64,000 bases of DNA from Brachybacterium epidermidis (GTDB taxonomy: Bacteria; Actinomycetota; Actinomycetes; Actinomycetales; Dermabacteraceae), in the NCBI RefSeq assembly GCF_015209585.1, contig NZ_JADEYR010000001.1, forward strand, positions 310,001-374,000, in the 5' to 3' direction. The position numbers were made by a program, and so were the translations under genes. Shown in pieces: positions 1-64,000 of the stretch. The notes beneath the pieces are model-generated. The model was not told where the DNA came from and ran no database searches. It was given only the letters and a program-made list of their open reading frames with translations. Numbering within the stretch: position 1 is the first letter of the stretch; every line of letters starts with the position of its first letter.

Positions 1-1332
1 GGAGAGGTAGCCCAGCTGGTCCATCAGCCGCTCGGCGTACAGGGCCCAGCCCTCGCCGTGCCCGGAGACCCAGCACAGCAGGGCGCGCCAGCGGTTCAGG
101 GACGCGGCCTGCATGGTCTGAGTGCCCACCTGCAGATGATGACCGGGAACCCCCTCGTGGTACACGGTGGTGGTCTCGGCCCAGGTGTGGAACTCGGTGG
201 TACCGGCTGGGACGTCCCACCACATGCGGCCGGGACGGGTGAGGTCCTCACTGGGACCGGTGTAGTAGATGCCGCCGGAGCCGGTCTGCGCGATCCGGCA
301 CTCCAGGCGCCGCAGGGGAGCGGGCACGTCGAAGTGGGTGCCGGCGAGATCCTCGATCGCCCTGTCGCTGAGCTGCTGCATCCACGCCCGCAGGGCCTCG
401 GTGCCGTGCAGGACGCGCTCGGGATCGTTGCGCAGGGCCTCCTTGGCCGCGCTGACCGAGCGGCCGCCGCCGGTTCCGTAGCGCTGGTTGATCCGCTCGG
501 CCACCTGCTCCTGCTCGGCGACGATCGAGCGCAGCTCCTCGATGCCCCAGGCGTAGGTGTCGTCGATGTCGATCTCGGTGCCCAGGAAGGTGCGGGAATG
601 CAGGGGGTAGGCCTCCCTGCCCACCGCGTCGCGGTCCGGGGCGGCCGACGCCAGTTCCTCCAGCACCTCCGCGATCTGCACGTATCCCTCAGCGGCGGTG
701 CGGGCCGCCGCCGCGGCGCGCTCGCGCTGGGTCTCATCACCGACCGCCTGCTGGGCGAAGCGGGTGAAGAAGCCGTCCCGCGCCGCGTAGGAGCGGGCCT
801 GCTCGGCGCCCAGCAGGAGTTGCCGGCGTGCCGAGACGGTGCCCGCCGAGGCGGCCTCGCGCAAGGACTGCGCCCAGGTGTGCAGCGAATGGGGCATCTG
901 CTCCATCCGGGAGCTGAGCACCTCCCAGTCCTCTGCGGTCTCGGCGGGCATCAGGTCCAGCACGTCCCGCACCTGCAGCGTGGAGGCGAGGTTGTTGACC
1001 GCAGCGATGTCCAGGTGCTGCTCGGCCCGCTCGATCTGCAGGCCCAGTCGCTCGGTCATCGCGGCGCGGGTCACGGCATCGGTGGCGTCCGCATCGGCGA
1101 CCTGTGCGATGCGCTCCAGCATGGTGCGGGCCGCGTCGGTGCGTGCGGCCTCGGCGGCGGGAGAGTAGTCGGTGACCTCGTGGTCGTGCCCGGGCACACC
1201 GATGCTGGTGGCGGTGAAGGGGTCGGCCTGCACCACCTGCTCGACGTAGTCATCGGCCAGGGCGTCCAGCGGGGACGGGGAACGGGTGGGGCGGGAGGGC
1301 GAGGGCTCCGATGCTGACAGGTGTTCGGCCAT
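1..1332 (-). CDS. DUF885 family protein (putative zinc peptidase-like), 3'-truncated by window edge
   Basis: The gene starts with an ATG at 1332 and reads leftward without a stop to base 1, giving 444 codons, so its C-terminus lies outside the window. The family signature HEGVPGHH is visible about 45 residues before the cut, followed by GEGWALYAERLMDQLGYL. Both are typical of DUF885 proteins, which have a thermolysin-like zinc-binding helix and are usually 550-600 residues long. The N-terminal 20 residues are Ser/Pro-rich and no signal peptide is seen, so it is probably cytoplasmic. Family members are often called carboxypeptidases, but the substrate is not known. The next gene leftward-facing is thiD, whose stop lies only about 30 bp upstream of this start, so it may be the last member of the thiamin transcription unit by read-through. 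Confidence 0.85.
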   Translation of the reverse strand, partial: MAEHLSASEPSPSRPTRSPSPLDALADDYVEQVVQADPFTATSIGVPGHDHEVTDYSPAAEAARTDAARTMLERIAQVADADATDAVTRAAMTERLGLQIERAEQHLDIAAVNNLASTLQVRDVLDLMPAETAEDWEVLSSRMEQMPHSLHTWAQSLREAASAGTVSARRQLLLGAEQARSYAARDGFFTRFAQQAVGDETQRERAAAAARTAAEGYVQIAEVLEELASAAPDRDAVGREAYPLHSRTFLGTEIDIDDTYAWGIEELRSIVAEQEQVAERINQRYGTGGGRSVSAAKEALRNDPERVLHGTEALRAWMQQLSDRAIEDLAGTHFDVPAPLRRLECRIAQTGSGGIYYTGPSEDLTRPGRMWWDVPAGTTEFHTWAETTTVYHEGVPGHHLQVGTQTMQAASLNRWRALLCWVSGHGEGWALYAERLMDQLGYLS

Positions 1333-1362
1333 GGTCCGCAGTCTAGGCGGGGCAGGAGCGCG

Positions 1363-2265
1363 TCAGCGCCCGGCCGCGGCCTCCCACAGTTCCCAGAAAT
1401 GCGAGATCGGCCCGTTCCCGGACCCCACCTGGAGGTGCTGACCGTCCTCGATCGCCCGCGCCAGCCACGGCTTGGCGGCGCTCAGAGCGGGCTCCCAGGC
1501 CCCGTGACGGACCCTCAGCGTCGCCATGGCGGCGGACAGCGAGCATCCGGTGCCGTGGGTGCTGGAGGTGCGGATGCGCGGTGAACTGACCACGTGCCGC
1601 ACGCCGTCGGCATCGACCAGCGCATCGCGCACCTCGCGTTCGCTGAGATGGCCGCCCTTGGCGAGCACCAGCACGTCGGCGCTGGCGGCCAGGCGCTGGG
1701 CCTGGGAGACCAGGTGGTCCCAGGTGGCAGCCGGCTCGTCCATGAGCAGTACGGCGAGTTCATCCACGTTGGGGGTGACCAGATGCACCTGCGGGAGCAG
1801 GTCGCGCATGGCGCGTTCGGCGTCCTCCTCCAGCAGGCGGTCGCCGCTGGTGGCCACCATCACCGGGTCCATCACCACCACCGGCGGGCTGGTGCGCCGA
1901 AGCCAGTCCGCGACCACGCCGATGGTGTCGGCGTCGAAGAGCATCCCGGTCTTGACCGCATCGACGGTGACGTCGTCGCTGACGGCCTCAAGCTGTTCTT
2001 GCAGGAAGGCGGGCGGAGGGATATGCACATCGCGCACCCCCCGGGTGTTCTGCGCAACCAGGGCGGTGACCGCGGCCATCCCGTAACCGCCGCAGGCCGC
2101 GATTGCCTTCAGGTCGGCGTGGATGCCGGCGCCCCCGGTGGGGTCCGTGCCCGCGATGGACAGCACCCGGGGCGGGATGCCGCCTGCCGTGCCGGGACTG
2201 GCGCACCGCCCTTCGGGCATCGGCGTGTGCGGGTGGGAGGGGCCGGTGGGCTGGGTCGTGGTCAT
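1363..2265 (-). CDS. thiD: Bifunctional hydroxymethylpyrimidine kinase/phosphomethylpyrimidine kinase ThiD
   Basis: 300 residues. It phosphorylates HMP and HMP-P to HMP-PP for thiamin synthesis in the cytosol. Ribokinase-fold motifs are in order: the N-terminal SIAGTDPTGGAG nucleotide/substrate motif (about residue 36), TGML, MDPVMVATSGDRLL, TPNVDE, LAKGGH and the anion-hole motif HGTGCSLSAA. The ATG at 2265 is chosen because it overlaps the thiE stop in an ATGA tetranucleotide; the same frame is open further upstream but only as antisense of thiE coding. The first ~30 residues are a Pro/Ser/Thr-rich extension before the conserved domain. It is the last thi gene of the TPP-riboswitch operon. 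Confidence 0.93.
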   Translation of the reverse strand: MTTTQPTGPSHPHTPMPEGRCASPGTAGGIPPRVLSIAGTDPTGGAGIHADLKAIAACGGYGMAAVTALVAQNTRGVRDVHIPPPAFLQEQLEAVSDDVTVDAVKTGMLFDADTIGVVADWLRRTSPPVVVMDPVMVATSGDRLLEEDAERAMRDLLPQVHLVTPNVDELAVLLMDEPAATWDHLVSQAQRLAASADVLVLAKGGHLSEREVRDALVDADGVRHVVSSPRIRTSSTHGTGCSLSAAMATLRVRHGAWEPALSAAKPWLARAIEDGQHLQVGSGNGPISHFWELWEAAAGR

Positions 2266-2996
2266 CGCTGCTGCTTCCAGGTGGGTGCCGCGTTCCAGGC
2301 GGCCGCGAGGCGTTCGGTTGCCGCCCCGGGGTCGGCCGAGGCGCAGATGTAGGAGACGACGGCGGCCCCGGCGAGCCCTCCCGACCGCAGGGCCGGCATG
2401 TCCGCCGGGGTGATGCCGCCGATGGCGACCGCGGGCAGGGTGCAGTCCCGGGCGCGTTCGATCACGGTGTCGATGCCGAGCCCGGCCGGTGCGTCCCGTT
2501 TGGTGCGGGTGCTGTGCAGTGGGCCGATGCCGACGTAGTCGATCCGGGCGGCGGAGGTGTGCGCGGCGCGCAGCTGCTGGGGGCTGGCGGCGCTCAGACC
2601 GATCACGGCCTCGTCCCCCAGCAGTGCGCGCACATCCCGGACGTCCAGGTCGGCCTGACCCACGTGGGCGCCAGCGCAGGCCAGCCCGCGTCTGCGCAGG
2701 GCCAGCACCACGTCGATGCGGTCGTTGATCAGGAGCGGAACGGAGGGCGGGAGAACTGCGCACACCTGCGCGGCCAGATCGGTGAACGGGCCGCCGGGAA
2801 GCTCCTTGGCCCGTATCTGGACCACCGTGGCGCCTGCCGCGACGGATCGGGCGACCACCTCGGGCAGATCCGCTCCGGCCTGCTGGCACACGGCATGATC
2901 GGCCACCAGGTACAGGGACAGATCCAGTGGTCGCCAGTCCGGGCTGCGACCCGGGCTCAGGTCCGGGCTCGAGTGATTGTTCGCGGGGGTCGTCAT
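2262..2996 (-). CDS. thiE: Thiamin-phosphate synthase ThiE
   Basis: 244 residues. It condenses HMP-PP with thiazole phosphate to give thiamin phosphate. TIM-barrel motifs are present in order: VQIRAKE (about residue 60), [40 protein letters not shown] (phosphate/HMP-PP site) and AIGGITP near the C-terminus. The start at 2996 overlaps the thiM stop by 4 nt, and its own stop overlaps the thiD start by 4 nt, so the three genes are translationally coupled. The N-terminal 25 residues are a non-conserved Ser/Pro-rich extension. Confidence 0.94.
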
Positions 2997-3799
2997 GAGA
3001 TGTCCGCCCGGCTCATGATGTCGGCGGCCGAGAGGGACCGCAGTGCATCCAGCAGGTGCACGGCGAAGGTGCCGGGACCAGCCGCATCACCGGCGGCCTT
3101 CTCGCCCGCGATGGCGTACACCGCCGCGGCGGAGGCTGCACCGACCAGCGGCGACGGCGAGACGGCGACGAACGCGGCGGTGACCGCACCGAGGGCGCAC
3201 CCGCCCCCGGTGATCTCGGTGAACATTGGGTCCCCGTTGGCGATGCGCACCGTCGATGAGGCATCGGCGATCAGGTCCACCGGCCCGGAGACGGCGACGG
3301 CCCCGTGCGTGCGGGCGGCCAGGTCGCGGGCCGCCGTGGCGGCCTCGTCGGTGCCGAGAGTCGAGTCGACGCCCCGGCCGCCCTGTCCGGAGCCGGCCAG
3401 GGCCACGATCTCGGAGGCGTTGCCCCGGATCACCGTGGGGGAGTGGGACAGCAGTTCCTGGGCCAGGGCGGTGCGCACCGGCAGACTGCCCACGGCCACC
3501 GGATCGAGCACCCACGGCGGCATGGTGTCCGCGCCGTAGTCGATCGCGCGGATGCCGTCGCACTGCGCGGGGTGGGGGGTGCCCAGGTTGACCAGTACGC
3601 CGTCGGCGGCCTCGCGGGCGAAGATCTCGGACTCGCCCGCGCTGTCGACCATGGCGGGGGCGGCCCCGACAGCCAGCAGCACATTGGCGACGAAACCGGT
3701 GGTGACGTGGTTGGTCAGGCACTGGATCAGCGGCTGCCGCTCGCGCACGGCCTCCATCTGCTCGATCACGGTGCGGGCGTCGAGGGATACGGGGGGCAT
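2993..3799 (-). CDS. thiM: Hydroxyethylthiazole kinase ThiM
   Basis: 268 residues. It phosphorylates 4-methyl-5-(2-hydroxyethyl)thiazole in the thiazole salvage branch. Visible motifs are [21 protein letters not shown] with AMVDS (thiazole site, residues about 22-50), [31 protein letters not shown] and the ATP/catalytic loop [11 protein letters not shown], whose Cys matches the catalytic cysteine of the family. Only salvage genes (ThiM, TenA) are seen here, with no thiazole-synthesis genes (thiG, thiS, thiO) in the window. The gap to the upstream tenA gene is 28 bp. Confidence 0.94.
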
Positions 3800-3827
3800 G
3801 AGGCGTCCTTTCCCGGGTGCGGTGGGC

Positions 3828-4484
3828 TCAGGCGGCGTCGAGTGCCTGCTGCCAGAAATCTGCTTCGAGCCGGGACGCCGTACGGAAGATCCCGGTGAGG
3901 TCGGCGAAGCGCTGCGGGCTCGGAGGCTGCGGGCACAGCGCGTCCAGGTGGGCGGTGGCCTCGCGGGCGGCCCGCTGGAAGTCCTCGCCCGCGTATTCGG
4001 CTATCCAGTCGCGGTAGGGGTGCTCCGCGTCGGTGCGGAGGGCCGGGGCGAGCCCCGTGCCGATCTCCGCGTAGCCGATGGTGCACGGGGCCAGAGCCAC
4101 CTGCAGGTCCAGCAGATCACCGGCCATTCCGCAGTCCAGCACGTACCGGGTGTAGGCCACCGTCGCCTGCTTCTCGGGCGCCGTGCTGAGGCGGTGAGTG
4201 TCGATCCCCCACTCGGAGGTGAGCCGACGGTGCAGGTGGGTCTCGTTCAGGATGGCCGACAGGCCCCGCGCGGCCTGCTCGATGTCGGCCAGGTTCCTGC
4301 TCTTGTAGGCCGCCAGCGCGTTGGCCCGGGCGAACTGCACCAGGAAGAGGTAGTCCTGGATCAGGTAGTCCTGGAACACCGCCAGCGGCAGGGTGCCCTC
4401 GCCCAGGCGCCGCACGAACTCGTGGTCCGTGTACGCCGTCCACTGGGGGCCGATGGCTGCTTTCAGGTCGTCGAACAGGGACAT
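3828..4484 (-). CDS. tenA: TenA family aminopyrimidine aminohydrolase (thiaminase II), catalytic-Cys type
   Basis: 218 residues, the usual TenA length. TenA hydrolyses aminopyrimidine breakdown products of thiamin to HMP for salvage. The all-helical haem-oxygenase-like family pattern is seen: [12 protein letters not shown] near residue 40, and [12 protein letters not shown] around Cys134, which lines up with the catalytic cysteine (C135) of B. subtilis TenA. It starts at ATG 4484, overlapping the stop of the upstream paralogue by one base (TGATG). This is the active-type member of the pair. Confidence 0.92.
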
Positions 4485-5149
4485 CAGCGCGCTCCGTCCA
4501 CCGTCACCGGATGCTCGTAGGCGGCGTCGAAGAACGCCAGTTCGATGTCGACGGCCCGGCCGAAGAACTCCTCCACGAGGTCACGGTGGGCTGGGCCGAC
4601 GCGATCCAGTTCCGCCCGCAGGAACGCCACGAACTGCGAGAACCCGGGGTAGTCGTGCAGGTCGATCCACTCGGCGTGCACGACGTTCTCGGGCCGCTTC
4701 GCGGGGGCGCGCGAGGCCCAGTCCTGGTACAGCCATTCGGTGACCACCAGCACCGCCAGCGCGGCGGCGTACTGGCGGGTCTGCGCGGCCTCCCGGAACA
4801 GACCGGTGAACTGCTCGGTGGCAGGGGTGTCCGGGATGGTCTCGCGCAGGTGGGCGCTCACTCCCAGGGCCTCGAAGGCCCGCAGGAAGTAGGTGTTCTC
4901 CTCGCCTGCCACCTCGCCGATGAAACGGGAGAGGCGCAGGCGGGCCTCGAGGGTGTCGGCCGTGGCCACGGCCGACCCGAGCAGGACCAGGAAACTGTCC
5001 AGGAACCGGTAGTCCTGCACCAGGTAGCCGGCCATCACGGCGTCGTCGATGCTGCCGTCGAACAGTTCATGGACGAAGCGGTGGGTGACGGCGCGGTCCC
5101 AGGTGGGCTGGTTCTGCTGTCTCAGTTCGTCGGTGAAGGCGGGGGACAT
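4484..5149 (-). CDS. TenA-like protein lacking the catalytic cysteine (TenA_E type)
   Basis: 221 residues and a second TenA-fold protein. It shares the GYLVQDYRFLDSFL helix with its neighbour. At the position of the catalytic Cys it has ALAVLVVTEWLYQDWA, with Val and Glu but no Cys. That is the pattern of the TenA_E subgroup, which has been linked to N-formyl-aminopyrimidine hydrolysis in thiamin salvage. It is first in the thi operon, 213 bp downstream of the TPP riboswitch. Function in salvage is inferred from family and operon. Confidence 0.85.
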   Translation of the reverse strand: MSPAFTDELRQQNQPTWDRAVTHRFVHELFDGSIDDAVMAGYLVQDYRFLDSFLVLLGSAVATADTLEARLRLSRFIGEVAGEENTYFLRAFEALGVSAHLRETIPDTPATEQFTGLFREAAQTRQYAAALAVLVVTEWLYQDWASRAPAKRPENVVHAEWIDLHDYPGFSQFVAFLRAELDRVGPAHRDLVEEFFGRAVDIELAFFDAAYEHPVTVDGAR

Positions 5150-5362
5150 CCGTGATCATCCTCGTTCCTGCGGGTGCGGGGGTCGTGGACTCCGGCGTGC
5201 GAGGCGGGGGCGAGGATCAGCGGGAAGGAGCAGCGGGCGCCGAGGGCCCGTCGGTCGCAGATCAGCGCGGCCCGGCCCGGTGTCCATGCGCACCGGTCGG
5301 GTGCGGGGGCCTCCCGGGTGGGGGCGTGATGCGATGGTGCTGCAGGCGCGCTTCGCCATGGC
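5150..5362 (-). other. Long leader between TPP riboswitch and tenA-like gene
   Basis: These 213 bp carry no family I recognise. Two small overlapping leftward frames exist (5156-5359, 67 codons, and 5122-5367). The first starts only 3 nt after the aptamer and ends just before the tenA-like start. Both are Arg/Pro-rich low-complexity translations, as expected by chance in such GC-rich DNA. Most likely this is untranslated leader holding the riboswitch expression platform. Confidence 0.45.
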
Positions 5363-5436
5363 GACATCCCTTCGCGAGTCCTAACTCGTGCAGGTTCTCG
5401 GGTGTGATCTCAGCCCCCAGGGGGCACCCCGTGTCC
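5363..5436 (-). promoter_or_regulatory. TPP (THI-box) riboswitch upstream of the thiamin-salvage operon
   Basis: Read on the minus strand the element contains the conserved P1/P2 stretch CACGGGGTGCCCC, then GGGGGCTGAGA, ACCCGAGAACCTG, the short P5 hairpin around ACGAGTTAGGACTCG, and the closing AAGGGATG. These are the hallmark parts of the thiamin-pyrophosphate aptamer. It lies about 210 nt before the first tenA gene, so an expression platform (terminator or RBS sequestration) must lie within 5150-5362. I cannot resolve which. Confidence 0.92.
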
Positions 5437-5482
5437 ACGCACGACGCTATCACGGAACCGGTGCGGCCCGGTCCGTGCGGGC

Positions 5483-5815
5483 TCAGCGGTGCGAGTACCG
5501 CCAGGCCGCCTCCGAGCAGTGGTTGCGGGCCTCGAAGGTGCGGGGGTGGCAGTGCACCGGGTCGTTCCACACCCCGGAGCCGGCCGAGTGGCTCTCCGCG
5601 AGAGTGCGCTCCTCGGCCTCCAGGCGGCTGGTCACGCTCATCGTTGAGACGACCACGGCGATCGCCGCCAGCTCCTCGGTCTCCAGGTGCCCGGTGACCA
5701 CGCGCACCCCGGCCGCGGCGACCGCCTGCTCCGTGGAGCCGTGCTCGGTGCCGCCCTCGGATCCGGTGGTGGGATCGGTGAGGGCGGCGGAGGGATCCGC
5801 GCCGGGGACGGTCAC
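5483..5815 (-). CDS. Acyl-CoA carboxylase epsilon subunit (AccE family)
   Basis: 110 residues starting at a GTG that overlaps the accD stop (GTGA). The core pattern [20 protein letters not shown] around residues 36-57 resembles the short epsilon subunits of actinobacterial acyl-CoA carboxylases (such as M. tuberculosis AccE5), which stabilise the alpha-beta complex. The C-terminal part ends in a Trp/Arg/His-containing tail (EAAWRYSHR), also usual in the family. The N-terminal ~30 residues are a Thr/Gly-rich variable region. Identification rests on pattern and on position directly after accD. Confidence 0.82.
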
Positions 5816-7401
5816 AGCGGGATGTTCCCGTGCTTCTTGGTGGGCTGGGTCTCGCGCTTGGTGCGCAGTGCGCGCAGTGCCCGCGCGATCTGGGTGCGGG
5901 TCTGGGAGGGCTCGATCACGCCGTCGATCCAGCCGCGCTCAGCGGCGGTGTAGGGCGTGGCGAACAGGTTCTCGTACTCGGTCTCCAGCTTGCTGCGCTC
6001 CCCGGCGACGTCCCCGCCCTCCTCCTGGGTGCGGCGCAGGTGCTGGCGGTGCAGGATGTTCACCGCGCCCTGGGCGCCCATCACCGCGATCTGCGCGGTG
6101 GGCCAGGCCAGGTTGATGTCGGCCCCCAGCTCCTTGGGGCCCATCACGATGTAGGCACCGCCGTAGGCCTTGCGGGTGATCACGGTGATCAGGGGAACGG
6201 TCGCCTCGGCGTAGGCGTACAGCAGCTTGGCCCCGCGGCGGATGATGCCGCCGTACTCCTGGCCGGTGCCGGGCAGGAACCCGGGCACGTCCACGAAGGT
6301 GAGAACCGGGATGTTGTACGCGTCGCACAGCCGCACGAAGCGGGCGGCCTTCTCCGAGGCGTCGATGTCCAGGGTGCCGGCCAGATGCGAGGGCTGATTG
6401 GCGATGATGCCCACGCTGTGCCCCTCGACGCGGCCGAAGCCCACCAGGATGTTGGGAGCGAACAGCGGCTGCACCTCGAAGAACTCCTCGTCGTCCAGCA
6501 CTGCGCGGAGCACCGTGGTCATGTCGTAGGGCTGGTTGGGGGAGTCCGGGATCAACGAGTCCAGGGCGGAGTCCGCGGCAGTGCGGGCCTCGTCGATGCG
6601 CACCGGGTACACCGGGGCAGGGCTCAGCGTGTTGGCCGGCAGGTAGCTCAGCAGGTCCTTGACGTACTCGATGGCCTCGCCCTCATCGGGCGCCATGTAG
6701 TGGGCGACGCCCGAGCGGGTGGAGTGGGTGCGGGCGCCGCCGAGCTCCTCGAAGCCGACGTCCTCACCGGTGACGGTGCGGATGACGTCGGGACCGGTGA
6801 TGAACATGTGGGAGGTCTTCTCGACCATCACGATGAAGTCGGTCAGCGCCGGGGAGTACACGGCGCCCCCTGCGGCCGGGCCCATGATCAGCGAGATCTG
6901 CGGGATCACGCCGGAGGCGCGGGTGTTGCGGCGGAAGATCCCCGCGAACATCGCCAAGGAGGCCACGCCCTCCTGGATGCGGGCGCCACCGCCGTCCAGG
7001 ATCCCGATGATCGGCACCCCGGTGCGCAGGGCGAGGTCCTGCACCTTCTGGATCTTGCGGCCGTGGGCCTCGCCCAGGGACCCGCCGAACACGGTGAAGT
7101 CCTGGGAGTACACGCACACCTGACGGCCGTCGATGGTGCCGTAGCCGGTGACGATGCCGTCGCCGTCCGGTCGCTTGGCCTCCAGTCCGAAGGAGTGCGC
7201 CTGGTGGCGCACGAACCGGTCGGTCTCCACGAAGGAGCCGTCGTCCAGCAGGTCCGTGATGCGCTCACGGGCCGTCTTCTTGCCGCGCGCGTGCTGCTTC
7301 TGGACCGCGATCTCATCGGCGGTGGAGACGGCGCGGGCCTCGCGCTCGCGCAGGTCGTCGATGCGCTGGCGGGTGCTCTGCGGCCTGGCGGCGTCGGTCA
7401 C
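5812..7401 (-). CDS. Acyl-CoA carboxylase beta (carboxyltransferase) subunit, AccD/PccB family
   Basis: 529 residues, normal for the biotin-dependent carboxyltransferase subunit that moves the carboxyl group from carboxybiotin to acetyl- or propionyl-CoA. Seen are the N-terminal [11 protein letters not shown] motif, the first oxyanion-hole glycine stretch at [26 protein letters not shown], and in the second crotonase-like half [29 protein letters not shown] and [13 protein letters not shown]. The start is GTG 7401, just 3' of an AGGAGG ribosome site. The alpha (biotin carboxylase/BCCP) partner is not in the window. The biotin ligase gene diverges from it. Acetyl- versus propionyl-CoA preference cannot be read here. 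Confidence 0.93.
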
Positions 7402-7536
7402 ATGGCCTCCTGGTGCGGCAGGGAACGGGCCGCGGTGGGCCGGGCTGGGAACATCTGGATACTACGCTACCTGCGCATGCCGGGGCCGGGAGCAGGATGC
7501 TCACGACGAGGCGGGAACAGCAGACAGGAGAGCCCG

Positions 7537-8554
7537 ATGCACGATCCGGAGGACCCGCGTTCGTCGTACCCGGGCGCTCGGTCCACGGGCGCGCCGGACG
7601 GCCTGCTGCGAGCGCCGGGCAGCGGCGGGCACGCCGCGCACAGGACCGCGACGGTCCACGGGATCGCGGTGCACTGCCCGGACGTCGTCACCTCCACGCA
7701 GGACCATGCCGCCGATCTCTGGCGGGCGGGGGAGCCGGCGCCGTTCGCCGTGCTGGCCCGCGAGCAGGTGGCGGGGCGCGGACGCCTGGGACGGTCCTTC
7801 GTGACTCCGCCCGGCGGGGGCCTGGCGATCACCGTCGCGATCCGCACGGACCTTCCCGTCGCCGCGCGCAGCTGGTTCCCGCTCGCCGCGGGTCTTGCGG
7901 TGATCGACGCGCTCTGCGGGCCATCGCTGGATCTGGCCCCGGCCCGGCGCGGGCCCGGGGACGGTGGGGGAGGTGGGCCTGAAATGGCCCAACGACATCC
8001 ACACCTCCGACGGGCGCAAGCTCGGTGGGATCCTGGTCGAGGGGCACGGGGCCGACGGTGTGCTGGTGGGCATCGGGCTGAACCTGCGGGGCCCGGTGAG
8101 GGACGCCGGCGGCGCCGAGGTGCCCGGCGCGGCCTGGCTGCTCGGGCCCGGTTCGCTGACCGGCCGCGTCGACACGCCGGCGGCGGTCGAGCAGCTGCGC
8201 CGGGCACTGGCCGGGCAGCTCCTCGCCGGCGTGCTGAGAGAGGTGCGCATACTGGGATCCACGGGCGGCGACGCCCGGGAGTCCGGCACCCTCGACCGAT
8301 ACACTGTTACCTGCCTCACATTGGGGCGTAGGGTTCAGGTCGAGCCCCTGGGCGCCACGAGCACACCCGTTGCGCCCTCGGGCGCGAGCGGCACGGCACA
8401 GGCGATCGATGACCGCGGACGTCTGGTGCTCCGCACAGCGGAGGGCGCCCTCGTCTCGGTGGACGTCGGCGACGTGCGGCACGGACCGCGGGAATCGGGC
8501 AGGCACGCAACGATGAGGAACGCAGGAGAAGGAGCGGAGGGCCCGACACGGTGA
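7537..8554 (+). pseudogene. birA: Biotin--[acetyl-CoA-carboxylase] ligase BirA, interrupted by a frameshift
   Basis: The N-terminal half reads from ATG 7537 (CAGGAG ribosome site at 7525-7530) with TSTQDHAADL and the biotin/ATP loop REQVAGRGRLGRSF. The C-terminal half is in a different frame and supplies VGLKWPNDI, KLGGILVE, GIGLNLRGP and the SH3-like C-terminal domain, ending at 8554. The frames switch near 7950-7962 in a G-run (CCCGGGGACGGTGGGGGAGG). Removing a single G there would restore PGTVGEVGLKWPND. The ligase attaches biotin to the carboxylase carrier domain, fitting its divergent position to accD. Because biotin ligase is generally essential, a sequencing error is at least as likely as a real mutation. 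Confidence 0.85.
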
Positions 8555-9819
8555 CCAGTGGGATCAGTGATGCTGACGATCAGCAGCTCCGACCCGAGCG
8601 GCCGCTCGGGGGTGTCCCCGCACCCGCACCCGCACCCGCACCCCTGGGCGTTGCGATGCCCGCCGGCGGGGGCATGGCCTCCCTAGAGCAGGGATCCAGC
8701 GGGCACGGGGCGCCGGGCGACCTGCCCGACCCCACCTCCGAGGACGACGCCGACGGCATCGGCCAGATCGATGCCCAGGAGATCCTGGAGCTGAACCGGC
8801 GCTTCGCCGAGGTGCGCCGCAGCGTCGGCACGCTGGAGCGCCAGCTGCTGCAGGGGCCGCGCAAGTACTCCCGGAGGGATCTGAGCGAGCAGCGAGGCAT
8901 CCCCGGTCGCCTGGCCGCCGTGTACTGGCGCTCGCTCGGCTTCACCCCCGTGGACGAGGACACCGTGGTGTTCACCGAGGAGGACGCCTACGCGATCGGC
9001 GACCTCGCCTCCCTGGTCGAGGACGGCGCCCTGAGCGAGCGCGCCTTCGCCAGCATCACCCGCGGGCTCGGATTCCACATGGGGCGCCTGGCGATGTGGG
9101 CCACCGAGGCCCTGGTCGACGAGGCCAAGGCGGCCGGCCGCAGTGACGCCGAGGCGCGCCTGGAGATGCTCGACTCCGTCCCCGACCTGCTGGAGACCCT
9201 GGAGTCGCAGGTGATGTTCGCCTTCCGCAGGCAGCTCGCCGCCTATGCGGCCCGGGCCGGATCCGAGGTGCTCCACCGCGACACGGACGAGCTGTTCCCG
9301 CTGCAGCGGGCCGTGGGCTTCGCCGACCTGGTGCAGTTCACCCGGCTCTCCCGGGACCTTACCGGTGCCCAGCTGGCCGACGTGGTGGGGCGCTTCGAGG
9401 CCGCCGGGCGCGACATCATCTCCGTCGGCGGCGGGCGTGTGGTCAAGACGGTGGGCGACGAGATCATGTTCCTGGCCGACACGCCGGAGGACGGCGCCCA
9501 GATCGCAGTCACCCTGGCCGAGGCCATCAGCGCCGACCCGGACCTGCCCCCGGTGCGGGTGGCGTTCGTGTGGGGATCGATGTTCTCCCGCTACGGGGAC
9601 GTGTTCGGGCCCTCCGTGAACCTCGCCGCCAGGATGGAGTCGGTGGCCAGGCCCGGGACCGTGCTGGTGGACGCCGACACCGCCCGCGCGGTGGCCGAGG
9701 CGCTGCCGGGCGGGTTCGCCGCCTCCGAGGGGGAGGACGTGGAGCTGCACGGCATCGGTGCAGTGAGGGTGCGCGAGCTGACCAGGGATCGCTCCACGCC
9801 CCTCAACCTGGGGCTCTGA
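8551..9819 (+). CDS. Class III adenylate cyclase with N-terminal regulatory domain (Rv1264-like)
   Basis: 422 residues from a GTG that overlaps the birA stop (GTGA). Residues ~70-245 form a helical region like the adenylate-cyclase regulatory domain (Ad_Cy_reg) of M. tuberculosis Rv1264, which makes that enzyme autoinhibited and pH-sensitive. The catalytic half shows GFADLVQFTRLS (first metal Asp), VVKTVGDEIMF (adenine-selecting Lys and second metal Asp) and GPSVNLAARMES (transition-state Asn/Arg). All key residues for ATP cyclisation are present. The first ~70 residues are disordered and include Ala-Pro repeats encoded by CACCCG hexamers at about 8620-8643. No membrane segment is seen. Confidence 0.9.
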   Translation: MTSGISDADDQQLRPERPLGGVPAPAPAPAPLGVAMPAGGGMASLEQGSSGHGAPGDLPDPTSEDDADGIGQIDAQEILELNRRFAEVRRSVGTLERQLLQGPRKYSRRDLSEQRGIPGRLAAVYWRSLGFTPVDEDTVVFTEEDAYAIGDLASLVEDGALSERAFASITRGLGFHMGRLAMWATEALVDEAKAAGRSDAEARLEMLDSVPDLLETLESQVMFAFRRQLAAYAARAGSEVLHRDTDELFPLQRAVGFADLVQFTRLSRDLTGAQLADVVGRFEAAGRDIISVGGGRVVKTVGDEIMFLADTPEDGAQIAVTLAEAISADPDLPPVRVAFVWGSMFSRYGDVFGPSVNLAARMESVARPGTVLVDADTARAVAEALPGGFAASEGEDVELHGIGAVRVRELTRDRSTPLNLGL

Positions 9820-9831
9820 GAGGTCACGGCG

Positions 9832-9837
9832 TAGGAT
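9832..9837 (+). promoter_or_regulatory. -10 element (TAGGAT) for a leaderless response-regulator mRNA
   Basis: TAGGAT is followed by 7 nt and then GTG at 9845. This spacing matches actinobacterial leaderless promoters, where transcription begins at the start codon. It favours GTG 9845 over the ATG at 9836, which would overlap the -10 element. No convincing -35 is seen. Confidence 0.6.
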
Positions 9838-9844
9838 GAGCCCC

Positions 9845-10540
9845 GTGACACGCCTACTTCTCGTCGAGGACGACTCCGCCATCGCCGAACCGCTCTCCCG
9901 CGCGCTGGACCGCGAGGGGTACACGGTCATGCGTGCCTCCCGCGGCATGGACGCCCTGGCCATCGCGGCCGGGGCCGATCCCATCGACGTGGTCATCCTG
10001 GATCTCGGGCTGCCCGATCTCGATGGGCTCGAGGTGGCTCGTCGGCTGCGCAAGGGCGGCCTGGAGTCGCCGATCCTGATCCTCACCGCCCGCGCCGACG
10101 AGGTCGATGCAGTGGTGGGGCTCGACGCCGGGGCCGATGACTACGTCACCAAGCCGTTCCGGCTGGGCGAGCTGCAGGCCCGCATCCGTGCCCTGCTGCG
10201 CAGGGCTCAGGCCGCCGAGGAGTCCGGCGACTCCTTCGACGTGCACGGCGTGTCCCTGGACGTCGCGGCGCGCCGCGCCTACGCCGATGGTGAGGAGCTC
10301 ACCCTCTCGGCCAAGGAGTACGACCTGCTCACCGTGCTGGTCCGCGAGGCCGGCAGCGTGGTCACGCGTGACGACCTCATGCGCGAGGTGTGGGGCGCCG
10401 AATGGTGGGGCTCCACCAAGACCCTGGACATGCACATCTCCTGGCTGCGCCGCAAGCTCGGCGATGACGCCACCAACCCCCGCCGCATCTCGACCGTGCG
10501 CGGCGTCGGCTTCCGTTTCGAGACCGGTCAAGGGAGCTGA
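9845..10540 (+). CDS. OmpR/PhoB-family response regulator
   Basis: 231 residues. The receiver domain has the acidic pair near the N-terminus (VEDD), the phospho-acceptor Asp53 in ILDLGLPDLDG, the switch Thr in LTARAD and the conserved Lys in YVTKPF. The winged-helix DNA-binding domain (about residues 130-230) has LSAKEYDLL, VVTRDDLMREVW and ISWLRRKLGDD...ISTVRGVGFRF. It pairs with the sensor kinase starting 3 nt after its stop. The start is taken at GTG 9845 because a -10 box sits 7 nt before it. The signal and regulon are unknown. Confidence 0.92.
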   Translation: MTRLLLVEDDSAIAEPLSRALDREGYTVMRASRGMDALAIAAGADPIDVVILDLGLPDLDGLEVARRLRKGGLESPILILTARADEVDAVVGLDAGADDYVTKPFRLGELQARIRALLRRAQAAEESGDSFDVHGVSLDVAARRAYADGEELTLSAKEYDLLTVLVREAGSVVTRDDLMREVWGAEWWGSTKTLDMHISWLRRKLGDDATNPRRISTVRGVGFRFETGQGS

Positions 10541-10543
10541 CGC

Positions 10544-12004
10544 GTGCGGCAGCGCGTGCTGCAGGCCACGCTCATCACCGTGCTGCTGGCTGTGTTGATG
10601 CTCGGCATCCCGCTGGGCTACTCCTGGCTGCAGCTGAACCGGCAGCAGTTGAACGGCCAGGCTCTGGACATCCTCGAGGCGGTCCGCATCGACACCGACC
10701 AGCGACTGGCGCAGGGGCGGCCCTTCGACACCGCGATGCTGCAGCGGCACGTGGATGCCCAGCCCAACCTCAACGTGACCATCGTCGTCACGCACGAGGG
10801 CGAGACCATCCAGGCAGGGGACCCTGTGGGCCCCAATCCCGTGTCCGTCTCGACGCCCGGGGCGCAGGAGCAGTACATCACCGTCTACATCCCCCAGTCC
10901 GAGGTGCGCGCTCACACCGCCAGCGCCTGGGTGCTGATCGTGGTGGCGGGGCTGTCCTCCCTCTCGATCGGCGTCTCGGTGGCACTGTGGCAGGCGCAGC
11001 GGATCTCCATGCCACTGGCCAGGCTGAACCGCCGCGCCGAGGAGATGGGTGCCGGCCGTGCCCGTGGGCCGTGGGAGGCCAGCGGCATCTCGGAGATCGA
11101 CGACGTGGCCGAGGAGCTCACCCGCTCCGGCGCCATGCTCGCCGAACGGCTGGAGGCGGAGAGCCGCCTCGCCTCCGATGCCTCCCACCAGCTGCGCACC
11201 CCGCTGACCGCGCTGTCCATGCGGGTCGACGAGATCCTCGCCACCAGCTCGGAGGAATGGGTGCGGGAGGAGGCCCGCATCGCCCTCGAGCAGATCGACC
11301 GGCTCACCGAGGTGGTGCACGACCTGATCAACGCGCCACGCTCCTCCCAGCGCCGCAGCCCCGGTGTGGTGGAGCTGCGGTCCGTCCTCACCCAGCAGAG
11401 CGAGGAGTGGTCCCCGGCATTCCGCAAGGCGGGCCGGGAGCTGCGGATCCAGGTGCCCCGAAGCGCTGCCGTCTGGGGCTCCGTGGGTCCCTTCACCCAG
11501 GTGATCGCCACCCTGATCGAGAACTCGCTGGTGCACGGCGGGGGCCGCACCCTGGTCAAGGTGCGTCGCAATGACCACTCCACCGTGGTGGAGGTCTCCG
11601 ACGAGGGCCCCGGTATCGACCCCGAGCTCGGCAAGCGCGTCTTCGAGCGCTCCGTCTCCGGGGCCCGCTCCTCCGGCACCGGAGTGGGCCTGGCCCTTGC
11701 ACGCACCCTGGTCGAGGACGACGGCGGCCGGCTCGAGCTGCTCTCCGAGGTGCCCGCCTCCTTCGGCATGTTCCTGATCTCCGCGCCCGGGGAGAAGACC
11801 GGTCCCGAGGAGACCACCCGGACCGAGGCCAGCGATGACCTCTCGCTGCTTCCCCAGGGGTCCGTGGTGCGCAGGCGTCACCGCCACGGTGCACGGCGCC
11901 GGAGCCACGGCAGCAGCGCACTGGCCTCGGGAGTGGTCTTCACGGACGCCGAGGAGCCCACCGAGGACGACAGCCGCCGCACCGGGGCCAGGAGCGGGTC
12001 CTAG
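10544..12004 (+). CDS. Membrane sensor histidine kinase
   Basis: 486 residues. It has TM1 at about 8-30, an extracytoplasmic loop of ~95 residues, TM2 at about 128-150, a HAMP linker, and a dimerisation domain with phospho-His215 in SDASHQLRTPLTAL. The HATPase domain has an N-box (TLIENSLVHGG), DEGPGID and GTGVGLALAR. After the ATPase (beyond ~residue 420) there is an unusual Arg/His/Ser-rich tail of ~65 residues. The start is a GTG 3 nt after the regulator stop, so the pair is co-transcribed. Its stop codon TAG is part of the purK -10 element. Confidence 0.92.
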   Translation: MRQRVLQATLITVLLAVLMLGIPLGYSWLQLNRQQLNGQALDILEAVRIDTDQRLAQGRPFDTAMLQRHVDAQPNLNVTIVVTHEGETIQAGDPVGPNPVSVSTPGAQEQYITVYIPQSEVRAHTASAWVLIVVAGLSSLSIGVSVALWQAQRISMPLARLNRRAEEMGAGRARGPWEASGISEIDDVAEELTRSGAMLAERLEAESRLASDASHQLRTPLTALSMRVDEILATSSEEWVREEARIALEQIDRLTEVVHDLINAPRSSQRRSPGVVELRSVLTQQSEEWSPAFRKAGRELRIQVPRSAAVWGSVGPFTQVIATLIENSLVHGGGRTLVKVRRNDHSTVVEVSDEGPGIDPELGKRVFERSVSGARSSGTGVGLALARTLVEDDGGRLELLSEVPASFGMFLISAPGEKTGPEETTRTEASDDLSLLPQGSVVRRRHRHGARRRSHGSSALASGVVFTDAEEPTEDDSRRTGARSGS

Positions 12005-12007
12005 ACT
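12002..12007 (+). promoter_or_regulatory. -10 element (TAGACT) for leaderless purK
   Basis: TAGACT is followed by 7 nt and GTG 12015. The first three bases are the stop codon of the preceding kinase gene, so the promoter is embedded in the end of that gene. Confidence 0.6.
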
Positions 12008-12014
12008 GTCGGAC

Positions 12015-13199
12015 GTGCCTGATGACACCCCTTGCTCGCCCCTGACCGCGCCACCCCGGATCGGGGTGGTGGGCGCTGGGCAGCTGGCCCGGATGATGCT
12101 GGGGCCCGCGATCGAACTGGACCTGCCGCTGACCGTGCTGGCCTCCGACCCCGCAGAGAGTGCCGCCGTGGTCGCCGGCAGGGTGCGCACGGGCCGTCAT
12201 GACGAGGAGAGCGCCGTGCGCGCTCTCGCCACCGAGGTGGACGTGCTCACCTTCGACCACGAGCACGTCCCGACGGCGTTTCTGGAGCGACTGGTCACCA
12301 CCGGTGACGTGCAGGTGCGCCCTGGTCCCGGTGCCCTGGTGCACGCCCAGGACAAGCTGGTGATGCGTCGCCGCCTCACCGAGCTGGGGCATCCCTGCCC
12401 CCGCTGGTGGCACGTGCGCGGCATCGAGGATCTCGACCGCGCGCTCGCCGAGAACGACGGCCCGCTGGTGGTGAAGACCCCGCGCGGCGGGTACGACGGC
12501 CACGGTGTGCGCATCATCGAGCGCGCCGAGGACGCAGCCGACTGGCTCGAGCACCACGGCGAGCTGCTCGCCGAGCAGAAGGTGCCCTTCCTGCGGGAGC
12601 TCTCCGCGCAGGTGGCCCGCCGACCCGGTGGGCAGTCGATCACCTACCCCGTCGTGCAGTCCGTGCAGCGCGACGGGGTGTGCTACGAGGTGGTCGCCCC
12701 CGCCCCGGACCTGGACCCGGATGCCCAGCAGCGCATCCAGCAGCTGGCCGCGGCCATCGCCGAGGACCTCGACGTGGTCGGCATGCTCGCCGTCGAGCTG
12801 TTCGAGACCGCCGGGAGAGAGGTGCTGGTCAATGAACTGGCGATGCGCCCCCACAACACCGGCCACTGGTCCATGGACGGTGCGGTCACCGGCCAGTTCG
12901 AGCAGCACCTGCGTGCGGTGGCCGATCTGCCCCTGGGCGGGACCGACATGCTGGCGCCCTGCGCGGTGATGGTGAACCTGCTGGGCGGCAGCGCCCCGGA
13001 GCTCGCCAGCGGAGCGCGCGCTGCGATGCAGGCGGATCCGGGCGTCAAGGTGCACCTGTACGGCAAGTCGGTGCGTCCCGGCCGCAAGCTCGGGCACGTC
13101 ACCGTGGTGGGGAAGGATCCGGAGCAGCTGCTGGCCCGCGCCCACCGCGCCGAGAAGCGCATCATCGACGGCCCCGACGCCATGGAGGAGAACCCGTGA
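12015..13199 (+). CDS. purK: N5-carboxyaminoimidazole ribonucleotide synthase PurK
   Basis: 394 residues. It carboxylates AIR with ATP and bicarbonate in de novo purine synthesis. The ATP-grasp enzyme shows [13 protein letters not shown] at the N-terminus, [18 protein letters not shown] (ATP loop), [23 protein letters not shown] and FEQHLRAV. The start is GTG 12015, supported by a -10 box 7 nt upstream; the frame is open earlier but only over the kinase gene. It overlaps purE by 4 nt (GTGA). Confidence 0.95.
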
Positions 13200-13771
13200 C
13201 CCAGACCCCGCTGCCCGTTTCGCCGGACTCCCCGCCCTCGGGTGGCGCCCCGTTGGTGGGCATCGTGATGGGCTCGGACTCCGACTACCCAGTGATGCGC
13301 GCCGCCCAGGATGCCCTGGCCGAGTTCGGCATCCCCGCGGAGGTCGATGTGGTCTCCGCCCACCGCATGCCCGAGGACATGGTGGCCTGGGGTCGCTCGG
13401 CCGCCGACCGTGGCCTGCGCGTGGTCATCGCCGGAGCGGGTGGTGCCGCCCACCTGCCCGGCATGATCGCCTCCCTCACCCCACTGCCGGTGATCGGGGT
13501 GCCCGTGCCGCTGAAGCACCTGGACGGCATGGACTCACTGCTCTCGATCGTGCAGATGCCCGCCGGGGTGCCGGTGGCGACCGTGTCCATCGGCGGTGCC
13601 CGCAACGCTGGCCTGCTCGCCGCCCGCATCCTCGCCGCCGGGGTCGACGATCATGCCCTCGCCCTGCGCGAGCGGATGGCCGTGTTCCAGCAGGAGCTGC
13701 GGGAGACGGCGCTGGCCAAGGGGGAGAGGCTGCGGGAAGAAGCTGGGATGCCCGGCTCGTCGTCCCGCTGA
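13196..13771 (+). CDS. purE: N5-carboxyaminoimidazole ribonucleotide mutase PurE
   Basis: 191 residues, a class I PurE that converts N5-CAIR to CAIR after PurK. Motifs: GSDSDYPVM (substrate phosphate loop), [10 protein letters not shown] (catalytic His), [14 protein letters not shown] and [25 protein letters not shown] (shown in part). It starts at a GTG overlapping the purK stop and is the second gene of the purine pair. The N-terminal ~20 residues are a Pro/Ser-rich extension. Confidence 0.95.
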
Positions 13772-13788
13772 GCACCGGGGGCGGGCGG

Positions 13789-13794
13789 TAAAGT
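13789..13794 (+). promoter_or_regulatory. -10 element (TAAAGT) for leaderless acyltransferase gene
   Basis: TAAAGT is followed by 7 nt and ATG 13802, in the 30-bp gap after purE. This gives the first polysaccharide-type gene its own promoter. Confidence 0.55.
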
Positions 13795-13801
13795 CGTCCG
13801 C

Positions 13802-14458
13802 ATGAGTGACACCCCCACGTACCGGGTTGCCCCCGGCGCGGACATCTCCGAGGACGCCACCATCGGCGACGGAAGCTCCATCTGGCATCTCGCTCAGGTG
13901 CGTGAAGGCGTGCACATGGGTCGCGACTGCGTGGTGGGCCGCGGCGCCTATATCGGCAGCGGCGTGCAGATGGGCAACGGCTGCAAGATCCAGAACTACG
14001 CCCTGGTGTACGAGCCGGCGAAGCTGGCCGACGGCGTGTTCGTGGGCCCGGCGGCCGTGTTCACCAACGACCACTTCCCGCGCGCGGTCAACCCCGATCT
14101 CAGCCCGAAGTCCGCCTCGGACTGGGAGCCGGTGGGTGTGACCTGCCAGGAGGGAGCGTCGATCGGTGCCCGCGCCGTGTGCGTGGCCCCCGTGACCATC
14201 GGCGCCTGGGCGATGGTCGCCGCCGGCGCCACCGTGGTGAAGGATGTGCCGCCGTATGCTCTGGTGGCAGGGGTCCCGGCCAAGCGCATCGCCTGGGTGG
14301 GACGCTCGGGGGAGAAGCTCCTCCCTGCCTCCGACGGCACCGATGCGTGGGTGTGCCCCGTCTCCGGCGAGTGGTACATCCCTGACGAGACCACAGGCGG
14401 GCTCCAGCTCGCCTCCGACCCCGTTGCCGAAGTGGGCCAGTCTCCGAGTGAAGCATAG
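13802..14458 (+). CDS. Left-handed beta-helix N-acyltransferase (WbpD/WlbB-like)
   Basis: 218 residues of hexapeptide repeats ([70 protein letters not shown] in overlapping short turns). FTNDHFPRAVNP and the VAGVPAK ending resemble enzymes that N-acetylate UDP-3-amino-3-deoxy sugar acids. The sugar substrate here is not certain. The C-terminal ~40 residues extend past the beta-helix and contain CPVSGEWY. It opens the surface-glycan region and is convergent with the first wzt. Confidence 0.8.
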   Translation: MSDTPTYRVAPGADISEDATIGDGSSIWHLAQVREGVHMGRDCVVGRGAYIGSGVQMGNGCKIQNYALVYEPAKLADGVFVGPAAVFTNDHFPRAVNPDLSPKSASDWEPVGVTCQEGASIGARAVCVAPVTIGAWAMVAAGATVVKDVPPYALVAGVPAKRIAWVGRSGEKLLPASDGTDAWVCPVSGEWYIPDETTGGLQLASDPVAEVGQSPSEA

Positions 14459-14571
14459 CAGTGATTCCGATGCCCTGACGTACAGCACTTCGATGGAACC
14501 GTCAGCCGATAGCAATGGGTCGGTGAGCCGGCCCCGGGGTGAGTCGCCCCCTCTGTAGGGCACGGCCTTGC

Positions 14572-15432
14572 TCAGCGCAGTTTCGCTCCCGATGACGCGT
14601 TGGTGCGCCCTTCGACGAACGCATTGTAGGCATCCGCGACATCATCCACGTCGCCATCGGCGACGAGCTCACCCTTCTCGATCCACAATGCGCGCGTGCA
14701 CATGGCGCGCACGGAGGCGAGGGAGTGGGACACGAAGAACACCGTGCCCGCCTTCTCTCGAATCTCCTCGATCCGCGCTGTGCTCTTCTTGCGGAACGAG
14801 GCGTCGCCCGTGGCCAGTGCCTCGTCGATCATCAGGATCTCAGGGGTGCGGATTGTGGAGATCGCGAATCGAAGACGGGAGGCCATGCCGGAGGAGTAGG
14901 AGCTCATCGGCAGGTACAGAAAGTCACCGAGCTCCGCGAACTCGGCAACCTTCGGCACGGACTCACGCACCTGTTTCGCATTGAGCCCCAGCGCGAGCCC
15001 GCCGATCATGATGTTGCGCTCCCCAGTCAGCCGCGGCAGCAGTGCGGCGTTGACGCCCATCAGCTCGGGCTCAGCAGACGTGAAGACGCGGCCGGATGTC
15101 GCTGGGAGCAGGCCAGCCACGGCTCGCAGGAGGGTGGACTTGCCCGAGCCGTTCGTGCCGAGGATGCCGATGGACTCGCCGTGATGGGCGACGAAGGACA
15201 CGCCGCGCACCGCGGGGGCCTCTGTGATGGGGCCGGTATCGGGCCGTCCGAGGCTGATGGCCTTGTCCCAGAGGGACGTGCGCTGCCGGGTGGTGCCGCC
15301 GCGACGCGCGCCGAAGACGCGGTAGGTGATGTGGAGGTCGTCGACCACCACTGAAGGAGGGCCCAGGGGCTTGCGCTCCAGACGCTTGGGGAGGTTCTCC
15401 GGGTCGATCTCGAAGTCGATGTCCTCAGTCAC
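14572..15432 (-). CDS. Polysaccharide ABC exporter ATP-binding protein (Wzt/TagH/RfbB type), copy 1
   Basis: 286 residues. Walker A is [14 protein letters not shown], the signature region is SYSSGMASRLRFAIST, Walker B is EILMIDEALATGD and the switch is FFVSHSLASV. The N-terminal ~85 residues include HITYRVFGARRGG. There is no C-terminal glycan-recognition domain, so it is the short teichoic-acid/O-antigen exporter type. The start at 15432 overlaps the permease stop by 8 nt; the two form the membrane exporter. Confidence 0.91.
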   Translation of the reverse strand: MTEDIDFEIDPENLPKRLERKPLGPPSVVVDDLHITYRVFGARRGGTTRQRTSLWDKAISLGRPDTGPITEAPAVRGVSFVAHHGESIGILGTNGSGKSTLLRAVAGLLPATSGRVFTSAEPELMGVNAALLPRLTGERNIMIGGLALGLNAKQVRESVPKVAEFAELGDFLYLPMSSYSSGMASRLRFAISTIRTPEILMIDEALATGDASFRKKSTARIEEIREKAGTVFFVSHSLASVRAMCTRALWIEKGELVADGDVDDVADAYNAFVEGRTNASSGAKLR

Positions 15433-16351
15433 GGCCGTAGGTCTCCTCCGCGCGCCAGAAGTACAGGAACCCGATGACGAAAACGACGACCGCCCACAGG
15501 ATCGCCTCCAGCCACAGCATCGGTGTCATGGGGATCAACGATTCGTTGCCGAACACGGCACGGAACAGCTCAAGGTAGATCGCGACGGGCTGGTGCAGCA
15601 GGATCGGTCGGTACCAAGCGCCCTCTGGGATCATCGCCGAGATAAGGAACATGCCGCCGGAGGCATACCGGCCGAGCGTGAGAATGAAAGGCATCGCGTT
15701 GGCGATGTCTGGCGCGCGGGCCCCCACGCGTGCGAAGAACATCGCCACGCCTGAGGAAAAGATCGCCAGCAGAACTGCCGCGAAGGGCAGCAGGAGCCAG
15801 GACCATGTAGGCCAGACGGCGCCCATTCCGGGTAGCAGACCGGTGACCATTGTGATCACGAGCATCGCCACAAGGATCGGGGCGAACAGCACCGTTTCCG
15901 TCATCACGGTCGCGAGGGGGACGACTGCCCGCGGAAAGCGGTGTGAGCGGATCAGCTGCAGATTGCTCGGGATCGAGTTCAGCCCCGACATCACGGACGT
16001 CTGAAAAAGTGTGTACGTGAAGGTGCCGATCGTGATGAACGCTGCTCGGTTGTCGATGCCCGGCGCGCTGGAGTCGAAGAGGAAGCCGAAGATGATGACG
16101 TACACAGCGGCGTCGAGCATCGGACGCAGGACCGCCCAGGACTGACCCAAATACGATCCCTGGTTCTTGGAGTATGCGCGCGACGCAGACAGGTTCCAGA
16201 TGAACGATCGCCGTTGCCAGACCTGCGCGGCATAGCGGCCGAGCGGCGGCCGGATCCCCATCTCGGTCAGACCGGCACTGGAGGCCAGCTCTGCGGCCTG
16301 CGCGGATGTCAGGCGCGGTGCGAGCAGCGCGTCTGCTGTGTGGTCAGCCAC
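15425..16351 (-). CDS. Polysaccharide ABC exporter permease (Wzm/TagG type), copy 1
   Basis: 308 residues with six hydrophobic segments of the ABC-2 family. The N-terminal cytosolic part has the family pattern YAAQVWQRRSFIWNLSASR and NQGSYLGQSWAVLRPMLDAAVY (amphipathic region before TM1), with NSIPSNLQLIRSHRFPRAV in the middle. The start is GTG 16351 because a strong GGAGGAG sits 7 nt upstream. An in-frame ATG at 16393 has no ribosome site and lies in the divergent promoter region. It works with the overlapping ATPase to export a lipid-linked glycan. Confidence 0.9.
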   Translation of the reverse strand: MADHTADALLAPRLTSAQAAELASSAGLTEMGIRPPLGRYAAQVWQRRSFIWNLSASRAYSKNQGSYLGQSWAVLRPMLDAAVYVIIFGFLFDSSAPGIDNRAAFITIGTFTYTLFQTSVMSGLNSIPSNLQLIRSHRFPRAVVPLATVMTETVLFAPILVAMLVITMVTGLLPGMGAVWPTWSWLLLPFAAVLLAIFSSGVAMFFARVGARAPDIANAMPFILTLGRYASGGMFLISAMIPEGAWYRPILLHQPVAIYLELFRAVFGNESLIPMTPMLWLEAILWAVVVFVIGFLYFWRAEETYGRD

Positions 16352-16406
16352 GTTCGTTCTCCTCCGGCCGAGCGGGCTCAACGGCTGGGCCATGGAGCTA
16401 CATCGG

Positions 16407-16412
16407 TATGAT
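16407..16412 (+). promoter_or_regulatory. -10 element (TATGAT) before the first GT2 gene
   Basis: TATGAT is followed by 8 nt and GTG 16421, consistent with a leaderless or nearly leaderless transcript. It lies in the 69-bp divergent gap to the wzm gene. Confidence 0.55.
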
Positions 16413-16420
16413 CTTGCGTC

Positions 16421-17215
16421 GTGACTGCCGCGCAGGAGATGAATCCCCAGGTGACGGTCGTCATGCCGGTCTTCAACGGCGCGAGGACCGTGCGTCAGTC
16501 GATCGTCAGCGTACTCGATCAGACCTGCTCCGATCTGGAGCTCCTCGTCGTTGACGACAGTTCTACTGATCACACAACACAGATCGTCGAGTCACTGGTA
16601 GCCCGGGATTCCCGCGTGCGCCTGATCCGTCGCGACAGCGGCGGGGGGCCAGCGGCGGCGCGTAACACCGGCATCGCCCAGGCACGCGGTCGTTATCTGG
16701 CTTTCTGCGACGCCGACGATCTGTGGCTGCCCACAAAGCTTGATCGTCAGCTCGAGCTCGCGCGCTCCACCGACGCACCGCTCATCTATTGCGGCTACCA
16801 CCGGATCGCTGCCGACTATGCGGGCTCAGCGGCGCAGTTCGTTCCTGAGGGCCGCGTCGTGCATGTCCCGACGGCGCTGACGCGCGCGGGCCTCAGACGC
16901 CGAAACGTGATCGGCAACCTCACGGCCGTACTGGATCTAAGGCGCACCGGACCGGTCTCGATGCCTGATGTGCCAGGTGCGGAGGATTGGGCGCTGTGGC
17001 TGTGCATCCTTGCCGGAGGTGCCACAGCCGCAGGCATTGATGAACCGCTGGCGCTGTACCGCGCTGCCCAGCCTGAATCACATTCTTCCGACAGACCACG
17101 GGCGTTGCTCGCCGTGTGGCGTGTCCTGCGCCAGCAGGAACAGTTGTCGGTGCCCGTCGCCGCTTTCCATCTGGTCACGGCATCAGTGGCCGCGCTGTGC
17201 AAGAACCGGATCTGA
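16421..17215 (+). CDS. Family 2 glycosyltransferase
   Basis: 264 residues. It is a GT-A fold enzyme with VTVVMPVFNGARTVRQSI, VVDDSSTDHT (nucleotide-binding Asp pair), GPAAARNTGIAQARGRYLAFCDADDLW (DXD as DAD) and the acceptor-side EDWALWL. It probably adds one sugar to the growing surface glycan on the cytosolic face. It precedes the first giant transferase by 67 bp. Donor and acceptor are not predictable. Confidence 0.88.
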   Translation: MTAAQEMNPQVTVVMPVFNGARTVRQSIVSVLDQTCSDLELLVVDDSSTDHTTQIVESLVARDSRVRLIRRDSGGGPAAARNTGIAQARGRYLAFCDADDLWLPTKLDRQLELARSTDAPLIYCGYHRIAADYAGSAAQFVPEGRVVHVPTALTRAGLRRRNVIGNLTAVLDLRRTGPVSMPDVPGAEDWALWLCILAGGATAAGIDEPLALYRAAQPESHSSDRPRALLAVWRVLRQQEQLSVPVAAFHLVTASVAALCKNRI

Positions 17216-17282
17216 GGGCGGAGCGTGGCACACTGGGCGGCACCGCTCTGTCCGTGACCTGTCAGGGAAGGCTTGCCGCACC

Positions 17283-20200
17283 GTGATCGTGATCTGCACC
17301 AACGAGGTCGCTGGCCCGACCGGCTACCACAAGTCCGTCGTCCAGCTGGCCAACGGGCTGCATGACGCCGGCTACCCTGTCGCGTTGCTGTCGTTCCTGG
17401 GCACGGGCGATCCCGCCGACCGGATGATCCCGCGGTGGCCGCTGAACCTCGACGTTCCCGCCTATACGCTCCGTGCCCTGCCCGCGGACGGTGGACGGCT
17501 TCTGCATGAGAACGTGCACCCGGCTGTGAAGGGCCAGGTGTACGGAACCGTCTACGAGTTCACCCCGAATCAGCTCGCCGCCCTGCGTCAGCTCAATGAT
17601 GAGCTCACTGAGGACGACACGCTGTTCCTTACCAGCCCGATCCTGGCGCTCGCTTTCCATCATGCTCTGGCGGGCGAACCGCACCGCGTGCGCACGGTGC
17701 TGCAGATCCACGGGGACTATCGGCACCACGATCAGCTGTGGTCGATCCTGCATGAGGCGCGCGATGTCATCGACACTGTCCAGACCGTGGCTGATGGCCT
17801 GCGTGAACAGTTCACACCCTTGTTCGATGCTTCCGATGTGGTGTTCATTCCGAACTTTCCTGGGGAAAGTGCGGCTGTTTCGCCGATGTCCGAGCACGAG
17901 GGCGTGAATATCGCTTTGCCGGCGTCGTTCCAGCATCGGAAGAATCAGTTGGATGCGGTGCGTGCGCTGTCGTTGATCGATGACGAGTCGGTGACGTTGA
18001 CCCTGTGGGGGAACATCAGTTCTCTCCACCCGTACTACCTTGCCGTCCGGGAGCTGGTGGAGTCGTTGGGGCTTCAGGATCGGGTGCGGATGCCGGGGTT
18101 CGGCACGGAGCAGGACGTGTATGGGTCTGCGGATATCGTGTTGATGACGTCGTTGTCTGAGGGGTTCGCCTACCCGCTTTTGGAGGCGATGTATCACTCG
18201 CGTCCCACCGTGTCGTATGACTTCGATTTCGGTCCGGCGGAGGCGATCGAGGATGGTGATAGTGGTTTCCTTGTTCCGATCGGGGATGTGGAGCTGCTGG
18301 CTGCGCGGCTGCAGGAGCTCGCCCAGGATGCGGGACAGCGCGAACGCTTCGGACGCCGCGCACGCGAACGATTCGACCAGATCTTCTCCGCGGCCGCGAT
18401 CAGCGGACGTTTCGCGGAGCTCATCGGTCCGCCGCCGGGCACGACCATTGACCTCGGGGCGCTCTTTTCCACGAGTGGTGTGGAGCCAGTGCGCACTGAC
18501 GACATCACCCATGAGGTTGTGCTCTCTCGTGCGCGGCGAATCCATCGCGTGATTGTCCGTGGTGACCTCGTTCTGCACGATGTTCGTATCGACGACGGAC
18601 ACCGGATCGTTGCTCCCACAGTGCGACGGGAAGCTTCTTCCACGGTGATCGAGTTCCCTGTCGGCGGCCCGGATGTCGTCTCGTACGCCACCCGCCGGGG
18701 TGGCGAGGAACGGCACTACCTGGCTGGCCCCGCCCGTGGACCGCAGCTTCCTATCCTTCCGCATCTGCGCCGAGATGCCGGTTTCGTTGATGGGGTCCCG
18801 CCTGTACGTGACACCATCGTTGCCGCACGTGGCGGAGCGCGGCGCGTCTCCTGGCAGACGACACCCCCGGCGATCGGGCGCTTCGCCGTCGACGCTGTGG
18901 AGGCTGTCACGTGGAAAATGCGGCAGGTTGCATCGGCTCTTGCGCCGAGCCGTGGATCGGCGGCAGCTGGGGAGTCCACGGCCGACGCGACGGCATCTCG
19001 AGCGGTAGACGCGGACACAACGCAGCCCGCATGCGCCTCGGACCCGTCGACGACGCAGGCTGCTGCGACCAATGACTCCCCGGCAGGAGCGTCCGAGACT
19101 GCGCGCCACCGAAAAGCAGCCCTGCACCTGCCGAAGGGTGTGGAAGCAGTGCGCCGAGCAGCCGGCAAGCCCATCGACGCTGCACGCACCGTCGGGCGCA
19201 TTGGCCGCACCTACGCGTCCGTAGCCGCCACCGAGCTCGTCAAGGCCGTCGCCGTCAAGCCGTCGGTGGGTGCGCATCGTGTGGTGGGTCGGCATCCGTG
19301 GTTTCCGGTGTCGGGTGGGGTGGATTCGTGTGGTGTGCCGGTGGGTGGTGCTGGTGGTGTTGAGGTGGTCAATGCTGGTGGGGCGGAGTGTCCGTCGGTT
19401 GTTGTGCGGGGTGAGTATGACTGGTTGGTGTTGAGGGATGGTGTGTCGCGGCGTCGTGTGGGGGCGCCGTGGTCGTATGGGGAGTTGTTTGAGGGGGTGT
19501 GTGCTGCGGAGCGTGATTTCGGGTTGTTCGATATCACGGGTCCGGGTGGGGTGCATGTGTGGGAGTTGGGGCGTTCGGCTCTGGTGATTCAGTTGGCGGA
19601 GGCTGCTGGGTTGTGGGGTGCGGCGTCTGCGGTGGCGGAGCCGGTGTCGGATGTGTATGTGGGTCCGAAGCGGTTGTCGTCGGCTCCGTCGGCGCGGCGG
19701 GTGGTGTTTGATTATGCGCGGCGTGGTCAGAGTGGGTATCGGACTGAGCGTTTTGTTGATGATGAGACGTTGTTTGTGGTGCAGCCGGATGCTGGGGGGT
19801 ATCCGGGTGTGGAGGAGTCGGATCTGGTGTATCCGTTCGCGGAGTTTTTGGAGTGGAAGCGTGGGTGGCGTCGTCGGTGGGCGCATTTGAGGGTGCCGGA
19901 GGTGGATGCGCGTCCGTTTGAGGAGGCGTTGAGTCGGTCGTTGGGTGTGCGGGTTGATCTGGGTGATCATCTGCGGAATCGGTTGGCGAAGTTTTTGGCG
20001 GAGCGGGAGTTCTTCACGCCGGTGTTTGAGCGGGTGGCGCCGGAGGAGGTGTTGATCGCGTCAAGTCATTGGTGGGCTGGTATCGCGGCTGCTGCGGAGC
20101 GGTCTGGTGCGCGGGTGTCGGATGTGCAGTATGCGTTGACGAGTCGTTTTGCGCCGAGTTTCTGGTTCGGTGGGCGGCCGCATTATGGGGCGTCGAGGTT

Positions 20201-20723
20201 TTATGCGTGGTCGGATCTGTGGGCGGGTCGGACGAATGCGTATGACGAGCATGTGGTGGTGCCGCGTGTGATGCCGGAGTTGCGGGCTGCGTTGGAGGGT
20301 CCGGGGCTGGATCCGGTGTGGGATGTGTGTGTGATCTCGCAGCCGCGGGTGTTGCGTCGGATTCTGGGGTTCGTGCGGGAGTTGGTGGTGGAGCGTCCGG
20401 AGTTGCGGGTGGTGGTGGCTCCGCATCCTGCGCAGCGGGGGATCATTGGTGGTGAGTTGGCGGCTGCTGGTGTGGAGTCGCGTGTGGAGGTTGCTGCGGA
20501 GGACACGTTGTCGGTGGTGCGGCGGTCGCGGATGGCGGTGGGGACGTTCTCGACGTCGTTGTGGGAGGCGGCAGCGTTGGGGTGTCCGACGTTCGTGATC
20601 GAGGTGCCGGGGTATGAGGAGACGTTGGAGGATGTGTCCTCGGGGTTGTTCCGGCTGGCGCGGTCGCCGCATGATCTGGTGCCGTTCGAGGTGCCGGAGT
20701 CTCGCCACCACATCTTCGAGTGA
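17283..20723 (+). CDS. Giant bifunctional glycosyltransferase A (TagE/TarM-like GT4 + C-terminal GT-B-like domain)
   Basis: 1,146 residues from GTG 17283. The start is supported by alignment to copy B, which begins with the same V-I-V-I-C-T-N. Residues 1-~380 are a GT4 domain with GPTGYHKSV near the N-terminus, LTLWGNISSLHPYY, and the donor-site EGFAYPLLE (Glu293/Glu301), then SYDFDFGPAEAIEDGDSGFLV, typical of poly(glycerol-phosphate) glucosyltransferases. Residues ~390-530 look like a beta-rich module. Residues ~530-658 are an Ala/Thr-rich linker. Residues 659-1146 form a second domain with ASSHWWAGIAAAAE, VVVAPHPAQRG and GTFSTSLWEAAALGCPTFV, like GT-B surface-carbohydrate transferases. Two segments are shared at DNA level with copy B. 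Polymerase or decorating role is inferred. Confidence 0.85.
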   Translation: MIVICTNEVAGPTGYHKSVVQLANGLHDAGYPVALLSFLGTGDPADRMIPRWPLNLDVPAYTLRALPADGGRLLHENVHPAVKGQVYGTVYEFTPNQLAALRQLNDELTEDDTLFLTSPILALAFHHALAGEPHRVRTVLQIHGDYRHHDQLWSILHEARDVIDTVQTVADGLREQFTPLFDASDVVFIPNFPGESAAVSPMSEHEGVNIALPASFQHRKNQLDAVRALSLIDDESVTLTLWGNISSLHPYYLAVRELVESLGLQDRVRMPGFGTEQDVYGSADIVLMTSLSEGFAYPLLEAMYHSRPTVSYDFDFGPAEAIEDGDSGFLVPIGDVELLAARLQELAQDAGQRERFGRRARERFDQIFSAAAISGRFAELIGPPPGTTIDLGALFSTSGVEPVRTDDITHEVVLSRARRIHRVIVRGDLVLHDVRIDDGHRIVAPTVRREASSTVIEFPVGGPDVVSYATRRGGEERHYLAGPARGPQLPILPHLRRDAGFVDGVPPVRDTIVAARGGARRVSWQTTPPAIGRFAVDAVEAVTWKMRQVASALAPSRGSAAAGESTADATASRAVDADTTQPACASDPSTTQAAATNDSPAGASETARHRKAALHLPKGVEAVRRAAGKPIDAARTVGRIGRTYASVAATELVKAVAVKPSVGAHRVVGRHPWFPVSGGVDSCGVPVGGAGGVEVVNAGGAECPSVVVRGEYDWLVLRDGVSRRRVGAPWSYGELFEGVCAAERDFGLFDITGPGGVHVWELGRSALVIQLAEAAGLWGAASAVAEPVSDVYVGPKRLSSAPSARRVVFDYARRGQSGYRTERFVDDETLFVVQPDAGGYPGVEESDLVYPFAEFLEWKRGWRRRWAHLRVPEVDARPFEEALSRSLGVRVDLGDHLRNRLAKFLAEREFFTPVFERVAPEEVLIASSHWWAGIAAAAERSGARVSDVQYALTSRFAPSFWFGGRPHYGASRFYAWSDLWAGRTNAYDEHVVVPRVMPELRAALEGPGLDPVWDVCVISQPRVLRRILGFVRELVVERPELRVVVAPHPAQRGIIGGELAAAGVESRVEVAAEDTLSVVRRSRMAVGTFSTSLWEAAALGCPTFVIEVPGYEETLEDVSSGLFRLARSPHDLVPFEVPESRHHIFE
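17894..18336 (+). repeat. Shared segment A, copy 1 (identical to 22401-22843)
   Basis: 443 bp reading identically in both giant transferase genes by base-by-base comparison. It encodes the catalytic C-terminal half of the GT4 domain (residues ~204-351). Codons end often in T or are TTG, unlike flanking sequence. Both borders are abrupt; beyond them the genes differ at many third positions. Confidence 0.93.
19256..20723 (+). repeat. Shared segment B, copy 1 (near-identical to 23871-25338)
   Basis: 1,468 bp encoding the whole C-terminal domain up to and including the stop codon. It matches the second copy with no gaps and, by my reading, eight base differences, all changing the amino acid. Wobble positions are T/G-rich (TTG, GGT, TAT, GTG). 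Confidence 0.93.
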
Positions 20724-21739
20724 CGCGCATGGACATCCAGAACCATTACTACGGTCATAGCGCGGTGCTGGCCCGATACGCCGGTCTCGGATCCGTGCGT
20801 CATATCAACGGCCTGCTCCAGCACGGCTGGACGGTCCGCTCGCCCACGCTCGTCCATTTCTCCGACTTCGCGCGCCTGCCCCGCGGGGCAGGGCGCTTCG
20901 TCTGGAGCCACAGTGCACGCGGCTGGGACCCCGAGCGCGACCCGTTCCCGACAATCCCCGTCGGCGCCCCGTTCCTCTACCTGAGCGAGCTGACGGCGCA
21001 GCAGAAGATCGAGCCGCTCGGTCGAACCGTCGCATTCCCCGTGCACGACACCCGGCTGGTGCGGCTCGAGCACAGCGACGATGCCTTCGCCCGTCAGCTC
21101 GCTGAGCGCGGCGGGCCCTCGCTGGTCTGCCTGCACCCCGAGGACCTCGACCGGCCCGAGAAGCGACAGGTCTGGGCCGCCCACGGCCATCAGGTGGTCA
21201 GCGCCGGTGACCGCCGTGATCCGCTGTTCCTGAGCCGTGTGCTGCACCTCGCTCGGGGCGCGCGACGGGTCGTGTCCAACCAGCTCTCGACCGCCGTCGT
21301 CTACGCCGCTGCCGAAGGCACCCCGACCGAGATCTACGGTGACGAGGTCGCCATCGGATCGCTCGGCACCGACGTCGCGCGACGCACTCGCGAGCTCTGG
21401 CCGGAGTTCCATGACGAATCAGATACGGCGACGAGACAGAGAATTGCACGGGCGGAGCTCGGTGCGCAGCATGTGCTCTCGCCGGAGGAACTGCGTGCTG
21501 CGCTCGGCTGGGATCGGCGCTCCCCGGTGCCGTTCCTCAGCTACTGGGCAGGCGCTCCGGTACGCAAGGCTGGTGCAGTTCTCGGCGTCGTCAAGAGACC
21601 CGAGGGCGCACAGGACGCCGGATCCGGTGCATCGCCCGTGGCCTTCCTCGCCCATCCGCTCAGTCACCTGCCCAGCCGTCTTCCGCGCGTGCCCGATGCG
21701 CAGATGCTGATCGCTGAGCCGGTCACTCCCACTCCCTGA
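20720..21739 (+). CDS. Putative surface-glycan glycosyltransferase-like protein between the two giant transferases
   Basis: 339 residues. The start is GTG 20720, overlapping the stop of transferase A (GTGA); ATG 20729 is an alternative. It begins HYYGHSAVLARYAGLGSVRHINGLLQHGW (quoted in parts), a pattern I associate with uncharacterised surface-carbohydrate proteins with a GT-B-like fold. GARRVVSNQLSTAVVYAAAEGTPTEIYGD near residue 190-215 resembles the nucleotide-sugar side of such enzymes. No membrane segments are seen. The nearby pse genes make a nonulosonic-acid transferase role possible, but this is inference. Confidence 0.6.
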   Translation: MTRMDIQNHYYGHSAVLARYAGLGSVRHINGLLQHGWTVRSPTLVHFSDFARLPRGAGRFVWSHSARGWDPERDPFPTIPVGAPFLYLSELTAQQKIEPLGRTVAFPVHDTRLVRLEHSDDAFARQLAERGGPSLVCLHPEDLDRPEKRQVWAAHGHQVVSAGDRRDPLFLSRVLHLARGARRVVSNQLSTAVVYAAAEGTPTEIYGDEVAIGSLGTDVARRTRELWPEFHDESDTATRQRIARAELGAQHVLSPEELRAALGWDRRSPVPFLSYWAGAPVRKAGAVLGVVKRPEGAQDAGSGASPVAFLAHPLSHLPSRLPRVPDAQMLIAEPVTPTP

Positions 21740-21789
21740 CCCGCCCCCGCGCTCTGTACGACCCTCATCCGAGGAAAGGCCCTTCCGCT

Positions 21790-24700
21790 GTGATCGTGAT
21801 CTGCACCAACGAGATCGCCGGCCCGACCGGCTACCACAAGTCCGTTGTCCAGCTGGCCAACGGGCTGCACGAGGCCGGCTACCCGGTGGCGCTGCTCGGC
21901 TTCCTCGGAACAGGCGATGTCTCCAGCCGGATGATCCCGCGGTGGCCGCTGGACCTCGACGTCCCCGCATTCACCCTACGCACCCTGCCCGCCCGGGGCG
22001 GGCGCCTGCAGCATCGCAACGTCCATCCTGAGATGCACGGAGCCCTGGGCGCCCTGCAGTACGCCTTCACGGCGAACGAGCTGGCTGCGCTCCGTGATCT
22101 CAACGCGGCGCTCTCGGACCAGGACACGATCATCTTCACCGCACCCGTGCAGGCGCTCGCCTTCCAGCGCGCCCTCAGCGGCGATGCGCGCCGACCCCGC
22201 ACGGTGCTGCAGATCCACGGCGACTACAGCCATCACGCCGAGCTACGCGAGCCGCTCCTCGCAGCCCGAGGCATGATCGACCGAGTCCAGACCGTCGCGG
22301 ACGGACTTCGCGCACAGTTCACACCGCCCTTCGATGCCTCCGATGTGGTGTTCATCCCGAACTTCCCCGGAGAGGGGACGACGCCGCTGGAGCGCACTGC
22401 GCACGAGGGCGTGAATATCGCTTTGCCGGCGTCGTTCCAGCATCGGAAGAATCAGTTGGATGCGGTGCGTGCGCTGTCGTTGATCGATGACGAGTCGGTG
22501 ACGTTGACCCTGTGGGGGAACATCAGTTCTCTCCACCCGTACTACCTTGCCGTCCGGGAGCTGGTGGAGTCGTTGGGGCTTCAGGATCGGGTGCGGATGC
22601 CGGGGTTCGGCACGGAGCAGGACGTGTATGGGTCTGCGGATATCGTGTTGATGACGTCGTTGTCTGAGGGGTTCGCCTACCCGCTTTTGGAGGCGATGTA
22701 TCACTCGCGTCCCACCGTGTCGTATGACTTCGATTTCGGTCCGGCGGAGGCGATCGAGGATGGTGATAGTGGTTTCCTTGTTCCGATCGGGGATGTGGAG
22801 CTGCTGGCTGCGCGGCTGCAGGAGCTCGCCCAGGATGCGGGACTGCGTGAGCGTTTTGGACGCCGCGCCCGCGAACGATTCGACGCCACATTCGCGACCC
22901 CTGCCGTCGAACAGCAGTATCGCGACTTCCTCGGCCCGCAGGGGAACATGCTCGATATCCCCGGCCTGTTCAGCGCGGAGGGCGGGGAGCCGATCGCCGC
23001 CGAGGCGATCACTCACGGCCTGCGCCGCCCCCAGGGACGACTGCTGCACAGGATCACTGTGGCCTCCCCGATCGAACTGCACGATGTGCGGATCGATGAC
23101 GGTCACAGCGTGCGCGCGCCCCGGGTGCGCCGTGATGCGACCAGAACCGTCATCGAGTTCCCTGCGGGCGCGCCCTGCGTTGTTTCGTACACCACTGCGC
23201 CAGGCTCGCAGGACCGCCACTACCTCGCCAGCACCACACGTGGCCACGAGCTCGAGATCCTTGCGCACCTGCGGCGCGATGCTGACTACGGCGCTGGCCG
23301 GCCCGGCGTGGTGGAGACCCTGCGCCTGCCCTCCGGCGGATCCGGCGTGGCCCGTCCGATGCAGTCCCTCACCTACCTCGCTCGACGAGCGCCGGGGGAC
23401 GTCCTCTGGAAGTCCCGCCAGATCATCGCCGCGTATGGCGCACGGCGCCGCGCTCACCGCGAGCTCTCCGCAGCTACGTCGGCGCAGTCCGACGCACCGC
23501 TGGAAGCACCGGGCCATGAGCATGAGGACATCGAGAGCCGTGAACGCGACAGCGCCGCCGGTGCGACGGTGAGCGCCGCGAGCGCCACGGCTGTGGAACC
23601 GGACAGCAGCTTCGACATGCCGACGACATTCCGAGATCGCGCTGCGCAACCCCGAGCCGAGGCGGCCCCGGATACGGCGGCACCGCGCACACCCACCGAG
23701 AGCGCGCAGACCGGCTATCTGCTCGATGCGGCCCCGGATGCGACGGAGGCGCTGCACGGGCAGAACGGGAGCGCTGCGTCCGGGCGTCTCAGCGCTGCCG
23801 TGGAGCAGGTCAGATCCGTGGGCACCTTCGCCGCTTCCTCGGCTGTCTCAGCGATGGCGCGCGCGGTGACCAAGCCGTCGGTGGGTGCGCATCGTGTGGT
23901 GGGTCGGCATCCGTGGTTTCCGGTGTCGGGTGGGGTGGATTCGTGTGGTGTGCCGGTGGGTGGTGCTGGTGGTGTTGAGGTGGTCAATGCTGGTGGGGCG
24001 GAGTGTCCGTCGGTTGTTGTGCGGGGTGAGTATGACTGGTTGGTGTTGAGGGATGGTGTGTCGCGGCGTCGTGTGGGGGCGCCGTGGTCGTATGGGGAGT
24101 TGTTTGAGGGGGTGTGTGCTGCGGAGCGTGATTTCGGGTTGTTCGATATCACGGGTCCGGGTGGGGTGCATGTGTGGGAGTTGGGGCGTTCGGCTCTGGT
24201 GATTCAGTTGGCGGAGGCTGCTGGGTTGTGGGGTGCGGCGTCTGCGGTGGCGGAGCCGGTGTCGGATGTGTATGTGGGTCCGAAGCGGTTGTCGTCGGCT
24301 CCGTCGGCGCGGCGGGTGGTGTTTGATTATGCGCGGCGTGGTCAGAGTGGGTATCGGACTGAGCGTTTTGTTGATGATGAGACGTTGTTTGTGGTGCAGC
24401 CGGATGCTGGGGGGTATCCGGGTGTGGAGGAGTCGGATCTGGCGTATCCGTTCGCGGAGTTTTTGGAGTGGAAGCGTGGGTGGCGTCGTCGGTGGGCGCA
24501 TTTGAGGGTGCCGGAGGCGGATGCGCGTCCGTTTGAGGAGGCGTTGAGTCGGTCGTTGGGTGTGCGGGTTGATCTGGGTGATCATCTGCGGAATCGGTTG
24601 GCGAAGTTTTTGGCGGAGCGGGAGTTCTTCACGCCGGTGTTTGAGCGGGTGGCGCCGGAGGAGGTGTTGATCGCGTCAAGTCATTGGTGGGCTGGTATCG

Positions 24701-25338
24701 CGGCTGCTGCGGAGCGGTCTGGTGCGCGGGGGTCGGATGTGCAGTATGCGTTGACGAGTCGTTTTGCGCCGAGTTTCTGGTTCGGTGGGCGGCCGCATTA
24801 TGGGGCGTCGAGGTTTTATGCGTGGTCGGATCTGTGGGCGGGTCGGACGAATGCGTGTGACGAGCATGTGGTGGTGCCGCGTGTGATGCCGGAGTTGCGG
24901 GCTGCGTTGGAGGGTCCGGGGCTGGATCCGGTGTGGGATGTGTGTGTGATCTCGCAGCCGCGGGTGTTGCGTCGGATTCTGGGGTTCGTGCGGGAGTTGG
25001 TGGTGGAGCGTCCGGAGTTGCGGGTGGTGGTGGCTCCGCATCCTGCGCAGCGGGGGATCATTGGTGGTGAGTTGGCGGCTGCTGGTGTGGAGTCGCGTGT
25101 GGAGGTTGCTGCGGAGGACACGTTGTCGGTGGTGCGGCGGGCGCGGGTGGCGGGGGGGACGTTCTCGACGTCGTTGTGGGAGGCGGCAGCGTTGGGGTGT
25201 CCGACGTTCGTGATCGAGGTGCCGGGGTATGGGGAGACGTTGGAGGATGTGTCCTCGGGGTTGTTCCGGCTGGCGCGGTCGCCGCATGATCTGGTGCCGT
25301 TCGAGGTGCCGGAGTCTCGCCACCACATCTTCGAGTGA
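21790..25338 (+). CDS. Giant bifunctional glycosyltransferase B (TagE/TarM-like GT4 + C-terminal GT-B-like domain)
   Basis: 1,182 residues, paralogue of transferase A with the same architecture. It has a GT4 domain (residues 1-~380, EGFAYPLLE motif), a beta-rich module (~390-530), a long low-complexity Ala/Glu/Asp-rich linker (~555-690) and the C-terminal domain (695-1182). A GAGGAAAGG ribosome site precedes GTG 21790. Residues 1-203 and 352-530 are clearly homologous but diverged from A, and the linkers are unrelated, while residues 204-351 and 695-1182 come from the shared DNA segments. Eight residues in the C-terminal domain differ from A, including Tyr to Cys, Val to Gly and Glu to Gly, so activity of this copy is less certain. 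Confidence 0.85.
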   Translation: MIVICTNEIAGPTGYHKSVVQLANGLHEAGYPVALLGFLGTGDVSSRMIPRWPLDLDVPAFTLRTLPARGGRLQHRNVHPEMHGALGALQYAFTANELAALRDLNAALSDQDTIIFTAPVQALAFQRALSGDARRPRTVLQIHGDYSHHAELREPLLAARGMIDRVQTVADGLRAQFTPPFDASDVVFIPNFPGEGTTPLERTAHEGVNIALPASFQHRKNQLDAVRALSLIDDESVTLTLWGNISSLHPYYLAVRELVESLGLQDRVRMPGFGTEQDVYGSADIVLMTSLSEGFAYPLLEAMYHSRPTVSYDFDFGPAEAIEDGDSGFLVPIGDVELLAARLQELAQDAGLRERFGRRARERFDATFATPAVEQQYRDFLGPQGNMLDIPGLFSAEGGEPIAAEAITHGLRRPQGRLLHRITVASPIELHDVRIDDGHSVRAPRVRRDATRTVIEFPAGAPCVVSYTTAPGSQDRHYLASTTRGHELEILAHLRRDADYGAGRPGVVETLRLPSGGSGVARPMQSLTYLARRAPGDVLWKSRQIIAAYGARRRAHRELSAATSAQSDAPLEAPGHEHEDIESRERDSAAGATVSAASATAVEPDSSFDMPTTFRDRAAQPRAEAAPDTAAPRTPTESAQTGYLLDAAPDATEALHGQNGSAASGRLSAAVEQVRSVGTFAASSAVSAMARAVTKPSVGAHRVVGRHPWFPVSGGVDSCGVPVGGAGGVEVVNAGGAECPSVVVRGEYDWLVLRDGVSRRRVGAPWSYGELFEGVCAAERDFGLFDITGPGGVHVWELGRSALVIQLAEAAGLWGAASAVAEPVSDVYVGPKRLSSAPSARRVVFDYARRGQSGYRTERFVDDETLFVVQPDAGGYPGVEESDLAYPFAEFLEWKRGWRRRWAHLRVPEADARPFEEALSRSLGVRVDLGDHLRNRLAKFLAEREFFTPVFERVAPEEVLIASSHWWAGIAAAAERSGARGSDVQYALTSRFAPSFWFGGRPHYGASRFYAWSDLWAGRTNACDEHVVVPRVMPELRAALEGPGLDPVWDVCVISQPRVLRRILGFVRELVVERPELRVVVAPHPAQRGIIGGELAAAGVESRVEVAAEDTLSVVRRARVAGGTFSTSLWEAAALGCPTFVIEVPGYGETLEDVSSGLFRLARSPHDLVPFEVPESRHHIFE
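22401..22843 (+). repeat. Shared segment A, copy 2
   Basis: Identical to 17894-18336 (offset 4,507 bp), same reading frame, same domain position (residues 204-351). Confidence 0.93.
23871..25338 (+). repeat. Shared segment B, copy 2
   Basis: Counterpart of 19256-20723 (offset 4,615 bp). All eight differences seen have A or T in copy 1 and G or C in copy 2. Confidence 0.93.
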
Positions 25339-25347
25339 TGCTCCGGG

Positions 25348-25380
25348 CCTGTGGGACGCCTCGGAAGAGGCGCGTGCAGG
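25348..25380 (+). terminator. Hairpin after giant transferase B
   Basis: An inner stem CGCCTC/GAGGCG with GGAA loop (25357-25372) is extended by an outer CCTG/CAGG pair. It lies between the transferase stop and the pseI promoter. No U-tract follows, so it is a weak or Rho-independent-like candidate only. Confidence 0.4.
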
Positions 25381-25402
25381 AAGTCGGAGGGGGCCTCTCC
25401 GT

Positions 25403-25408
25403 TAGGAT
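25403..25408 (+). promoter_or_regulatory. -10 element (TAGGAT) for leaderless pseI
   Basis: TAGGAT, 6 nt, then ATG 25415. No recognisable -35. Confidence 0.55.
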
Positions 25409-25414
25409 CGCTCC

Positions 25415-26488
25415 ATGACTTCCACCCAGTGCGCTTCCCCCCAGTCGTTCCGGATCGGAGACGTCCCGGTCGGTGTGCAGCACCCTCCCTTCGTCGCCGC
25501 GGAGATGTCCGGCAACCACAACGGCGACCTCGGCCGCGCCCTCGCGATCGTCGACGCGATCGCGGAGACCGGCGCCCCGGCGATCAAGCTCCAGACCTAC
25601 ACGGCGGACACGATCACCATCGACGCCGACGGCCCCGCCTTCCGCATCACCGACAGCCACGGCCTGTGGGGCGGACGGAACCTCTACAGCCTCTACCAGG
25701 AGGCGCACACCCCGTGGGAGTGGCACGAGGCGATCTTCGCCCGCGCCCGCGAGCACGGCATGATCCCGTTCTCCAGCCCCTTCGACGACACGGCCGTCGA
25801 CCTGCTGGAGGACCTCGGCGCCGAGGTCTACAAGATCGCCTCGCTCGAGATCGGCGACATCCCGCTGCTGCGCAAGGTGGCCCGCACCGGCAAGCCGGTG
25901 ATCCTCTCCACCGGCGCCGCCGACGCCGGCGACGTGGACCTCGCCGTCAAGACCCTCCGCGCCGAGGGCAACGACCAGATCGCCGTGCTCGGCTGCACCT
26001 CCTCCTACCCGGCGACCGCCGAGGCGTCGAACCTGCGCACCATCCCGGTGCTCGCCGACACCTGGAAGGTCGTCGGCGGCCTCTCCGACCACACCAAGGG
26101 CATCGGCGTGAGCGTCGCGGCCGTCGCCTTCGGCGCCGCGATCCTCGAGAAGCACGTCACGCTGCGCCGCGCCGACGGCGGCGTCGACTCCGACTTCTCC
26201 CTCGAGCCCGAGGAGCTGAAGGCTCTGGTCGACGAGTCCTACGCCGCCTGGCTCGCGCTCGGCGAGGTGCACGTCGGCCCGACGAAGTCCGAGGCCGAGT
26301 CCCAGCGCCTGCGCCGCTCGCTGTTCGTGGTGAAGGACGTGCGCGCCGGCGAGGAGATCACCGCGGAGAACGTCCGCTCGATCCGCCCCGCGGGCGGCCT
26401 CGAGCCGCGCTATCTCGACGTGGTCCTCGGCCGCACCTTCGCGAAGGACGTCGAGCGCGGGACGCCGCTCAGCTGGGATCTCGTCTGA
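25415..26488 (+). CDS. pseI: Pseudaminic acid synthase PseI (NeuB family)
   Basis: 357 residues. It condenses 2,4-diacetamido-2,4,6-trideoxy-L-altrose with PEP to form pseudaminic acid in the cytosol. The NeuB-type TIM barrel shows FVAAEMSGNHNGDL (metal/PEP site), AIKLQTYTADTIT, FSSPFDDTAVDLL, YKIASLEIGD, GCTSSYPA, GGLSDHTKGI and EKHVTLRR. A C-terminal SAF antifreeze-like domain (~residues 300-357) has RRSLFVVKDVRAGEEITAENVRSIRP in pieces. The LWGGRNLYSLYQEAHTPWEWH stretch is PseI-like rather than NeuB-like. It converges with pseG, the coding ends overlapping by 20 bp. Confidence 0.9.
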   Translation: MTSTQCASPQSFRIGDVPVGVQHPPFVAAEMSGNHNGDLGRALAIVDAIAETGAPAIKLQTYTADTITIDADGPAFRITDSHGLWGGRNLYSLYQEAHTPWEWHEAIFARAREHGMIPFSSPFDDTAVDLLEDLGAEVYKIASLEIGDIPLLRKVARTGKPVILSTGAADAGDVDLAVKTLRAEGNDQIAVLGCTSSYPATAEASNLRTIPVLADTWKVVGGLSDHTKGIGVSVAAVAFGAAILEKHVTLRRADGGVDSDFSLEPEELKALVDESYAAWLALGEVHVGPTKSEAESQRLRRSLFVVKDVRAGEEITAENVRSIRPAGGLEPRYLDVVLGRTFAKDVERGTPLSWDLV

Positions 26489-27968
26489 TCAGCACGTCGA
26501 ACGCGCCGTCGTCGCGATCCGGATCGAGCACGTAGCCGGCCCCGGCGAACAGCCGCTGGGACGGCAGGTTGTCGGGAAGGATCGCGGCGACGACGACCGC
26601 GCCGGGGTGACGTGCCCCGAAGGCCGCCTCGCCGGCGGCGAGCACCGGACGGGAGAGCCCGTGACCGCGCGCCTCGGGGGCGAGGGTGATGGACACCTCC
26701 CACTCCTCGCCCGCCGACGCGCCCTCCAGCGCGTCGAAGCGCACGGTGCCGACGGGCGCGCCGCCCCGCTCGACGACGTACAGCTCGCGGGACGGGTTCT
26801 CCAGCGTTCGCGCGTACCAGCCGGAGTGGGACTCCCACGGCACCGGGTCGGAGTCGCGGGAGACCATCCGGGTCTCCGGGTCGTTGCGCCAGCGCAGCAG
26901 CAGGGGCGAGTCCGACGGCGTCGCGGGCCGCGCCGCGACCGGCGCCTCCGCCGCTCCGATCCGTCGCGCGAGCGCCGCGTCCCAGGCGGCGACGATCCGC
27001 TCCGCGCCGTGGCCGTCGACCTTCTCCCGGCCCACCGGGGTCCAGCTGCGCATCGCGCGCAGGTCCGCGACCGCCCGCTCCACCTCCGCGGTCGCTGCGG
27101 GACGGTCGGCGCGCACCTGCTCGAGGGTGCCGAGCCCGCGGGCGATCCGCTCGGCGAGGGCGGCCTCGTAGCCGGCGCGCTGGTTCTCCACCACCGCGAC
27201 CAGCAGGCTCGGCACGCCGATGCAGGCCAGCTCCCAGGCCGTGGTGCCCGCGGCGCTGACCACGAGGTCCGCCGCGCTCGCCCGCTCGAGGAAGGCGGGG
27301 GAGGGGGCGAGCAGCTCGACGTCCTCCCCGGCCTCGGCCCGGACCGCATCCCAGCCGTGCTCGGGCGCGATGACGCTCACGTGCGCGACGCCCTCGGCGG
27401 CGGCGCAGACGGCGGCGAGGGTCCCGGCGGCGCCGGTCGCGTCGGTGCCGCCCATGACGATCAGCACCCGGACGCCGCGGCTGACGTCGTGGTCCTCGTC
27501 GACCCGCTTCTCCCGCGCCGCGCGCACCTCGGCGCGCATCGGGGCGTAGGCGATGCCGAGGAGCACCTCGCCGCTGCCGTCCCCGGGGCGGCCGATTCGC
27601 TCGGCGCGGATCGTGGAGTCGACGACGACGTCGGCGGGGCGGCGGCCGAAGGTGCCGTCCTCCATCGAGGACAGCAGCGCGCCGCCGGCACGCACCTGGT
27701 CCCGGGCGTCGGCCCCGATCGTGTAGTCGTCGACGTGGACGACGCTCGCGCCCTGCTCGGCGGCGAGGATCCCGAGGTCCTCGGGCGCCGCGGTCACCTC
27801 GAGACCGGACTCGGCCAGCAGGTGCCGGGCGAGCGGCGCCTCGATCGAGCCGGCGACCACCACGGTGTGCCCGGCGGCGCGGGCGGCGTCGGCGACGGAG
27901 AGCGCCCGCACCAGGTGGCCGATGCCTCCCGACGGGGTCGCGTCGCATCGGATCGCGACGTGGGTCAT
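26469..27968 (-). CDS. PseG-PseH fusion: UDP-sugar hydrolase with C-terminal GNAT acetyltransferase
   Basis: 499 residues from ATG 27968. Residues 1-~335 match PseG, the GT-B-like hydrolase that removes UDP from UDP-2,4-diacetamido-2,4,6-trideoxy-L-altrose: IRCDATPSGGIGHLVRAL (catalytic-site His), VHVDDY, LIVMGGTDATG, SAAGTTAWELACIGVPSLLV and ENQRAGY. Residues ~340-499 are a GNAT fold (LLRWRNDPETRMVSRDS, VGTVRFD, EVSITLAPEARGHGLSRPV), like PseH, which N-acetylates the 4-amino sugar one step earlier. The fusion puts two pathway steps in one chain. Its start overlaps the cytidylyltransferase stop by 4 nt. Confidence 0.87.
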   Translation of the reverse strand: MTHVAIRCDATPSGGIGHLVRALSVADAARAAGHTVVVAGSIEAPLARHLLAESGLEVTAAPEDLGILAAEQGASVVHVDDYTIGADARDQVRAGGALLSSMEDGTFGRRPADVVVDSTIRAERIGRPGDGSGEVLLGIAYAPMRAEVRAAREKRVDEDHDVSRGVRVLIVMGGTDATGAAGTLAAVCAAAEGVAHVSVIAPEHGWDAVRAEAGEDVELLAPSPAFLERASAADLVVSAAGTTAWELACIGVPSLLVAVVENQRAGYEAALAERIARGLGTLEQVRADRPAATAEVERAVADLRAMRSWTPVGREKVDGHGAERIVAAWDAALARRIGAAEAPVAARPATPSDSPLLLRWRNDPETRMVSRDSDPVPWESHSGWYARTLENPSRELYVVERGGAPVGTVRFDALEGASAGEEWEVSITLAPEARGHGLSRPVLAAGEAAFGARHPGAVVVAAILPDNLPSQRLFAGAGYVLDPDRDDGAFDVLIRRDPS

Positions 27969-28702
27969 CCGTCGGCCAGCTTCTTCTGGCGCACGCCCGC
28001 GTTGATCCGCGTGATGTCGGGGCGCGAGCGCAGCAGGTCCACCACCTCGTGCCACGCCGGCGCGCGGTCCCCGAGCTCGGCGACGACGGCGTCGAGCATC
28101 TCGCCGTCCTCGACGGTGTCCAGGGTCGCCCGCAGGTCGTTCGCGGCCGGCTGGACGACCAGGCCCATGGTGCGGAAGTAGCGCTTGGAGTCGTAGAGAT
28201 AGGAGGTGACGTGCGTGCGGTGGAAGCTCTCGGCCTCCGCATCGGCCGTCAGCAGCGCCTCCCGCGAGGCGAGCTCGACGTCCAGGCCGCGCGGCAGCGT
28301 GCGCACCAGCGTGGTCGCGGTGTAGTCCAGCGAGGGATCGGCCTTCCACAGCCCCACCACGGCGGAGATCAGCGAGGGGTCCGCCAGCGGGCAGTCCGCG
28401 GTCAGGCGCACCACCGCATCGGCCCCGGTCTCCTCCAGGGCGAGCACGAAGCGGGAGAGGACGTCGTCCTCGCTGCCGCGGACCACCTGCACGCCCAGCT
28501 CCTCGCCGAGCTCGGCGACGGCGTCGTCCCCGGGGGCGGTGGACGTCGCCACCACGACGTCCTCGATGCCCGAGGCGGCGCGGGCGGCCCGCACCATCCA
28601 CCCCAGGACCGGTCGGCCGCCGAGCGGCCGGAGCACCTTCCCGGGGAGGCGGGAGGAGCCTGTACGAGCTTGGATCACTGCGACGGTTCGTGTATCGGTC
28701 AC
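27965..28702 (-). CDS. pseF: SpsF/PseF-type CMP-pseudaminic acid cytidylyltransferase
   Basis: 245 residues. The GTG start at 28702 puts VAVIQARTGSSRLPGKVLRPLGGRPV (nucleotide-binding N-terminus, shown in parts) at residue ~7; the frame is open upstream but without family similarity. DVVVATSTAPGDDAV, RGSEDDVLSRF and VRLTADCPLADP follow, as in SpsF-family cytidylyltransferases. In a Pse locus this enzyme makes CMP-Pse, the transferase donor. Symbol assigned by context; the sequence class is SpsF rather than NeuA-like PseF. It diverges from pseB with 71 bp between starts. Confidence 0.82.
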   Translation of the reverse strand: MTDTRTVAVIQARTGSSRLPGKVLRPLGGRPVLGWMVRAARAASGIEDVVVATSTAPGDDAVAELGEELGVQVVRGSEDDVLSRFVLALEETGADAVVRLTADCPLADPSLISAVVGLWKADPSLDYTATTLVRTLPRGLDVELASREALLTADAEAESFHRTHVTSYLYDSKRYFRTMGLVVQPAANDLRATLDTVEDGEMLDAVVAELGDRAPAWHEVVDLLRSRPDITRINAGVRQKKLADG

Positions 28703-28773
28703 CGTGCCATAATGGCACGCGCGTCCCGGGTCGCCCGGGTGCCGCCCCAACCCCGTCGACGAAAGAGATCTGC

Positions 28774-29763
28774 ATGTCGCTCCTCAGCGGTGCCTCCATC
28801 CTCATCACCGGTGGGACCGGCTCCTTCGGCAAGGCCTTCCTGCGTGAAGTGCTCGACAACCACAACCCGCGACGGGTCGTCGTCTTCTCGCGGGACGAGC
28901 TGAAGCAGTACGAGGTCCGCAACCAGTTCGGCAACGACCCCCGCCTGCGCTGGTTCATCGGTGACATCCGCGACGAGCGCCGCCTCGCCCGTGCGCTGAA
29001 GGACGTGGACTACGTCGTCCACGCCGCCGCGCTCAAGCAGGTCGACACCGCGGAGTACAACCCCTTCGAGTTCGTCAAGACCAACATCCTCGGCAGCCAG
29101 AACGTCATCGAGTCGTCCATCGACGCCGGCGTGAAGAAGGTCGTGGCCCTGTCCACCGACAAGGCCTCCAGCCCGATCAACCTCTACGGCGCCACCAAGC
29201 TCACCGCCGACAAGCTCTTCATCACGGGCAACCACTACGCCGCCAGCTACGACACCCGCTTCGCCGTGGTGCGCTACGGCAACGTGATGGGCTCGCGCGG
29301 CTCGGTCATCCCCTTCTTCCGCCGCCTCGGCGAGGAGGGCAAGCCGCTGCCGATCACGGACATGACCTGCACCCGCTTCTTCATCACCCTGCCGCAGGCC
29401 GTGCAGATGGTGATCGACACCTTCGAGCTCATGCAGGGCGGCGAGCTGCTCGTCCCGCGCATCCCCTCCATGAAGGTCACCGACCTCGCCCAGGCCGTCG
29501 TGCCCGGCGCCGAGATGGTCGACGTGGGCCTGCGCCCCGGCGAGAAGCTCCACGAGGAGATGATCAGCCCCGAGGAGGGCCGCCGCGCGGTCATCATCGA
29601 GGACGGCAAGTACTTCATCATCCAGCCCGACCTCGCGACCTGGGGCTACAAGGCCCCCGAGGGCGCCGTGCCGGTCGAGCCCGGGTTCTTCTTCCGCTCG
29701 GACTCCAACGACCAGTGGTACACCCAGCAGGAGATCGCGGACATCATCGAGGGAGGGATCTGA
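28774..29763 (+). CDS. pseB: UDP-GlcNAc 4,6-dehydratase (5-inverting) PseB
   Basis: 329 residues, first step of pseudaminic acid synthesis. Rossmann GGTGSFGK at residues 13-20, HAAALKQVDTAEYNPFEF, the catalytic STDKASSPINLYGATK (Asp129, Lys130, Tyr138, matching D132/K133/Y141 of H. pylori FlaA1) and VRYGNVMGSRGSVIP. RPGEKLHEEM lies near the C-terminus. ATG 28774 is used because the conserved domain begins 6 residues later. pseC follows at 1 bp distance. Confidence 0.93.
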   Translation: MSLLSGASILITGGTGSFGKAFLREVLDNHNPRRVVVFSRDELKQYEVRNQFGNDPRLRWFIGDIRDERRLARALKDVDYVVHAAALKQVDTAEYNPFEFVKTNILGSQNVIESSIDAGVKKVVALSTDKASSPINLYGATKLTADKLFITGNHYAASYDTRFAVVRYGNVMGSRGSVIPFFRRLGEEGKPLPITDMTCTRFFITLPQAVQMVIDTFELMQGGELLVPRIPSMKVTDLAQAVVPGAEMVDVGLRPGEKLHEEMISPEEGRRAVIIEDGKYFIIQPDLATWGYKAPEGAVPVEPGFFFRSDSNDQWYTQQEIADIIEGGI

Positions 29764-29764
29764 G

Positions 29765-30892
29765 GTGCTGCCGTACGGACGTCAGTCCATCGAGTCCGAC
29801 GACATCGCGGCCGTCGAGGCGGCGCTGCGCAGCGACTGGCTGACCACGGGCCCCGAGGTCGACCGCTTCGAGGCGGCGATCGCCGAGCGCGCGGGCGTGG
29901 AGCACGCGGTCTCGGTCACCTCCGGCACCGCGGCGCTGCACGTCGCCTACGCTGCTGCGGGCATCGAGCCCGGCGACGAGGTCGTCACGACCCCGCTGAC
30001 CTTCGTCGCGACCGCCGCGGGCGCCGCCCTGCACGGCGCGAAGATCGTGTTCGCGGACGTCGACCCGGCCACCGGCAACCTCGACCCCGCCGCCGTCGAG
30101 GCCGTGGTCACCGAGCGGACCAAGGTCATCGCGGGCGTCGACTACGCCGGCGTGCCGGTCGACGGCACGGCCCTGCGCGAGATCGCGTCCCGGCAGGGCG
30201 CGCTGTTCCTCGAGGACGCCGCGCACTCCATCGGCTCCACCCAGGACGGCGTCCCGGTGGGCTCCCTCGCCGACCTCACGACCTACTCGTTCTTCCCCAC
30301 GAAGAACCTCACCACCGCCGAGGGCGGTGCCGTCGTGACGGCCGACGCGGACCTCGCCGCCCGCGCCCGGGCGTTCAAGAACCACGGCCTGGTGCGCGAC
30401 AAGGCGGTGCAGCGATACCCCGACGAGGGCCCCTGGCACCAGGAGGTCCACAGCTTCGGGCTGAACTACCGCCTGCCGGACGTGCTCTGCGCGCTGGGCA
30501 CCAGCCAACTCGCGCGCCTCGATGCGTTCGTGGCCCGCCGTGCCGAGGTGAAGAAGGCCTACGACGAGGCGCTCGGCGACCTCGAGGGCGTCGACATCCC
30601 GGCCGTGCCCGAGGGGGCGGCGCCCGCCTGGCACCTCTACCCGCTGCGCGTCCCCGCCGAGCGGCGCCGCGCCATCTTCGAGGCCATGCGCGAGCAGGGC
30701 ATCGGGGTGCAGGTCAACTACATCCCCGCCTACTGGCACCCGGTCTTCGATGATCTCGGCTACCAGCGCGGGATGTGCCCCGTGGCGGAGGACTACTACC
30801 GCCGCGAGATCTCACTGCCGATGTTCCCGGCGCTCACCGACTCCGATGTCGAACGCGTCATCGAGGCTACCCGGGTGGCCGTGGCAGGCTGA
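29765..30892 (+). CDS. pseC: UDP-4-amino-4,6-dideoxy-L-AltNAc aminotransferase PseC
   Basis: 375 residues, DegT/DnrJ/EryC1 family. It transaminates the PseB product. MLPYGRQSIESDDIAAVEAAL, SDWLTTGPEVDRFE, VTSGTAALHVAY, EDAAHSIGS and the PLP lysine Lys180 in SFFPTKNLTTAEGG are diagnostic. GLNYRLPDVLCALG and QVNYIPAYWHPVF complete the active site from the partner subunit. GTG start immediately after the pseB stop, so translation is coupled. Confidence 0.92.
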   Translation: MLPYGRQSIESDDIAAVEAALRSDWLTTGPEVDRFEAAIAERAGVEHAVSVTSGTAALHVAYAAAGIEPGDEVVTTPLTFVATAAGAALHGAKIVFADVDPATGNLDPAAVEAVVTERTKVIAGVDYAGVPVDGTALREIASRQGALFLEDAAHSIGSTQDGVPVGSLADLTTYSFFPTKNLTTAEGGAVVTADADLAARARAFKNHGLVRDKAVQRYPDEGPWHQEVHSFGLNYRLPDVLCALGTSQLARLDAFVARRAEVKKAYDEALGDLEGVDIPAVPEGAAPAWHLYPLRVPAERRRAIFEAMREQGIGVQVNYIPAYWHPVFDDLGYQRGMCPVAEDYYRREISLPMFPALTDSDVERVIEATRVAVAG

Positions 30893-30906
30893 CTCCTGTC
30901 TGAGGG

Positions 30907-32880
30907 TCACTGCCCCGGATCGCACTCGATCCGGATGAGCCGGGAGTGCTCGGTCTCGAACACGACCGTCCCCAGATCGTCCCCGCGTTCACCGATGGAC
31001 CTGAACGCGGGGTCGAACTGGTAGAGCAGCCTTTCCTGGTACACGTAGCCGATGCCCTGGTCGAGCAGTGCGCGGCAGTGCGGGGGGGAGGAGCCGGCCA
31101 GCGGTACCGCCTCGATCGCGGCCCGGTCGGAGTCGTTCAGCGCGACTCCGGCGACGGGCAGGTATGCGGGCAATCCGTGCAGTGCGTACATGTGGGCCGC
31201 GCCGGAGTACGGGCTGGCGAGGATGGACCGGTCGCGGTCCAGCTGCGGGGCGGTGCGTGCGAACTGCGCGAGCTCGTCGGCCTGCAGGAAGCGACCTCTG
31301 CCCGGGTAGTGCTCCGCGAGGTTCTTGGCGGCGTTGTCCAGACGCGTCGGGATCGAGGAGAGGGCCGCCACCGTCGCGAGGACGACCAGCACAGCGATCA
31401 CAGGCCGGCGTCCGCGCGCAGCATCCACGTCGAGGGTCCGCCGCAGCAGGCCCGCCCACGCCTGCAGCCCGGGGACCACGAGCAGTGCCGACAGCATCGC
31501 CAGCGGGATGGCTATCCGGTCCTGACCGCGGAAGTAAAGCACCGACAGGTTCAGGGGCGAGTCCACCGCTGCGTCGAGGTACATGACGGCAAGCACGAGC
31601 CAAGCCACGGTGAGCCACCGCTGCGGGGTACGCAGTGCTGTCACCAGACCCGGCCACCACAGGGCGGCCATGACCACGCCGAGGGCCATCGGCCACACGG
31701 TCAGCAGTCCCAGGCCGACCTCGGCGAGGGCGTTCCACCACGGCACCTGGAGACCACCGGCGAAACCCGTCACCCGCGCGCCGAGCGGGGTGTAGGCCAG
31801 GACGGCCACAGGGAGCATCGCCAGCACCGGCACGGCGATCAGCCAGGGTCGCCTCCGCCACTGGGGGAGCCCCGTCACCGTCGTCAGCACTGCCAGCAGG
31901 ATCAGGGCCGTGACAGCGACGTTCGGATGCAGGAGGGCGAGCCCTGCTCCTGCCAGGCCGATGGCGAGGAGCGCCGCGATGACAGCCTGCCGTGCAGGGG
32001 CCGGTGCGATCCCGCCCCGAGGGGGACGTGCCGCCTCTTGCGGCGCAGGATCCGCCTGGGCCGCAAGAGCGGTCCACAGCGCCACGGCGCCGGCCAGTGC
32101 CCCGGACAGGGCCGCGAAGCCGGCGAGGTTCGGGACCGGGGAGAGGTGGATCCACAGGGTCACGGGGCTCGCGGGGATCAGCGTCGCGACCAGGGCGACG
32201 GCGGGCGGCGCCCACGTCACCCGGGGGAACACCACCCGTGCCAGCAGTGCCGTCCCCAGGATCCAGGGCACCAGCGCCAGGGCGAGCACCGTGCCGTTGA
32301 GCACGATCGGGATGTCGACGAGGGGAACCAGTGCGGCGAGGTCATGGAAGGCAGCGGGGTAGGAGGCCGGACGGCCTGCGGTGTTCGCCACCGCGTTCAG
32401 GTTCAGGCTCGAGGCGTTGCCGGTCTCGCGGATGTATGTCAGTGCCGTGAGGTGGAACAGCGTGTCGTAGCGCTCCAGGACGGCATCGGGTCGGCCGGCA
32501 CGGGCGGCGATGGGGCCGATGGTCACCGCGAGTGCTGCGGTGAGGGCGCCGATCCAGGCCACCAGGGCCGCGGGGGAGCGGCGGGCCACCAGGGGCCCGT
32601 CGAGCAGTGTGGCGGGAAGTCGCACGCCGCGGCGGGCGAGGATCCACGCCGCCAGGACGAGGACCGCGCCGGACCCTGCGAACGACAGCCATGACCAGTC
32701 GAGTCCGACCACCGGTGCGACCATCGCTCCGATCCCGGCCACCGCGGCGCTGATCGCCGGGGCCAGGGACAGTGCCAGGAGTCGAGATCCTGCCAGTGCC
32801 CTGACCGTCCAGAAGCCGGGCAGGTACGCAGCGACCAGGACGAGGAGGACCGCGATGACGAGGTGGAACAGGTCGGTCAT
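30907..32880 (-). CDS. Polytopic membrane protein, DUF6541 family
   Basis: 657 residues with a dozen or more hydrophobic helices and a C-terminal ~130-residue soluble part (from about residue 515) that would lie outside the membrane. The motifs RYDTLFHLTALTYIRETGNASSLNLN and YPAAFHDLAAL after TM4 resemble the first extracellular loop of GT-C enzymes. DUF6541 proteins in actinobacteria sit in wall-polysaccharide loci and may be lipid-linked sugar transferases; no activity can be read from sequence. It overlaps the DUF2304 gene by 4 nt. Confidence 0.75.
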   Translation of the reverse strand: MTDLFHLVIAVLLVLVAAYLPGFWTVRALAGSRLLALSLAPAISAAVAGIGAMVAPVVGLDWSWLSFAGSGAVLVLAAWILARRGVRLPATLLDGPLVARRSPAALVAWIGALTAALAVTIGPIAARAGRPDAVLERYDTLFHLTALTYIRETGNASSLNLNAVANTAGRPASYPAAFHDLAALVPLVDIPIVLNGTVLALALVPWILGTALLARVVFPRVTWAPPAVALVATLIPASPVTLWIHLSPVPNLAGFAALSGALAGAVALWTALAAQADPAPQEAARPPRGGIAPAPARQAVIAALLAIGLAGAGLALLHPNVAVTALILLAVLTTVTGLPQWRRRPWLIAVPVLAMLPVAVLAYTPLGARVTGFAGGLQVPWWNALAEVGLGLLTVWPMALGVVMAALWWPGLVTALRTPQRWLTVAWLVLAVMYLDAAVDSPLNLSVLYFRGQDRIAIPLAMLSALLVVPGLQAWAGLLRRTLDVDAARGRRPVIAVLVVLATVAALSSIPTRLDNAAKNLAEHYPGRGRFLQADELAQFARTAPQLDRDRSILASPYSGAAHMYALHGLPAYLPVAGVALNDSDRAAIEAVPLAGSSPPHCRALLDQGIGYVYQERLLYQFDPAFRSIGERGDDLGTVVFETEHSRLIRIECDPGQ

Positions 32881-33380
32881 CCGTACTGCTCGTCAGGGGT
32901 CCGCTCAGGGTGGTGGGGGAGGTCTCGGTGGACGTCCAGGGATCGCTCAGGTCCCTGCACCGCGGGCCGATGCGCGCTCAGCGAGCGCTCTCGGTACTGC
33001 ACGGCTGGTTCGGCCTCGTCGATCGCCAGGCGCCGGGCCAGATAGGTGGTGCGCTTCTCCGCGGACTTCGTCCGGGCCTCCTGAAGCGCCAGGAACCCCA
33101 GCAGGACCAGGACGGTCGTGTAGAGCAGCAGGTCGGCTCCTCGTCCTACGCCCACCAGGTTCGCCACCCGGGTGAGGACGGTGGGGAACAGGACCGTGAG
33201 CACAGCGAACACAGCGAATGCGATGACCAGCAGCCGGCGGACCGCCAGCTGCTTCGCGCCGCGCTTGATAAAGAGCCAGGCGACGATCACCACGATCCCT
33301 GCCATCAGCAGCAACTGGATGATGAATGTGCGCCCGCTCACCCCGACCGTCGGGCCGAGAGCCTGAAGGAGATTGTCCAC
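32877..33380 (-). CDS. Small membrane protein, DUF2304 family
   Basis: 167 residues with three predicted membrane helices (about 18-40, 48-70, 82-102) followed by a charged cytosolic tail rich in Arg, Glu and His. The last ~45 residues contain two related pieces with RSLSAHR / RSLDVHR. DUF2304 proteins commonly accompany DPM1-like GT2 enzymes, which is the case here, with the GT2 divergent by 68 bp. Probably a membrane partner of that enzyme. Confidence 0.75.
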   Translation of the reverse strand: MDNLLQALGPTVGVSGRTFIIQLLLMAGIVVIVAWLFIKRGAKQLAVRRLLVIAFAVFAVLTVLFPTVLTRVANLVGVGRGADLLLYTTVLVLLGFLALQEARTKSAEKRTTYLARRLAIDEAEPAVQYRERSLSAHRPAVQGPERSLDVHRDLPHHPERTPDEQYG

Positions 33381-33390
33381 GGCGACAGGT

Positions 33391-33396
33391 TATCCT
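33391..33396 (+). promoter_or_regulatory. Putative -10 element (TATCCT) for the DPM1-like GT2 gene
   Basis: TATCCT lies 52 bp before ATG 33449, giving a leader of about 45 nt that contains a GAGGAG ribosome site. It is located in the divergent gap to the DUF2304 gene. Confidence 0.4.
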
Positions 33397-33448
33397 CCTC
33401 GGGCGTACGGGTATCGACCGCCGACCACCCCGAGCACGAGGAGAACCC

Positions 33449-34156
33449 ATGAACAGCGCTGCCCCCTCGCGCGAACTGTCCGCGCCCGGGGCCGACACGA
33501 CCTGGTTCGTGGTGCCGCTGTTCAATGAGGGCACGGTGGTGGGCGACGTGATCCGCGATCTCCGCAGCCGCTACCCGCTGGTGGTGTGCGTGGACGACGG
33601 AAGCCACGACGACTCCGCCCGGATCGCAGCGGAGGCCGGGGCGGCCGTGGTGCGCCACCCCTACAACATGGGGCAGGGTGCCGCCCTGAAGACCGGCATC
33701 GACTACGCGTTGCGCGACCCTCACATGCGCCAGATCGTCACCTTCGACTCCGATGGCCAGCACCAGGTGGAGGACGCCGCCCCGATGATCGCGCTGCGGG
33801 AGCAGGAGCAGGTGGACGTCGTGCTCGGTTCTCGCTTTCTCGATGCGCGCACGAAACCGGGACTGATCAAACGCCTCGTGCTGTGGGGCGCGGTCCACTA
33901 CTCGAACCTCACCAGCGGCGTGAAGCTCACCGATACCCATAACGGCCTGCGGGTGTTCGGACGCGAGGCCTGCGAGAAGATCACCATCGAGCAGAACCGG
34001 ATGGCGCACGCATCCGAGATCGTCGAGGAGATCGGCCGCCACCAGCTCACCGTGCGCGAGCACCCCGTGCACATCCTGTACACCGATTACTCGCGCTCCA
34101 AGGGCCAGCCGATCCTGAACTCAGTGAACATCGTCATCGACATGCTCTTCCGCTGA
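33449..34156 (+). CDS. Family 2 glycosyltransferase, polyprenyl-phosphate sugar synthase (DPM1) type
   Basis: 235 residues. VVPLFNEGTVVGDVI, VCVDDGSHDDSARIA, RHPYNMGQGAALKTGIDYAL and FDSDGQHQVED are the DPM1/undecaprenyl-phosphate transferase signatures; RFLDARTKPGLIKRLVLWG and TDTHNGLRVFGREA follow. It has no membrane helices, so it would need a partner such as the neighbouring DUF2304 protein. It likely charges polyprenyl phosphate with a sugar for outside-facing transfer. ATG 33449 follows GAGGAG by 6 nt; longer in-frame starts overlap the divergent gene. Confidence 0.88.
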   Translation: MNSAAPSRELSAPGADTTWFVVPLFNEGTVVGDVIRDLRSRYPLVVCVDDGSHDDSARIAAEAGAAVVRHPYNMGQGAALKTGIDYALRDPHMRQIVTFDSDGQHQVEDAAPMIALREQEQVDVVLGSRFLDARTKPGLIKRLVLWGAVHYSNLTSGVKLTDTHNGLRVFGREACEKITIEQNRMAHASEIVEEIGRHQLTVREHPVHILYTDYSRSKGQPILNSVNIVIDMLFR

Positions 34157-34168
34157 GTTCGGCTCGGC

Positions 34169-35365
34169 TCAGCTGCCTGCCGACACCTCGGCACTCCCGT
34201 CGGCGATCGAGCCGAAGAACGCAGCCACATCGTCTTCGTCGGTGAGGATCGCCACCCCGGAGTGCCGGGTCTGGAAAGCCGGATTTTCGATCGGCAGTAC
34301 GGGCATGGCGCCGTCGGCCATCGCACCACGCGCCGACAGCCCCATCACCCCCACGTCCACGATCCCGGTGCCCTCGCTGGTGGTGAGGGCATCGGACCCG
34401 GCTCCCGCCAGGCGCACCTGCGAGACCGGGTTCAGCAGCACGCCGGGGGAGGACACCCGGTCCATGAGCGCCCCCACGAACTGCTGCTGGCGCTGCTGGC
34501 GACCCAGGTCGGCTGTGGGGTCGAAGTAGCGGGCGCGCACGAAGGCGAGGGCCTGCTCCCCTCCCACGTCGTGGCAGCCCTCGGCCATGCGCAGACCGGA
34601 GCGCTCGTCGTCCACGTCCTGGTCGATGCACAGGTTCACGTGCCCCACGGCGTCCACGACGTTCTGCACGCCGTCGAAGCCGATCTCGACGTAGTGGTCG
34701 ATGGTCAGCCCGGTGAACTCCTCCACCGTCTCCACCAGCAGAGGCGCCCCGCCGAAGGCATAGGAGGCGTTGAGCTTGTACCTGCCGTGACCGGGGATCT
34801 CCACCAGCGTGTCGCGAGGCAGCGAGACCAGGTAGTCGGTGCCGTTGGGCGCCTTGTGCAGCAGCATGATGGTGTCGGTGCGCACCCCCTGGGTGCCGTC
34901 GTCCGCGACGGCGTCGCCTTCCCGGCGGTCCGAGCCGGCGATCAGGTAGGTGGTGCCCGGTGTGTCCGCGCGCCCGGACAGCGCATCCACGTGATCGATC
35001 CGGCTGTCGGCCCACAGCAGCAGGCCCGCGCCCCACCCCAGCACCGCCACCAGCAGCAGCGCCGTCAGCACTGCGCCGAGCCGCACGGGACGGGGGATGC
35101 GGGAGCGGCGTCGTCGCGGTCGGGGGCCGGAACGGTGCGGACCGGGCGGGACCGCCCCGGTGCGGCCGGGCGGGAACCCTCGCGGCGGGAGCCCGGGCTC
35201 GGGGCGGCCCGGGGTGGCCGTGGCAGTGCCAAAACCCGTGCTCGCGGCCCCGGGGTCGTGACCCTGGCGCGGGAGGGGCCGGGTGGCCTGCTCCTCGGGA
35301 TGTCGCCGCGTCGCGGGGCCGGGCCGGCGGCTCGGGCTGCGCGGTCCGCGCGGAACACGGGGCAC
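34169..35365 (-). CDS. LytR-CpsA-Psr (LCP) family wall-glycan ligase, N-terminus uncertain
   Basis: LCP enzymes transfer glycan from its lipid carrier to peptidoglycan. After a Pro/Arg-rich cytosolic stretch there is one membrane helix (LGAVLTALLLVAVLGWGAG). The LCP domain follows, with GVRTDTIMLLHK, VSLPRDTLVEIPG (pyrophosphate Arg), NASYAFGGAPLLVETVE, IGFDGVQNVVDAVG and QALAFVRARY. I give GTG 35365 as an in-frame start (398 residues). The best ribosome site, however, belongs to ATG 35451 (GGGGGG, 6-7 nt upstream), whose reading MSEDQPARTPEDG is in another frame, so a one-base error or true frameshift near 35300-35400 is suspected. Confidence 0.8.
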   Translation of the reverse strand: MPRVPRGPRSPSRRPGPATRRHPEEQATRPLPRQGHDPGAASTGFGTATATPGRPEPGLPPRGFPPGRTGAVPPGPHRSGPRPRRRRSRIPRPVRLGAVLTALLLVAVLGWGAGLLLWADSRIDHVDALSGRADTPGTTYLIAGSDRREGDAVADDGTQGVRTDTIMLLHKAPNGTDYLVSLPRDTLVEIPGHGRYKLNASYAFGGAPLLVETVEEFTGLTIDHYVEIGFDGVQNVVDAVGHVNLCIDQDVDDERSGLRMAEGCHDVGGEQALAFVRARYFDPTADLGRQQRQQQFVGALMDRVSSPGVLLNPVSQVRLAGAGSDALTTSEGTGIVDVGVMGLSARGAMADGAMPVLPIENPAFQTRHSGVAILTDEDDVAAFFGSIADGSAEVSAGS

Positions 35366-35708
35366 GGGGCGGGCGCTCCCCGCCCCTGGCCCGGTGCCGG
35401 GCGGCGCGGTGCGCCGTCCTCGGGAGTGCGCGCGGGCTGGTCCTCGGACATGGCCGTCGCCCCCCTTTTCGTGGTCCGGTTCCTCGTGCCGGGTATCGAC
35501 CCGTCGCCGGGCCGGTGATGACGTCGCGGCGGCGGCCGCGGTGGACAGGGTAGCCCCTCCACCCGCCCGCACCGAGGAGCGAGCGAGGTGCCGACGAACC
35601 TTTCGCGAACCTTCACAGCTCGTCCTCGTGCGGGCCCCGGCGCACCAGCAGCGATCCGTAGACTGGTCCCGCGCCGCCCGGGCGGCCGCAACGATCGCAG
35701 GAGGCGCC

Positions 35709-36701
35709 GTGACCCATCCCCCCGCCGCAGGCAGCGAGACCGCGCATGCCGAGGCATCCGCCCAGCGCGTGGTGGCGGTGGTCGTCACCTACAACCGCGA
35801 GCAGCTGCTGGAGGCATGCCTGGACGCCCTGGCGGCGCAGGAGCGCCGCCCCGATGCCGTGGTGGTGATCGACAATGCCTCCACGGACGCCTCGGGGCGT
35901 GTCGCCGAGGAGCACCAGGTAGGGGCCGATGTCGTCCACCTGCGCCGCAACGTGGGCGGGGCCGGGGGCTTCGCCGCCGGAATAGCCCGGGCCCTGGTAC
36001 GGCACGAGGCGGACTGGGTATGGGTCATGGACGACGACACGATCCCGCGACCCGGGGCGCTGGCCGCCCTGCTTCGCGCCCTCGAGCTCTCCCCGGTGCG
36101 GCTCAGCGTGCTCAGCTCGCGCGCCGTGTGGACGGATGGCCGGGACCACCCCATGAACAGGGCCCGCAACCGTCTGGGCGCGAGCGCTCAGGACAAGCGC
36201 GACGCCGCCCGCGCGGGAGGCCGACCCATCCGTACCGCCAGCTACGTCTCGGCCCTGCTGAACGCCGAGGACGTGCGCCGTCTGGGGCTTCCGTACGCCG
36301 ACTACTTCATCTGGTCGGACGACTTCGAGCACACCGGCCGACTGCTTCGCCACGGCCGCGGGATCCACGTCCCCGACTCGGTTGTCGAGCACCGCACTGC
36401 CCGCTTCGGCGACGCGCAGGCCAATCCCGGATCCCGCTTCTACTTCGATGTGCGCAACCGGATCTGGGCGCTGCTGCGCACCTCTTCGTTCTCCCCGGTG
36501 GAGAAGGTGCTGTACGGCGGGCGCACCGCCCTGGGCTGGGTCATCCGCCTGCTGCGGCACCGCGGGGACCTGCTCGGGGTGGGATTGCGCGGGGCGCTCG
36601 CCGCCGCACGTCGCGGCCCCCGACCCTCGGCCGTGGTGCTCGAACTCGACGGCGAGGCCGCTGCCGATGTGCGCCGCATCGAGCGCGCCGCCGGCCGGTG
36701 A
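35709..36701 (+). CDS. Family 2 glycosyltransferase, GlfT1/rhamnosyltransferase-like
   Basis: 330 residues from GTG 35709, chosen for the AGGAGG at 35699-35704. VVAVVVTYNREQLLEACLDAL, VVIDNASTDAS, RRNVGGAGGFAAG and WVWVMDDDTIP are the signatures of bacterial galactofuranosyl/rhamnosyl transferases of this type. YFIWSDDFEHTGRLLRHG holds the acceptor-side acidic pair and FYFDVRNRIW the C-terminal motif. The nearby glf and glfT2-like genes make an initiating galactofuranosyl transfer to the lipid-linked primer plausible. Confidence 0.87.
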   Translation: MTHPPAAGSETAHAEASAQRVVAVVVTYNREQLLEACLDALAAQERRPDAVVVIDNASTDASGRVAEEHQVGADVVHLRRNVGGAGGFAAGIARALVRHEADWVWVMDDDTIPRPGALAALLRALELSPVRLSVLSSRAVWTDGRDHPMNRARNRLGASAQDKRDAARAGGRPIRTASYVSALLNAEDVRRLGLPYADYFIWSDDFEHTGRLLRHGRGIHVPDSVVEHRTARFGDAQANPGSRFYFDVRNRIWALLRTSSFSPVEKVLYGGRTALGWVIRLLRHRGDLLGVGLRGALAAARRGPRPSAVVLELDGEAAADVRRIERAAGR

Positions 36702-36711
36702 GCATGCCGCC

Positions 36712-37596
36712 ATGACCATCGCCAGATCCCACGGCGCGCCGTTCAGCGTGCTGATGCCCCTGTGGGGCGGTGACGATCCCGCCTGGGCCGAACGGGCCAT
36801 CACCTCGGCCACGCTCTCCCAGCAGCTGCGGCCCGATGTGCTGATTCTCAGCATCGACGGCCCCCTTCCCTCGCCACTGGAGGCACTCGTGGAGCGCGTG
36901 GAGGCGAAGGAGTTCGGCCCGGCCCGCGTGCTGCGCCATCAGACGCACCGCGGGATAGCGCCCACCCTGCAGGACGGGCTCGGCGCCCCCCCCACTGAGA
37001 TCGTGGCGCGGGCGGACGCGGACGACATCTGCCGGCCCGAGCGTTTCGCCCTGCAGATCCCCCGCATGGTGCGGGACGAGCTGGACCTGCTGGGCGGTGC
37101 CATGCGGGAGTTCTCCGATCGTGTGCGCCCGGGCAGCGGGCCCCTCCGCGCTCGACCCTTGAGCCAGCACGAGATCGAGGCCTATCTCCCGCATCACTCG
37201 CCGTTCCACCACCCCACGGTGGTCCTTCGCCGATCCACGGCTCTTGCCGTGGGCGGGTACCGCGACCTGCCGCTGCTGGAGGACTACTGGCTGTGGGAGC
37301 GGATGATGCTGGGCGGGGCACGGATGGCGAACCTGCCGCAGGTGCTGGTGGACTATCGGGTCGACGACGCGCTGTTCGCGCGTCGCGGGGGGCTGAGGCT
37401 GCTGGCCAGCGATCTGCGGCTGCAGAGGATGATGCTGAAGGACGGCGTCACCGGCCCGGCCCTGTGCCTGCGCAATGTGGTGCTGCGCGCCGGGTACCGC
37501 CTCGCTCCGGGGTGGGCGCGCCGTCTGGGCTACCGTCGGTTCGTCGAGACAGGATCGGACGCGTCGAGCCGTTCGGGTGAGAGCACAGACGGATGA
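36712..37596 (+). CDS. Family 2 glycosyltransferase (AmsE-like)
   Basis: 294 residues. FSVLMPLWGGDDPAWAERAI, LILSIDGPLP, RGIAPTLQDGLG and EIVARADADDICRPERF (DXD) mark a GT-A enzyme like AmsE of amylovoran synthesis. HHPTVVLRRS and LEDYWLWERMML are the acceptor-region motifs. It starts 11 nt after the previous GT2 and is likely in the same transcript. Confidence 0.86.
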   Translation: MTIARSHGAPFSVLMPLWGGDDPAWAERAITSATLSQQLRPDVLILSIDGPLPSPLEALVERVEAKEFGPARVLRHQTHRGIAPTLQDGLGAPPTEIVARADADDICRPERFALQIPRMVRDELDLLGGAMREFSDRVRPGSGPLRARPLSQHEIEAYLPHHSPFHHPTVVLRRSTALAVGGYRDLPLLEDYWLWERMMLGGARMANLPQVLVDYRVDDALFARRGGLRLLASDLRLQRMMLKDGVTGPALCLRNVVLRAGYRLAPGWARRLGYRRFVETGSDASSRSGESTDG

Positions 37597-38865
<1,269 letters not shown>

Positions 38866-38885
38866 ACCGCCGGAAGGACTCCACG

Positions 38886-40949
38886 ATGACCTCCACCTCC
38901 GCTGCGAAGAGCGCTCCCGTCGAGCACCGTGTCATCCAGCGCCTGCTGATGCCGCTCGAGCCGACTCCGGACGTGCTTCCTCTCTACATCGAAGGCACGC
39001 CCTCGCGGGCCGCGACCTCGGCCAGCGCCGTCTACACCGACTCCTCCGGCGCCACCCGCTCGCATGAGGCCCAGAGTCAGACCTCCGTCTTCGACGACTC
39101 CACGCTCGGGGCGGAGGAGAGCTTCCCCCGCCACGGCGCCCGCATCCCGGCGGGCGAGATGCGATCCTTCGGCACCTACTTCAACGCGTTCCCGGCCGGG
39201 TACTGGAGGCGTTGGACGCCGGTGCGGAAGCTGCGCCTGACGATCGTGACCCGCGGCGCCGGACGCCTGATCGTGTTCCGCTCCAACGCGCGCGGTTCCT
39301 TCCAGCGGCAGGACTTCGCCCAGGTGCAGGAGGGCGACGAGACCACCAGCATCTTCGACCTCCCGCTGACCGCCTTCGGCGACGGCGGATGGTACTGGTT
39401 CGATGCCTACTCGGGAGCCGGTGGTCTGGAGATCATCAGCGCCGAGTGGAGCGCGGATGCCTCCCTGGCCCGCCAGGATGGCACCTTCTCCCTGGCCATG
39501 ACCACGATGAACAAGGTCGAGTACGTCCTGGAGAATCTCAAGACGATCTGCGAGGCCACTGACCTGCGTGCCAAGCTGGACGCGCTCTACATCGTCGATC
39601 AGGGCAGCGACCGGCTGCGCGAGCACGCCGAGCAGATCGCCCCGTACGTCGAGGCGATGGGTGATCAGCTGCGGATCATCGAGCAGGGCAACATCGGCGG
39701 CTCCGGCGGATTCTCTCGCGGGCTGTACGAGGGCGCGACCAACGGCCGTTCTGCCTACGCCATCACCTGCGATGACGACGTGGCCATCGAACCCGAGTCG
39801 ATCCTTCGCATGGCGACCTTCGCGGACTTCGCGACCAAGCCGACCCTGGTCGGCGCCCACATGTTCGACATCAACAATCGCTCGGTGCTGCACGCCTTCG
39901 GCGAGAAGGTCGACCGCTGGACCATCCAGCAGGGCACCCCTTCGGCTGAGGCGGTGATGGGACATGATCTGGCTGCGCATCCCCTGCGCGAGACCGCCTG
40001 GATGCACCGTCGCGCCGACGTCGACTACAACGGCTGGTGGATGTGTCTCATCCCCACCGAGGTGCTGCGCGAGATCGGCCTGGCACTGCCGGTGTTCATC
40101 AAGTGGGACGACACCGAGTACGGGCTGCGCGCCAAGAAGGCCGGCTATCCAACAGTGTCGCTGCCGGGCGCCGGTACCTGGCACGTCAGCTGGACCGACA
40201 AGAACGACGCCATCGACTGGCAGGCGTACTTCCATCAGCGCAATCGCCTGATCACGGCGTTGCTCCACTCGCCCTACACGCGCGGCGGCGGCGTGGTCCT
40301 GGACTCACAGGGCATCGACCTCAAGCACACCCTGTCGATGCAGTACTCGACCGAGCTGGTGCGCCTGCTCGCCCAGGAGGACCTCCTGCGCGGCCCAGAG
40401 GTCCTGCACGAGGAGATCGGCACGAAGCTCCCACAGGTGCGCGCCATCCTGGCCGAGCACACCGATGCCGCGGGCAAGGCCGATCCGGAGGACTTCCCAG
40501 AGGTCAATGAGGGCAGGCCGCCGAACAAGGGCCGTCCGATCACGGCCCCGCGCCGTGTGCTGCTGCCGCTGTGGATGGTCAAGTCCCTGGCGAAGCAGAC
40601 GCTCAAGCCCGTGCGTGAGGAGTCCCGAAAGGGGCCGCAGGGCCTGATCCCGGCCCAGGACGCGCAGTGGTGGACACTGTCCGCATACGACAGCGCCCTG
40701 GTGTCCAACGCCGAGGGCTCGAAGATGTTCTGGTACAAGCGTGACCCCAAGCTGGTGCGCAGCCTCCTCGCCCGTGGTGCCGCGGCGCACATGGAGCTGA
40801 CGCGTCGCTGGCCCGAGCTGCAGCGCCGGTACCGAGAGGCCGCTGCTGAGCTCGCCTCCTTCGAGGCCTGGGAGCGCACTTTCGCCGCGAACGCCGTCGA
40901 GCCGGCTGTGGACCCGGAGCAGGCCCCTGAGGAGGGGCGCACCGCGTGA
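38886..40949 (+). CDS. glfT2: Galactofuranosyltransferase GlfT2-like
   Basis: 687 residues, near the size of mycobacterial GlfT2, which polymerises galactofuranose. The N-terminal beta-barrel-type domain (about residues 20-190) includes SFGTYFNAFPAGYWRRWT. The GT-A domain has TTMNKVEYVLENL, GNIGGSGGFSRG, ITCDDDVAIEPESI (DDD metal motif) and FIKWDDTEYGLRAKKAGY; GTWHVSW and FHQRNRLITALL come next. The C-terminal third contains the helical region (TLKPVREESR, FWYKRDPKLVRSLL). It overlaps the wzm start by 4 nt, which couples galactan synthesis to export. Confidence 0.92.
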   Translation: MTSTSAAKSAPVEHRVIQRLLMPLEPTPDVLPLYIEGTPSRAATSASAVYTDSSGATRSHEAQSQTSVFDDSTLGAEESFPRHGARIPAGEMRSFGTYFNAFPAGYWRRWTPVRKLRLTIVTRGAGRLIVFRSNARGSFQRQDFAQVQEGDETTSIFDLPLTAFGDGGWYWFDAYSGAGGLEIISAEWSADASLARQDGTFSLAMTTMNKVEYVLENLKTICEATDLRAKLDALYIVDQGSDRLREHAEQIAPYVEAMGDQLRIIEQGNIGGSGGFSRGLYEGATNGRSAYAITCDDDVAIEPESILRMATFADFATKPTLVGAHMFDINNRSVLHAFGEKVDRWTIQQGTPSAEAVMGHDLAAHPLRETAWMHRRADVDYNGWWMCLIPTEVLREIGLALPVFIKWDDTEYGLRAKKAGYPTVSLPGAGTWHVSWTDKNDAIDWQAYFHQRNRLITALLHSPYTRGGGVVLDSQGIDLKHTLSMQYSTELVRLLAQEDLLRGPEVLHEEIGTKLPQVRAILAEHTDAAGKADPEDFPEVNEGRPPNKGRPITAPRRVLLPLWMVKSLAKQTLKPVREESRKGPQGLIPAQDAQWWTLSAYDSALVSNAEGSKMFWYKRDPKLVRSLLARGAAAHMELTRRWPELQRRYREAAAELASFEAWERTFAANAVEPAVDPEQAPEEGRTA

Positions 40950-41884
40950 ACGACAGCGTCGACGTCGGCGGGGTCAGCCCGGCGCTGCGCGCGCCCTCCC
41001 GTGCCGAGCAAGCCGAGGGCTGGCGCGCGCCCGGGCAGGACGCCGGTTGGTTGAATCCCATCAAGGAGCGCTTCCTGCTGCGCCTGCTGGTCAAGAAGGA
41101 GCTGCGGGTCCGCTACCGAGGCAGTGTGCTGGGCATGGTGTGGAGCTACGTCAAGCCCGCCGTGCAGTTCATCGTGTTCTACATCGCGCTGGGCGTCTTC
41201 CTGCAGCTGCAGCGGGACACCCCCGCCTACGCGGTCTACCTGTTCAGCGGCATCGTGGTGGTCAACCTGTTCGGCGAGGTGTTCGGCAACGCCACGCGTT
41301 CGATCACCGGCAACGGGGCACTGGTGGCGAAGATCTATCTGCCCAGCCAGCTGTTCCCCTGGGCCAGCATGATCGTGGCTCTGGTGCACTTCCTGCCGCA
41401 GCTGCTGGTGCTGGTGGTGGGCGCCCTGCTGTTCGGCTGGCTGCCCTCCCCGACAGCTGCTGTCGCCTTCGTGCTGGGACTGGTGATCCTGGTGGTGTTC
41501 ACCATGGGGCTCGGCATGCTCACCGCCGCACTGAACGCCGCCTTCCGCGACGTGGAGAACTTCGTGGACCTCATCGTCATGGTGGCGACCTGGCTGTCCC
41601 CCGTCCTGTACCGCATCTCCATGGTGGAGGAGGCGATCGGCGGGACGATCTGGTGGTGGCTCTACCAGCTGAACCCGCTCACCATCGTGGTGGAGCTGTT
41701 CCACGTCGCGTTCTGGCGCTACGGGCCGAGCGTCGTGGAGGCGACGGCCTCGGACCCCTCGCTGACCATGCCCGGCGAACCGTTCGGCCTGTGGTGGGCG
41801 GGGCTCCTCATCGCCGCGGTGACCTTCGCCCTGGGCACCATCGTCTTCGAGCGCTCCAAGCGGCGCTTCGCCCAGGAACTGTGA
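40946..41884 (+). CDS. Polysaccharide ABC exporter permease (Wzm type), copy 2
   Basis: 312 residues, ABC-2 family with six hydrophobic segments. [35 protein letters not shown] (quoted in pieces) is the TagG/Wzm N-terminal signature, and [15 protein letters not shown] precedes the middle helices. GTG 40946 overlaps the GlfT2-like stop (GTGA). With the next gene it probably exports lipid-linked galactan, as the Rv3781-Rv3783 system does in mycobacteria. Confidence 0.92.
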
Positions 41885-41897
41885 GACAGGAGCCGCG

Positions 41898-42664
41898 ATG
41901 ATGGACACCGACGCCCCGGGCACCCCTCCCGCATCCACCGTGGTCGAGCGCGAGATGGTGCGCATCGAGCACGTCACCAAGAACTTCTCCCTGCGCCACG
42001 ACCACTCCCTCAAGGAGCTGGTGTTCTCCGCGCTGCAGAAGAAGAAGCTCGCCGACACCTTCCTGGCGCTGGACGACGTGGACCTCACCATCCGGGCGGG
42101 GGAGACGGTGGGCCTGATCGGCTTCAACGGCTCCGGCAAGTCCACGCTGCTGAAGACCATCTCCGGGGGTTGTTCCCGGATCAGGGCGGGTGCTGCTGCG
42201 GGGGCGTGGCCGGCCTGATCGAGGTGGGGGCGGGCTTCCACCCCGATCTCTCCGGCCGGGAGAACGTGTACCTCAACGGGGCGATCCTGGGGATGAGCCG
42301 CGAGCAGATCGAGGCGAAGTTCGACGAGATCGTCGCGTTCAGCGAGATCGAGGAGTTCATCGACACCGATGTGAAGTACTACAGCTCGGGCATGTTCCTG
42401 CGCCTGGCGTTCGCGGTCGCCGTGCACACCGATCCTGACATCTTCCTGGTGGACGAGATCCTCTCGGTGGGCGATGAGCCCTTCCAGCGCAAGTGCCTGG
42501 CCCGGATCCGGGAGCTGCAGGAGGCCGGCCGCACCATGGTGGTGGTCTCCCACGAGCTGGACATGCTCACCGAGCTGTGCAGCAGGATCGTCGTGCTCAG
42601 CAAGGGGGTCGTGGTGTTCGACGGCGACCCGGTCGAGGCCGTGCGGGTGCTGCGCGAGAGCTGA
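41898..42664 (+). pseudogene. Polysaccharide ABC exporter ATPase (Wzt type), copy 2, frameshifted after Walker A
   Basis: The first part (ATG 41898) gives [23 protein letters not shown] and Walker [20 protein letters not shown]. At about 42165 the frame breaks; the rest ([62 protein letters not shown]) is read in another frame to 42664. The expected bridge is roughly [19 protein letters not shown]. Recovering all of it needs more than one small indel between 42163 and 42215, which hints at poor base calling in GC-rich runs. If real, the exporter has lost its ATPase here, and copy 1 might substitute. Confidence 0.85.
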
Positions 42665-42699
42665 TGGGACGGCAATGGACCCTCCCGGTGCGCGACTCT

Positions 42700-42729
42700 C
42701 TCAGCGCTGGGGACGAACTCAGCGCTGGG
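42700..42729. repeat. 12-bp direct repeat at the wzt/TIGR03089 convergence
   Basis: CTCAGCGCTGGG occurs at 42700-42711 and again at 42718-42729, across the 3' end of the TIGR03089 gene. Each copy contains the palindrome CAGCGCTG, so local stem structures are possible. Role unknown. Confidence 0.5.
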
Positions 42730-43480
42730 AGCTGCACGCGCGGCCGGTGACCTGCTCGTCCGCTGCCCGGCGCTCATCGACGCGAGAGGCGGGGCCGACG
42801 ATGCCGCCGCCTGCCAGCAGTGCCCCGAGCACCTGCGGCACGGCGTCCAGACCGTCGTCCTCGACCAGCAGGCGCGCCGGTGGGCCAGGCGTCCCCCCGG
42901 CGAGGTCGCTCCCGTCCACCGGTTCAGCTGAGGGGCCCGACCAGGCCGGCAGCGCGATGGCCAGACGGTCCGAGCTCGCACGCACCTCCTGCGCCCAGTC
43001 GTGCACCAGCGGTGGCAGCTCTGCGCTGAACCGGGCGGCGAGGGAGATCGGATCCACCGCCAGCACCTCATCGGCGTCCTCGACCGGGCCGGAGCCGGGG
43101 CGGTCGCTGATCAGCACCTCGGGTACCGGTGAGGGGGCATGGGGGAGAAAGGCGGTCGCTCGGACGCCGTCGGCCGCGCGCGGCGTCCCTCCCAGCGACC
43201 ACACGGCCAGTGCCAGCACCAGGCGCTTCCAGTGCGCCGGGAGGTCCAGGACGACCTCGGTGCCGGGTGCGAGGGCGATCTCGTCATGCAGGTGGCCGAT
43301 GGACTTGATCACCCAGTTCGCCAGCACGTGGCCGGACAGCTCCACCCGGCCCTCTTCCTCGTACCAGGCCAGAGCGGGGCGGGGGCCGGTGCGTTCGAGG
43401 GCTGCCAGCAGTCCGGAGGCGGCATCGGAGGTGGAGGGGGTCGAGGGTGTCAAGGGTGTCGACGGTGTCGAGGAGGTCAT
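42719..43480 (-). CDS. TIGR03089 family protein (AMP-ligase-like, actinobacterial)
   Basis: 253 residues. LLAALERTGPRPALAWYEEEGRVELSGHVLANWVIKSIGHL (in pieces) and LDLPAHWKRLVLALAVWSLGG are the features of TIGR03089 proteins. These resemble the N-terminal part of acyl/AMP-ligases but lack the full adenylation core, so no reaction can be assigned. The N-terminus is a Ser/Thr/Pro repeat (TPSTPLTPSTPST) encoded by imperfect 9-mers at 43440-43478. Its start overlaps the cofE stop by 4 nt. Confidence 0.8.
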   Translation of the reverse strand: MTSSTPSTPLTPSTPSTSDAASGLLAALERTGPRPALAWYEEEGRVELSGHVLANWVIKSIGHLHDEIALAPGTEVVLDLPAHWKRLVLALAVWSLGGTPRAADGVRATAFLPHAPSPVPEVLISDRPGSGPVEDADEVLAVDPISLAARFSAELPPLVHDWAQEVRASSDRLAIALPAWSGPSAEPVDGSDLAGGTPGPPARLLVEDDGLDAVPQVLGALLAGGGIVGPASRVDERRAADEQVTGRACSSQR

Positions 43481-44568
43481 GGTGCGGTCTCCGGGGTGAT
43501 GTGGATCTGGACGTAGGGCAGGGGGGCGGCAATGGCCTCGGCCCCCAGGGCCGTGCGGATCCGCTCCGCGAGGGCGCCGGCGGCCAGCCAGTGCTGCGGC
43601 CCGTCCCCGGCCGGATGCACCTCGATGCGTCGTGGCCCCACCAGACGCGCACGGGCAGTGGGCGAGCCGGGCCCCTGCCCCTGGGGGGCCGGGGCGTCCT
43701 CGTCGGTAGGGGGTGCCTCGGTGCGGTCGATCAGCGCCACCGCGAGGGCCCTGGCGATGCGCTCGTCCGCGGGTTCGGGACTCATCCGGGCGATCGGCTC
43801 ACGATCGGCGGGGACGCCCATGGCCTGCCACACGGACTCCAGGCTGGGGCGTCGGAACCAGTCCTCGCCCCCGGTGCGGGAGAGGGCAGCGGCCGGCACC
43901 TGCACGTCGCCGTCGACCACGTGCTCGGCCAGTCCCCGTACCAGCGCGAGCGGCACCCGCTCGGACTTGCCCTTGACCAGGTCGGCGGCCGCGGCGATCT
44001 CATCGGCGAGGGTGCGCACGGTCACCGACAGCGATCTCCCCGAGCCGTCGACGCTTCCGCGCAGGTCCTGCAGCGAGCGCAGGCCCGCCGCGCCCAGTGC
44101 GATGTCACCCACACCGACCCGCCACACGCGCGAGGAGGTATCGGTCAGCACCACGGCCAGTCGCAGCCCGAGGGCGTCCTGCAGTGCGGTCCGCAGCTCT
44201 GCAGCGCATGCGTCCGGGTCCGGGGGCAGCAGCAGGGGGCCGCCAGGTGCGTTCGAGGAGTCCACCCCGGCGGCGGCCATCACCGGACCGGAGGGGATCT
44301 GGGCGATGGTGGTGACCCGATGGGTGTGGAGCCGCCGTGCGACGATCCGGACGGAGGACTCCTCCACGGCACGCTCGCGCAGCTCCGGGGAGGTCACCAG
44401 CCCCAGGGACTTGGAGACGATCTTGGTGGAGATGCACAGCACGTCCCCGGTCTCGACCCCGGCGGCGCGCAGCGCGGGGAGCAGGGCCTGATCCAGCCGG
44501 TCACCGGGCTGGATCTCGCCGATCCCGGTCACGGGGACGGCATGGATCCGGGTGGGGGTCTCGATCAC
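43477..44568 (-). CDS. cofE: Coenzyme F420-0:L-glutamate ligase, CofE/FbiB N-terminal type
   Basis: 363 residues. CofE adds gamma-linked glutamates to F420-0. IHAVPVTGIGEIQPGD, DVLCISTKIVSKSLG, RVTTIAQIPSGPVMAAAGVDSSNAPGG (in pieces), LTDTSSRVWRVGVGDIALGAAGLRSL and KGKSERVPLALVRGLA are clear family motifs. There is no C-terminal nitroreductase domain as in mycobacterial FbiB; instead a ~100-residue Pro-rich and unassigned tail. GTG 44568 is picked for the GGAGGAG 5 nt upstream. It diverges from whiB. Confidence 0.88.
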   Translation of the reverse strand: MIETPTRIHAVPVTGIGEIQPGDRLDQALLPALRAAGVETGDVLCISTKIVSKSLGLVTSPELRERAVEESSVRIVARRLHTHRVTTIAQIPSGPVMAAAGVDSSNAPGGPLLLPPDPDACAAELRTALQDALGLRLAVVLTDTSSRVWRVGVGDIALGAAGLRSLQDLRGSVDGSGRSLSVTVRTLADEIAAAADLVKGKSERVPLALVRGLAEHVVDGDVQVPAAALSRTGGEDWFRRPSLESVWQAMGVPADREPIARMSPEPADERIARALAVALIDRTEAPPTDEDAPAPQGQGPGSPTARARLVGPRRIEVHPAGDGPQHWLAAGALAERIRTALGAEAIAAPLPYVQIHITPETAP

Positions 44569-44580
44569 GGCTCCTCCCGC

Positions 44581-44611
44581 TTGACGCACACGAACCACAC
44601 GGGTGTAGTTT
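44581..44611 (+). promoter_or_regulatory. Putative whiB promoter
   Basis: TTGACG at 44581-44586 with a -10 candidate TGTAGT (44604, 17-nt spacer) or TAGTTT (44606, 19-nt spacer). Either would give a leader of about 85-95 nt that includes the tandem repeat below. Confidence 0.45.
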
Positions 44612-44650
44612 AGGTGGGCAACAGGCCGGGCATGCATGATGACCCACCGC

Positions 44651-44689
44651 CAGTCACGAGCCACGGCATCCAGTCACGAGCCACGGCAT
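44651..44689 (+). repeat. Tandem 19-bp repeat in the whiB leader
   Basis: CAGTCACGAGCCACGGCAT occurs at 44651-44669 and 44671-44689, separated by one base and ending just before the GGAGGAG ribosome site (44691-44697). A period of 20 bp (about two helical turns) could suit paired protein binding; it may instead be a simple duplication. Confidence 0.7.
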
Positions 44690-44706
44690 AGGGAGGAGAC
44701 GCACCG

Positions 44707-45003
44707 ATGGACAAGGACGCCGTCACCGAGTCGCAGCGCACCGAGCTGTCTCTGCTGGACTTCGCCGTGGAGCAGGACGAGGCCGAGCTGTCGTGGCAGG
44801 AGCGCGCCCTGTGCGCGCAGACCGATCCCGAGGCCTTCTTCCCCGAGAAGGGCGGCTCCACCCGGGAGGCCAAGAAGGTGTGCGTCTCCTGCGAGGTGCG
44901 GGCCGAGTGCCTCGAGTACGCCCTCGAGAACGACGAGCGCTTCGGGATCTGGGGCGGGCTGTCCGAACGGGAACGACGCAAGCTCAAGCGCCGCGCAGTC
45001 TGA
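44707..45003 (+). CDS. whiB: WhiB-family iron-sulfur transcriptional regulator (WhiB2/WhmD-like)
   Basis: 98 residues. Four cluster-binding cysteines at 36, 59, 62 and 68 (C-X22-C-X2-C-X5-C), the beta-turn GIWGG at 80-84, and a basic DNA-binding tail (ERRKLKRRAV). WhiB2-type proteins control division and septation in actinobacteria and act with the principal sigma factor. ATG 44707 follows GGAGGAG by 9 nt. The position beside cofE and manB matches whiB2 loci in other actinobacteria. Confidence 0.93.
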   Translation: MDKDAVTESQRTELSLLDFAVEQDEAELSWQERALCAQTDPEAFFPEKGGSTREAKKVCVSCEVRAECLEYALENDERFGIWGGLSERERRKLKRRAV

Positions 45004-45015
45004 CATCCTGAGCGG

Positions 45016-48000
45016 GTGAGCGAACGTCAGGTCACTGCCGTCGTCCTGCTGAGCAGGTCGACCACGCTCACGTCCCTGGAGACGACCGCCGCCGCGCTGG
45101 CGGCCCAGACCCGACCCCCGAACCGCACCCTGGTGATGGTGCCCGCAGGGCTGTCCGCCCAGGTGCAGGAGGCGGTGCGCCGATTCGCCGACGGATTCGG
45201 CCCCGACGCCGTCCACAGCCTCTCCGACACCGTCGGTCGGGCCGGTGCGGTGCGCGAGGCCCTCGAGGTGATCGGGAGCGCCGGCGACGCGGTCGAGACG
45301 GTGCACTCGCCGGTGACCACCGAGGGTGGGACGACGGCCCGCTCGTCCGGCTCCCAAGGCGGAAGACGCGCCCGCGACATCGACATGGAGGCCCTGGAGA
45401 GGGCCCGCACCCAGGAGGCCGAGAGGCTCGCCCGGGTGCCGGAGCGGCTGCGTCGCCGCCGGCGGGACCCGGGGCGCAGGGCGAGCGGGAGCGACTCATG
45501 GCTGTGGTTCCTGACCGAGCAGACGGCACCGGGGAACGACGCCCTGGCGGAGCTGCTGTCCACGGTGGCCGTCTCACCCACCACAGCGGCGGTGGGGCCG
45601 AAGCGGCTGCGCCTGCGCGAGGACCTTGAGGGTTCCCCGCCCCGGACCGCCGACGATGCCGACGTCCTGGTCGACGTCGGCCTCACCCTCACCCACAGCG
45701 GTCGGATCGTCACCGGCGTCGAACCCGGGGAGATCGACCAGGGACAGTCCGACTGGCGTCAGGACGTGCTCGCGGTGGGGCTGCCCGGGATGCTGGTGCG
45801 CGAGCGCACGCTGCGCGAGGTGGGCGGACTGGACCCCGATCTGCCTACCCCCTGGGCCGAGATCGACCTGTGCCACCGCATCTGGAGGGGCGGCGAGCGG
45901 GTGGCGGTGCAGTCGGCCGCGCGTGCGCTCGCACCGGTCTCGGACGCATCGCCCCAGCAGCGCCTGCTGGAGCGGCGCACCGGTCAGATGGCGCTGCTGC
46001 TCAAGCACCGGTCCTGGCTCCTGGGCCTGCTCACACTGCTGCTCACGCCCCTGGTGACCCTGCTGCGGACGGCCGGGGCGATCGCGGCCTCCGAACCGCG
46101 CCGGATCCCGGTGGAGCTGCGCGCCGCGGCACAGGTCATGCGCCGGGCCCCCCGGGTGATGGCCCGCGGTGCGCAGGAGCGCAGGCGCGCCCGGGTCCCC
46201 GGTCGTCGTCTCGCACCTCTGTACCTGCCGCCCGGGGAGGGCATCCGACAGAGCGCCGAGAGCGCACTGACCCATCTGTTCGCCGACGACGATCGCAGCC
46301 GTCGCGCCCGACTCACCTCCTGGGGCATCGCCGGCACCCGGCACGGGATCGACGATGCGGACTACGGCCGCCACATCGCCTGGACGGTCGCCGTGGCCGT
46401 GCTAGCCACCGTCCTGGGAATGATCACCCTGAGGGGACTGTTCGGCCGGGGAGAGCTGACCGGCCCCGCGCTCATCCCCCTACCGGCCTCCTGGGGCGCA
46501 CTGCGGGAGGCCGCCTGGGCCAGCTGGATCCCGGGAGGACTGGGACAGCGGGGCCCGGCGGATCCCCTGGTCCGGGTGATGGGCCACCTCCCGGTGAGCG
46601 GGGCACTGCTGGTGGAGGTGATCGTCTTCTCCGCGGTCCCCGCCTCGGCGCTGCTGGCCTGGTGGGCCGCAGGCGCGATCACCCGCGCCGTCGGAGCGCG
46701 CCTCACCCTCACGGTCACCTGGGCGCTGGCCCCCCCGCTGCTGGCCGCGCTCTCCGACGGCGCCTGGCCGCTGCTACTCGTGCACGCACTGCTGCCCCTG
46801 CTCGCCCTCAGCATCGGTCGTGCCATCGGCCTGCCCCACAAGGCGGAACGGGCCAGTGTGCCCGCGGCCGCGGCGGGGGGCCTGCTGCTGCTGGTGCTCA
46901 GCGCCGTCGCCCCGCTGCTGCTGCTCCTGGCCGCTGTCGCCCTCGCACTGATCGCCCCCTCCGTCCCCGGTCGGCGGCTGCGGCTGCTGTGGGTGCTGGC
47001 CCCCTCCCTCGCCCTCCATCTGCCCTACCTCGCCGTGTACATCGGAGATCCACGCCTGCTGCTGGGAGTGGGCGGGGTGCGTCCCCGGCCGGTGACCGCC
47101 GAGGCCTGGGACCTGCTGGCGCTGTGGCCCACCGCACCTGCCCTGCGCGGGCACCTTGCGGGATCCCTCGGCCCGGTCGCGGCCCAGCTCCTGCTCATGC
47201 TCCCCGTGCTGCCCGTTGCGGTGGGAGCGCTGGTCGCGCCGTTCCTGGCGGGCAGCGCCGGCCGGGCCGGACGTTTCGCTGCCCTTCTCGCCGCACCGAC
47301 CCTGCTGCTCGTGCTGCTGCTGCAGCACACCCCGATGTTCGTGACCGGTGAGGTGCTCGTGCCCGCCCCCGCGCATGCCCTTCTCAGCACGCTGCTGCTG
47401 GCGCTGTGCATCGGCGGCGCCGCCGTCTTCGATGCGCTGGCCCGCCGGGAGGGCGACATCTCCCGCACCCGTCGCGTGTTGACCGGCGGGGTCGGGGCCG
47501 TCGTCGCCGCGGTCTGCGCGGTCGCGGTGCTGGGATGGACGGTGGCGCTGCCCTCCTCACTCAGGATCGACCGTGTGGAGGGAGGCCAGGTGCCGGCGGC
47601 CGCTGCCGACCAGGGGCGCACCGATGCCCGCGCGCGCGTGCTGGTGCTGCGCCCCGGGGACGACGGTACGGTCCGCGCCGAGGTGGTGGTCCACGGCGGG
47701 GACTCCGTGATCCAGCACGCCACCATCGCCTCACTGCGCGGGGCCGATCGCGTGGAGGCCGGCGAGCCGGTGGACTCCGATCCCGGCAGCGAGGCGCTGC
47801 GCCGAGCCGTCACCGGCATCCTCGCCCCGGGCGGTGCCGCCGGGCCCACCGATCCGCTCGCCCTCGCCTACGTCATCGTGCCCGGCAGCGCCGAGGACAG
47901 CGCGGGCCTGGTGGACACCCTCGATTCCTCCTCCGCCGTGGAGAAGGTCACGCAGAACTCGAGCGGGGGCATGTGGCGCGTGATCGATGCGACGCCCCGT

Positions 48001-48348
48001 GCCTGGCTCGAGGGGCCGGGACAGCCCCAGCTGATCCCGAGCGGCGTGATCGGTGCTGCGGGGGAGATCACCGCGAGCGAGGAGCCCCGCACCCTCGTGC
48101 TGTCCGAGCGCCTCGACTCCCAATGGCGGGCCGACGTGGGCGGCACCGAGCTCGAGCCGGTTCCTGTGGACGACTGGGCACAGGGCTTCGTCGTTCCGGC
48201 CGGGGTCGAGGGCCACCTGGTCATCAGTCGAGAGCAGCCCTGGCTGCCGCTGTGGAAGGTGCTCCTGTACGGCGTGACGGGGATCACCGCGCTGATCGCG
48301 ATCCCGTGGCGCGGGCGCAGTCGGCCAGGGGAGGATTTCCATGTCTGA
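45016..48348 (+). CDS. Very large membrane protein with N-terminal family-2 glycosyltransferase-like domain
   Basis: 1,110 residues from GTG 45016. Residues 1-~300 look like a GT2 fold: TAVVLLSRSTTLTSLETTAAALAAQT, LWFLTEQTAPGNDAL (degenerate DXD region), AVGPKRLR, VGLPGMLVRERTLREVGGLD and PWAEIDLCHRIWRGG. Membrane helices begin at ~335, with a further ~10 between 455 and 860. Residues ~870-1080 are an extracytoplasmic domain and a last helix precedes the C-terminus. Such proteins with a DUF5719 partner are conserved near whiB/manB in actinobacteria; the glycan acted on is unknown. A 12-bp gap separates it from whiB. Confidence 0.8.
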   Translation: MSERQVTAVVLLSRSTTLTSLETTAAALAAQTRPPNRTLVMVPAGLSAQVQEAVRRFADGFGPDAVHSLSDTVGRAGAVREALEVIGSAGDAVETVHSPVTTEGGTTARSSGSQGGRRARDIDMEALERARTQEAERLARVPERLRRRRRDPGRRASGSDSWLWFLTEQTAPGNDALAELLSTVAVSPTTAAVGPKRLRLREDLEGSPPRTADDADVLVDVGLTLTHSGRIVTGVEPGEIDQGQSDWRQDVLAVGLPGMLVRERTLREVGGLDPDLPTPWAEIDLCHRIWRGGERVAVQSAARALAPVSDASPQQRLLERRTGQMALLLKHRSWLLGLLTLLLTPLVTLLRTAGAIAASEPRRIPVELRAAAQVMRRAPRVMARGAQERRRARVPGRRLAPLYLPPGEGIRQSAESALTHLFADDDRSRRARLTSWGIAGTRHGIDDADYGRHIAWTVAVAVLATVLGMITLRGLFGRGELTGPALIPLPASWGALREAAWASWIPGGLGQRGPADPLVRVMGHLPVSGALLVEVIVFSAVPASALLAWWAAGAITRAVGARLTLTVTWALAPPLLAALSDGAWPLLLVHALLPLLALSIGRAIGLPHKAERASVPAAAAGGLLLLVLSAVAPLLLLLAAVALALIAPSVPGRRLRLLWVLAPSLALHLPYLAVYIGDPRLLLGVGGVRPRPVTAEAWDLLALWPTAPALRGHLAGSLGPVAAQLLLMLPVLPVAVGALVAPFLAGSAGRAGRFAALLAAPTLLLVLLLQHTPMFVTGEVLVPAPAHALLSTLLLALCIGGAAVFDALARREGDISRTRRVLTGGVGAVVAAVCAVAVLGWTVALPSSLRIDRVEGGQVPAAAADQGRTDARARVLVLRPGDDGTVRAEVVVHGGDSVIQHATIASLRGADRVEAGEPVDSDPGSEALRRAVTGILAPGGAAGPTDPLALAYVIVPGSAEDSAGLVDTLDSSSAVEKVTQNSSGGMWRVIDATPRAWLEGPGQPQLIPSGVIGAAGEITASEEPRTLVLSERLDSQWRADVGGTELEPVPVDDWAQGFVVPAGVEGHLVISREQPWLPLWKVLLYGVTGITALIAIPWRGRSRPGEDFHV

Positions 48349-49966
48349 GCACGATCATCACCCTGTCCCGCTCGACGATCACGTGCCCGGCCACCGGACC
48401 GGACGGCTCCGGCCGGTGCTCGCACTGGTGAGCCTGCTGCCGCTGGCAGCTGCCGTCGGGGCACTGGCCATCACCCCTCAGCCAGGGCCCACCACGGTGG
48501 AGCGATCCGTGACCAGTGCCGAGGCCGGGGGAGTCCAGCTGTGGTGCCCGGGCCCGCTGGATCCCCCGCAGGAGGCGCTCGGCGCCGGCACCGATGAGGA
48601 CCTCGCGGTCATCCCGCCCTCACCCGCGGTCGACGTCCGCACCGTCGCACTCGAACCGGCCTCGTCCCTGCTGTTCGGCCGGGTCAGCGGATCCGAGACC
48701 CGACTGGAGGAGGACGGCTCCGTGCGCGCTCCCTCCATCACCGCCCTCGGCGCCGACGGGCAGGCCCTGACCGTCCCCACCGTCTCCCGGGACCTCGGGG
48801 CCGCCGTGCAGACCGTCACCGGCGCGGAGGACACGCTGCAGGTGCAGACCACGGGCTCCGAGGGCGGTCGCGCCGTCTCCGACACCGTCCAGACCACCGT
48901 CACCACCGAGGGTGACTACCGCTCGCTGGCGATGAGCCGCTGCCTGCCCACCGCCACCGATGCGGCGTTCCTGGGGGTGTCCACGCAGCGCGGCGCCAGC
49001 TCGCAGCTGGTGCTGAGCAATCCCGGCGACCGCCCCGCCACCGCAGCGGTGCAGGTGTGGACGGCGGACGGTCCTGCGACGATGGCGGGGCGCAGCCAGG
49101 TCGTGGTCGCACCTCGCACGGAGCAGCGCATCCTGCTGGAATCCATCGCCCCGGGCCACGACCACGTGGGCGTGCGCGCCGAGGTGATCGGTGCACCGCT
49201 GGTGATGCACATGCAGACCACGGAACGGGACGGCCTCACCCCCGGGGGTGCAGAGATCCTGGCGCCCACCAGCGCGCCCGCGCGCGAGCAGATCGTTCCC
49301 GGGGTGCGCGTGGAACAGGCCGCCCCCACCCTGGTGCTGGCCAACACCCAGGGCGAGGATGCCACCGCGACCGTCACCGTGATGGGCACCGGTGGGCCTC
49401 TGCCCGATGCCGAGCAGGAGGTCACCGTGCCGGCCGGCGCCGTGGTGCCGGTGGCTCTGGACGGCGTGCCCGAGGGGGATCATGCCGTGAGGGTCGACTC
49501 TTCGCAGCCGCTGCTGGCCGTGGTCCGATCCGAGACGAGCGGGGCGGACCTGCCCGGGGACACCATCGGTGCCCCCGTCGACTTCGCCCTGGCGGCGCCG
49601 GCACCGGAGCTGGGCTCCCATTCCGTCGTGGCCCTGCCCGCGGGGGGACAGGCCGGGCACCTGACCCTGACCGCCACCGAGGACACCGAGGTGACGGTGG
49701 CCCCGATCTCCGAGAACGGCGCTGCGGCCGAACCGATCGTGATGCAGATCGCGGCGGAGACCGTGGCCACCGTCCCGACTCAGGACCTCCAGGTCGACGG
49801 GGAGCCCGCTGCCGGCGTCACGGTGGTGCCGGAGAGGCCGGGAGTGCTGCACGCCAGCTGGGTGCAGCAGCACGACGACGGCGCCGGCGGCACCCTGCTG
49901 GCCACCCTCCCCGTCACGGTGCTGCAGAACACCGACGTCGAGGTCAGCGTGCGACTGTCCGAGTGA
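48341..49966 (+). CDS. DUF5719 family exported protein
   Basis: 541 residues, overlapping the preceding gene by 8 nt. One N-terminal signal-anchor helix (about residues 27-45) is followed by a long Thr/Val/Ala-rich extracytoplasmic part built of repeated beta-sandwich-like units (QLVLSNPGDRPATAAVQVW, TLVLANTQGEDATATVTVMG, SVVALPAGGQAGHLTLTA in short pieces). No catalytic motif. The family is fixed next to the large GT2 membrane protein, suggesting a partner in envelope assembly. Confidence 0.78.
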   Translation: MSEHDHHPVPLDDHVPGHRTGRLRPVLALVSLLPLAAAVGALAITPQPGPTTVERSVTSAEAGGVQLWCPGPLDPPQEALGAGTDEDLAVIPPSPAVDVRTVALEPASSLLFGRVSGSETRLEEDGSVRAPSITALGADGQALTVPTVSRDLGAAVQTVTGAEDTLQVQTTGSEGGRAVSDTVQTTVTTEGDYRSLAMSRCLPTATDAAFLGVSTQRGASSQLVLSNPGDRPATAAVQVWTADGPATMAGRSQVVVAPRTEQRILLESIAPGHDHVGVRAEVIGAPLVMHMQTTERDGLTPGGAEILAPTSAPAREQIVPGVRVEQAAPTLVLANTQGEDATATVTVMGTGGPLPDAEQEVTVPAGAVVPVALDGVPEGDHAVRVDSSQPLLAVVRSETSGADLPGDTIGAPVDFALAAPAPELGSHSVVALPAGGQAGHLTLTATEDTEVTVAPISENGAAAEPIVMQIAAETVATVPTQDLQVDGEPAAGVTVVPERPGVLHASWVQQHDDGAGGTLLATLPVTVLQNTDVEVSVRLSE

Positions 49967-49978
49967 GGGCTCGCACGC

Positions 49979-50431
49979 TCATTGCCCCCACGCCTCCGGG
50001 TCCACGTCCTCCGGCGCGATGGCCAGCATCGACCCCACCTGCTCCGACAGCACCTGGCGCACCAGCAGATCGAGGTCCTGCTCGGTCGAGCAGCGGGTCT
50101 GGATCGGCAGCCGGTACAGGATGATGCGCGGCGGGTGCTCCCGGGTGGAGGGCAGGGCACGACCCAGCAGCACCGAGGCGTCCTCCCAGGGAGCTGGATC
50201 GGCGGGCGGCACCTCCTCGACCACGACGCGCAGATGGGCGAGTCGGCGCGGGAACCGCTCGATCAGGGAGGCGGCGGCGTCGGTGACGGTGTCGTCGAAG
50301 CGCTCGCGCCGCGTGCGATGGCCGGGCAGGTGCGGGGGGATCAGGTCCCAGCGCCTGCCGCGCCCCCGGCGATCACGCCGGCGCAGGCCGGGTCTCGGGG
50401 CGGGAGGCGGGGTGAGCCCGGACGCATCCAT
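49979..50431 (-). CDS. Degenerate metallopeptidase-family (zincin-like, PF06262-type) protein
   Basis: 150 residues. RRERFDDTVTDAAASLIERFP, LRVVVEEVPP and PRIILYRLPIQTRC are the family pattern of small actinobacterial zincin-fold proteins. The zinc helix HEIGHHFG expected near the C-terminus reads LSEQVGSMLAI here: both His are lost, so metal binding and catalysis are unlikely. The N-terminal 35 residues are strongly basic. It diverges from the DUF3499 gene with 88 bp between starts. Confidence 0.75.
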   Translation of the reverse strand: MDASGLTPPPAPRPGLRRRDRRGRGRRWDLIPPHLPGHRTRRERFDDTVTDAAASLIERFPRRLAHLRVVVEEVPPADPAPWEDASVLLGRALPSTREHPPRIILYRLPIQTRCSTEQDLDLLVRQVLSEQVGSMLAIAPEDVDPEAWGQ

Positions 50432-50506
50432 GCCCGCACTCTATCGGGGAGCGCACGGGGTGCTGTGCACCGGGCGCGCCGTCCACCAGGAGGCCTTCTG
50501 CCTGCG

Positions 50507-50512
50507 TACACT
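50507..50512 (+). promoter_or_regulatory. -10 element (TACACT) for leaderless DUF3499 gene
   Basis: TACACT, 7 nt, then GTG 50520. This favours GTG 50520 over ATG 50430, which would start inside the divergent gene's start region. Confidence 0.6.
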
Positions 50513-50519
50513 CCTTGCT

Positions 50520-50876
50520 GTGCCAGCCCGTGAATGCTCCCGCACCGCCTGCTCCCTGCCCGCGGTGAGCACATTGACCTTCGTGTACGAGGACGCCACG
50601 GCAGTGCTGGGGCCGCTCTCCCGCAGCAGCGAGCCGCACGCCTACGACCTGTGCCGCGAGCACGCCTCCCGGCTCACCGCCCCGCGGGGATGGGAACTGC
50701 TGCGGGTGGCCGGCGCATCGGAGGTCAGCGACGACCTGGTCGCCCTCGCCGATGCCGTGAAGCCGCCGCGCAGCACGCAGACACCCGCCGACGCCGGGAC
50801 GGCGTCACGGACGCAGCCCGCCCCGGTGCGAGAACCAGCTCGCCATCTCCACGTCCTCAGGAGCCCCCATGACTGA
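50520..50876 (+). CDS. DUF3499 family protein
   Basis: 118 residues. ECSRTACSLPAVSTLTFVYEDATAVLGPL and HAYDLCREHASRLTAPRGWELLRV (in pieces) are the diagnostic parts. Cys6 and Cys11 with the later CREH motif suggest a small zinc-binding fold. Function is unknown. It is always close to manB in actinobacteria, and here its end overlaps the next start by 8 nt. The C-terminal ~40 residues are disordered. Confidence 0.83.
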   Translation: MPARECSRTACSLPAVSTLTFVYEDATAVLGPLSRSSEPHAYDLCREHASRLTAPRGWELLRVAGASEVSDDLVALADAVKPPRSTQTPADAGTASRTQPAPVREPARHLHVLRSPHD

Positions 50877-52527
50877 CAGCCGACCGGCGGACCTCTCACC
50901 GATCGTCAAGGCGTACGACGTGCGCGGTGAGGCCGGCACGCAGCTGACGGCCGAGGTGGCCCGCGCGCTCGGCGCCGCCTTCGCGGACTTCCTGCAGAGC
51001 TCTCCGGGCGGCGGCGACATGATCGTCGCCCACGACATGCGGGTCTCCTCCCCGGAGCTGGCGCGCGCCTTCGTGGACGGAGCCGTGCGTCGAGGAGCCA
51101 CCGTGGGGGAGGCCGGGCTGTCCTCCACCGATCAGCTGTACTGCGCCTCGGGCCTGCATCGTGCCGCCGGGGCGATGATCCCCGCCAGCCACAACCCTGC
51201 CCAGGACAACGGGCTGAAGCTGTGCCTGCCCGGTGCCCGACCCATCAGCCGCGACACCGGCCTTGCGAGCATGCGGGCCGCAGCCGAGGCCTACCTCGAT
51301 TCCGGAGAGATCCCGGAGATCCCGGGCGGGGTCTCACAGCCCCTGGACACCCTGGCCGACTACGTCGACACCGTGCTGGGGCTGGTCCCGATCCCCGAGG
51401 GCCGACGACTGCGCGTGGTGGTGGACGCCGCCAATGCCATGGCCGGGCTGACCGTTCCCGCAGTGGCGGAGCGGCTGGGCCGGATCGACCTGGTTCCGCT
51501 GCACTTCGAGCTCGACGGCACCTTCCCCCACCACCCGGCGGATCCGCTGGACCCCACCAACCTCGAGGACCTGCGGGAGGCCGTGCTGAGCGAGGGGGCC
51601 GATCTCGGCTTCGCCTTCGACGGCGATGCCGACCGGTGCGTGGTCCTGGACGAGACCGGTGCCCTGGTGTCCCCCTCGGCGATCACCGCCCTGATCGCCC
51701 AGCGCGAGATAGCCCGAGCGCGAGCCGCCGGGGAGGAGCACCCGGCCGTGGTCGCGAACCTGGTCTCCTCCCGGCACGTGGCCGAGACCATCCGGGCCGC
51801 CGGCGGCACGCACGTGCGCTCCCGGGTCGGCCATTCCCTGATCAAGGCGCTGATGGCCGAGCACTGCGCCGTCTTCGGCGGTGAGCACTCCGCGCACTAC
51901 TACTTCCGGGACTTCTTCCACGCGGACTCCGGGATGCTCGCGGCCCTGCACGTGATCGCCGCCCTGGCGGAGAGCGAGTTCTCCCTGTCGACCCTGGTGG
52001 CGTCCCACGATCCCTATGCCAGCAGCGGGGAGATCAACTCCCGGGTGGACGATGCCGAGCAGTCGCGCGCGACCGTGCGCGCACACGCGGAGCGGATCCC
52101 GGGGGCCACGTGCGACGACCTGGACGGCCTGACAGTGGAGCACTGGGACGCCGAGGCCCCTGCGGAGGAGCGCTGGTGGTTCTCCCTGCGATCCTCCAAC
52201 ACCGAGCCGCTGCTGCGCCTGAACGTCGAGGCGGAGCTGGAGACCACGATGATCCGGGTGCGGGACGAGATCCTGGCGCTGGTGCGCCAGCAGCCGGTGG
52301 TGAGCCTGCAGCCCGTCGACGTTGAGCTGCCGCACCTGGCCCCGGCCGGGGCCAGCGGTGCCGATGTGCCTGCGTGGGTCCGCGAACGACTGCGCTGCCC
52401 CGACTGCACGGGCTCCCTGCGCGATGTCGATGCGGGCCTCCAGTGCGCGTCCTGTGGACGGATCCACCCGGTCGAGGGTGGGATCCCGGTGCTGATCGCC
52501 GGTCGCACCGAGGCACCGATCGCCTGA
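50869..52527 (+). CDS. manB: Phosphomannomutase/phosphoglucomutase with C-terminal Trm112-like zinc domain
   Basis: 552 residues. The alpha-D-phosphohexomutase domain has IVKAYDVRG, the phosphoserine loop MIPASHNPAQDNG (Ser107), metal loop FAFDGDADRC, sugar loop GGEHSAHYYFRDFFHADSG and phosphate loop RSSNTEPLLRLN. It makes mannose-1-phosphate for mannose-containing glycans. From about residue 500 a zinc-ribbon follows, with CPDC and CASC pairs and VEGGIPVLI, as in Trm112/UPF0434 proteins. These are normally separate ~60-residue proteins, so this is a fusion. Confidence 0.9.
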   Translation: MTDSRPADLSPIVKAYDVRGEAGTQLTAEVARALGAAFADFLQSSPGGGDMIVAHDMRVSSPELARAFVDGAVRRGATVGEAGLSSTDQLYCASGLHRAAGAMIPASHNPAQDNGLKLCLPGARPISRDTGLASMRAAAEAYLDSGEIPEIPGGVSQPLDTLADYVDTVLGLVPIPEGRRLRVVVDAANAMAGLTVPAVAERLGRIDLVPLHFELDGTFPHHPADPLDPTNLEDLREAVLSEGADLGFAFDGDADRCVVLDETGALVSPSAITALIAQREIARARAAGEEHPAVVANLVSSRHVAETIRAAGGTHVRSRVGHSLIKALMAEHCAVFGGEHSAHYYFRDFFHADSGMLAALHVIAALAESEFSLSTLVASHDPYASSGEINSRVDDAEQSRATVRAHAERIPGATCDDLDGLTVEHWDAEAPAEERWWFSLRSSNTEPLLRLNVEAELETTMIRVRDEILALVRQQPVVSLQPVDVELPHLAPAGASGADVPAWVRERLRCPDCTGSLRDVDAGLQCASCGRIHPVEGGIPVLIAGRTEAPIA

Positions 52528-52547
52528 ACGGCCGGTGCCGATCCGCC

Positions 52548-53411
52548 TCAGGCGGTGAACGGCGCCGTGCGCACCTCAGCGGACAGCTCGCGCTGCGCCG
52601 CGACAGCTCGCCGCAGCCTCTCCTCGTCGCGTCGGGACCTCTCCGACACCACCGCGGCCAGGAACGCCTCCGGATCGGTGCCCGGGGGAGGAGCCGGTGC
52701 CACGAACGGGAGCGTGCGCTGCAGCAGGTCGCGGGACAGCTGCTGACGCGACCGGGGATGGATGCGCTCGGCTCGGGGCAGGAACGAGCGGATGTCCTGC
52801 ACCAGCGCCACCGGGAGCCGCCCCACATCGGCCCCCGCCGCCCAGGGACGCAGTTCCTCCGGCAGCTCGATGCGCTGCGAACGCGGAGCGGACATGCGCT
52901 CCTGGATCACCACGGTGCCCGCCAGCAGGTCCCCGATCCGACGCGACTTGCGATCGAGCACCGAGCAGGTCAGGGCCACCGCACCGGCCGTCCCCCAGAT
53001 CTCGAACATGGCCGTCACGGCTCGCAGCACGCTCTGACGCACATGGACCGGCCCGCCGTCCTCCCGCACCACGCGGGTGCCCGTGACCAGTCGCCCCACG
53101 GAGCGGCCACGCAGCAGCATCTCGCACAGCACCGGGTAGCCCACGTACGCGGTCACGCTCATGACGAGCGTCCCGGCGGCGAAGAACCCCTCGTCGGCAT
53201 CCAGGGCCGCCATCACCCACACCGCGCCGACGATCCCGCCCACCAGGATCGCCAGCTGGATGGCGCCGTCGATCGACGCCGACAGCATGCGCACGGCGAA
53301 GGAGGCGGTGCGCAGGTCCAGCAGCACCGCCTCACCGGTGACCAGGGACTCCCTGTCGTCCCGTGCCAGTGACGCGGAACCGGCATCGCTCGGTGCGGAG
53401 ATCGTCGACAT
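52548..53411 (-). CDS. RDD family membrane protein
   Basis: 287 residues. Three hydrophobic helices lie between residues ~45 and 160; the RDD-type pattern is seen in MLSASIDGAIQL (R/D positions), VGYPVLCEMLLRGRSVGRLVTGTRVV and RAVTAMFE. The C-terminal ~110 residues are cytosolic, highly charged and coiled-coil-like. RDD proteins have been linked to ion transport, but the role here is unknown. ATG 53411 is preceded 6 nt upstream by CAGGAT, a possible leaderless -10. It converges with manB. Confidence 0.82.
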   Translation of the reverse strand: MSTISAPSDAGSASLARDDRESLVTGEAVLLDLRTASFAVRMLSASIDGAIQLAILVGGIVGAVWVMAALDADEGFFAAGTLVMSVTAYVGYPVLCEMLLRGRSVGRLVTGTRVVREDGGPVHVRQSVLRAVTAMFEIWGTAGAVALTCSVLDRKSRRIGDLLAGTVVIQERMSAPRSQRIELPEELRPWAAGADVGRLPVALVQDIRSFLPRAERIHPRSRQQLSRDLLQRTLPFVAPAPPPGTDPEAFLAAVVSERSRRDEERLRRAVAAQRELSAEVRTAPFTA

Positions 53412-53516
53412 GCCTCCATCCTGGCAGGCCGTCGGCGCCTGCGAGAGTGTCCACGGTCTGCTTCCGGCAGGTCGGAGTTCGACTTTCGTCGGCGGCGCGG
53501 AAGCATGCTGCGTGCC

Positions 53517-53522
53517 TACCCT
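53517..53522 (+). promoter_or_regulatory. -10 element (TACCCT) for leaderless spoIIM-like gene
   Basis: TACCCT, 6 nt, then GTG 53529. An in-frame ATG at 53505 would lie upstream of the element and is rejected. Confidence 0.55.
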
Positions 53523-53528
53523 GGGGAC

Positions 53529-54524
53529 GTGGACACCGATGCCTTCGTCTCCGTGCACAGCCCCCAGTGGGAGCGGCTGGCCGAGCTCACCCGCACCCGC
53601 CGGCTCGATGCCGAGGGGATCGACGAGCTGGTGTCCCTCTACCAGGCTGCGGCCACGCACCTGTCCACGGTGCGCTCCACGAACCCGGACCCGGCCCTGA
53701 CCGCGCGCCTCTCGCTGCTGGTGCACCGGGCGCGCCTGCGGATCACCGGGGCCCGCACGCCGCTGTGGAAGCATGCCCGCACCTTCTTCTGGGAGGACCT
53801 GCCGGCCGCCCTGTTCCAGGCGCGGTGGGCGGTGGCACTGGCCGCTGCGATCTTCCTCGGGGCCACGGTGGTGTGCGGCCTCTACTTCGGGCTCGATCCG
53901 GTGGCCCGGGGACTGGTGCTGCCGGAGGCCGCGCAGCGCTCCCTCGCCCAGCGCGATTTCGTCGAGTACTACTTCCAGGGGGACGCCTCCGGGTTCGCCG
54001 CCAACGTGTGGACCAACAACGCGTGGATCACGGTCCAGGCCGTCGTGCTGGGGGTGACGGGCTTCTGGCCGGTGATGATGCTGCTGCAGAACGGCCTGAA
54101 CGTGGGGCTGATGGCCGGGGTGATGGGGGCCTACGGGGGCCTGGGCACCTTCTTCGTGTACATCCTCCCGCACGGGCTGCTGGAGCTGACCTGCGTGGTG
54201 GTGGGTGCCGGTGCAGGACTGCGCACCTTCTGGGCGTGGATCCGCCCCGGGGAGCTGCCTCGGCTGTGGGCGCTGTCGCGGGCGGCACGCTCGCTGGTGA
54301 CGGTCGCGATCGGGCTGGTGCCGGTGCTGCTGGTCTCCGGGTTCATCGAGGCGTTCGTGACCCCCAGCGGGCTGTCCCCGGTGGTGCGCATCGCGATCGG
54401 TGCCCTCGCCTGGCTGGCCTTCCTCGCCTTCATGCTGGTGCGCGGCAGGCAGGTGCACCGCTGCGGGATCACCGGGGGCCTCTCCGAGGAGATGGTGGGC
54501 GACCACGTCGCCACCGCGGGCTGA
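53529..54524 (+). CDS. Stage II sporulation protein M (SpoIIM) family membrane protein
   Basis: 331 residues. A soluble N-terminus has VSVHSPQWERLAELTRTRRLDAEGIDELVSLYQ (in pieces). Then come five or six helices with TPLWKHARTFFWEDLPAALF, FAANVWTNNAWITVQAVVLGVTGFWPV and LPHGLLELTCVVVGAGAGLR. Non-sporulating actinobacteria keep this family next to RDD and MoxR/DUF58 genes; the function there is undefined. The last residues (GISEEMVGDHVATAG-like tail) are cytosolic. Confidence 0.85.
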   Translation: MDTDAFVSVHSPQWERLAELTRTRRLDAEGIDELVSLYQAAATHLSTVRSTNPDPALTARLSLLVHRARLRITGARTPLWKHARTFFWEDLPAALFQARWAVALAAAIFLGATVVCGLYFGLDPVARGLVLPEAAQRSLAQRDFVEYYFQGDASGFAANVWTNNAWITVQAVVLGVTGFWPVMMLLQNGLNVGLMAGVMGAYGGLGTFFVYILPHGLLELTCVVVGAGAGLRTFWAWIRPGELPRLWALSRAARSLVTVAIGLVPVLLVSGFIEAFVTPSGLSPVVRIAIGALAWLAFLAFMLVRGRQVHRCGITGGLSEEMVGDHVATAG

Positions 54525-54573
54525 GCAGTCGACCGGATCGATGGGAGCGGATGCTCGCCGCCGATCCGGCCTT

Positions 54574-54614
54574 GTGGCAGGGTCACCCCGACCCGCCACG
54601 TCCCCGCTGCGGGG
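54574..54614. terminator. Paired hairpins in the spoIIM/DUF58 convergent gap
   Basis: GTGGC-A-GGGTC/GACCC-GCCAC with ACCCC loop (54574-54599) is followed directly by CCCCG-CTG-CGGGG region (54602-54614). Two GC-rich stems between convergent genes suggest a bidirectional terminator; no U-tract. Confidence 0.45.
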
Positions 54615-54644
54615 TGGCCGGGTCCCCATCGGGCGGGGTGCCGC

Positions 54645-55943
54645 CTACAGCCGCCCGGCCGCCTTCAGCGCGAGGTAGCAGTCGGCCAGAGCCCGTGGTG
54701 CCCTCTCCGGCGGCGCATCCACCACATGCGCCCCCACCCGCTCCAGGGCCCGCGCCACTCCGGAGCGGCGGATCCTGTCCTGCTCGGCGGCCGCCGCCCG
54801 GTACACGGTCTCCAGGTTCCCGCGCCCCGCGGCCAGGGCATCCAGGGCGGGATCGGCGACCGACAGCACCACCAGCGGGTGGTCGCGTCCGATGCGCGCG
54901 GCGACCGGCAGCAGTCCCGTGTCCACCACGGAGGCGTCCACCGGCGTCACCAGCACCACCAGTGCTCCCTTGCGGGCACGGTCCCGAATCGTGCTGGCTG
55001 CGAGCTCCCAGTCCGTCTCCACCAGGGCAGGGTGCACGGCGGCGGTGGAGCGCACCATGTCGTTGAGCACCGTGGTGCGGCTGGAGCCCACCACGGACAC
55101 GTGGGGGATGCGGTCGATGCACAGCAGATCAACGCGGTCCCCGGCGTGCCCTGCCAGCGCGGTCAGCAGCAGAGCCGCATCGAAGGCGGCGTCCAGGCGG
55201 GGCGCGTCACCCAGGCGGCTGGCGGAGGTGCGGGAGGTGTCCACCACGATCAGCACGTGCCGGTCCCGCTCGGGGCGCCAGGTGCGCACCACCACGCTGC
55301 GGCGGCGCGCAGTGGCCCGCCAGTCGATCGAACGCACGTCGTCGCCGTCCACGAAGTCGCGCAGCGAGTCGAACTCGGTGCCCTGACCGCGCTGATGGAT
55401 CGCGGCCAGCCCCTCGATCTCCCGCAGCCGTCGCACCCGGGAGGGGAGGTGGCGGCGGGAGGCGAAGGGATGCAGCGCCAGCAGTCGACCCGGCGCGTCC
55501 ACGGCTGCGGTGCGGCGGGCCAGCCCGAGCGGACCGCGGGAGGCCAGCAGCAGCGTTCGCGAGGAGTGCTGGCCCCTGCGCGTGGGCCGGTACACCTGGG
55601 CGACGGCCCGCCTCTCTCGCGGCGGCACCCGCAGCGCGGAGCGCTGCTGCACCAGACCGGCCGTCGGGTTCCAGGCATCCCGGATCTCCAGGTCCGCGGG
55701 GCGGGAGGTCGGATTGGCAACCAGCACCCGCCCGCCGGCATCCCCGCCCAGCCTGACCTGCCCCGGTGCGTCCCTCTGCACGGTGAGCGCGCGGGGGGAA
55801 GGGGCCAGGAACGCATCGATCAGCACCACCAGCAGCCATGCCGCCGCCAGCAGCAGCACGGTCCACCAGGCGGGCCACAGCACCAGCACCGGCAGTCCCA
55901 ACAGGGTCACCAGTGCGGCGCGCGGGGTGATGGAGATCCTCAT
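54645..55943 (-). CDS. DUF58 domain protein (von Willebrand-like, MoxR partner)
   Basis: 432 residues. Two N-terminal helices (about 8-45) are followed by a beta-rich stretch, then the DUF58 signature RRLREIEGLAAIHQRGQGTEFDSLRDFVDGDDVRSIDWRATARR (positions ~175-220, key D-D-x-R-x-I-D-W). A vWA-like domain with VVDTSRTSASR (MIDAS-like DTSRT) follows. It starts 11 nt after the moxR stop and is last in the five-gene operon. Confidence 0.9.
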   Translation of the reverse strand: MRISITPRAALVTLLGLPVLVLWPAWWTVLLLAAAWLLVVLIDAFLAPSPRALTVQRDAPGQVRLGGDAGGRVLVANPTSRPADLEIRDAWNPTAGLVQQRSALRVPPRERRAVAQVYRPTRRGQHSSRTLLLASRGPLGLARRTAAVDAPGRLLALHPFASRRHLPSRVRRLREIEGLAAIHQRGQGTEFDSLRDFVDGDDVRSIDWRATARRRSVVVRTWRPERDRHVLIVVDTSRTSASRLGDAPRLDAAFDAALLLTALAGHAGDRVDLLCIDRIPHVSVVGSSRTTVLNDMVRSTAAVHPALVETDWELAASTIRDRARKGALVVLVTPVDASVVDTGLLPVAARIGRDHPLVVLSVADPALDALAAGRGNLETVYRAAAAEQDRIRRSGVARALERVGAHVVDAPPERAPRALADCYLALKAAGRL

Positions 55944-55954
55944 TCCACTGCCTC

Positions 55955-56977
55955 TCAGCGCGGCACGGGCACCGAGGCCAGTGTCGCGGCCAGGACCGCC
56001 TCCACCTGGGAGCCCTCCAGCTCCGCCTCGGTGGTCAGGCGCACCCGGTGCGCGGGGGTGGACGGAGCCATGATCTTCACGTCGTCGGGGGTGATGAAGT
56101 CCCGGCCCGAGAGGTACGCCCAGGCACGGGATGTGCGCAGCAGGGCGATCGCACCGCGCGGCGAGACCCCCAGGGCCAGGCTCGGCGAGCGGCGGGTGGC
56201 GCGGCAGACGTCCACGATGTACTGCACCACCGGATCCTCTGCCGCCACCGTGGCCACATCCCGTTGGGCGCGTTCGAGTGCGGCCACGTCCACCACCGGG
56301 CGAAGCCCCATGGCGCCGAGGTCCGTGGTGTCGAAGCCGTCGGCGTGACGCCGCAGCACGTCCACCTCGACCTCGCGCTCCGGCAGCGGCATCACCGCCT
56401 TGAGCAGGAAGCGGTCCAGCTGGGCCTCCGGCAGCGTGTACGTGCCGTCGAACTCGATGGGGTTCTGGGTGGCGATCACCAGGAAGGGGTCCGGCAGCGG
56501 GTGCGGCATGCCGTCCACGGTGACCTGGCGCTCCTCCATGGCCTCCAGCAGTGCGGACTGGGTCTTGGGAGGGGTGCGGTTGATCTCGTCCGCCAGCAGC
56601 AGGTTGGTGAACACCGGGCCCTCCCGGAACACCAGGTCGCTGGTGGAGGCGTCGTAGACGAGGGAGCCGGTGATGTCGCCGGGCATCAGGTCCGGGGTGA
56701 ACTGCACACGGCGCATGCGCACGTCCAGCGCTGCGGCCAGGGAGCGCACCAGCAGGGTCTTGGCCACACCGGGAACTCCTTCCAGCAGCACGTGGCCGCG
56801 GCACAGCAGGGCCACCACCAGGCTGGTGACCGCGGCGTCCTGGCCCACCACTCCCTTGTGGATCTCGTCAGCGAGTCCCTGGAGCTGCTCGCGGGTGCCG
56901 CGGTCGACATCGGGCCCGGTGGGCGCGGTGGGGCCCTCGGCCCCGGGCGGGACGGCGGCCTGGCTGGAACCGTTCAT
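55955..56977 (-). CDS. MoxR-family AAA+ ATPase
   Basis: 340 residues. Walker A is LLEGVPGVAKTLL, Walker B LLLADEINRTPPKTQSALLEAMEE, sensor 1 VIATQNPIE, and SPRGAIALLRTSRAWA is the sensor-2 region. MoxR ATPases act as chaperones or activators for vWA-domain partners such as the adjacent DUF58 protein. The ATG overlaps the stop of the upstream DUF4350 frame by 4 nt. Confidence 0.94.
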   Translation of the reverse strand: MNGSSQAAVPPGAEGPTAPTGPDVDRGTREQLQGLADEIHKGVVGQDAAVTSLVVALLCRGHVLLEGVPGVAKTLLVRSLAAALDVRMRRVQFTPDLMPGDITGSLVYDASTSDLVFREGPVFTNLLLADEINRTPPKTQSALLEAMEERQVTVDGMPHPLPDPFLVIATQNPIEFDGTYTLPEAQLDRFLLKAVMPLPEREVEVDVLRRHADGFDTTDLGAMGLRPVVDVAALERAQRDVATVAAEDPVVQYIVDVCRATRRSPSLALGVSPRGAIALLRTSRAWAYLSGRDFITPDDVKIMAPSTPAHRVRLTTEAELEGSQVEAVLAATLASVPVPR

Positions 56978-58113
56978 CGGTCGATCTCCTTCTCGAGTCG
57001 GTCGAGGTCGTGGGCGAGCTGCACCAGGGCCTGGTCACTGCTCACGGGCGTGGGTCCGAGCAGGGAGCGGATCTGCTCCGGGGACTGCTCCAGATGCGGG
57101 GTGAGGGCGGCGACCAGGGCGTCCAGCGACTCCTCGTGGCGGATGCCGAGCCGGTCGGCGAGGCGTCTCGCGGCAGCGGCGCGCAGGGAGGCCGCGGCCG
57201 CATCCCGGGACTGCGACTGCTGCAGCAGCCGTGCGCGCCCCAGCACCAGCTCCTAGGGCCGCACCGTCACCGGCAGCGGCTCCACCACCACCGGCCCGAA
57301 GCGTCGTCCCAGTGCCAGCAGGGCGACCAGCGCTGACAGCAGCAGCCACAGCGCCAGCGAGGTGGCCCAGTCGGGCAGATAGTCCAGCAGGTCCGGTCCG
57401 GTGCCGGCCATCGGATCAGCGGGGGAGGGGATGTACCAGGTCAGTTCGCCGGCGGAACCGAGAGCGTTGAGCACCAGGGCGGAGTTGTCCGCCTGCCCGA
57501 TGCCGTCGTTGGTCAGCAGATCGGGGGAGCCCAGCACCACCAGCCGATCGTGCACGGCCACCAGCGACCCCGCCCCGGAGGCGAAGCAGCCGGCTGCCTG
57601 CCCGGAGGTGCGGTAGGTGGTGGCCGGTCCCACCAGCCCTTCATCGCCGGGCACGTGGACCTGGCGTGCACCGAAGGCGGCATCGCAGTCAGGGCCGGCA
57701 TCGATCAGGGTGGGCGTGCGCACGGTCCCCGCCGGGGAGATCAGCGGGGTGAGGTATCCCAGGGTGACGAAGTCCGGCTGGACCAGCACCAGAGTGCCGG
57801 CCGACTCCTCCAGGGAGGTGGCCAGGGCCTCCAGCTGCGCGCCGGAGAGCAGGCCGGGGTCCGTGACCAGCACGGTGCGGCCCTCGGACAGATCCTCGAC
57901 CGCATCGGCGGTGTGCCGATGGGTGTCGACCTGGACCCCCAGGTCCACGAGCACGCTGACCGCGGCCCGGGATCCCTGTCCCGTCGGCGCGTCGGGCTCG
58001 AGCGGGCCGTCCCGGTAGTAGCCGCGGGCCACGGCGGCCAGGACCGCCGCCACCACGGCGAGCACGATCAGCACCACCAGCCATCGGGGCCGACGATCGG
58101 CGGAGCTGTTCAT
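56974..58113 (-). pseudogene. DUF4350 membrane protein gene with in-frame amber stop
   Basis: The frame from ATG 58113 runs 286 residues: one N-terminal helix (WLVVLIVLAVVAAVLAAVA), GSRAAVSVLVDLG, an extracytoplasmic domain and a second helix ending RRFGPVVVEPLPVTVRP. Then TAG at 57253-57255 interrupts. The same frame continues for 93 codons (ELVLGRARLLQQSQSRDAAAASLRAAAARRLADRLGI in pieces) to 56974, where it overlaps moxR. Full-length DUF4350 proteins carry exactly this cytosolic helical tail. One base change (for example TCG to TAG) would explain it. The operon spacing is kept, so the lesion is recent or an error. Confidence 0.85.
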
Positions 58114-58754
58114 CCGGCGGCCCTCGGGCTCTCGGTGAGGTCCGGGCTGGACTCCGCGATGTACTCGGTCAGCCGCACCAGGTCCTCGGCCTGCTTGGCG
58201 CTGACGGAGCGGTAGGAGTAGGCGGCGGTGTCGAAGGCCTGGGCACCGAGCTGGAGGCGTCCCCGCAGTTCGGGGAACGGTACGGAGGCTCCCTCGGCGG
58301 CCTCGTGCGCCGTCATCCCCGCGGTGACGTCCAGCAGGGTGCGGTCCTCGAGATCGCGCACCAGGGCGCGCATGGCCAGCACTGCTGCATCATCGAGCCG
58401 CCCCGCTGCGACGGCGTCCCGGGCCGCTGACCGCAGCTCGGAGGCGCTGAGCACCTCCGGGGTGTCCAGTGCCGTCTCCACCGTCAGCGTGGCGCTGCGC
58501 CGGATCAGTCCGGTGCGGCGCAGCACGAGCACCGTCACCCCGAGCGCCAGCGCGATCAGCAGGACGAACAGGCCGGCCTGGGCGGCGGAGGAGCCGTCGA
58601 TGCCCTGCACGATCTCCGTCAGCCAGGACTCGATCGTCTCGAGCAGCCACTGTACGAAACCGGGGGAGTCGTCGTACTCGGCCTTCGACAGCTCCTCGAG
58701 CATCCGGCGGCGCGCCTCGTCGGGGTCGATCCCCGGTGGGGCCAGGGGGATCAT
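58110..58754 (-). CDS. DUF4129 domain membrane protein
   Basis: 214 residues. A short N-terminal part (PPGIDPDEARRRMLEELSKAEY) is followed by GFVQWLLETIESWL, one membrane helix (about 62-82), and a cytosolic DUF4129 domain with GRLDDAAVLAMRALVRDLEDR, DVTAGMTAHEAA and FDTAAYSYRSVSAKQAEDLVRL. It overlaps both neighbours by 4 nt. The family is regularly in MoxR/DUF58 operons of actinobacteria; role unknown. Confidence 0.87.
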   Translation of the reverse strand: MIPLAPPGIDPDEARRRMLEELSKAEYDDSPGFVQWLLETIESWLTEIVQGIDGSSAAQAGLFVLLIALALGVTVLVLRRTGLIRRSATLTVETALDTPEVLSASELRSAARDAVAAGRLDDAAVLAMRALVRDLEDRTLLDVTAGMTAHEAAEGASVPFPELRGRLQLGAQAFDTAAYSYRSVSAKQAEDLVRLTEYIAESSPDLTESPRAAG

Positions 58755-59911
58755 GGGAGCGGCCCGGCGTTCCAGCTGTCACGGGCACGGCGGTTCAGTT
58801 CGATGTCCCAGGCCTCGTGCCGCATCCGGTTGTCGGCGTAGATCGCCGCGGTGCCGGCGGAGAGGTAGGGGGCCAGCAGGAAGGTCGCGACGTAGGCACC
58901 GATCATCGTCAGCACGGTCAGCACGATCACGCCCAGCACGATCGCCTCGAGGTTGGACAGCAGCAGGATCGCCACGTAGGCGACGAACCCCACCAGGCCG
59001 AAGACTCCGCTCAGCACCTGTACGGCGACGTAGTACAGCACCGTCAGCAGGACGCCCAGGCCCAGCACCCGCCACATGCGGCGCCCGGCGGTCAGCGCGA
59101 AGGAGCGACGCACAGCCCCGAGGATCCCGGTCCCTTCGCCCACCAGTGCGGGGATGGCGAGCAGGGTGCGAGCGTAGAGCCACACTGCCGCGACGAGGGC
59201 GATGACGAGGCCCAGCACCAGAGCGAGGATTGTGATCACATTGGCCTCCTGCCACACCAGCAGGGGCACCAGACCCAGGGTCGTGGGGACCACGGCCGCG
59301 ACGGTGATCAGCAGCCCCACCAGGGCGGAGACCCCGACCGCGGGCAGCGCCAGTCGTCGCAGGGTGGGCCACAGCTCGGAGTCGGCCAGGGGCTCGCCCG
59401 TGGCCTCCCCGATGGCGACCCGCGTGAGGACGGCGGTGACCATGGCGGCGGCGATCATGGAGACCACGCCGGTCACCAGCGAGGCCCCCAGCGTGCTCAG
59501 CGCCTCGGACAGGGACATCACCGAGAACGCCCCGGGATCGCTCGCCTGCGGGTCCTCGAGCATGGTGCGGGTCTCGCCGATCAGCGGCATCATGCTGGCT
59601 CCGGTGAGCACCGTGATCAGCACGTACGCGATGCCGTGAACGGCCGCGGAGACCAGCAGCATGGCCTTGGCCCGACGACGGTAGATGCGCACCGCCGCTC
59701 CCAGCACCTCACCGACCGACAGCGGCCGCAGGGGGAACAGGGGCGCTTGCTGCACCAGTTCCCGGCGCAGCGGGCCAGCCGGGCCGTCTGCGGGCCCCTG
59801 AGTGCTCGTGGGGTCCGGGATCGGGGGCGCACCGAAGCCGTCCGGGTGCGTCCCCGGCTCCTGGCCCTGCGGGACGCTGCTGGTCCCGGGTGCGGTCCAT
59901 CCTGTGCTCAT
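58751..59911 (-). CDS. Polytopic membrane protein, glycerophosphodiester-phosphodiesterase membrane-domain-like
   Basis: 386 residues from ATG 59911, chosen for AGGAGG five to six nt upstream. A ~70-residue Pro-rich cytosolic start is followed by FPLRPLSVGEVLGAAVRIYRRRAKAM, the motif of this family, then six to seven helices and a C-terminal ANR-like MRHEAWDIELNRRA. No catalytic phosphodiesterase domain is present. It is first in the operon with DUF4129, DUF4350, MoxR and DUF58, and diverges from mtrA. Confidence 0.8.
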   Translation of the reverse strand: MSTGWTAPGTSSVPQGQEPGTHPDGFGAPPIPDPTSTQGPADGPAGPLRRELVQQAPLFPLRPLSVGEVLGAAVRIYRRRAKAMLLVSAAVHGIAYVLITVLTGASMMPLIGETRTMLEDPQASDPGAFSVMSLSEALSTLGASLVTGVVSMIAAAMVTAVLTRVAIGEATGEPLADSELWPTLRRLALPAVGVSALVGLLITVAAVVPTTLGLVPLLVWQEANVITILALVLGLVIALVAAVWLYARTLLAIPALVGEGTGILGAVRRSFALTAGRRMWRVLGLGVLLTVLYYVAVQVLSGVFGLVGFVAYVAILLLSNLEAIVLGVIVLTVLTMIGAYVATFLLAPYLSAGTAAIYADNRMRHEAWDIELNRRARDSWNAGPLP

Positions 59912-59970
59912 CCCGACCTCCTTCGTCCTGGACCCCATCGGGTGCTGCCCGGGATGAAGCGGGGAGCCTG

Positions 59971-60034
59971 CCGTGGTGGTCCTGCTCGTGCTGATGCTGG
60001 TGGTGCTGTGTTGCTGTGGTGCTGTGATGCTGGG
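59971..60034. repeat. Low-complexity GTGCTG/TGCTG repeat tract upstream of mtrA
   Basis: This imperfect run of TGCTG, GTGGTG and TGCTGTG units (TGGTGGTGCTGTGTTGCTGTGG-like) lies in the 227-bp divergent gap between the membrane-protein gene and mtrA. Strand asymmetry is strong (T/G on plus, C/A on minus). Not coding as far as I can see. Confidence 0.65.
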
Positions 60035-60126
60035 TGCCCACGCTACGCACTCCGCGTGCCCGGCCCGATCCGACGAACGTCGATGACCTCGTGTCGTGGG
60101 TCCATCCCGGTCCCGCTGCTGGGTGG

Positions 60127-60132
60127 CACAAT
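60127..60132 (+). promoter_or_regulatory. -10-like element (CACAAT) for leaderless mtrA
   Basis: CACAAT is followed by 6 nt and ATG 60139. It matches TANNNT at 5 of 6 key positions less the first base, and its spacing repeats that of other promoters in the window. Confidence 0.45.
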
Positions 60133-60138
60133 GACCCC

Positions 60139-60825
60139 ATGACGACGCCTTCACGGATCCTCGTGGTCGATGACGATCAGGCGATCGCCGAAATGGTCGG
60201 GATCGTTCTGCGCGGCAAGGGGTACGAGGTGATCACCTTCCCCGACGGCGCCTCCGCACTGGAGGCGTTCGCGCGCGTGCGGCCCGACGTGGTCCTGCTG
60301 GACCTGATGCTGCCGGGGATGGACGGCATCGAGGTGTGCCGCAGGCTGCGCGCCGGGAGCGGGGTGCCGATCATCATGCTCACCGCCCGCACCGACACCG
60401 CCGACGTGGTCGAGGGGCTCGAGGCCGGGGCGGACGACTACCTCACCAAGCCCTTCGAGCCGGAGGAGCTGGTGGCGAGGATCAAGGCGCGCGTGCGGCG
60501 CTCCGAGGTCCCCACCACGGAGAAGCTCACCATCGGTGACCTCGAGATCGACGTGGACGGGCACGAGGTGTTCCGCGGGGGTGAGCCCATCTCCCTCACC
60601 CCCCTCGAGTTCGACCTGCTCACCCAGCTGGCCCGCAAGCCTTGGCAGGTGTTCACCCGGGACGTGCTGCTGCGGGAGGTGTGGGGTTACCGGCACAGTG
60701 CCGACACCCGCCTGGTTAACGTCCACGTGCAGCGCCTGCGCTCCAAGATCGAGCACGATCCGGAGAACCCCCGGATCGTGGTGACCGTGCGCGGGGTGGG
60801 CTACCGGGCAGGTGGGCCGTCCTGA
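60139..60825 (+). CDS. mtrA: Response regulator MtrA
   Basis: 228 residues. Receiver: ILVVDDDQAIAEMV, phospho-Asp in VLLDLMLPGMDGIEVCRRLR, LTARTDTADVVEGLEAGADDYLTKPF (in pieces). The winged helix has SLTPLEFDLL, QVFTRDVLLREVWGY and VNVHVQRLRSKIE...VVTVRGVGYRAG. The near-invariant actinobacterial MtrA sequence and the mtrB-lpqB neighbours fix the identity. It controls wall metabolism, division and osmotic response genes. ATG 60139 is used because the conserved start lies 5 residues later and a -10-like box is 6 nt upstream. Confidence 0.95.
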   Translation: MTTPSRILVVDDDQAIAEMVGIVLRGKGYEVITFPDGASALEAFARVRPDVVLLDLMLPGMDGIEVCRRLRAGSGVPIIMLTARTDTADVVEGLEAGADDYLTKPFEPEELVARIKARVRRSEVPTTEKLTIGDLEIDVDGHEVFRGGEPISLTPLEFDLLTQLARKPWQVFTRDVLLREVWGYRHSADTRLVNVHVQRLRSKIEHDPENPRIVVTVRGVGYRAGGPS

Positions 60826-62518
60826 GCCGGCCCACGCAGCCGTGACCGCCCCGGGCCGCGGCGAGAGCGGGCCCGGCGCCGCCCTTCATCGCATCCTTCC
60901 GGGGCACTGGCCGCTCGCCCTGCGCGTGGTGGTGGTGACCACTCTGCTGGCGAGCGTGTCCATCCTGACGGTGGGCGCGTACCTGTCGTCCGTGATCGCC
61001 GACGGCCTGTACGAGCAGCGTCGGGACCGGGTGCTGGAGGAGTCCCAGGACATCCGTGATGCGCTGGTCTCGGACCTGGATCAGCTCACCGGTGCCACCG
61101 GAACTCAGCAGCAGGACGCGGCCACCGCCTTCGTGCAGGAAGTGCGGGGCCAGAACGGCGCATCCCGCCGGGAGGCGGCACTGGTCCCGGTGGAGACCAC
61201 CGGCATGGTGTGGTCGGTGTACTCGGACCGTTCGCTGTCCGAGGTCGTGGATCCCGAGTTCGCGCGAGCAGTCGCCGCGCAGCCCGACTCGCTGGTGTGG
61301 ACGTCCATCGCGCTGTCGGGCCCCACCGAGGAGGTCGAGCCCGCTCTGCTGGTGGGCACTCGCGTGGCGGTGGCCGGGAGCGGCTCCTACGACCTGTACC
61401 TGGTGTACTCCCTGCAGGACGAACAGCAGACCCTCGCCTTCGTGCAGCGCGTGGTGCTGGGCGGCGGCGCCGTGCTGCTCGCCCTCGTGGTGGGCATCGC
61501 CGTGGTGGTGGCACAGCTGGTCACCACCCCTTTGAAGAAAGCGGCACGGGCGGCCGAGCGCCTGGCCGCCGGAGACCTCACCAGCCGCGTCGAGGTCTCC
61601 GGGGCCGATGAGCTGGCCCGGGTGGGGGAGTCGTTCAACGACATGGCTCGGAGCCTGGAGCAGAAGGTCGAGGACCTCACCGAGCTCTCCCGGGTCCAGC
61701 AGCGCTTCGTGGCCGACGTCTCGCACGAGCTGCGCACCCCGCTGACCACGATCCGCATGGCGTCCTCCGTGCTCGACGACCAGCGGGAATCGCTGCCGGA
61801 GGGTCTGCACCGCACGGTCGAGCTGCTCTCGACGCAGGTCACCCGCTTCGAGCTGCTGCTCACCGAGCTGCTGGAGATCTCCCGGTTCGATGCCGGGGCG
61901 GCCGTGCTCGAGGCGAACCGCGAGGACCTGGACGAGCTGGTGATGCGCGCAGTGGACGACGTGCGTCCCCTCGCTGCAGCCCGCGGATGCCTGCTGGACG
62001 TGCGACCTGCCGGGCACGGGATGCGCGCCGTGGTCGATGCCCGGCGGGTGGACCGGATCCTGCGGAACCTGCTGACCAATGCGATCGAGCACGGGGCGGG
62101 GCATCCGGTGCTGGTGCAGACGGGATCGGACGAGGACTCGGTGGCCGTGGTGGTCCAGGACCACGGGCGGGGCATCTCCCCGGAGGATGCCCGCCGCGTC
62201 TTCGACAGGTTCTGGCGGGCCGACCCCTCCCGTGCCCGCACCCTGGGAGGGACCGGCCTGGGCCTGTCGATCTCGGTGGAGGACGCGCACCTGCACGACG
62301 GCTGGCTGCAGGCTTGGGGACAGCTGGGCGAGGGAGCCGTCTTCCGCCTCACGCTGCCGCGTCGACCCGGTGGCGCGATCACCCGCTCCCCACTGCGGCT
62401 TGAGCGCTCCTTCGACCGCGTGGGAGGGGACCCGCTGCCCGCCGCCACCGGTGAGATCCAGATCAGTCCGGACATGCTGCCGGACCTGGACTCGAGCTGG
62501 GAGGAGGAGGCGCGATGA
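60812..62518 (+). CDS. mtrB: Sensor histidine kinase MtrB
   Basis: 568 residues, overlapping mtrA by 14 nt. TM1 at about 37-60, an extracytoplasmic sensor loop to ~205, TM2 at about 210-232, a HAMP (TTPLKKAARAAERLAAGDLTSRVEV in pieces), the dimerisation domain with phospho-His in VADVSHELRTPLTTIRM, N-box LRNLLTNAIEHG, QDHGRGISPEDA and GGTGLGLSIS. The C-terminal ~55 residues after the ATPase contain the MtrB-type PLRLERSFDRVGG tail. Partner of MtrA; its activity is influenced by LpqB in studied actinobacteria. Confidence 0.94.
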   Translation: MGRPEPAHAAVTAPGRGESGPGAALHRILPGHWPLALRVVVVTTLLASVSILTVGAYLSSVIADGLYEQRRDRVLEESQDIRDALVSDLDQLTGATGTQQQDAATAFVQEVRGQNGASRREAALVPVETTGMVWSVYSDRSLSEVVDPEFARAVAAQPDSLVWTSIALSGPTEEVEPALLVGTRVAVAGSGSYDLYLVYSLQDEQQTLAFVQRVVLGGGAVLLALVVGIAVVVAQLVTTPLKKAARAAERLAAGDLTSRVEVSGADELARVGESFNDMARSLEQKVEDLTELSRVQQRFVADVSHELRTPLTTIRMASSVLDDQRESLPEGLHRTVELLSTQVTRFELLLTELLEISRFDAGAAVLEANREDLDELVMRAVDDVRPLAAARGCLLDVRPAGHGMRAVVDARRVDRILRNLLTNAIEHGAGHPVLVQTGSDEDSVAVVVQDHGRGISPEDARRVFDRFWRADPSRARTLGGTGLGLSISVEDAHLHDGWLQAWGQLGEGAVFRLTLPRRPGGAITRSPLRLERSFDRVGGDPLPAATGEIQISPDMLPDLDSSWEEEAR

Positions 62519-64000
62519 CCGCGAGCCGCCGGGAGCTGCTGCGCCTCGCCGGTGCCGCCGCGCTGCTCGGCACCGGGAGCGCCTGCGCGCGCATCCCCAC
62601 CGAGTCCCCCATCGACAGTCGCCCCCTCTCGGGCCGTTCCCGGCCGGGCGCCCCCTACGTGAGGGCGCTGCCACCCCCCGAGGACGCCACTCCCCAGCAG
62701 GTCCTCACCGGGTTCGTGCAGGCCGGCGTGGGCACCGAGGACGACTACGCCGTGGCTAGGGAGTACCTCACCCCCGACGCCAGCGCCGCGTGGGATCCGG
62801 GAGCCGGCGTGACCGTCTACTCCAGCAGCGACGAGCTGCGGGTGGAGCAGCTGGACGAGGACACCGTCTCCCTCGCGCTGCAGGCCGTGATGCTGGTGGA
62901 TGCGCAGGGCGTGCGCAGCGTCCTGGCCGGTCCCACCGCCCAGGAGATCACGGTCCACGTCGAGTCCGTTGACGGGCAGTGGCGGATCGCCGATCCGCCA
63001 CCCGGCATCCACCTCTCGGGGGCCGCGTTCGAGGCGCTGTTCACCCCTGCACGGCTCTACTTCCTGGATCCCCGATCCCTGCACCTGGTCCCTGATCTGC
63101 GCTGGTACTCCTCCCACCGGGCTGTTCCGGCGGTTCTCGAAGGCCTCCGCGCCGGGCCCGTGGAGCCGCTGGAGTCGGCCGTGCGCACTCTGGTGCCGTC
63201 CGGCGCCGACATGGAGGCGGTGATGGTGACGACGGGAGCTGACGGCGTGGCCGAGGTGACCATACCCGAGGCCGTCCGGCGTCTGGCCAGCGTGCCGCGC
63301 GGGCACGCCCTCGCGCAGCTGGAGGCATCCCTGCGGTCCCTGCGGGCGCTGGCGGAGGTCCGTCTGCTCTGGGACGGCACCGATCTGACCGCGCAGGTGG
63401 ACCGCTCCCTCTCCCGGCCTCTGCCGGGGCATCGCCCGATCGGGGCAGGACCCACCGGAGTGGTCTCGCTCGCCGACGCCGGGGGGAGCGATCAGATGTC
63501 CCAGCTGGTCCCGGACCTCGCCGAGACCGTCCTCTCCGCACCGGCGATCAGCCAGGACGGCGTGCTGGCCTGCGCACTGTCACAGGACCGCAGCAGCGTG
63601 CTGATGGCCTCGACCGATGGCTCGGTACCGGTGAGGCAGGCCGCTGCCGGTGCGGCCTACGCCGATCCGCGACCCGATGACGCCGGGTACGTCTGGGCCT
63701 CGGTCCAGTCCGGCACGGGAGTGCTGCTGGCGATGTCCGCCCAGGGGGCCGAGCACGACGTCAAGGTCGATGCCGCCTGGCTGCGAGGACGAGAGGTGCT
63801 GGGGCTGGACATCGCCGCCGACGCCACCCGCCTGGCCGTGCTCTCCGCCGATGAGGCAGGGACCCGACTGGATCTGTGCGCGGTGCAGCGCGACGAGGCC
63901 GGGGTTCCGGTCTCCGTGTCGGAGCCGGTGGTGGTGCGCACCGGGCTGGTCGACATGGTGCAGGTGGGCTGGTACGACGAGATCGCCCTGACCGTGCTCG
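62515..64000 (+). CDS. lpqB: Lipoprotein LpqB, 3'-truncated by window edge
   Basis: 495 codons are visible; the protein is expected to be about 570-600 residues, so the end lies outside. ATG 62515 overlaps the mtrB stop (ATGA). The N-terminus SRRELLRLAGAAALLGTGSAC has a lipobox-like end at Cys24 and a twin-Arg pair, so export may use Tat. A GerMN domain follows (about residues 180-300: VPAVLEGLRAGPVEPLESAV), then the beta-propeller start. LpqB interacts with MtrB at the outer face of the membrane and affects MtrA signalling. Confidence 0.93.
   Translation, partial: MTASRRELLRLAGAAALLGTGSACARIPTESPIDSRPLSGRSRPGAPYVRALPPPEDATPQQVLTGFVQAGVGTEDDYAVAREYLTPDASAAWDPGAGVTVYSSSDELRVEQLDEDTVSLALQAVMLVDAQGVRSVLAGPTAQEITVHVESVDGQWRIADPPPGIHLSGAAFEALFTPARLYFLDPRSLHLVPDLRWYSSHRAVPAVLEGLRAGPVEPLESAVRTLVPSGADMEAVMVTTGADGVAEVTIPEAVRRLASVPRGHALAQLEASLRSLRALAEVRLLWDGTDLTAQVDRSLSRPLPGHRPIGAGPTGVVSLADAGGSDQMSQLVPDLAETVLSAPAISQDGVLACALSQDRSSVLMASTDGSVPVRQAAAGAAYADPRPDDAGYVWASVQSGTGVLLAMSAQGAEHDVKVDAAWLRGREVLGLDIAADATRLAVLSADEAGTRLDLCAVQRDEAGVPVSVSEPVVVRTGLVDMVQVGWYDEIALTVL

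Follow-up and report, generated by a model that had tools for sequence, protein, structure and literature searches.

Two neighboring glycosyltransferase genes of Brachybacterium epidermidis, called A and B here, are in all likelihood old tandem paralogues whose two most conserved modules were recently overwritten by ectopic gene conversion, with A the more likely donor. On their coding strand, the shared blocks bear a one-way layer of A/C-to-G/T changes that neither ordinary mutation nor codon choice readily explains. We analyzed the pair within a stretch of 64,000 nucleotides (the window; contig NZ_JADEYR010000001.1, positions 310,001 to 374,000), in which all positions below are numbered.

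Results

Gene A (17283..20723, plus strand) encodes 1,146 amino acids from a GTG start at the residue where its homologues start and is composed of a GT4 domain (about residues 1 to 385), a middle beta module (about 400 to 490), a variable linker, and a C-terminal module (658 to 1146). Gene B (21790..25338, plus strand; 1,182 amino acids) has the same architecture, as the sequence-only reading that preceded this work had described, and a longer linker. The N-terminal domain has a GT-B fold and a GT4 domain match, and R219, K220, E293, and E301, which we take to be the E-x7-E and R/K donor-site residues of GT4 glycosyltransferases, are invariant among nine aligned sequences. The C-terminal module is poorly resolved in the full-length structure model (mean pLDDT of 60 overall), and a sequence search of the PDB with this module gave nothing below an E value of 0.17. 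The scores of several GT4 enzymes come close to that of TarM, so that the polyol-phosphate acceptor of TarM/TagE wall teichoic acid glycosyltransferases is one candidate among others for A and B; TarM chains have about 490 amino acids and, unlike A and B, no 490-residue C-terminal module, and their beta domain has a different place in the chain. We infer that each enzyme adds two sugars, the GT4 domain a hexose or HexNAc and the C-terminal module possibly pseudaminic acid.

The genes belong to a Brachybacterium pseudaminic-acid locus, a context not in the earlier reading, and probably build a pseudaminic-acid wall sugar chain. Downstream on the plus strand lie the pseudaminic acid synthase PseI (25415..26488; 457.7 bits, cutoff 340.25), the UDP-GlcNAc 4,6-dehydratase PseB (28690..29763; 461.4 bits, cutoff 407.75), and the aminotransferase PseC (29765..30892; 438.6 bits, cutoff 423.5), all of which exceed their curated cutoffs. 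On the minus strand, a GNAT acetyltransferase domain (26531..26930) and a cytidylyltransferase (27965..28750; PF02348, 100.1 bits) would be PseH-like and PseF-like, respectively, judging by their position; no PseG was identified at the locus where these two were found. Upstream of A are a GT2 glycosyltransferase (16421..17215, plus strand; best NCBIfam model TuaG, 188.7 bits, below the cutoff of 400) and, on the minus strand (14572..16573), an ABC ATPase (14572-15432) with an ABC-2 permease (15425-16573) whose NCBIfam matches to polysaccharide exporters are all below the cutoff. Between A and B lies a 339-amino-acid gene (20720..21739, plus strand) that matches nothing in Pfam or NCBIfam and is weakly similar to the C-terminal module (30% over 93 columns, E = 0.006). 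In each of the six other Brachybacterium loci fetched, a homologue of this gene comes after gene A or, where there is just one such gene, after that one.

Two blocks on the plus strand are shared between A and B. Block 1 (17894..18336 in A, 22401..22843 in B) is an exact 443-bp match covering residues 205 to 352, the donor-binding Rossmann half of the GT4 domain, and block 2 (19256..20723 in A, 23871..25338 in B) corresponds to the C-terminal module in full and is 1,468 bp long, with 8 mismatches. The sequence-only reading had these coordinates and identities right to the base, and its view of the blocks as structural units in a mosaic with diverged domains between them also held. Where A and B have the same residue, the codon is identical at a frequency of 0.52 in codons 27 to 204 (n = 112) and 0.41 in codons 353 to 655 (n = 123), versus 1.00 in codons 205 to 352 and 0.99 and 1.00 in the C-terminal module. 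Outside the blocks synonymous sites are near saturation, and the pair is old there. In the two longest stretches, identical synonymous-capable codons continue for 464 and 143 codons, whereas shuffling 2,000 times gave a 99th percentile of 54 for the longest run. Codons 1 to 26 of A (17283..17362, plus strand), in which 23 of 25 same-residue codons match B, are perhaps a third short tract.

The pair shows sharp-edged tracts of identity in diverged paralogues, with the two copies grouping together in the tract and by slot elsewhere, as in a conversion pair. Ectopic conversion would have replaced the donor-binding half of the GT4 domain and the entire C-terminal module, and its tracts would end where homology gives out, in the linker, or drops. 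The recent gene conversion proposed earlier is supported by the codon runs and by exchange in relatives. The modules that convert are the most conserved and so presumably the most able to recombine, a simpler reason than diversification.

All eight differences in block 2 are nonsynonymous, with A or T in copy A wherever copy B has G or C, and six of them directly follow GG in copy B; in the alignment, copy A mostly keeps the residues typical of relatives at these sites. They look like sequencing error or relaxed selection and, because they may be base-call errors, do not date the conversion. The direction A to B seems the more likely one because A keeps the relatives' residues, has less third-position C left of block 1 (10/30 versus 14/30 in codons 151 to 180 and 5/23 versus 9/23 in codons 181 to 203), and shows in its GT4N a mild G+T shift (A/C-to-G/T versus reverse changes, 22:10) that is absent from B (7:8); the counts left of block 1 are small and the evidence for direction is weak.

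It is very improbable that an assembler copied the modules of A into B. The genome is a draft of 30 contigs, and the copy-B differences, amino acid changing and of A/T-to-G/C type after GG, would suit base-call error, but both genes lie within a single contig of 602 kb, and their flanks and linkers differ. This contig also contains two copies of a 1,707-bp repeat that are 99.6% identical, showing that the assembly placed repeats longer than the blocks, and the same module is homogenized in a relative with a single-contig genome (G002).

Conversion in this genome is matched by module exchange in relatives. In trees built per module with LG+G4, without a mixture model, slots A and B form separate groups for the middle module (98/98), whereas in the GT4 tree the A copy of this genome (WIN_A), G016_A, and G009 group with B-slot types. 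A and B of this genome group together in GT4C, ct1, and ct2; the G002 pair does so only in ct2. In the middle module, copies group by slot. With groups named post hoc, after the trees had been seen, approximately unbiased (AU) tests rejected a slot-A clade for GT4N (p = 0.0035; 2.6e-5 without WIN_A) and the GT4 grouping for the middle module (p = 0.0064; 0.00044 without WIN_A). In G002, A and B are sisters in the second half of the C-terminal module (98/98), where a grouping of G002_A with G004_A is rejected (AU p = 0.007), while in the first half the G002 pair is rejected (AU p = 0.006). Three of the 13 AU tests did not reject (p = 0.14, 0.21, and 0.32), the first of these being the GT4N placement of WIN_A itself. 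Longest-run tests gave P = 0.0015 for G002, P = 0.012 for G004, and P = 0.011 for G016, whose run lies in GT4N; a Humibacter pair showed no sign of conversion in this test (P = 0.95). In these trees the middle module stays with its slot across the genus, whereas the modules for GT4 and the C terminus move or are homogenized.

The one-way composition of the blocks, which the sequence-only reading did not mention, is extreme. Coding-strand G+T is 0.73 in block 2, whereas the maximum among 3,533 other windows is 0.58; the largest G+T deviation elsewhere (L043) sits at an rRNA operon. At 4-fold sites, C, G, and T are 0.14, 0.65, and 0.19 in block 1 and 0.01, 0.75, and 0.24 in block 2, and the blocks are unlike the remaining parts of A and B; the linker between them has a 4-fold C of 0.34 in A and 0.41 in B, with an abrupt shift at 19256. 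Leucine in the G+T-style sequence is encoded by TTG 28 times versus 9 times by CTG. Of 1,247 open frames from 384 kb of this genome, none is as extreme as the frames of these two genes; apart from them, two frames pass a loose threshold (0.14 and 0.20 versus 0.00). Block 1 holds a C-rich patch (codons 241 to 255, third-position C of 0.53).

Counted by direction, block 2 has 106 A/C-to-G/T changes (60 C>T, 22 C>G, 16 A>G, and 8 A>T) versus 4 reverse changes, with ratios of 34:2, 21:2, and 51:0 at codon positions 1, 2, and 3. Apart from A/C-to-G/T changes, block 2 of A has only 17 changes at 908 conserved sites, the lowest count among 11 Brachybacterium copies (23 to 92 in the others), and its 13 within-class changes are mid-range (4 to 30 in the other ten). 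Beneath this one-way layer, block 2 has the look of an ordinary Brachybacterium module. Outside the blocks, gene A has a weaker shift, the middle module (13:4) adding to that in GT4N.

Two converted relatives differ from this pattern. G002 is shifted at third positions only (34:6, against 5:6 and 4:3 at positions 1 and 2); its C-terminal module has the largest G+T value (0.624, whereas the maximum among 4,010 other windows is 0.603), and six of 1,415 open frames are depleted in C and enriched in G, two of them in the C-terminal module and four elsewhere. G004 has no such shift (11:27 and 19:17).

Several simple causes were set aside. G+T richness is not common to all repeats, since two other long repeats in the sample of this genome have G+T of 0.46 and 0.47; by eye, both resemble transposase genes or insertion sequences. 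GC-biased gene conversion would go in the wrong direction, the tracts not being enriched in G+C (0.61 and 0.64 in the blocks, versus 0.63 to 0.72 in other parts of A and B and 0.71 in the window). A G-quadruplex trigger is rejected, block 2 of A being free of G3 motifs, of which base shuffles give a mean of 3.4 and codon shuffles one of 0.35; B holds one such motif (25139-25158), which spans three of the copy-B differences. The Chi-like GCTGGTGG is uninformative, with 6 of 24 plus-strand sites in the window falling in the four blocks.

Discussion

Among the explanations for the layer, an import of the blocks from another organism with NNG/NNT codon usage, followed by copying between A and B, is possible but unlikely. 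The foreign codon style, with TTG as the leading leucine codon and A and B as the most extreme frames, would fit, as would the C-rich patch in block 1, which recalls a recombinant, and the mid-range number of within-class changes; a donor at G+T equilibrium would likewise show few reverse changes. However, since changes other than A/C to G/T are fewest in block 2 of A, the donor would have to be as close as the genus and hence a close relative: a distant donor is unlikely, which does not apply to one within the genus, because block 2 resembles an ordinary Brachybacterium module under a one-way layer. Against import, the style is absent from the other nine Brachybacterium copies, and neither protein nor DNA searches of phages, plasmids, and viral contigs matched the blocks. 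A contig scan with just two peptide patterns gave five loci, and the three outside the genus lack the G+T style.

The boldest fit, which we consider a doubtful candidate, is strand-asymmetric biased gene conversion under the mismatch nuclease NucS. Earlier reports give G-T, G-G, and T-T mismatches as NucS targets and describe recombination of nonidentical DNA as lowered by NucS (PMC8228993, PMC5290159, PMC11551744). A:A, A:C, and C:C mismatches in heteroduplex would escape, so that A/C-to-G/T changes would spread while the reverse would be rejected. This genome has NucS (140 bits, over the cutoff) and no MutS match, and its only MutL match covers 51 positions (21.9 bits versus a cutoff of 180); the one-way class is {A,C} to {G,T}, at all three codon positions, and is strongest in the shared blocks. 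On the other side, preferential invasion by one strand would be needed, and by our reasoning a break in the linker would give the opposite sign. The converted G002 and G004 are shifted at third positions only or not at all, gene A is weakly shifted outside the blocks, and the two other long near-identical repeats are not G+T rich, although these are insertion-sequence-like. Moreover, short-patch repair by NucS is described in one mycobacterial study. The wider proposition, that in NucS actinobacteria (no MutSL) repeated conversion ratchets cassettes toward one-strand G+T at all three codon positions, overriding even the conservation of the protein, we regard as decidedly speculative; the twin genes would then be an extreme, visible case of such a drive.

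A local strand-biased mutation process (transcription, R-loops, or deamination) is improbable. C>T is the commonest class, the bias lies on the coding strand, and the GT4N and middle module of A are mildly shifted, but deamination cannot yield the 30 of 106 changes that are C>G and A>T, and the linker of the same gene keeps its 4-fold C up to the abrupt edge of block 2.

That the pair is a programmed device for glycan diversification like pilE/pilS is extremely unlikely: module exchange among copies is real and the locus makes a surface-type sugar, but the exchange makes copies alike, block 2 of A lacks a G3 G-quadruplex motif, and instead of silent donor copies with one expression locus the genome has just A and B, all three matches of a protein search falling within them, so that the surface-glycan diversification proposed earlier is not supported. 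Neisseria pgl allele exchange and pilE/pilS conversion (PMC11130364) offer a likeness in recombination of glycosylation genes and conversion at a surface locus, while the present genome has no further copies or demonstrated phase or antigenic variation.

Gene conversion between paralogues is already well known. The paralogous regions of Mycobacterium tuberculosis, another NucS-using actinobacterium, also have short identity tracts in diverged paralogues, and a preprint on them suggests that a recombination-linked repair asymmetry could reshape their composition (PMC13061034). There, T>C/A>G changes are enriched and the median tract is 101 bp (PMC13061034), whereas here one strand shifts from A/C to G/T and a tract takes in an entire enzyme module. 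GC-biased gene conversion shares with our case a directional substitution tied to recombination, but the blocks are poorer in G+C than the window and the bias is toward one-strand G+T. In the open-licence literature, we know of no description of a converted cassette with about a hundred one-way A/C-to-G/T changes and little else altered.

For glycobiology, the pair shows which wall-polymer enzyme modules move between copies and which stays in its slot. Whatever its cause, the G+T layer preserves the natural trace of a directional process that is concentrated where DNA recombines. Should NucS be responsible, the layer would link mismatch-repair specificity to genome composition across a large phylum, and if the NucS drive is true, G+T-rich coding islands would be markers of conversion hotspots in actinobacterial genomes.

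Two shared blocks in the twin glycosyltransferase genes

Gene A (17283-20723) and gene B (21790-25338), the multi-domain glycosyltransferase genes of the pseudaminic-acid locus, share two blocks whose extents were as claimed by the sequence-only reading: block 1, the donor-binding half of the GT4 domain (17894-18336 and 22401-22843), shows no difference in its 443 bp, and block 2, the whole C-terminal module (19256-20723 and 23871-25338), carries 8 differences in 1,468 bp. The divergence described between the blocks was likewise borne out. These parts are homologous and old, with an identical codon in 0.52 of the same-residue codons over codons 27 to 204 and 0.41 over codons 353 to 655, while the corresponding fraction within the blocks is 0.99 to 1.00. 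The longest identical runs of synonymous-capable codons between A and B were 464 and 143, whereas 2,000 shuffles put the 99th percentile at 54. Codons 1 to 26, where 23 of 25 same-residue codons are identical, are perhaps a third short tract.

All 8 differences in block 2 are A/T in copy A and G/C in copy B, 6 of them lie directly after GG, and all are non-synonymous (8 changes of this kind at random would all be non-synonymous with a probability of 0.09). In the alignment, copy B leaves residues common to its relatives at most of the 8 sites (e.g., Y to C and E to G). This would suit base-call error, or relaxed constraint on a decaying enzyme in B, and these possibilities make the differences unfit for dating the event.

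The window sits in a 602-kb contig of a draft genome (3.07 Mb, 30 contigs), and this contig carries a 1,707-bp transposase-like repeat twice (99.6%; fetched loci L037:16337-18043 and L040:17682-19388). Galactan-type genes at 37660-41884 (UDP-galactopyranose mutase, a GlfT2-like transferase, and an ABC-2 permease) may, by their predicted products, mark a second wall polymer locus nearby. Two distant stretches, 9985-10395 and 60285-60686, also resemble each other, at 73% across 190 bp and at 79% across 81 bp.

Module exchange in related genomes

The C-terminal module is present in 7 of 38 searched Brachybacterium genomes, B. epidermidis included, with two copies in four (B. epidermidis, G002, G004, and G016) and a single copy in three. 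An order-wide search gave matches in 10 of 396 genomes, two of them weak. A pattern-limited contig scan found at least five loci, an incomplete count given that it missed G002, G009, G016, and G022; one of these five is a tandem pair in Humibacter albus. The Brachybacterium gene order is GT2, A, a 339-amino-acid gene, B (if present), and then pseI. In G016, an IS21-type element with matches to Mu-type transposase and IstB splits gene B between its GT4 and middle-module pieces (locus L017), which lie ∼2.6 kb apart.

Trees of the five modules (LG+G4, 16 copies) are mutually in conflict. In the middle-module tree, Brachybacterium copies separate by slot, i.e., by position in the locus (98/98); in the GT4 trees, the A-slot copies WIN_A (copy A of the window), G016_A, and G009 fall with B-slot types. 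In AU tests, for which the groups were chosen after the trees were seen, the slot-A clade was rejected by data from the GT4 N half (p 0.0035; 2.6e-5 without WIN_A), and the GT4 grouping was rejected by middle-module data (p 0.0064; 0.00044 without WIN_A). Three of 13 AU tests gave no rejection (p 0.14, 0.21, and 0.32), among them the one on WIN_A in the GT4 N half (p 0.14), whose placement there is therefore tentative. In the single-contig genome G002, the two halves of the C-terminal module differ: the second half pairs A with B as sisters (98/98), the first half does not, and AU tests reject the alternatives (p 0.007 and 0.006). Run tests for within-genome identity gave P values of 0.0015 in G002, 0.012 in G004, and 0.011 in G016 (run in the GT4 N half), and in the Humibacter pair showed no signal of homogenisation (P 0.95). 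Taken together, these trees and tests show that conserved modules have been repeatedly exchanged or homogenised in Brachybacterium, with the middle module bound to its slot. The earlier observation is right, and its interpretation holds for conversion and for the correspondence of blocks to modules; the proposed surface-glycan diversification is unproven. Gene conversion here is an already known kind of event.

A one-way G+T layer in block 2

Third positions of block 2 are almost free of C (4-fold sites: C 1%, G 75%, T 24%, and A 1%). The 4-fold C content is 14% in block 1, 34 to 48% outside the blocks in A and B, and 68% in the neighboring pseI. Coding-strand G+T reaches 0.73 in block 2. In a 384-kb sample of the same genome (the window plus sixteen 20-kb stretches), the largest deviation elsewhere among 3,533 overlapping 1,400-bp windows is 0.58, at an rRNA operon. 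The same sample holds 1,247 open frames no shorter than 150 codons, and the most extreme of these are A and B (best-window 4-fold C+A, 0.00); a loose threshold was also passed by two others (0.14 and 0.20). A control scan of G002 gave an open frame (L065:5001-5360; 4-fold C 0.01, G 0.51, and T 0.48), which may be an off-frame reading.

At nucleotide sites that the nine remaining Brachybacterium copies conserve, block 2 of WIN_A carries G/T in place of A/C at 106 of 415 and A/C in place of G/T at 4 of 493 (34:2, 21:2, and 51:0 at codon positions 1, 2, and 3), and copy B shows 109 versus 7. By comparison with outgroups, 87 of 104 changes from A/C to G/T are derived in this species, as are 2 of the 4 that run the other way. 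Amino acid changes at conserved residues gain versus lose G+T at codon positions 1 and 2 in a ratio of 18:3, compared with 29:62 summed over nine control copies (Fisher p 1e-5); codon preference alone does not account for the excess. Outside the blocks the shift is mild in gene A (GT4 N half, 22:10; middle module, 13:4) and weaker in gene B (7:8 and 9:3).

Candidate causes of the layer

Biased conversion shaped by the mismatch specificity of NucS, the mismatch nuclease of this genome, fits the class of changes. In published work, NucS prefers G-T, G-G, and T-T mismatches (PMC8228993), oligonucleotides giving C-C, A-A, G-A, and A-C mismatches, and not those giving G-G or G-T, yield many survivors in M. 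smegmatis (PMC11551744), and recombination at 90% identity is reduced tenfold by NucS (PMC5290159). If the A/C-rich strand invades, donor G/T against resident A/C would always give an A:A, A:C, or C:C mismatch. A nucS product was found in the B. epidermidis genome, which gave no MutS match and only a brief match to the MutL model, far below the cut-off. However, the strand polarity is an assumption, and on mechanistic grounds the opposite sign would be expected from a linker break; moreover, the shift in G002 is confined to third positions (34:6), and G004 is homogenised too, yet without a shift (11:27 and 19:17). An M. tuberculosis preprint (PMC13061034) makes a related general suggestion, although its bias differs from the one in B. 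epidermidis.

Setting the A/C-to-G/T class aside leaves WIN_A with 17 changes at 908 sites; the other ten of the 11 copies all have more (23 to 92 at 908 to 1,016 sites). Its 13 within-class changes (A-C and G-T) are mid-range (4 to 30 in the other ten). Block 2 thus resembles an ordinary Brachybacterium module under a one-way layer, which disfavors a remote donor; import from a close relative, with a donor inside the genus at G+T equilibrium, is possible. Transcription-linked strand bias ought to be shared by the linker, whose 4-fold C is nevertheless 0.34 to 0.41, arguing against this source. Deamination yields transitions only, yet 30 of the 106 changes are C>G or A>T.

The surprising part of these genes is the one-way G+T layer, not the conversion.
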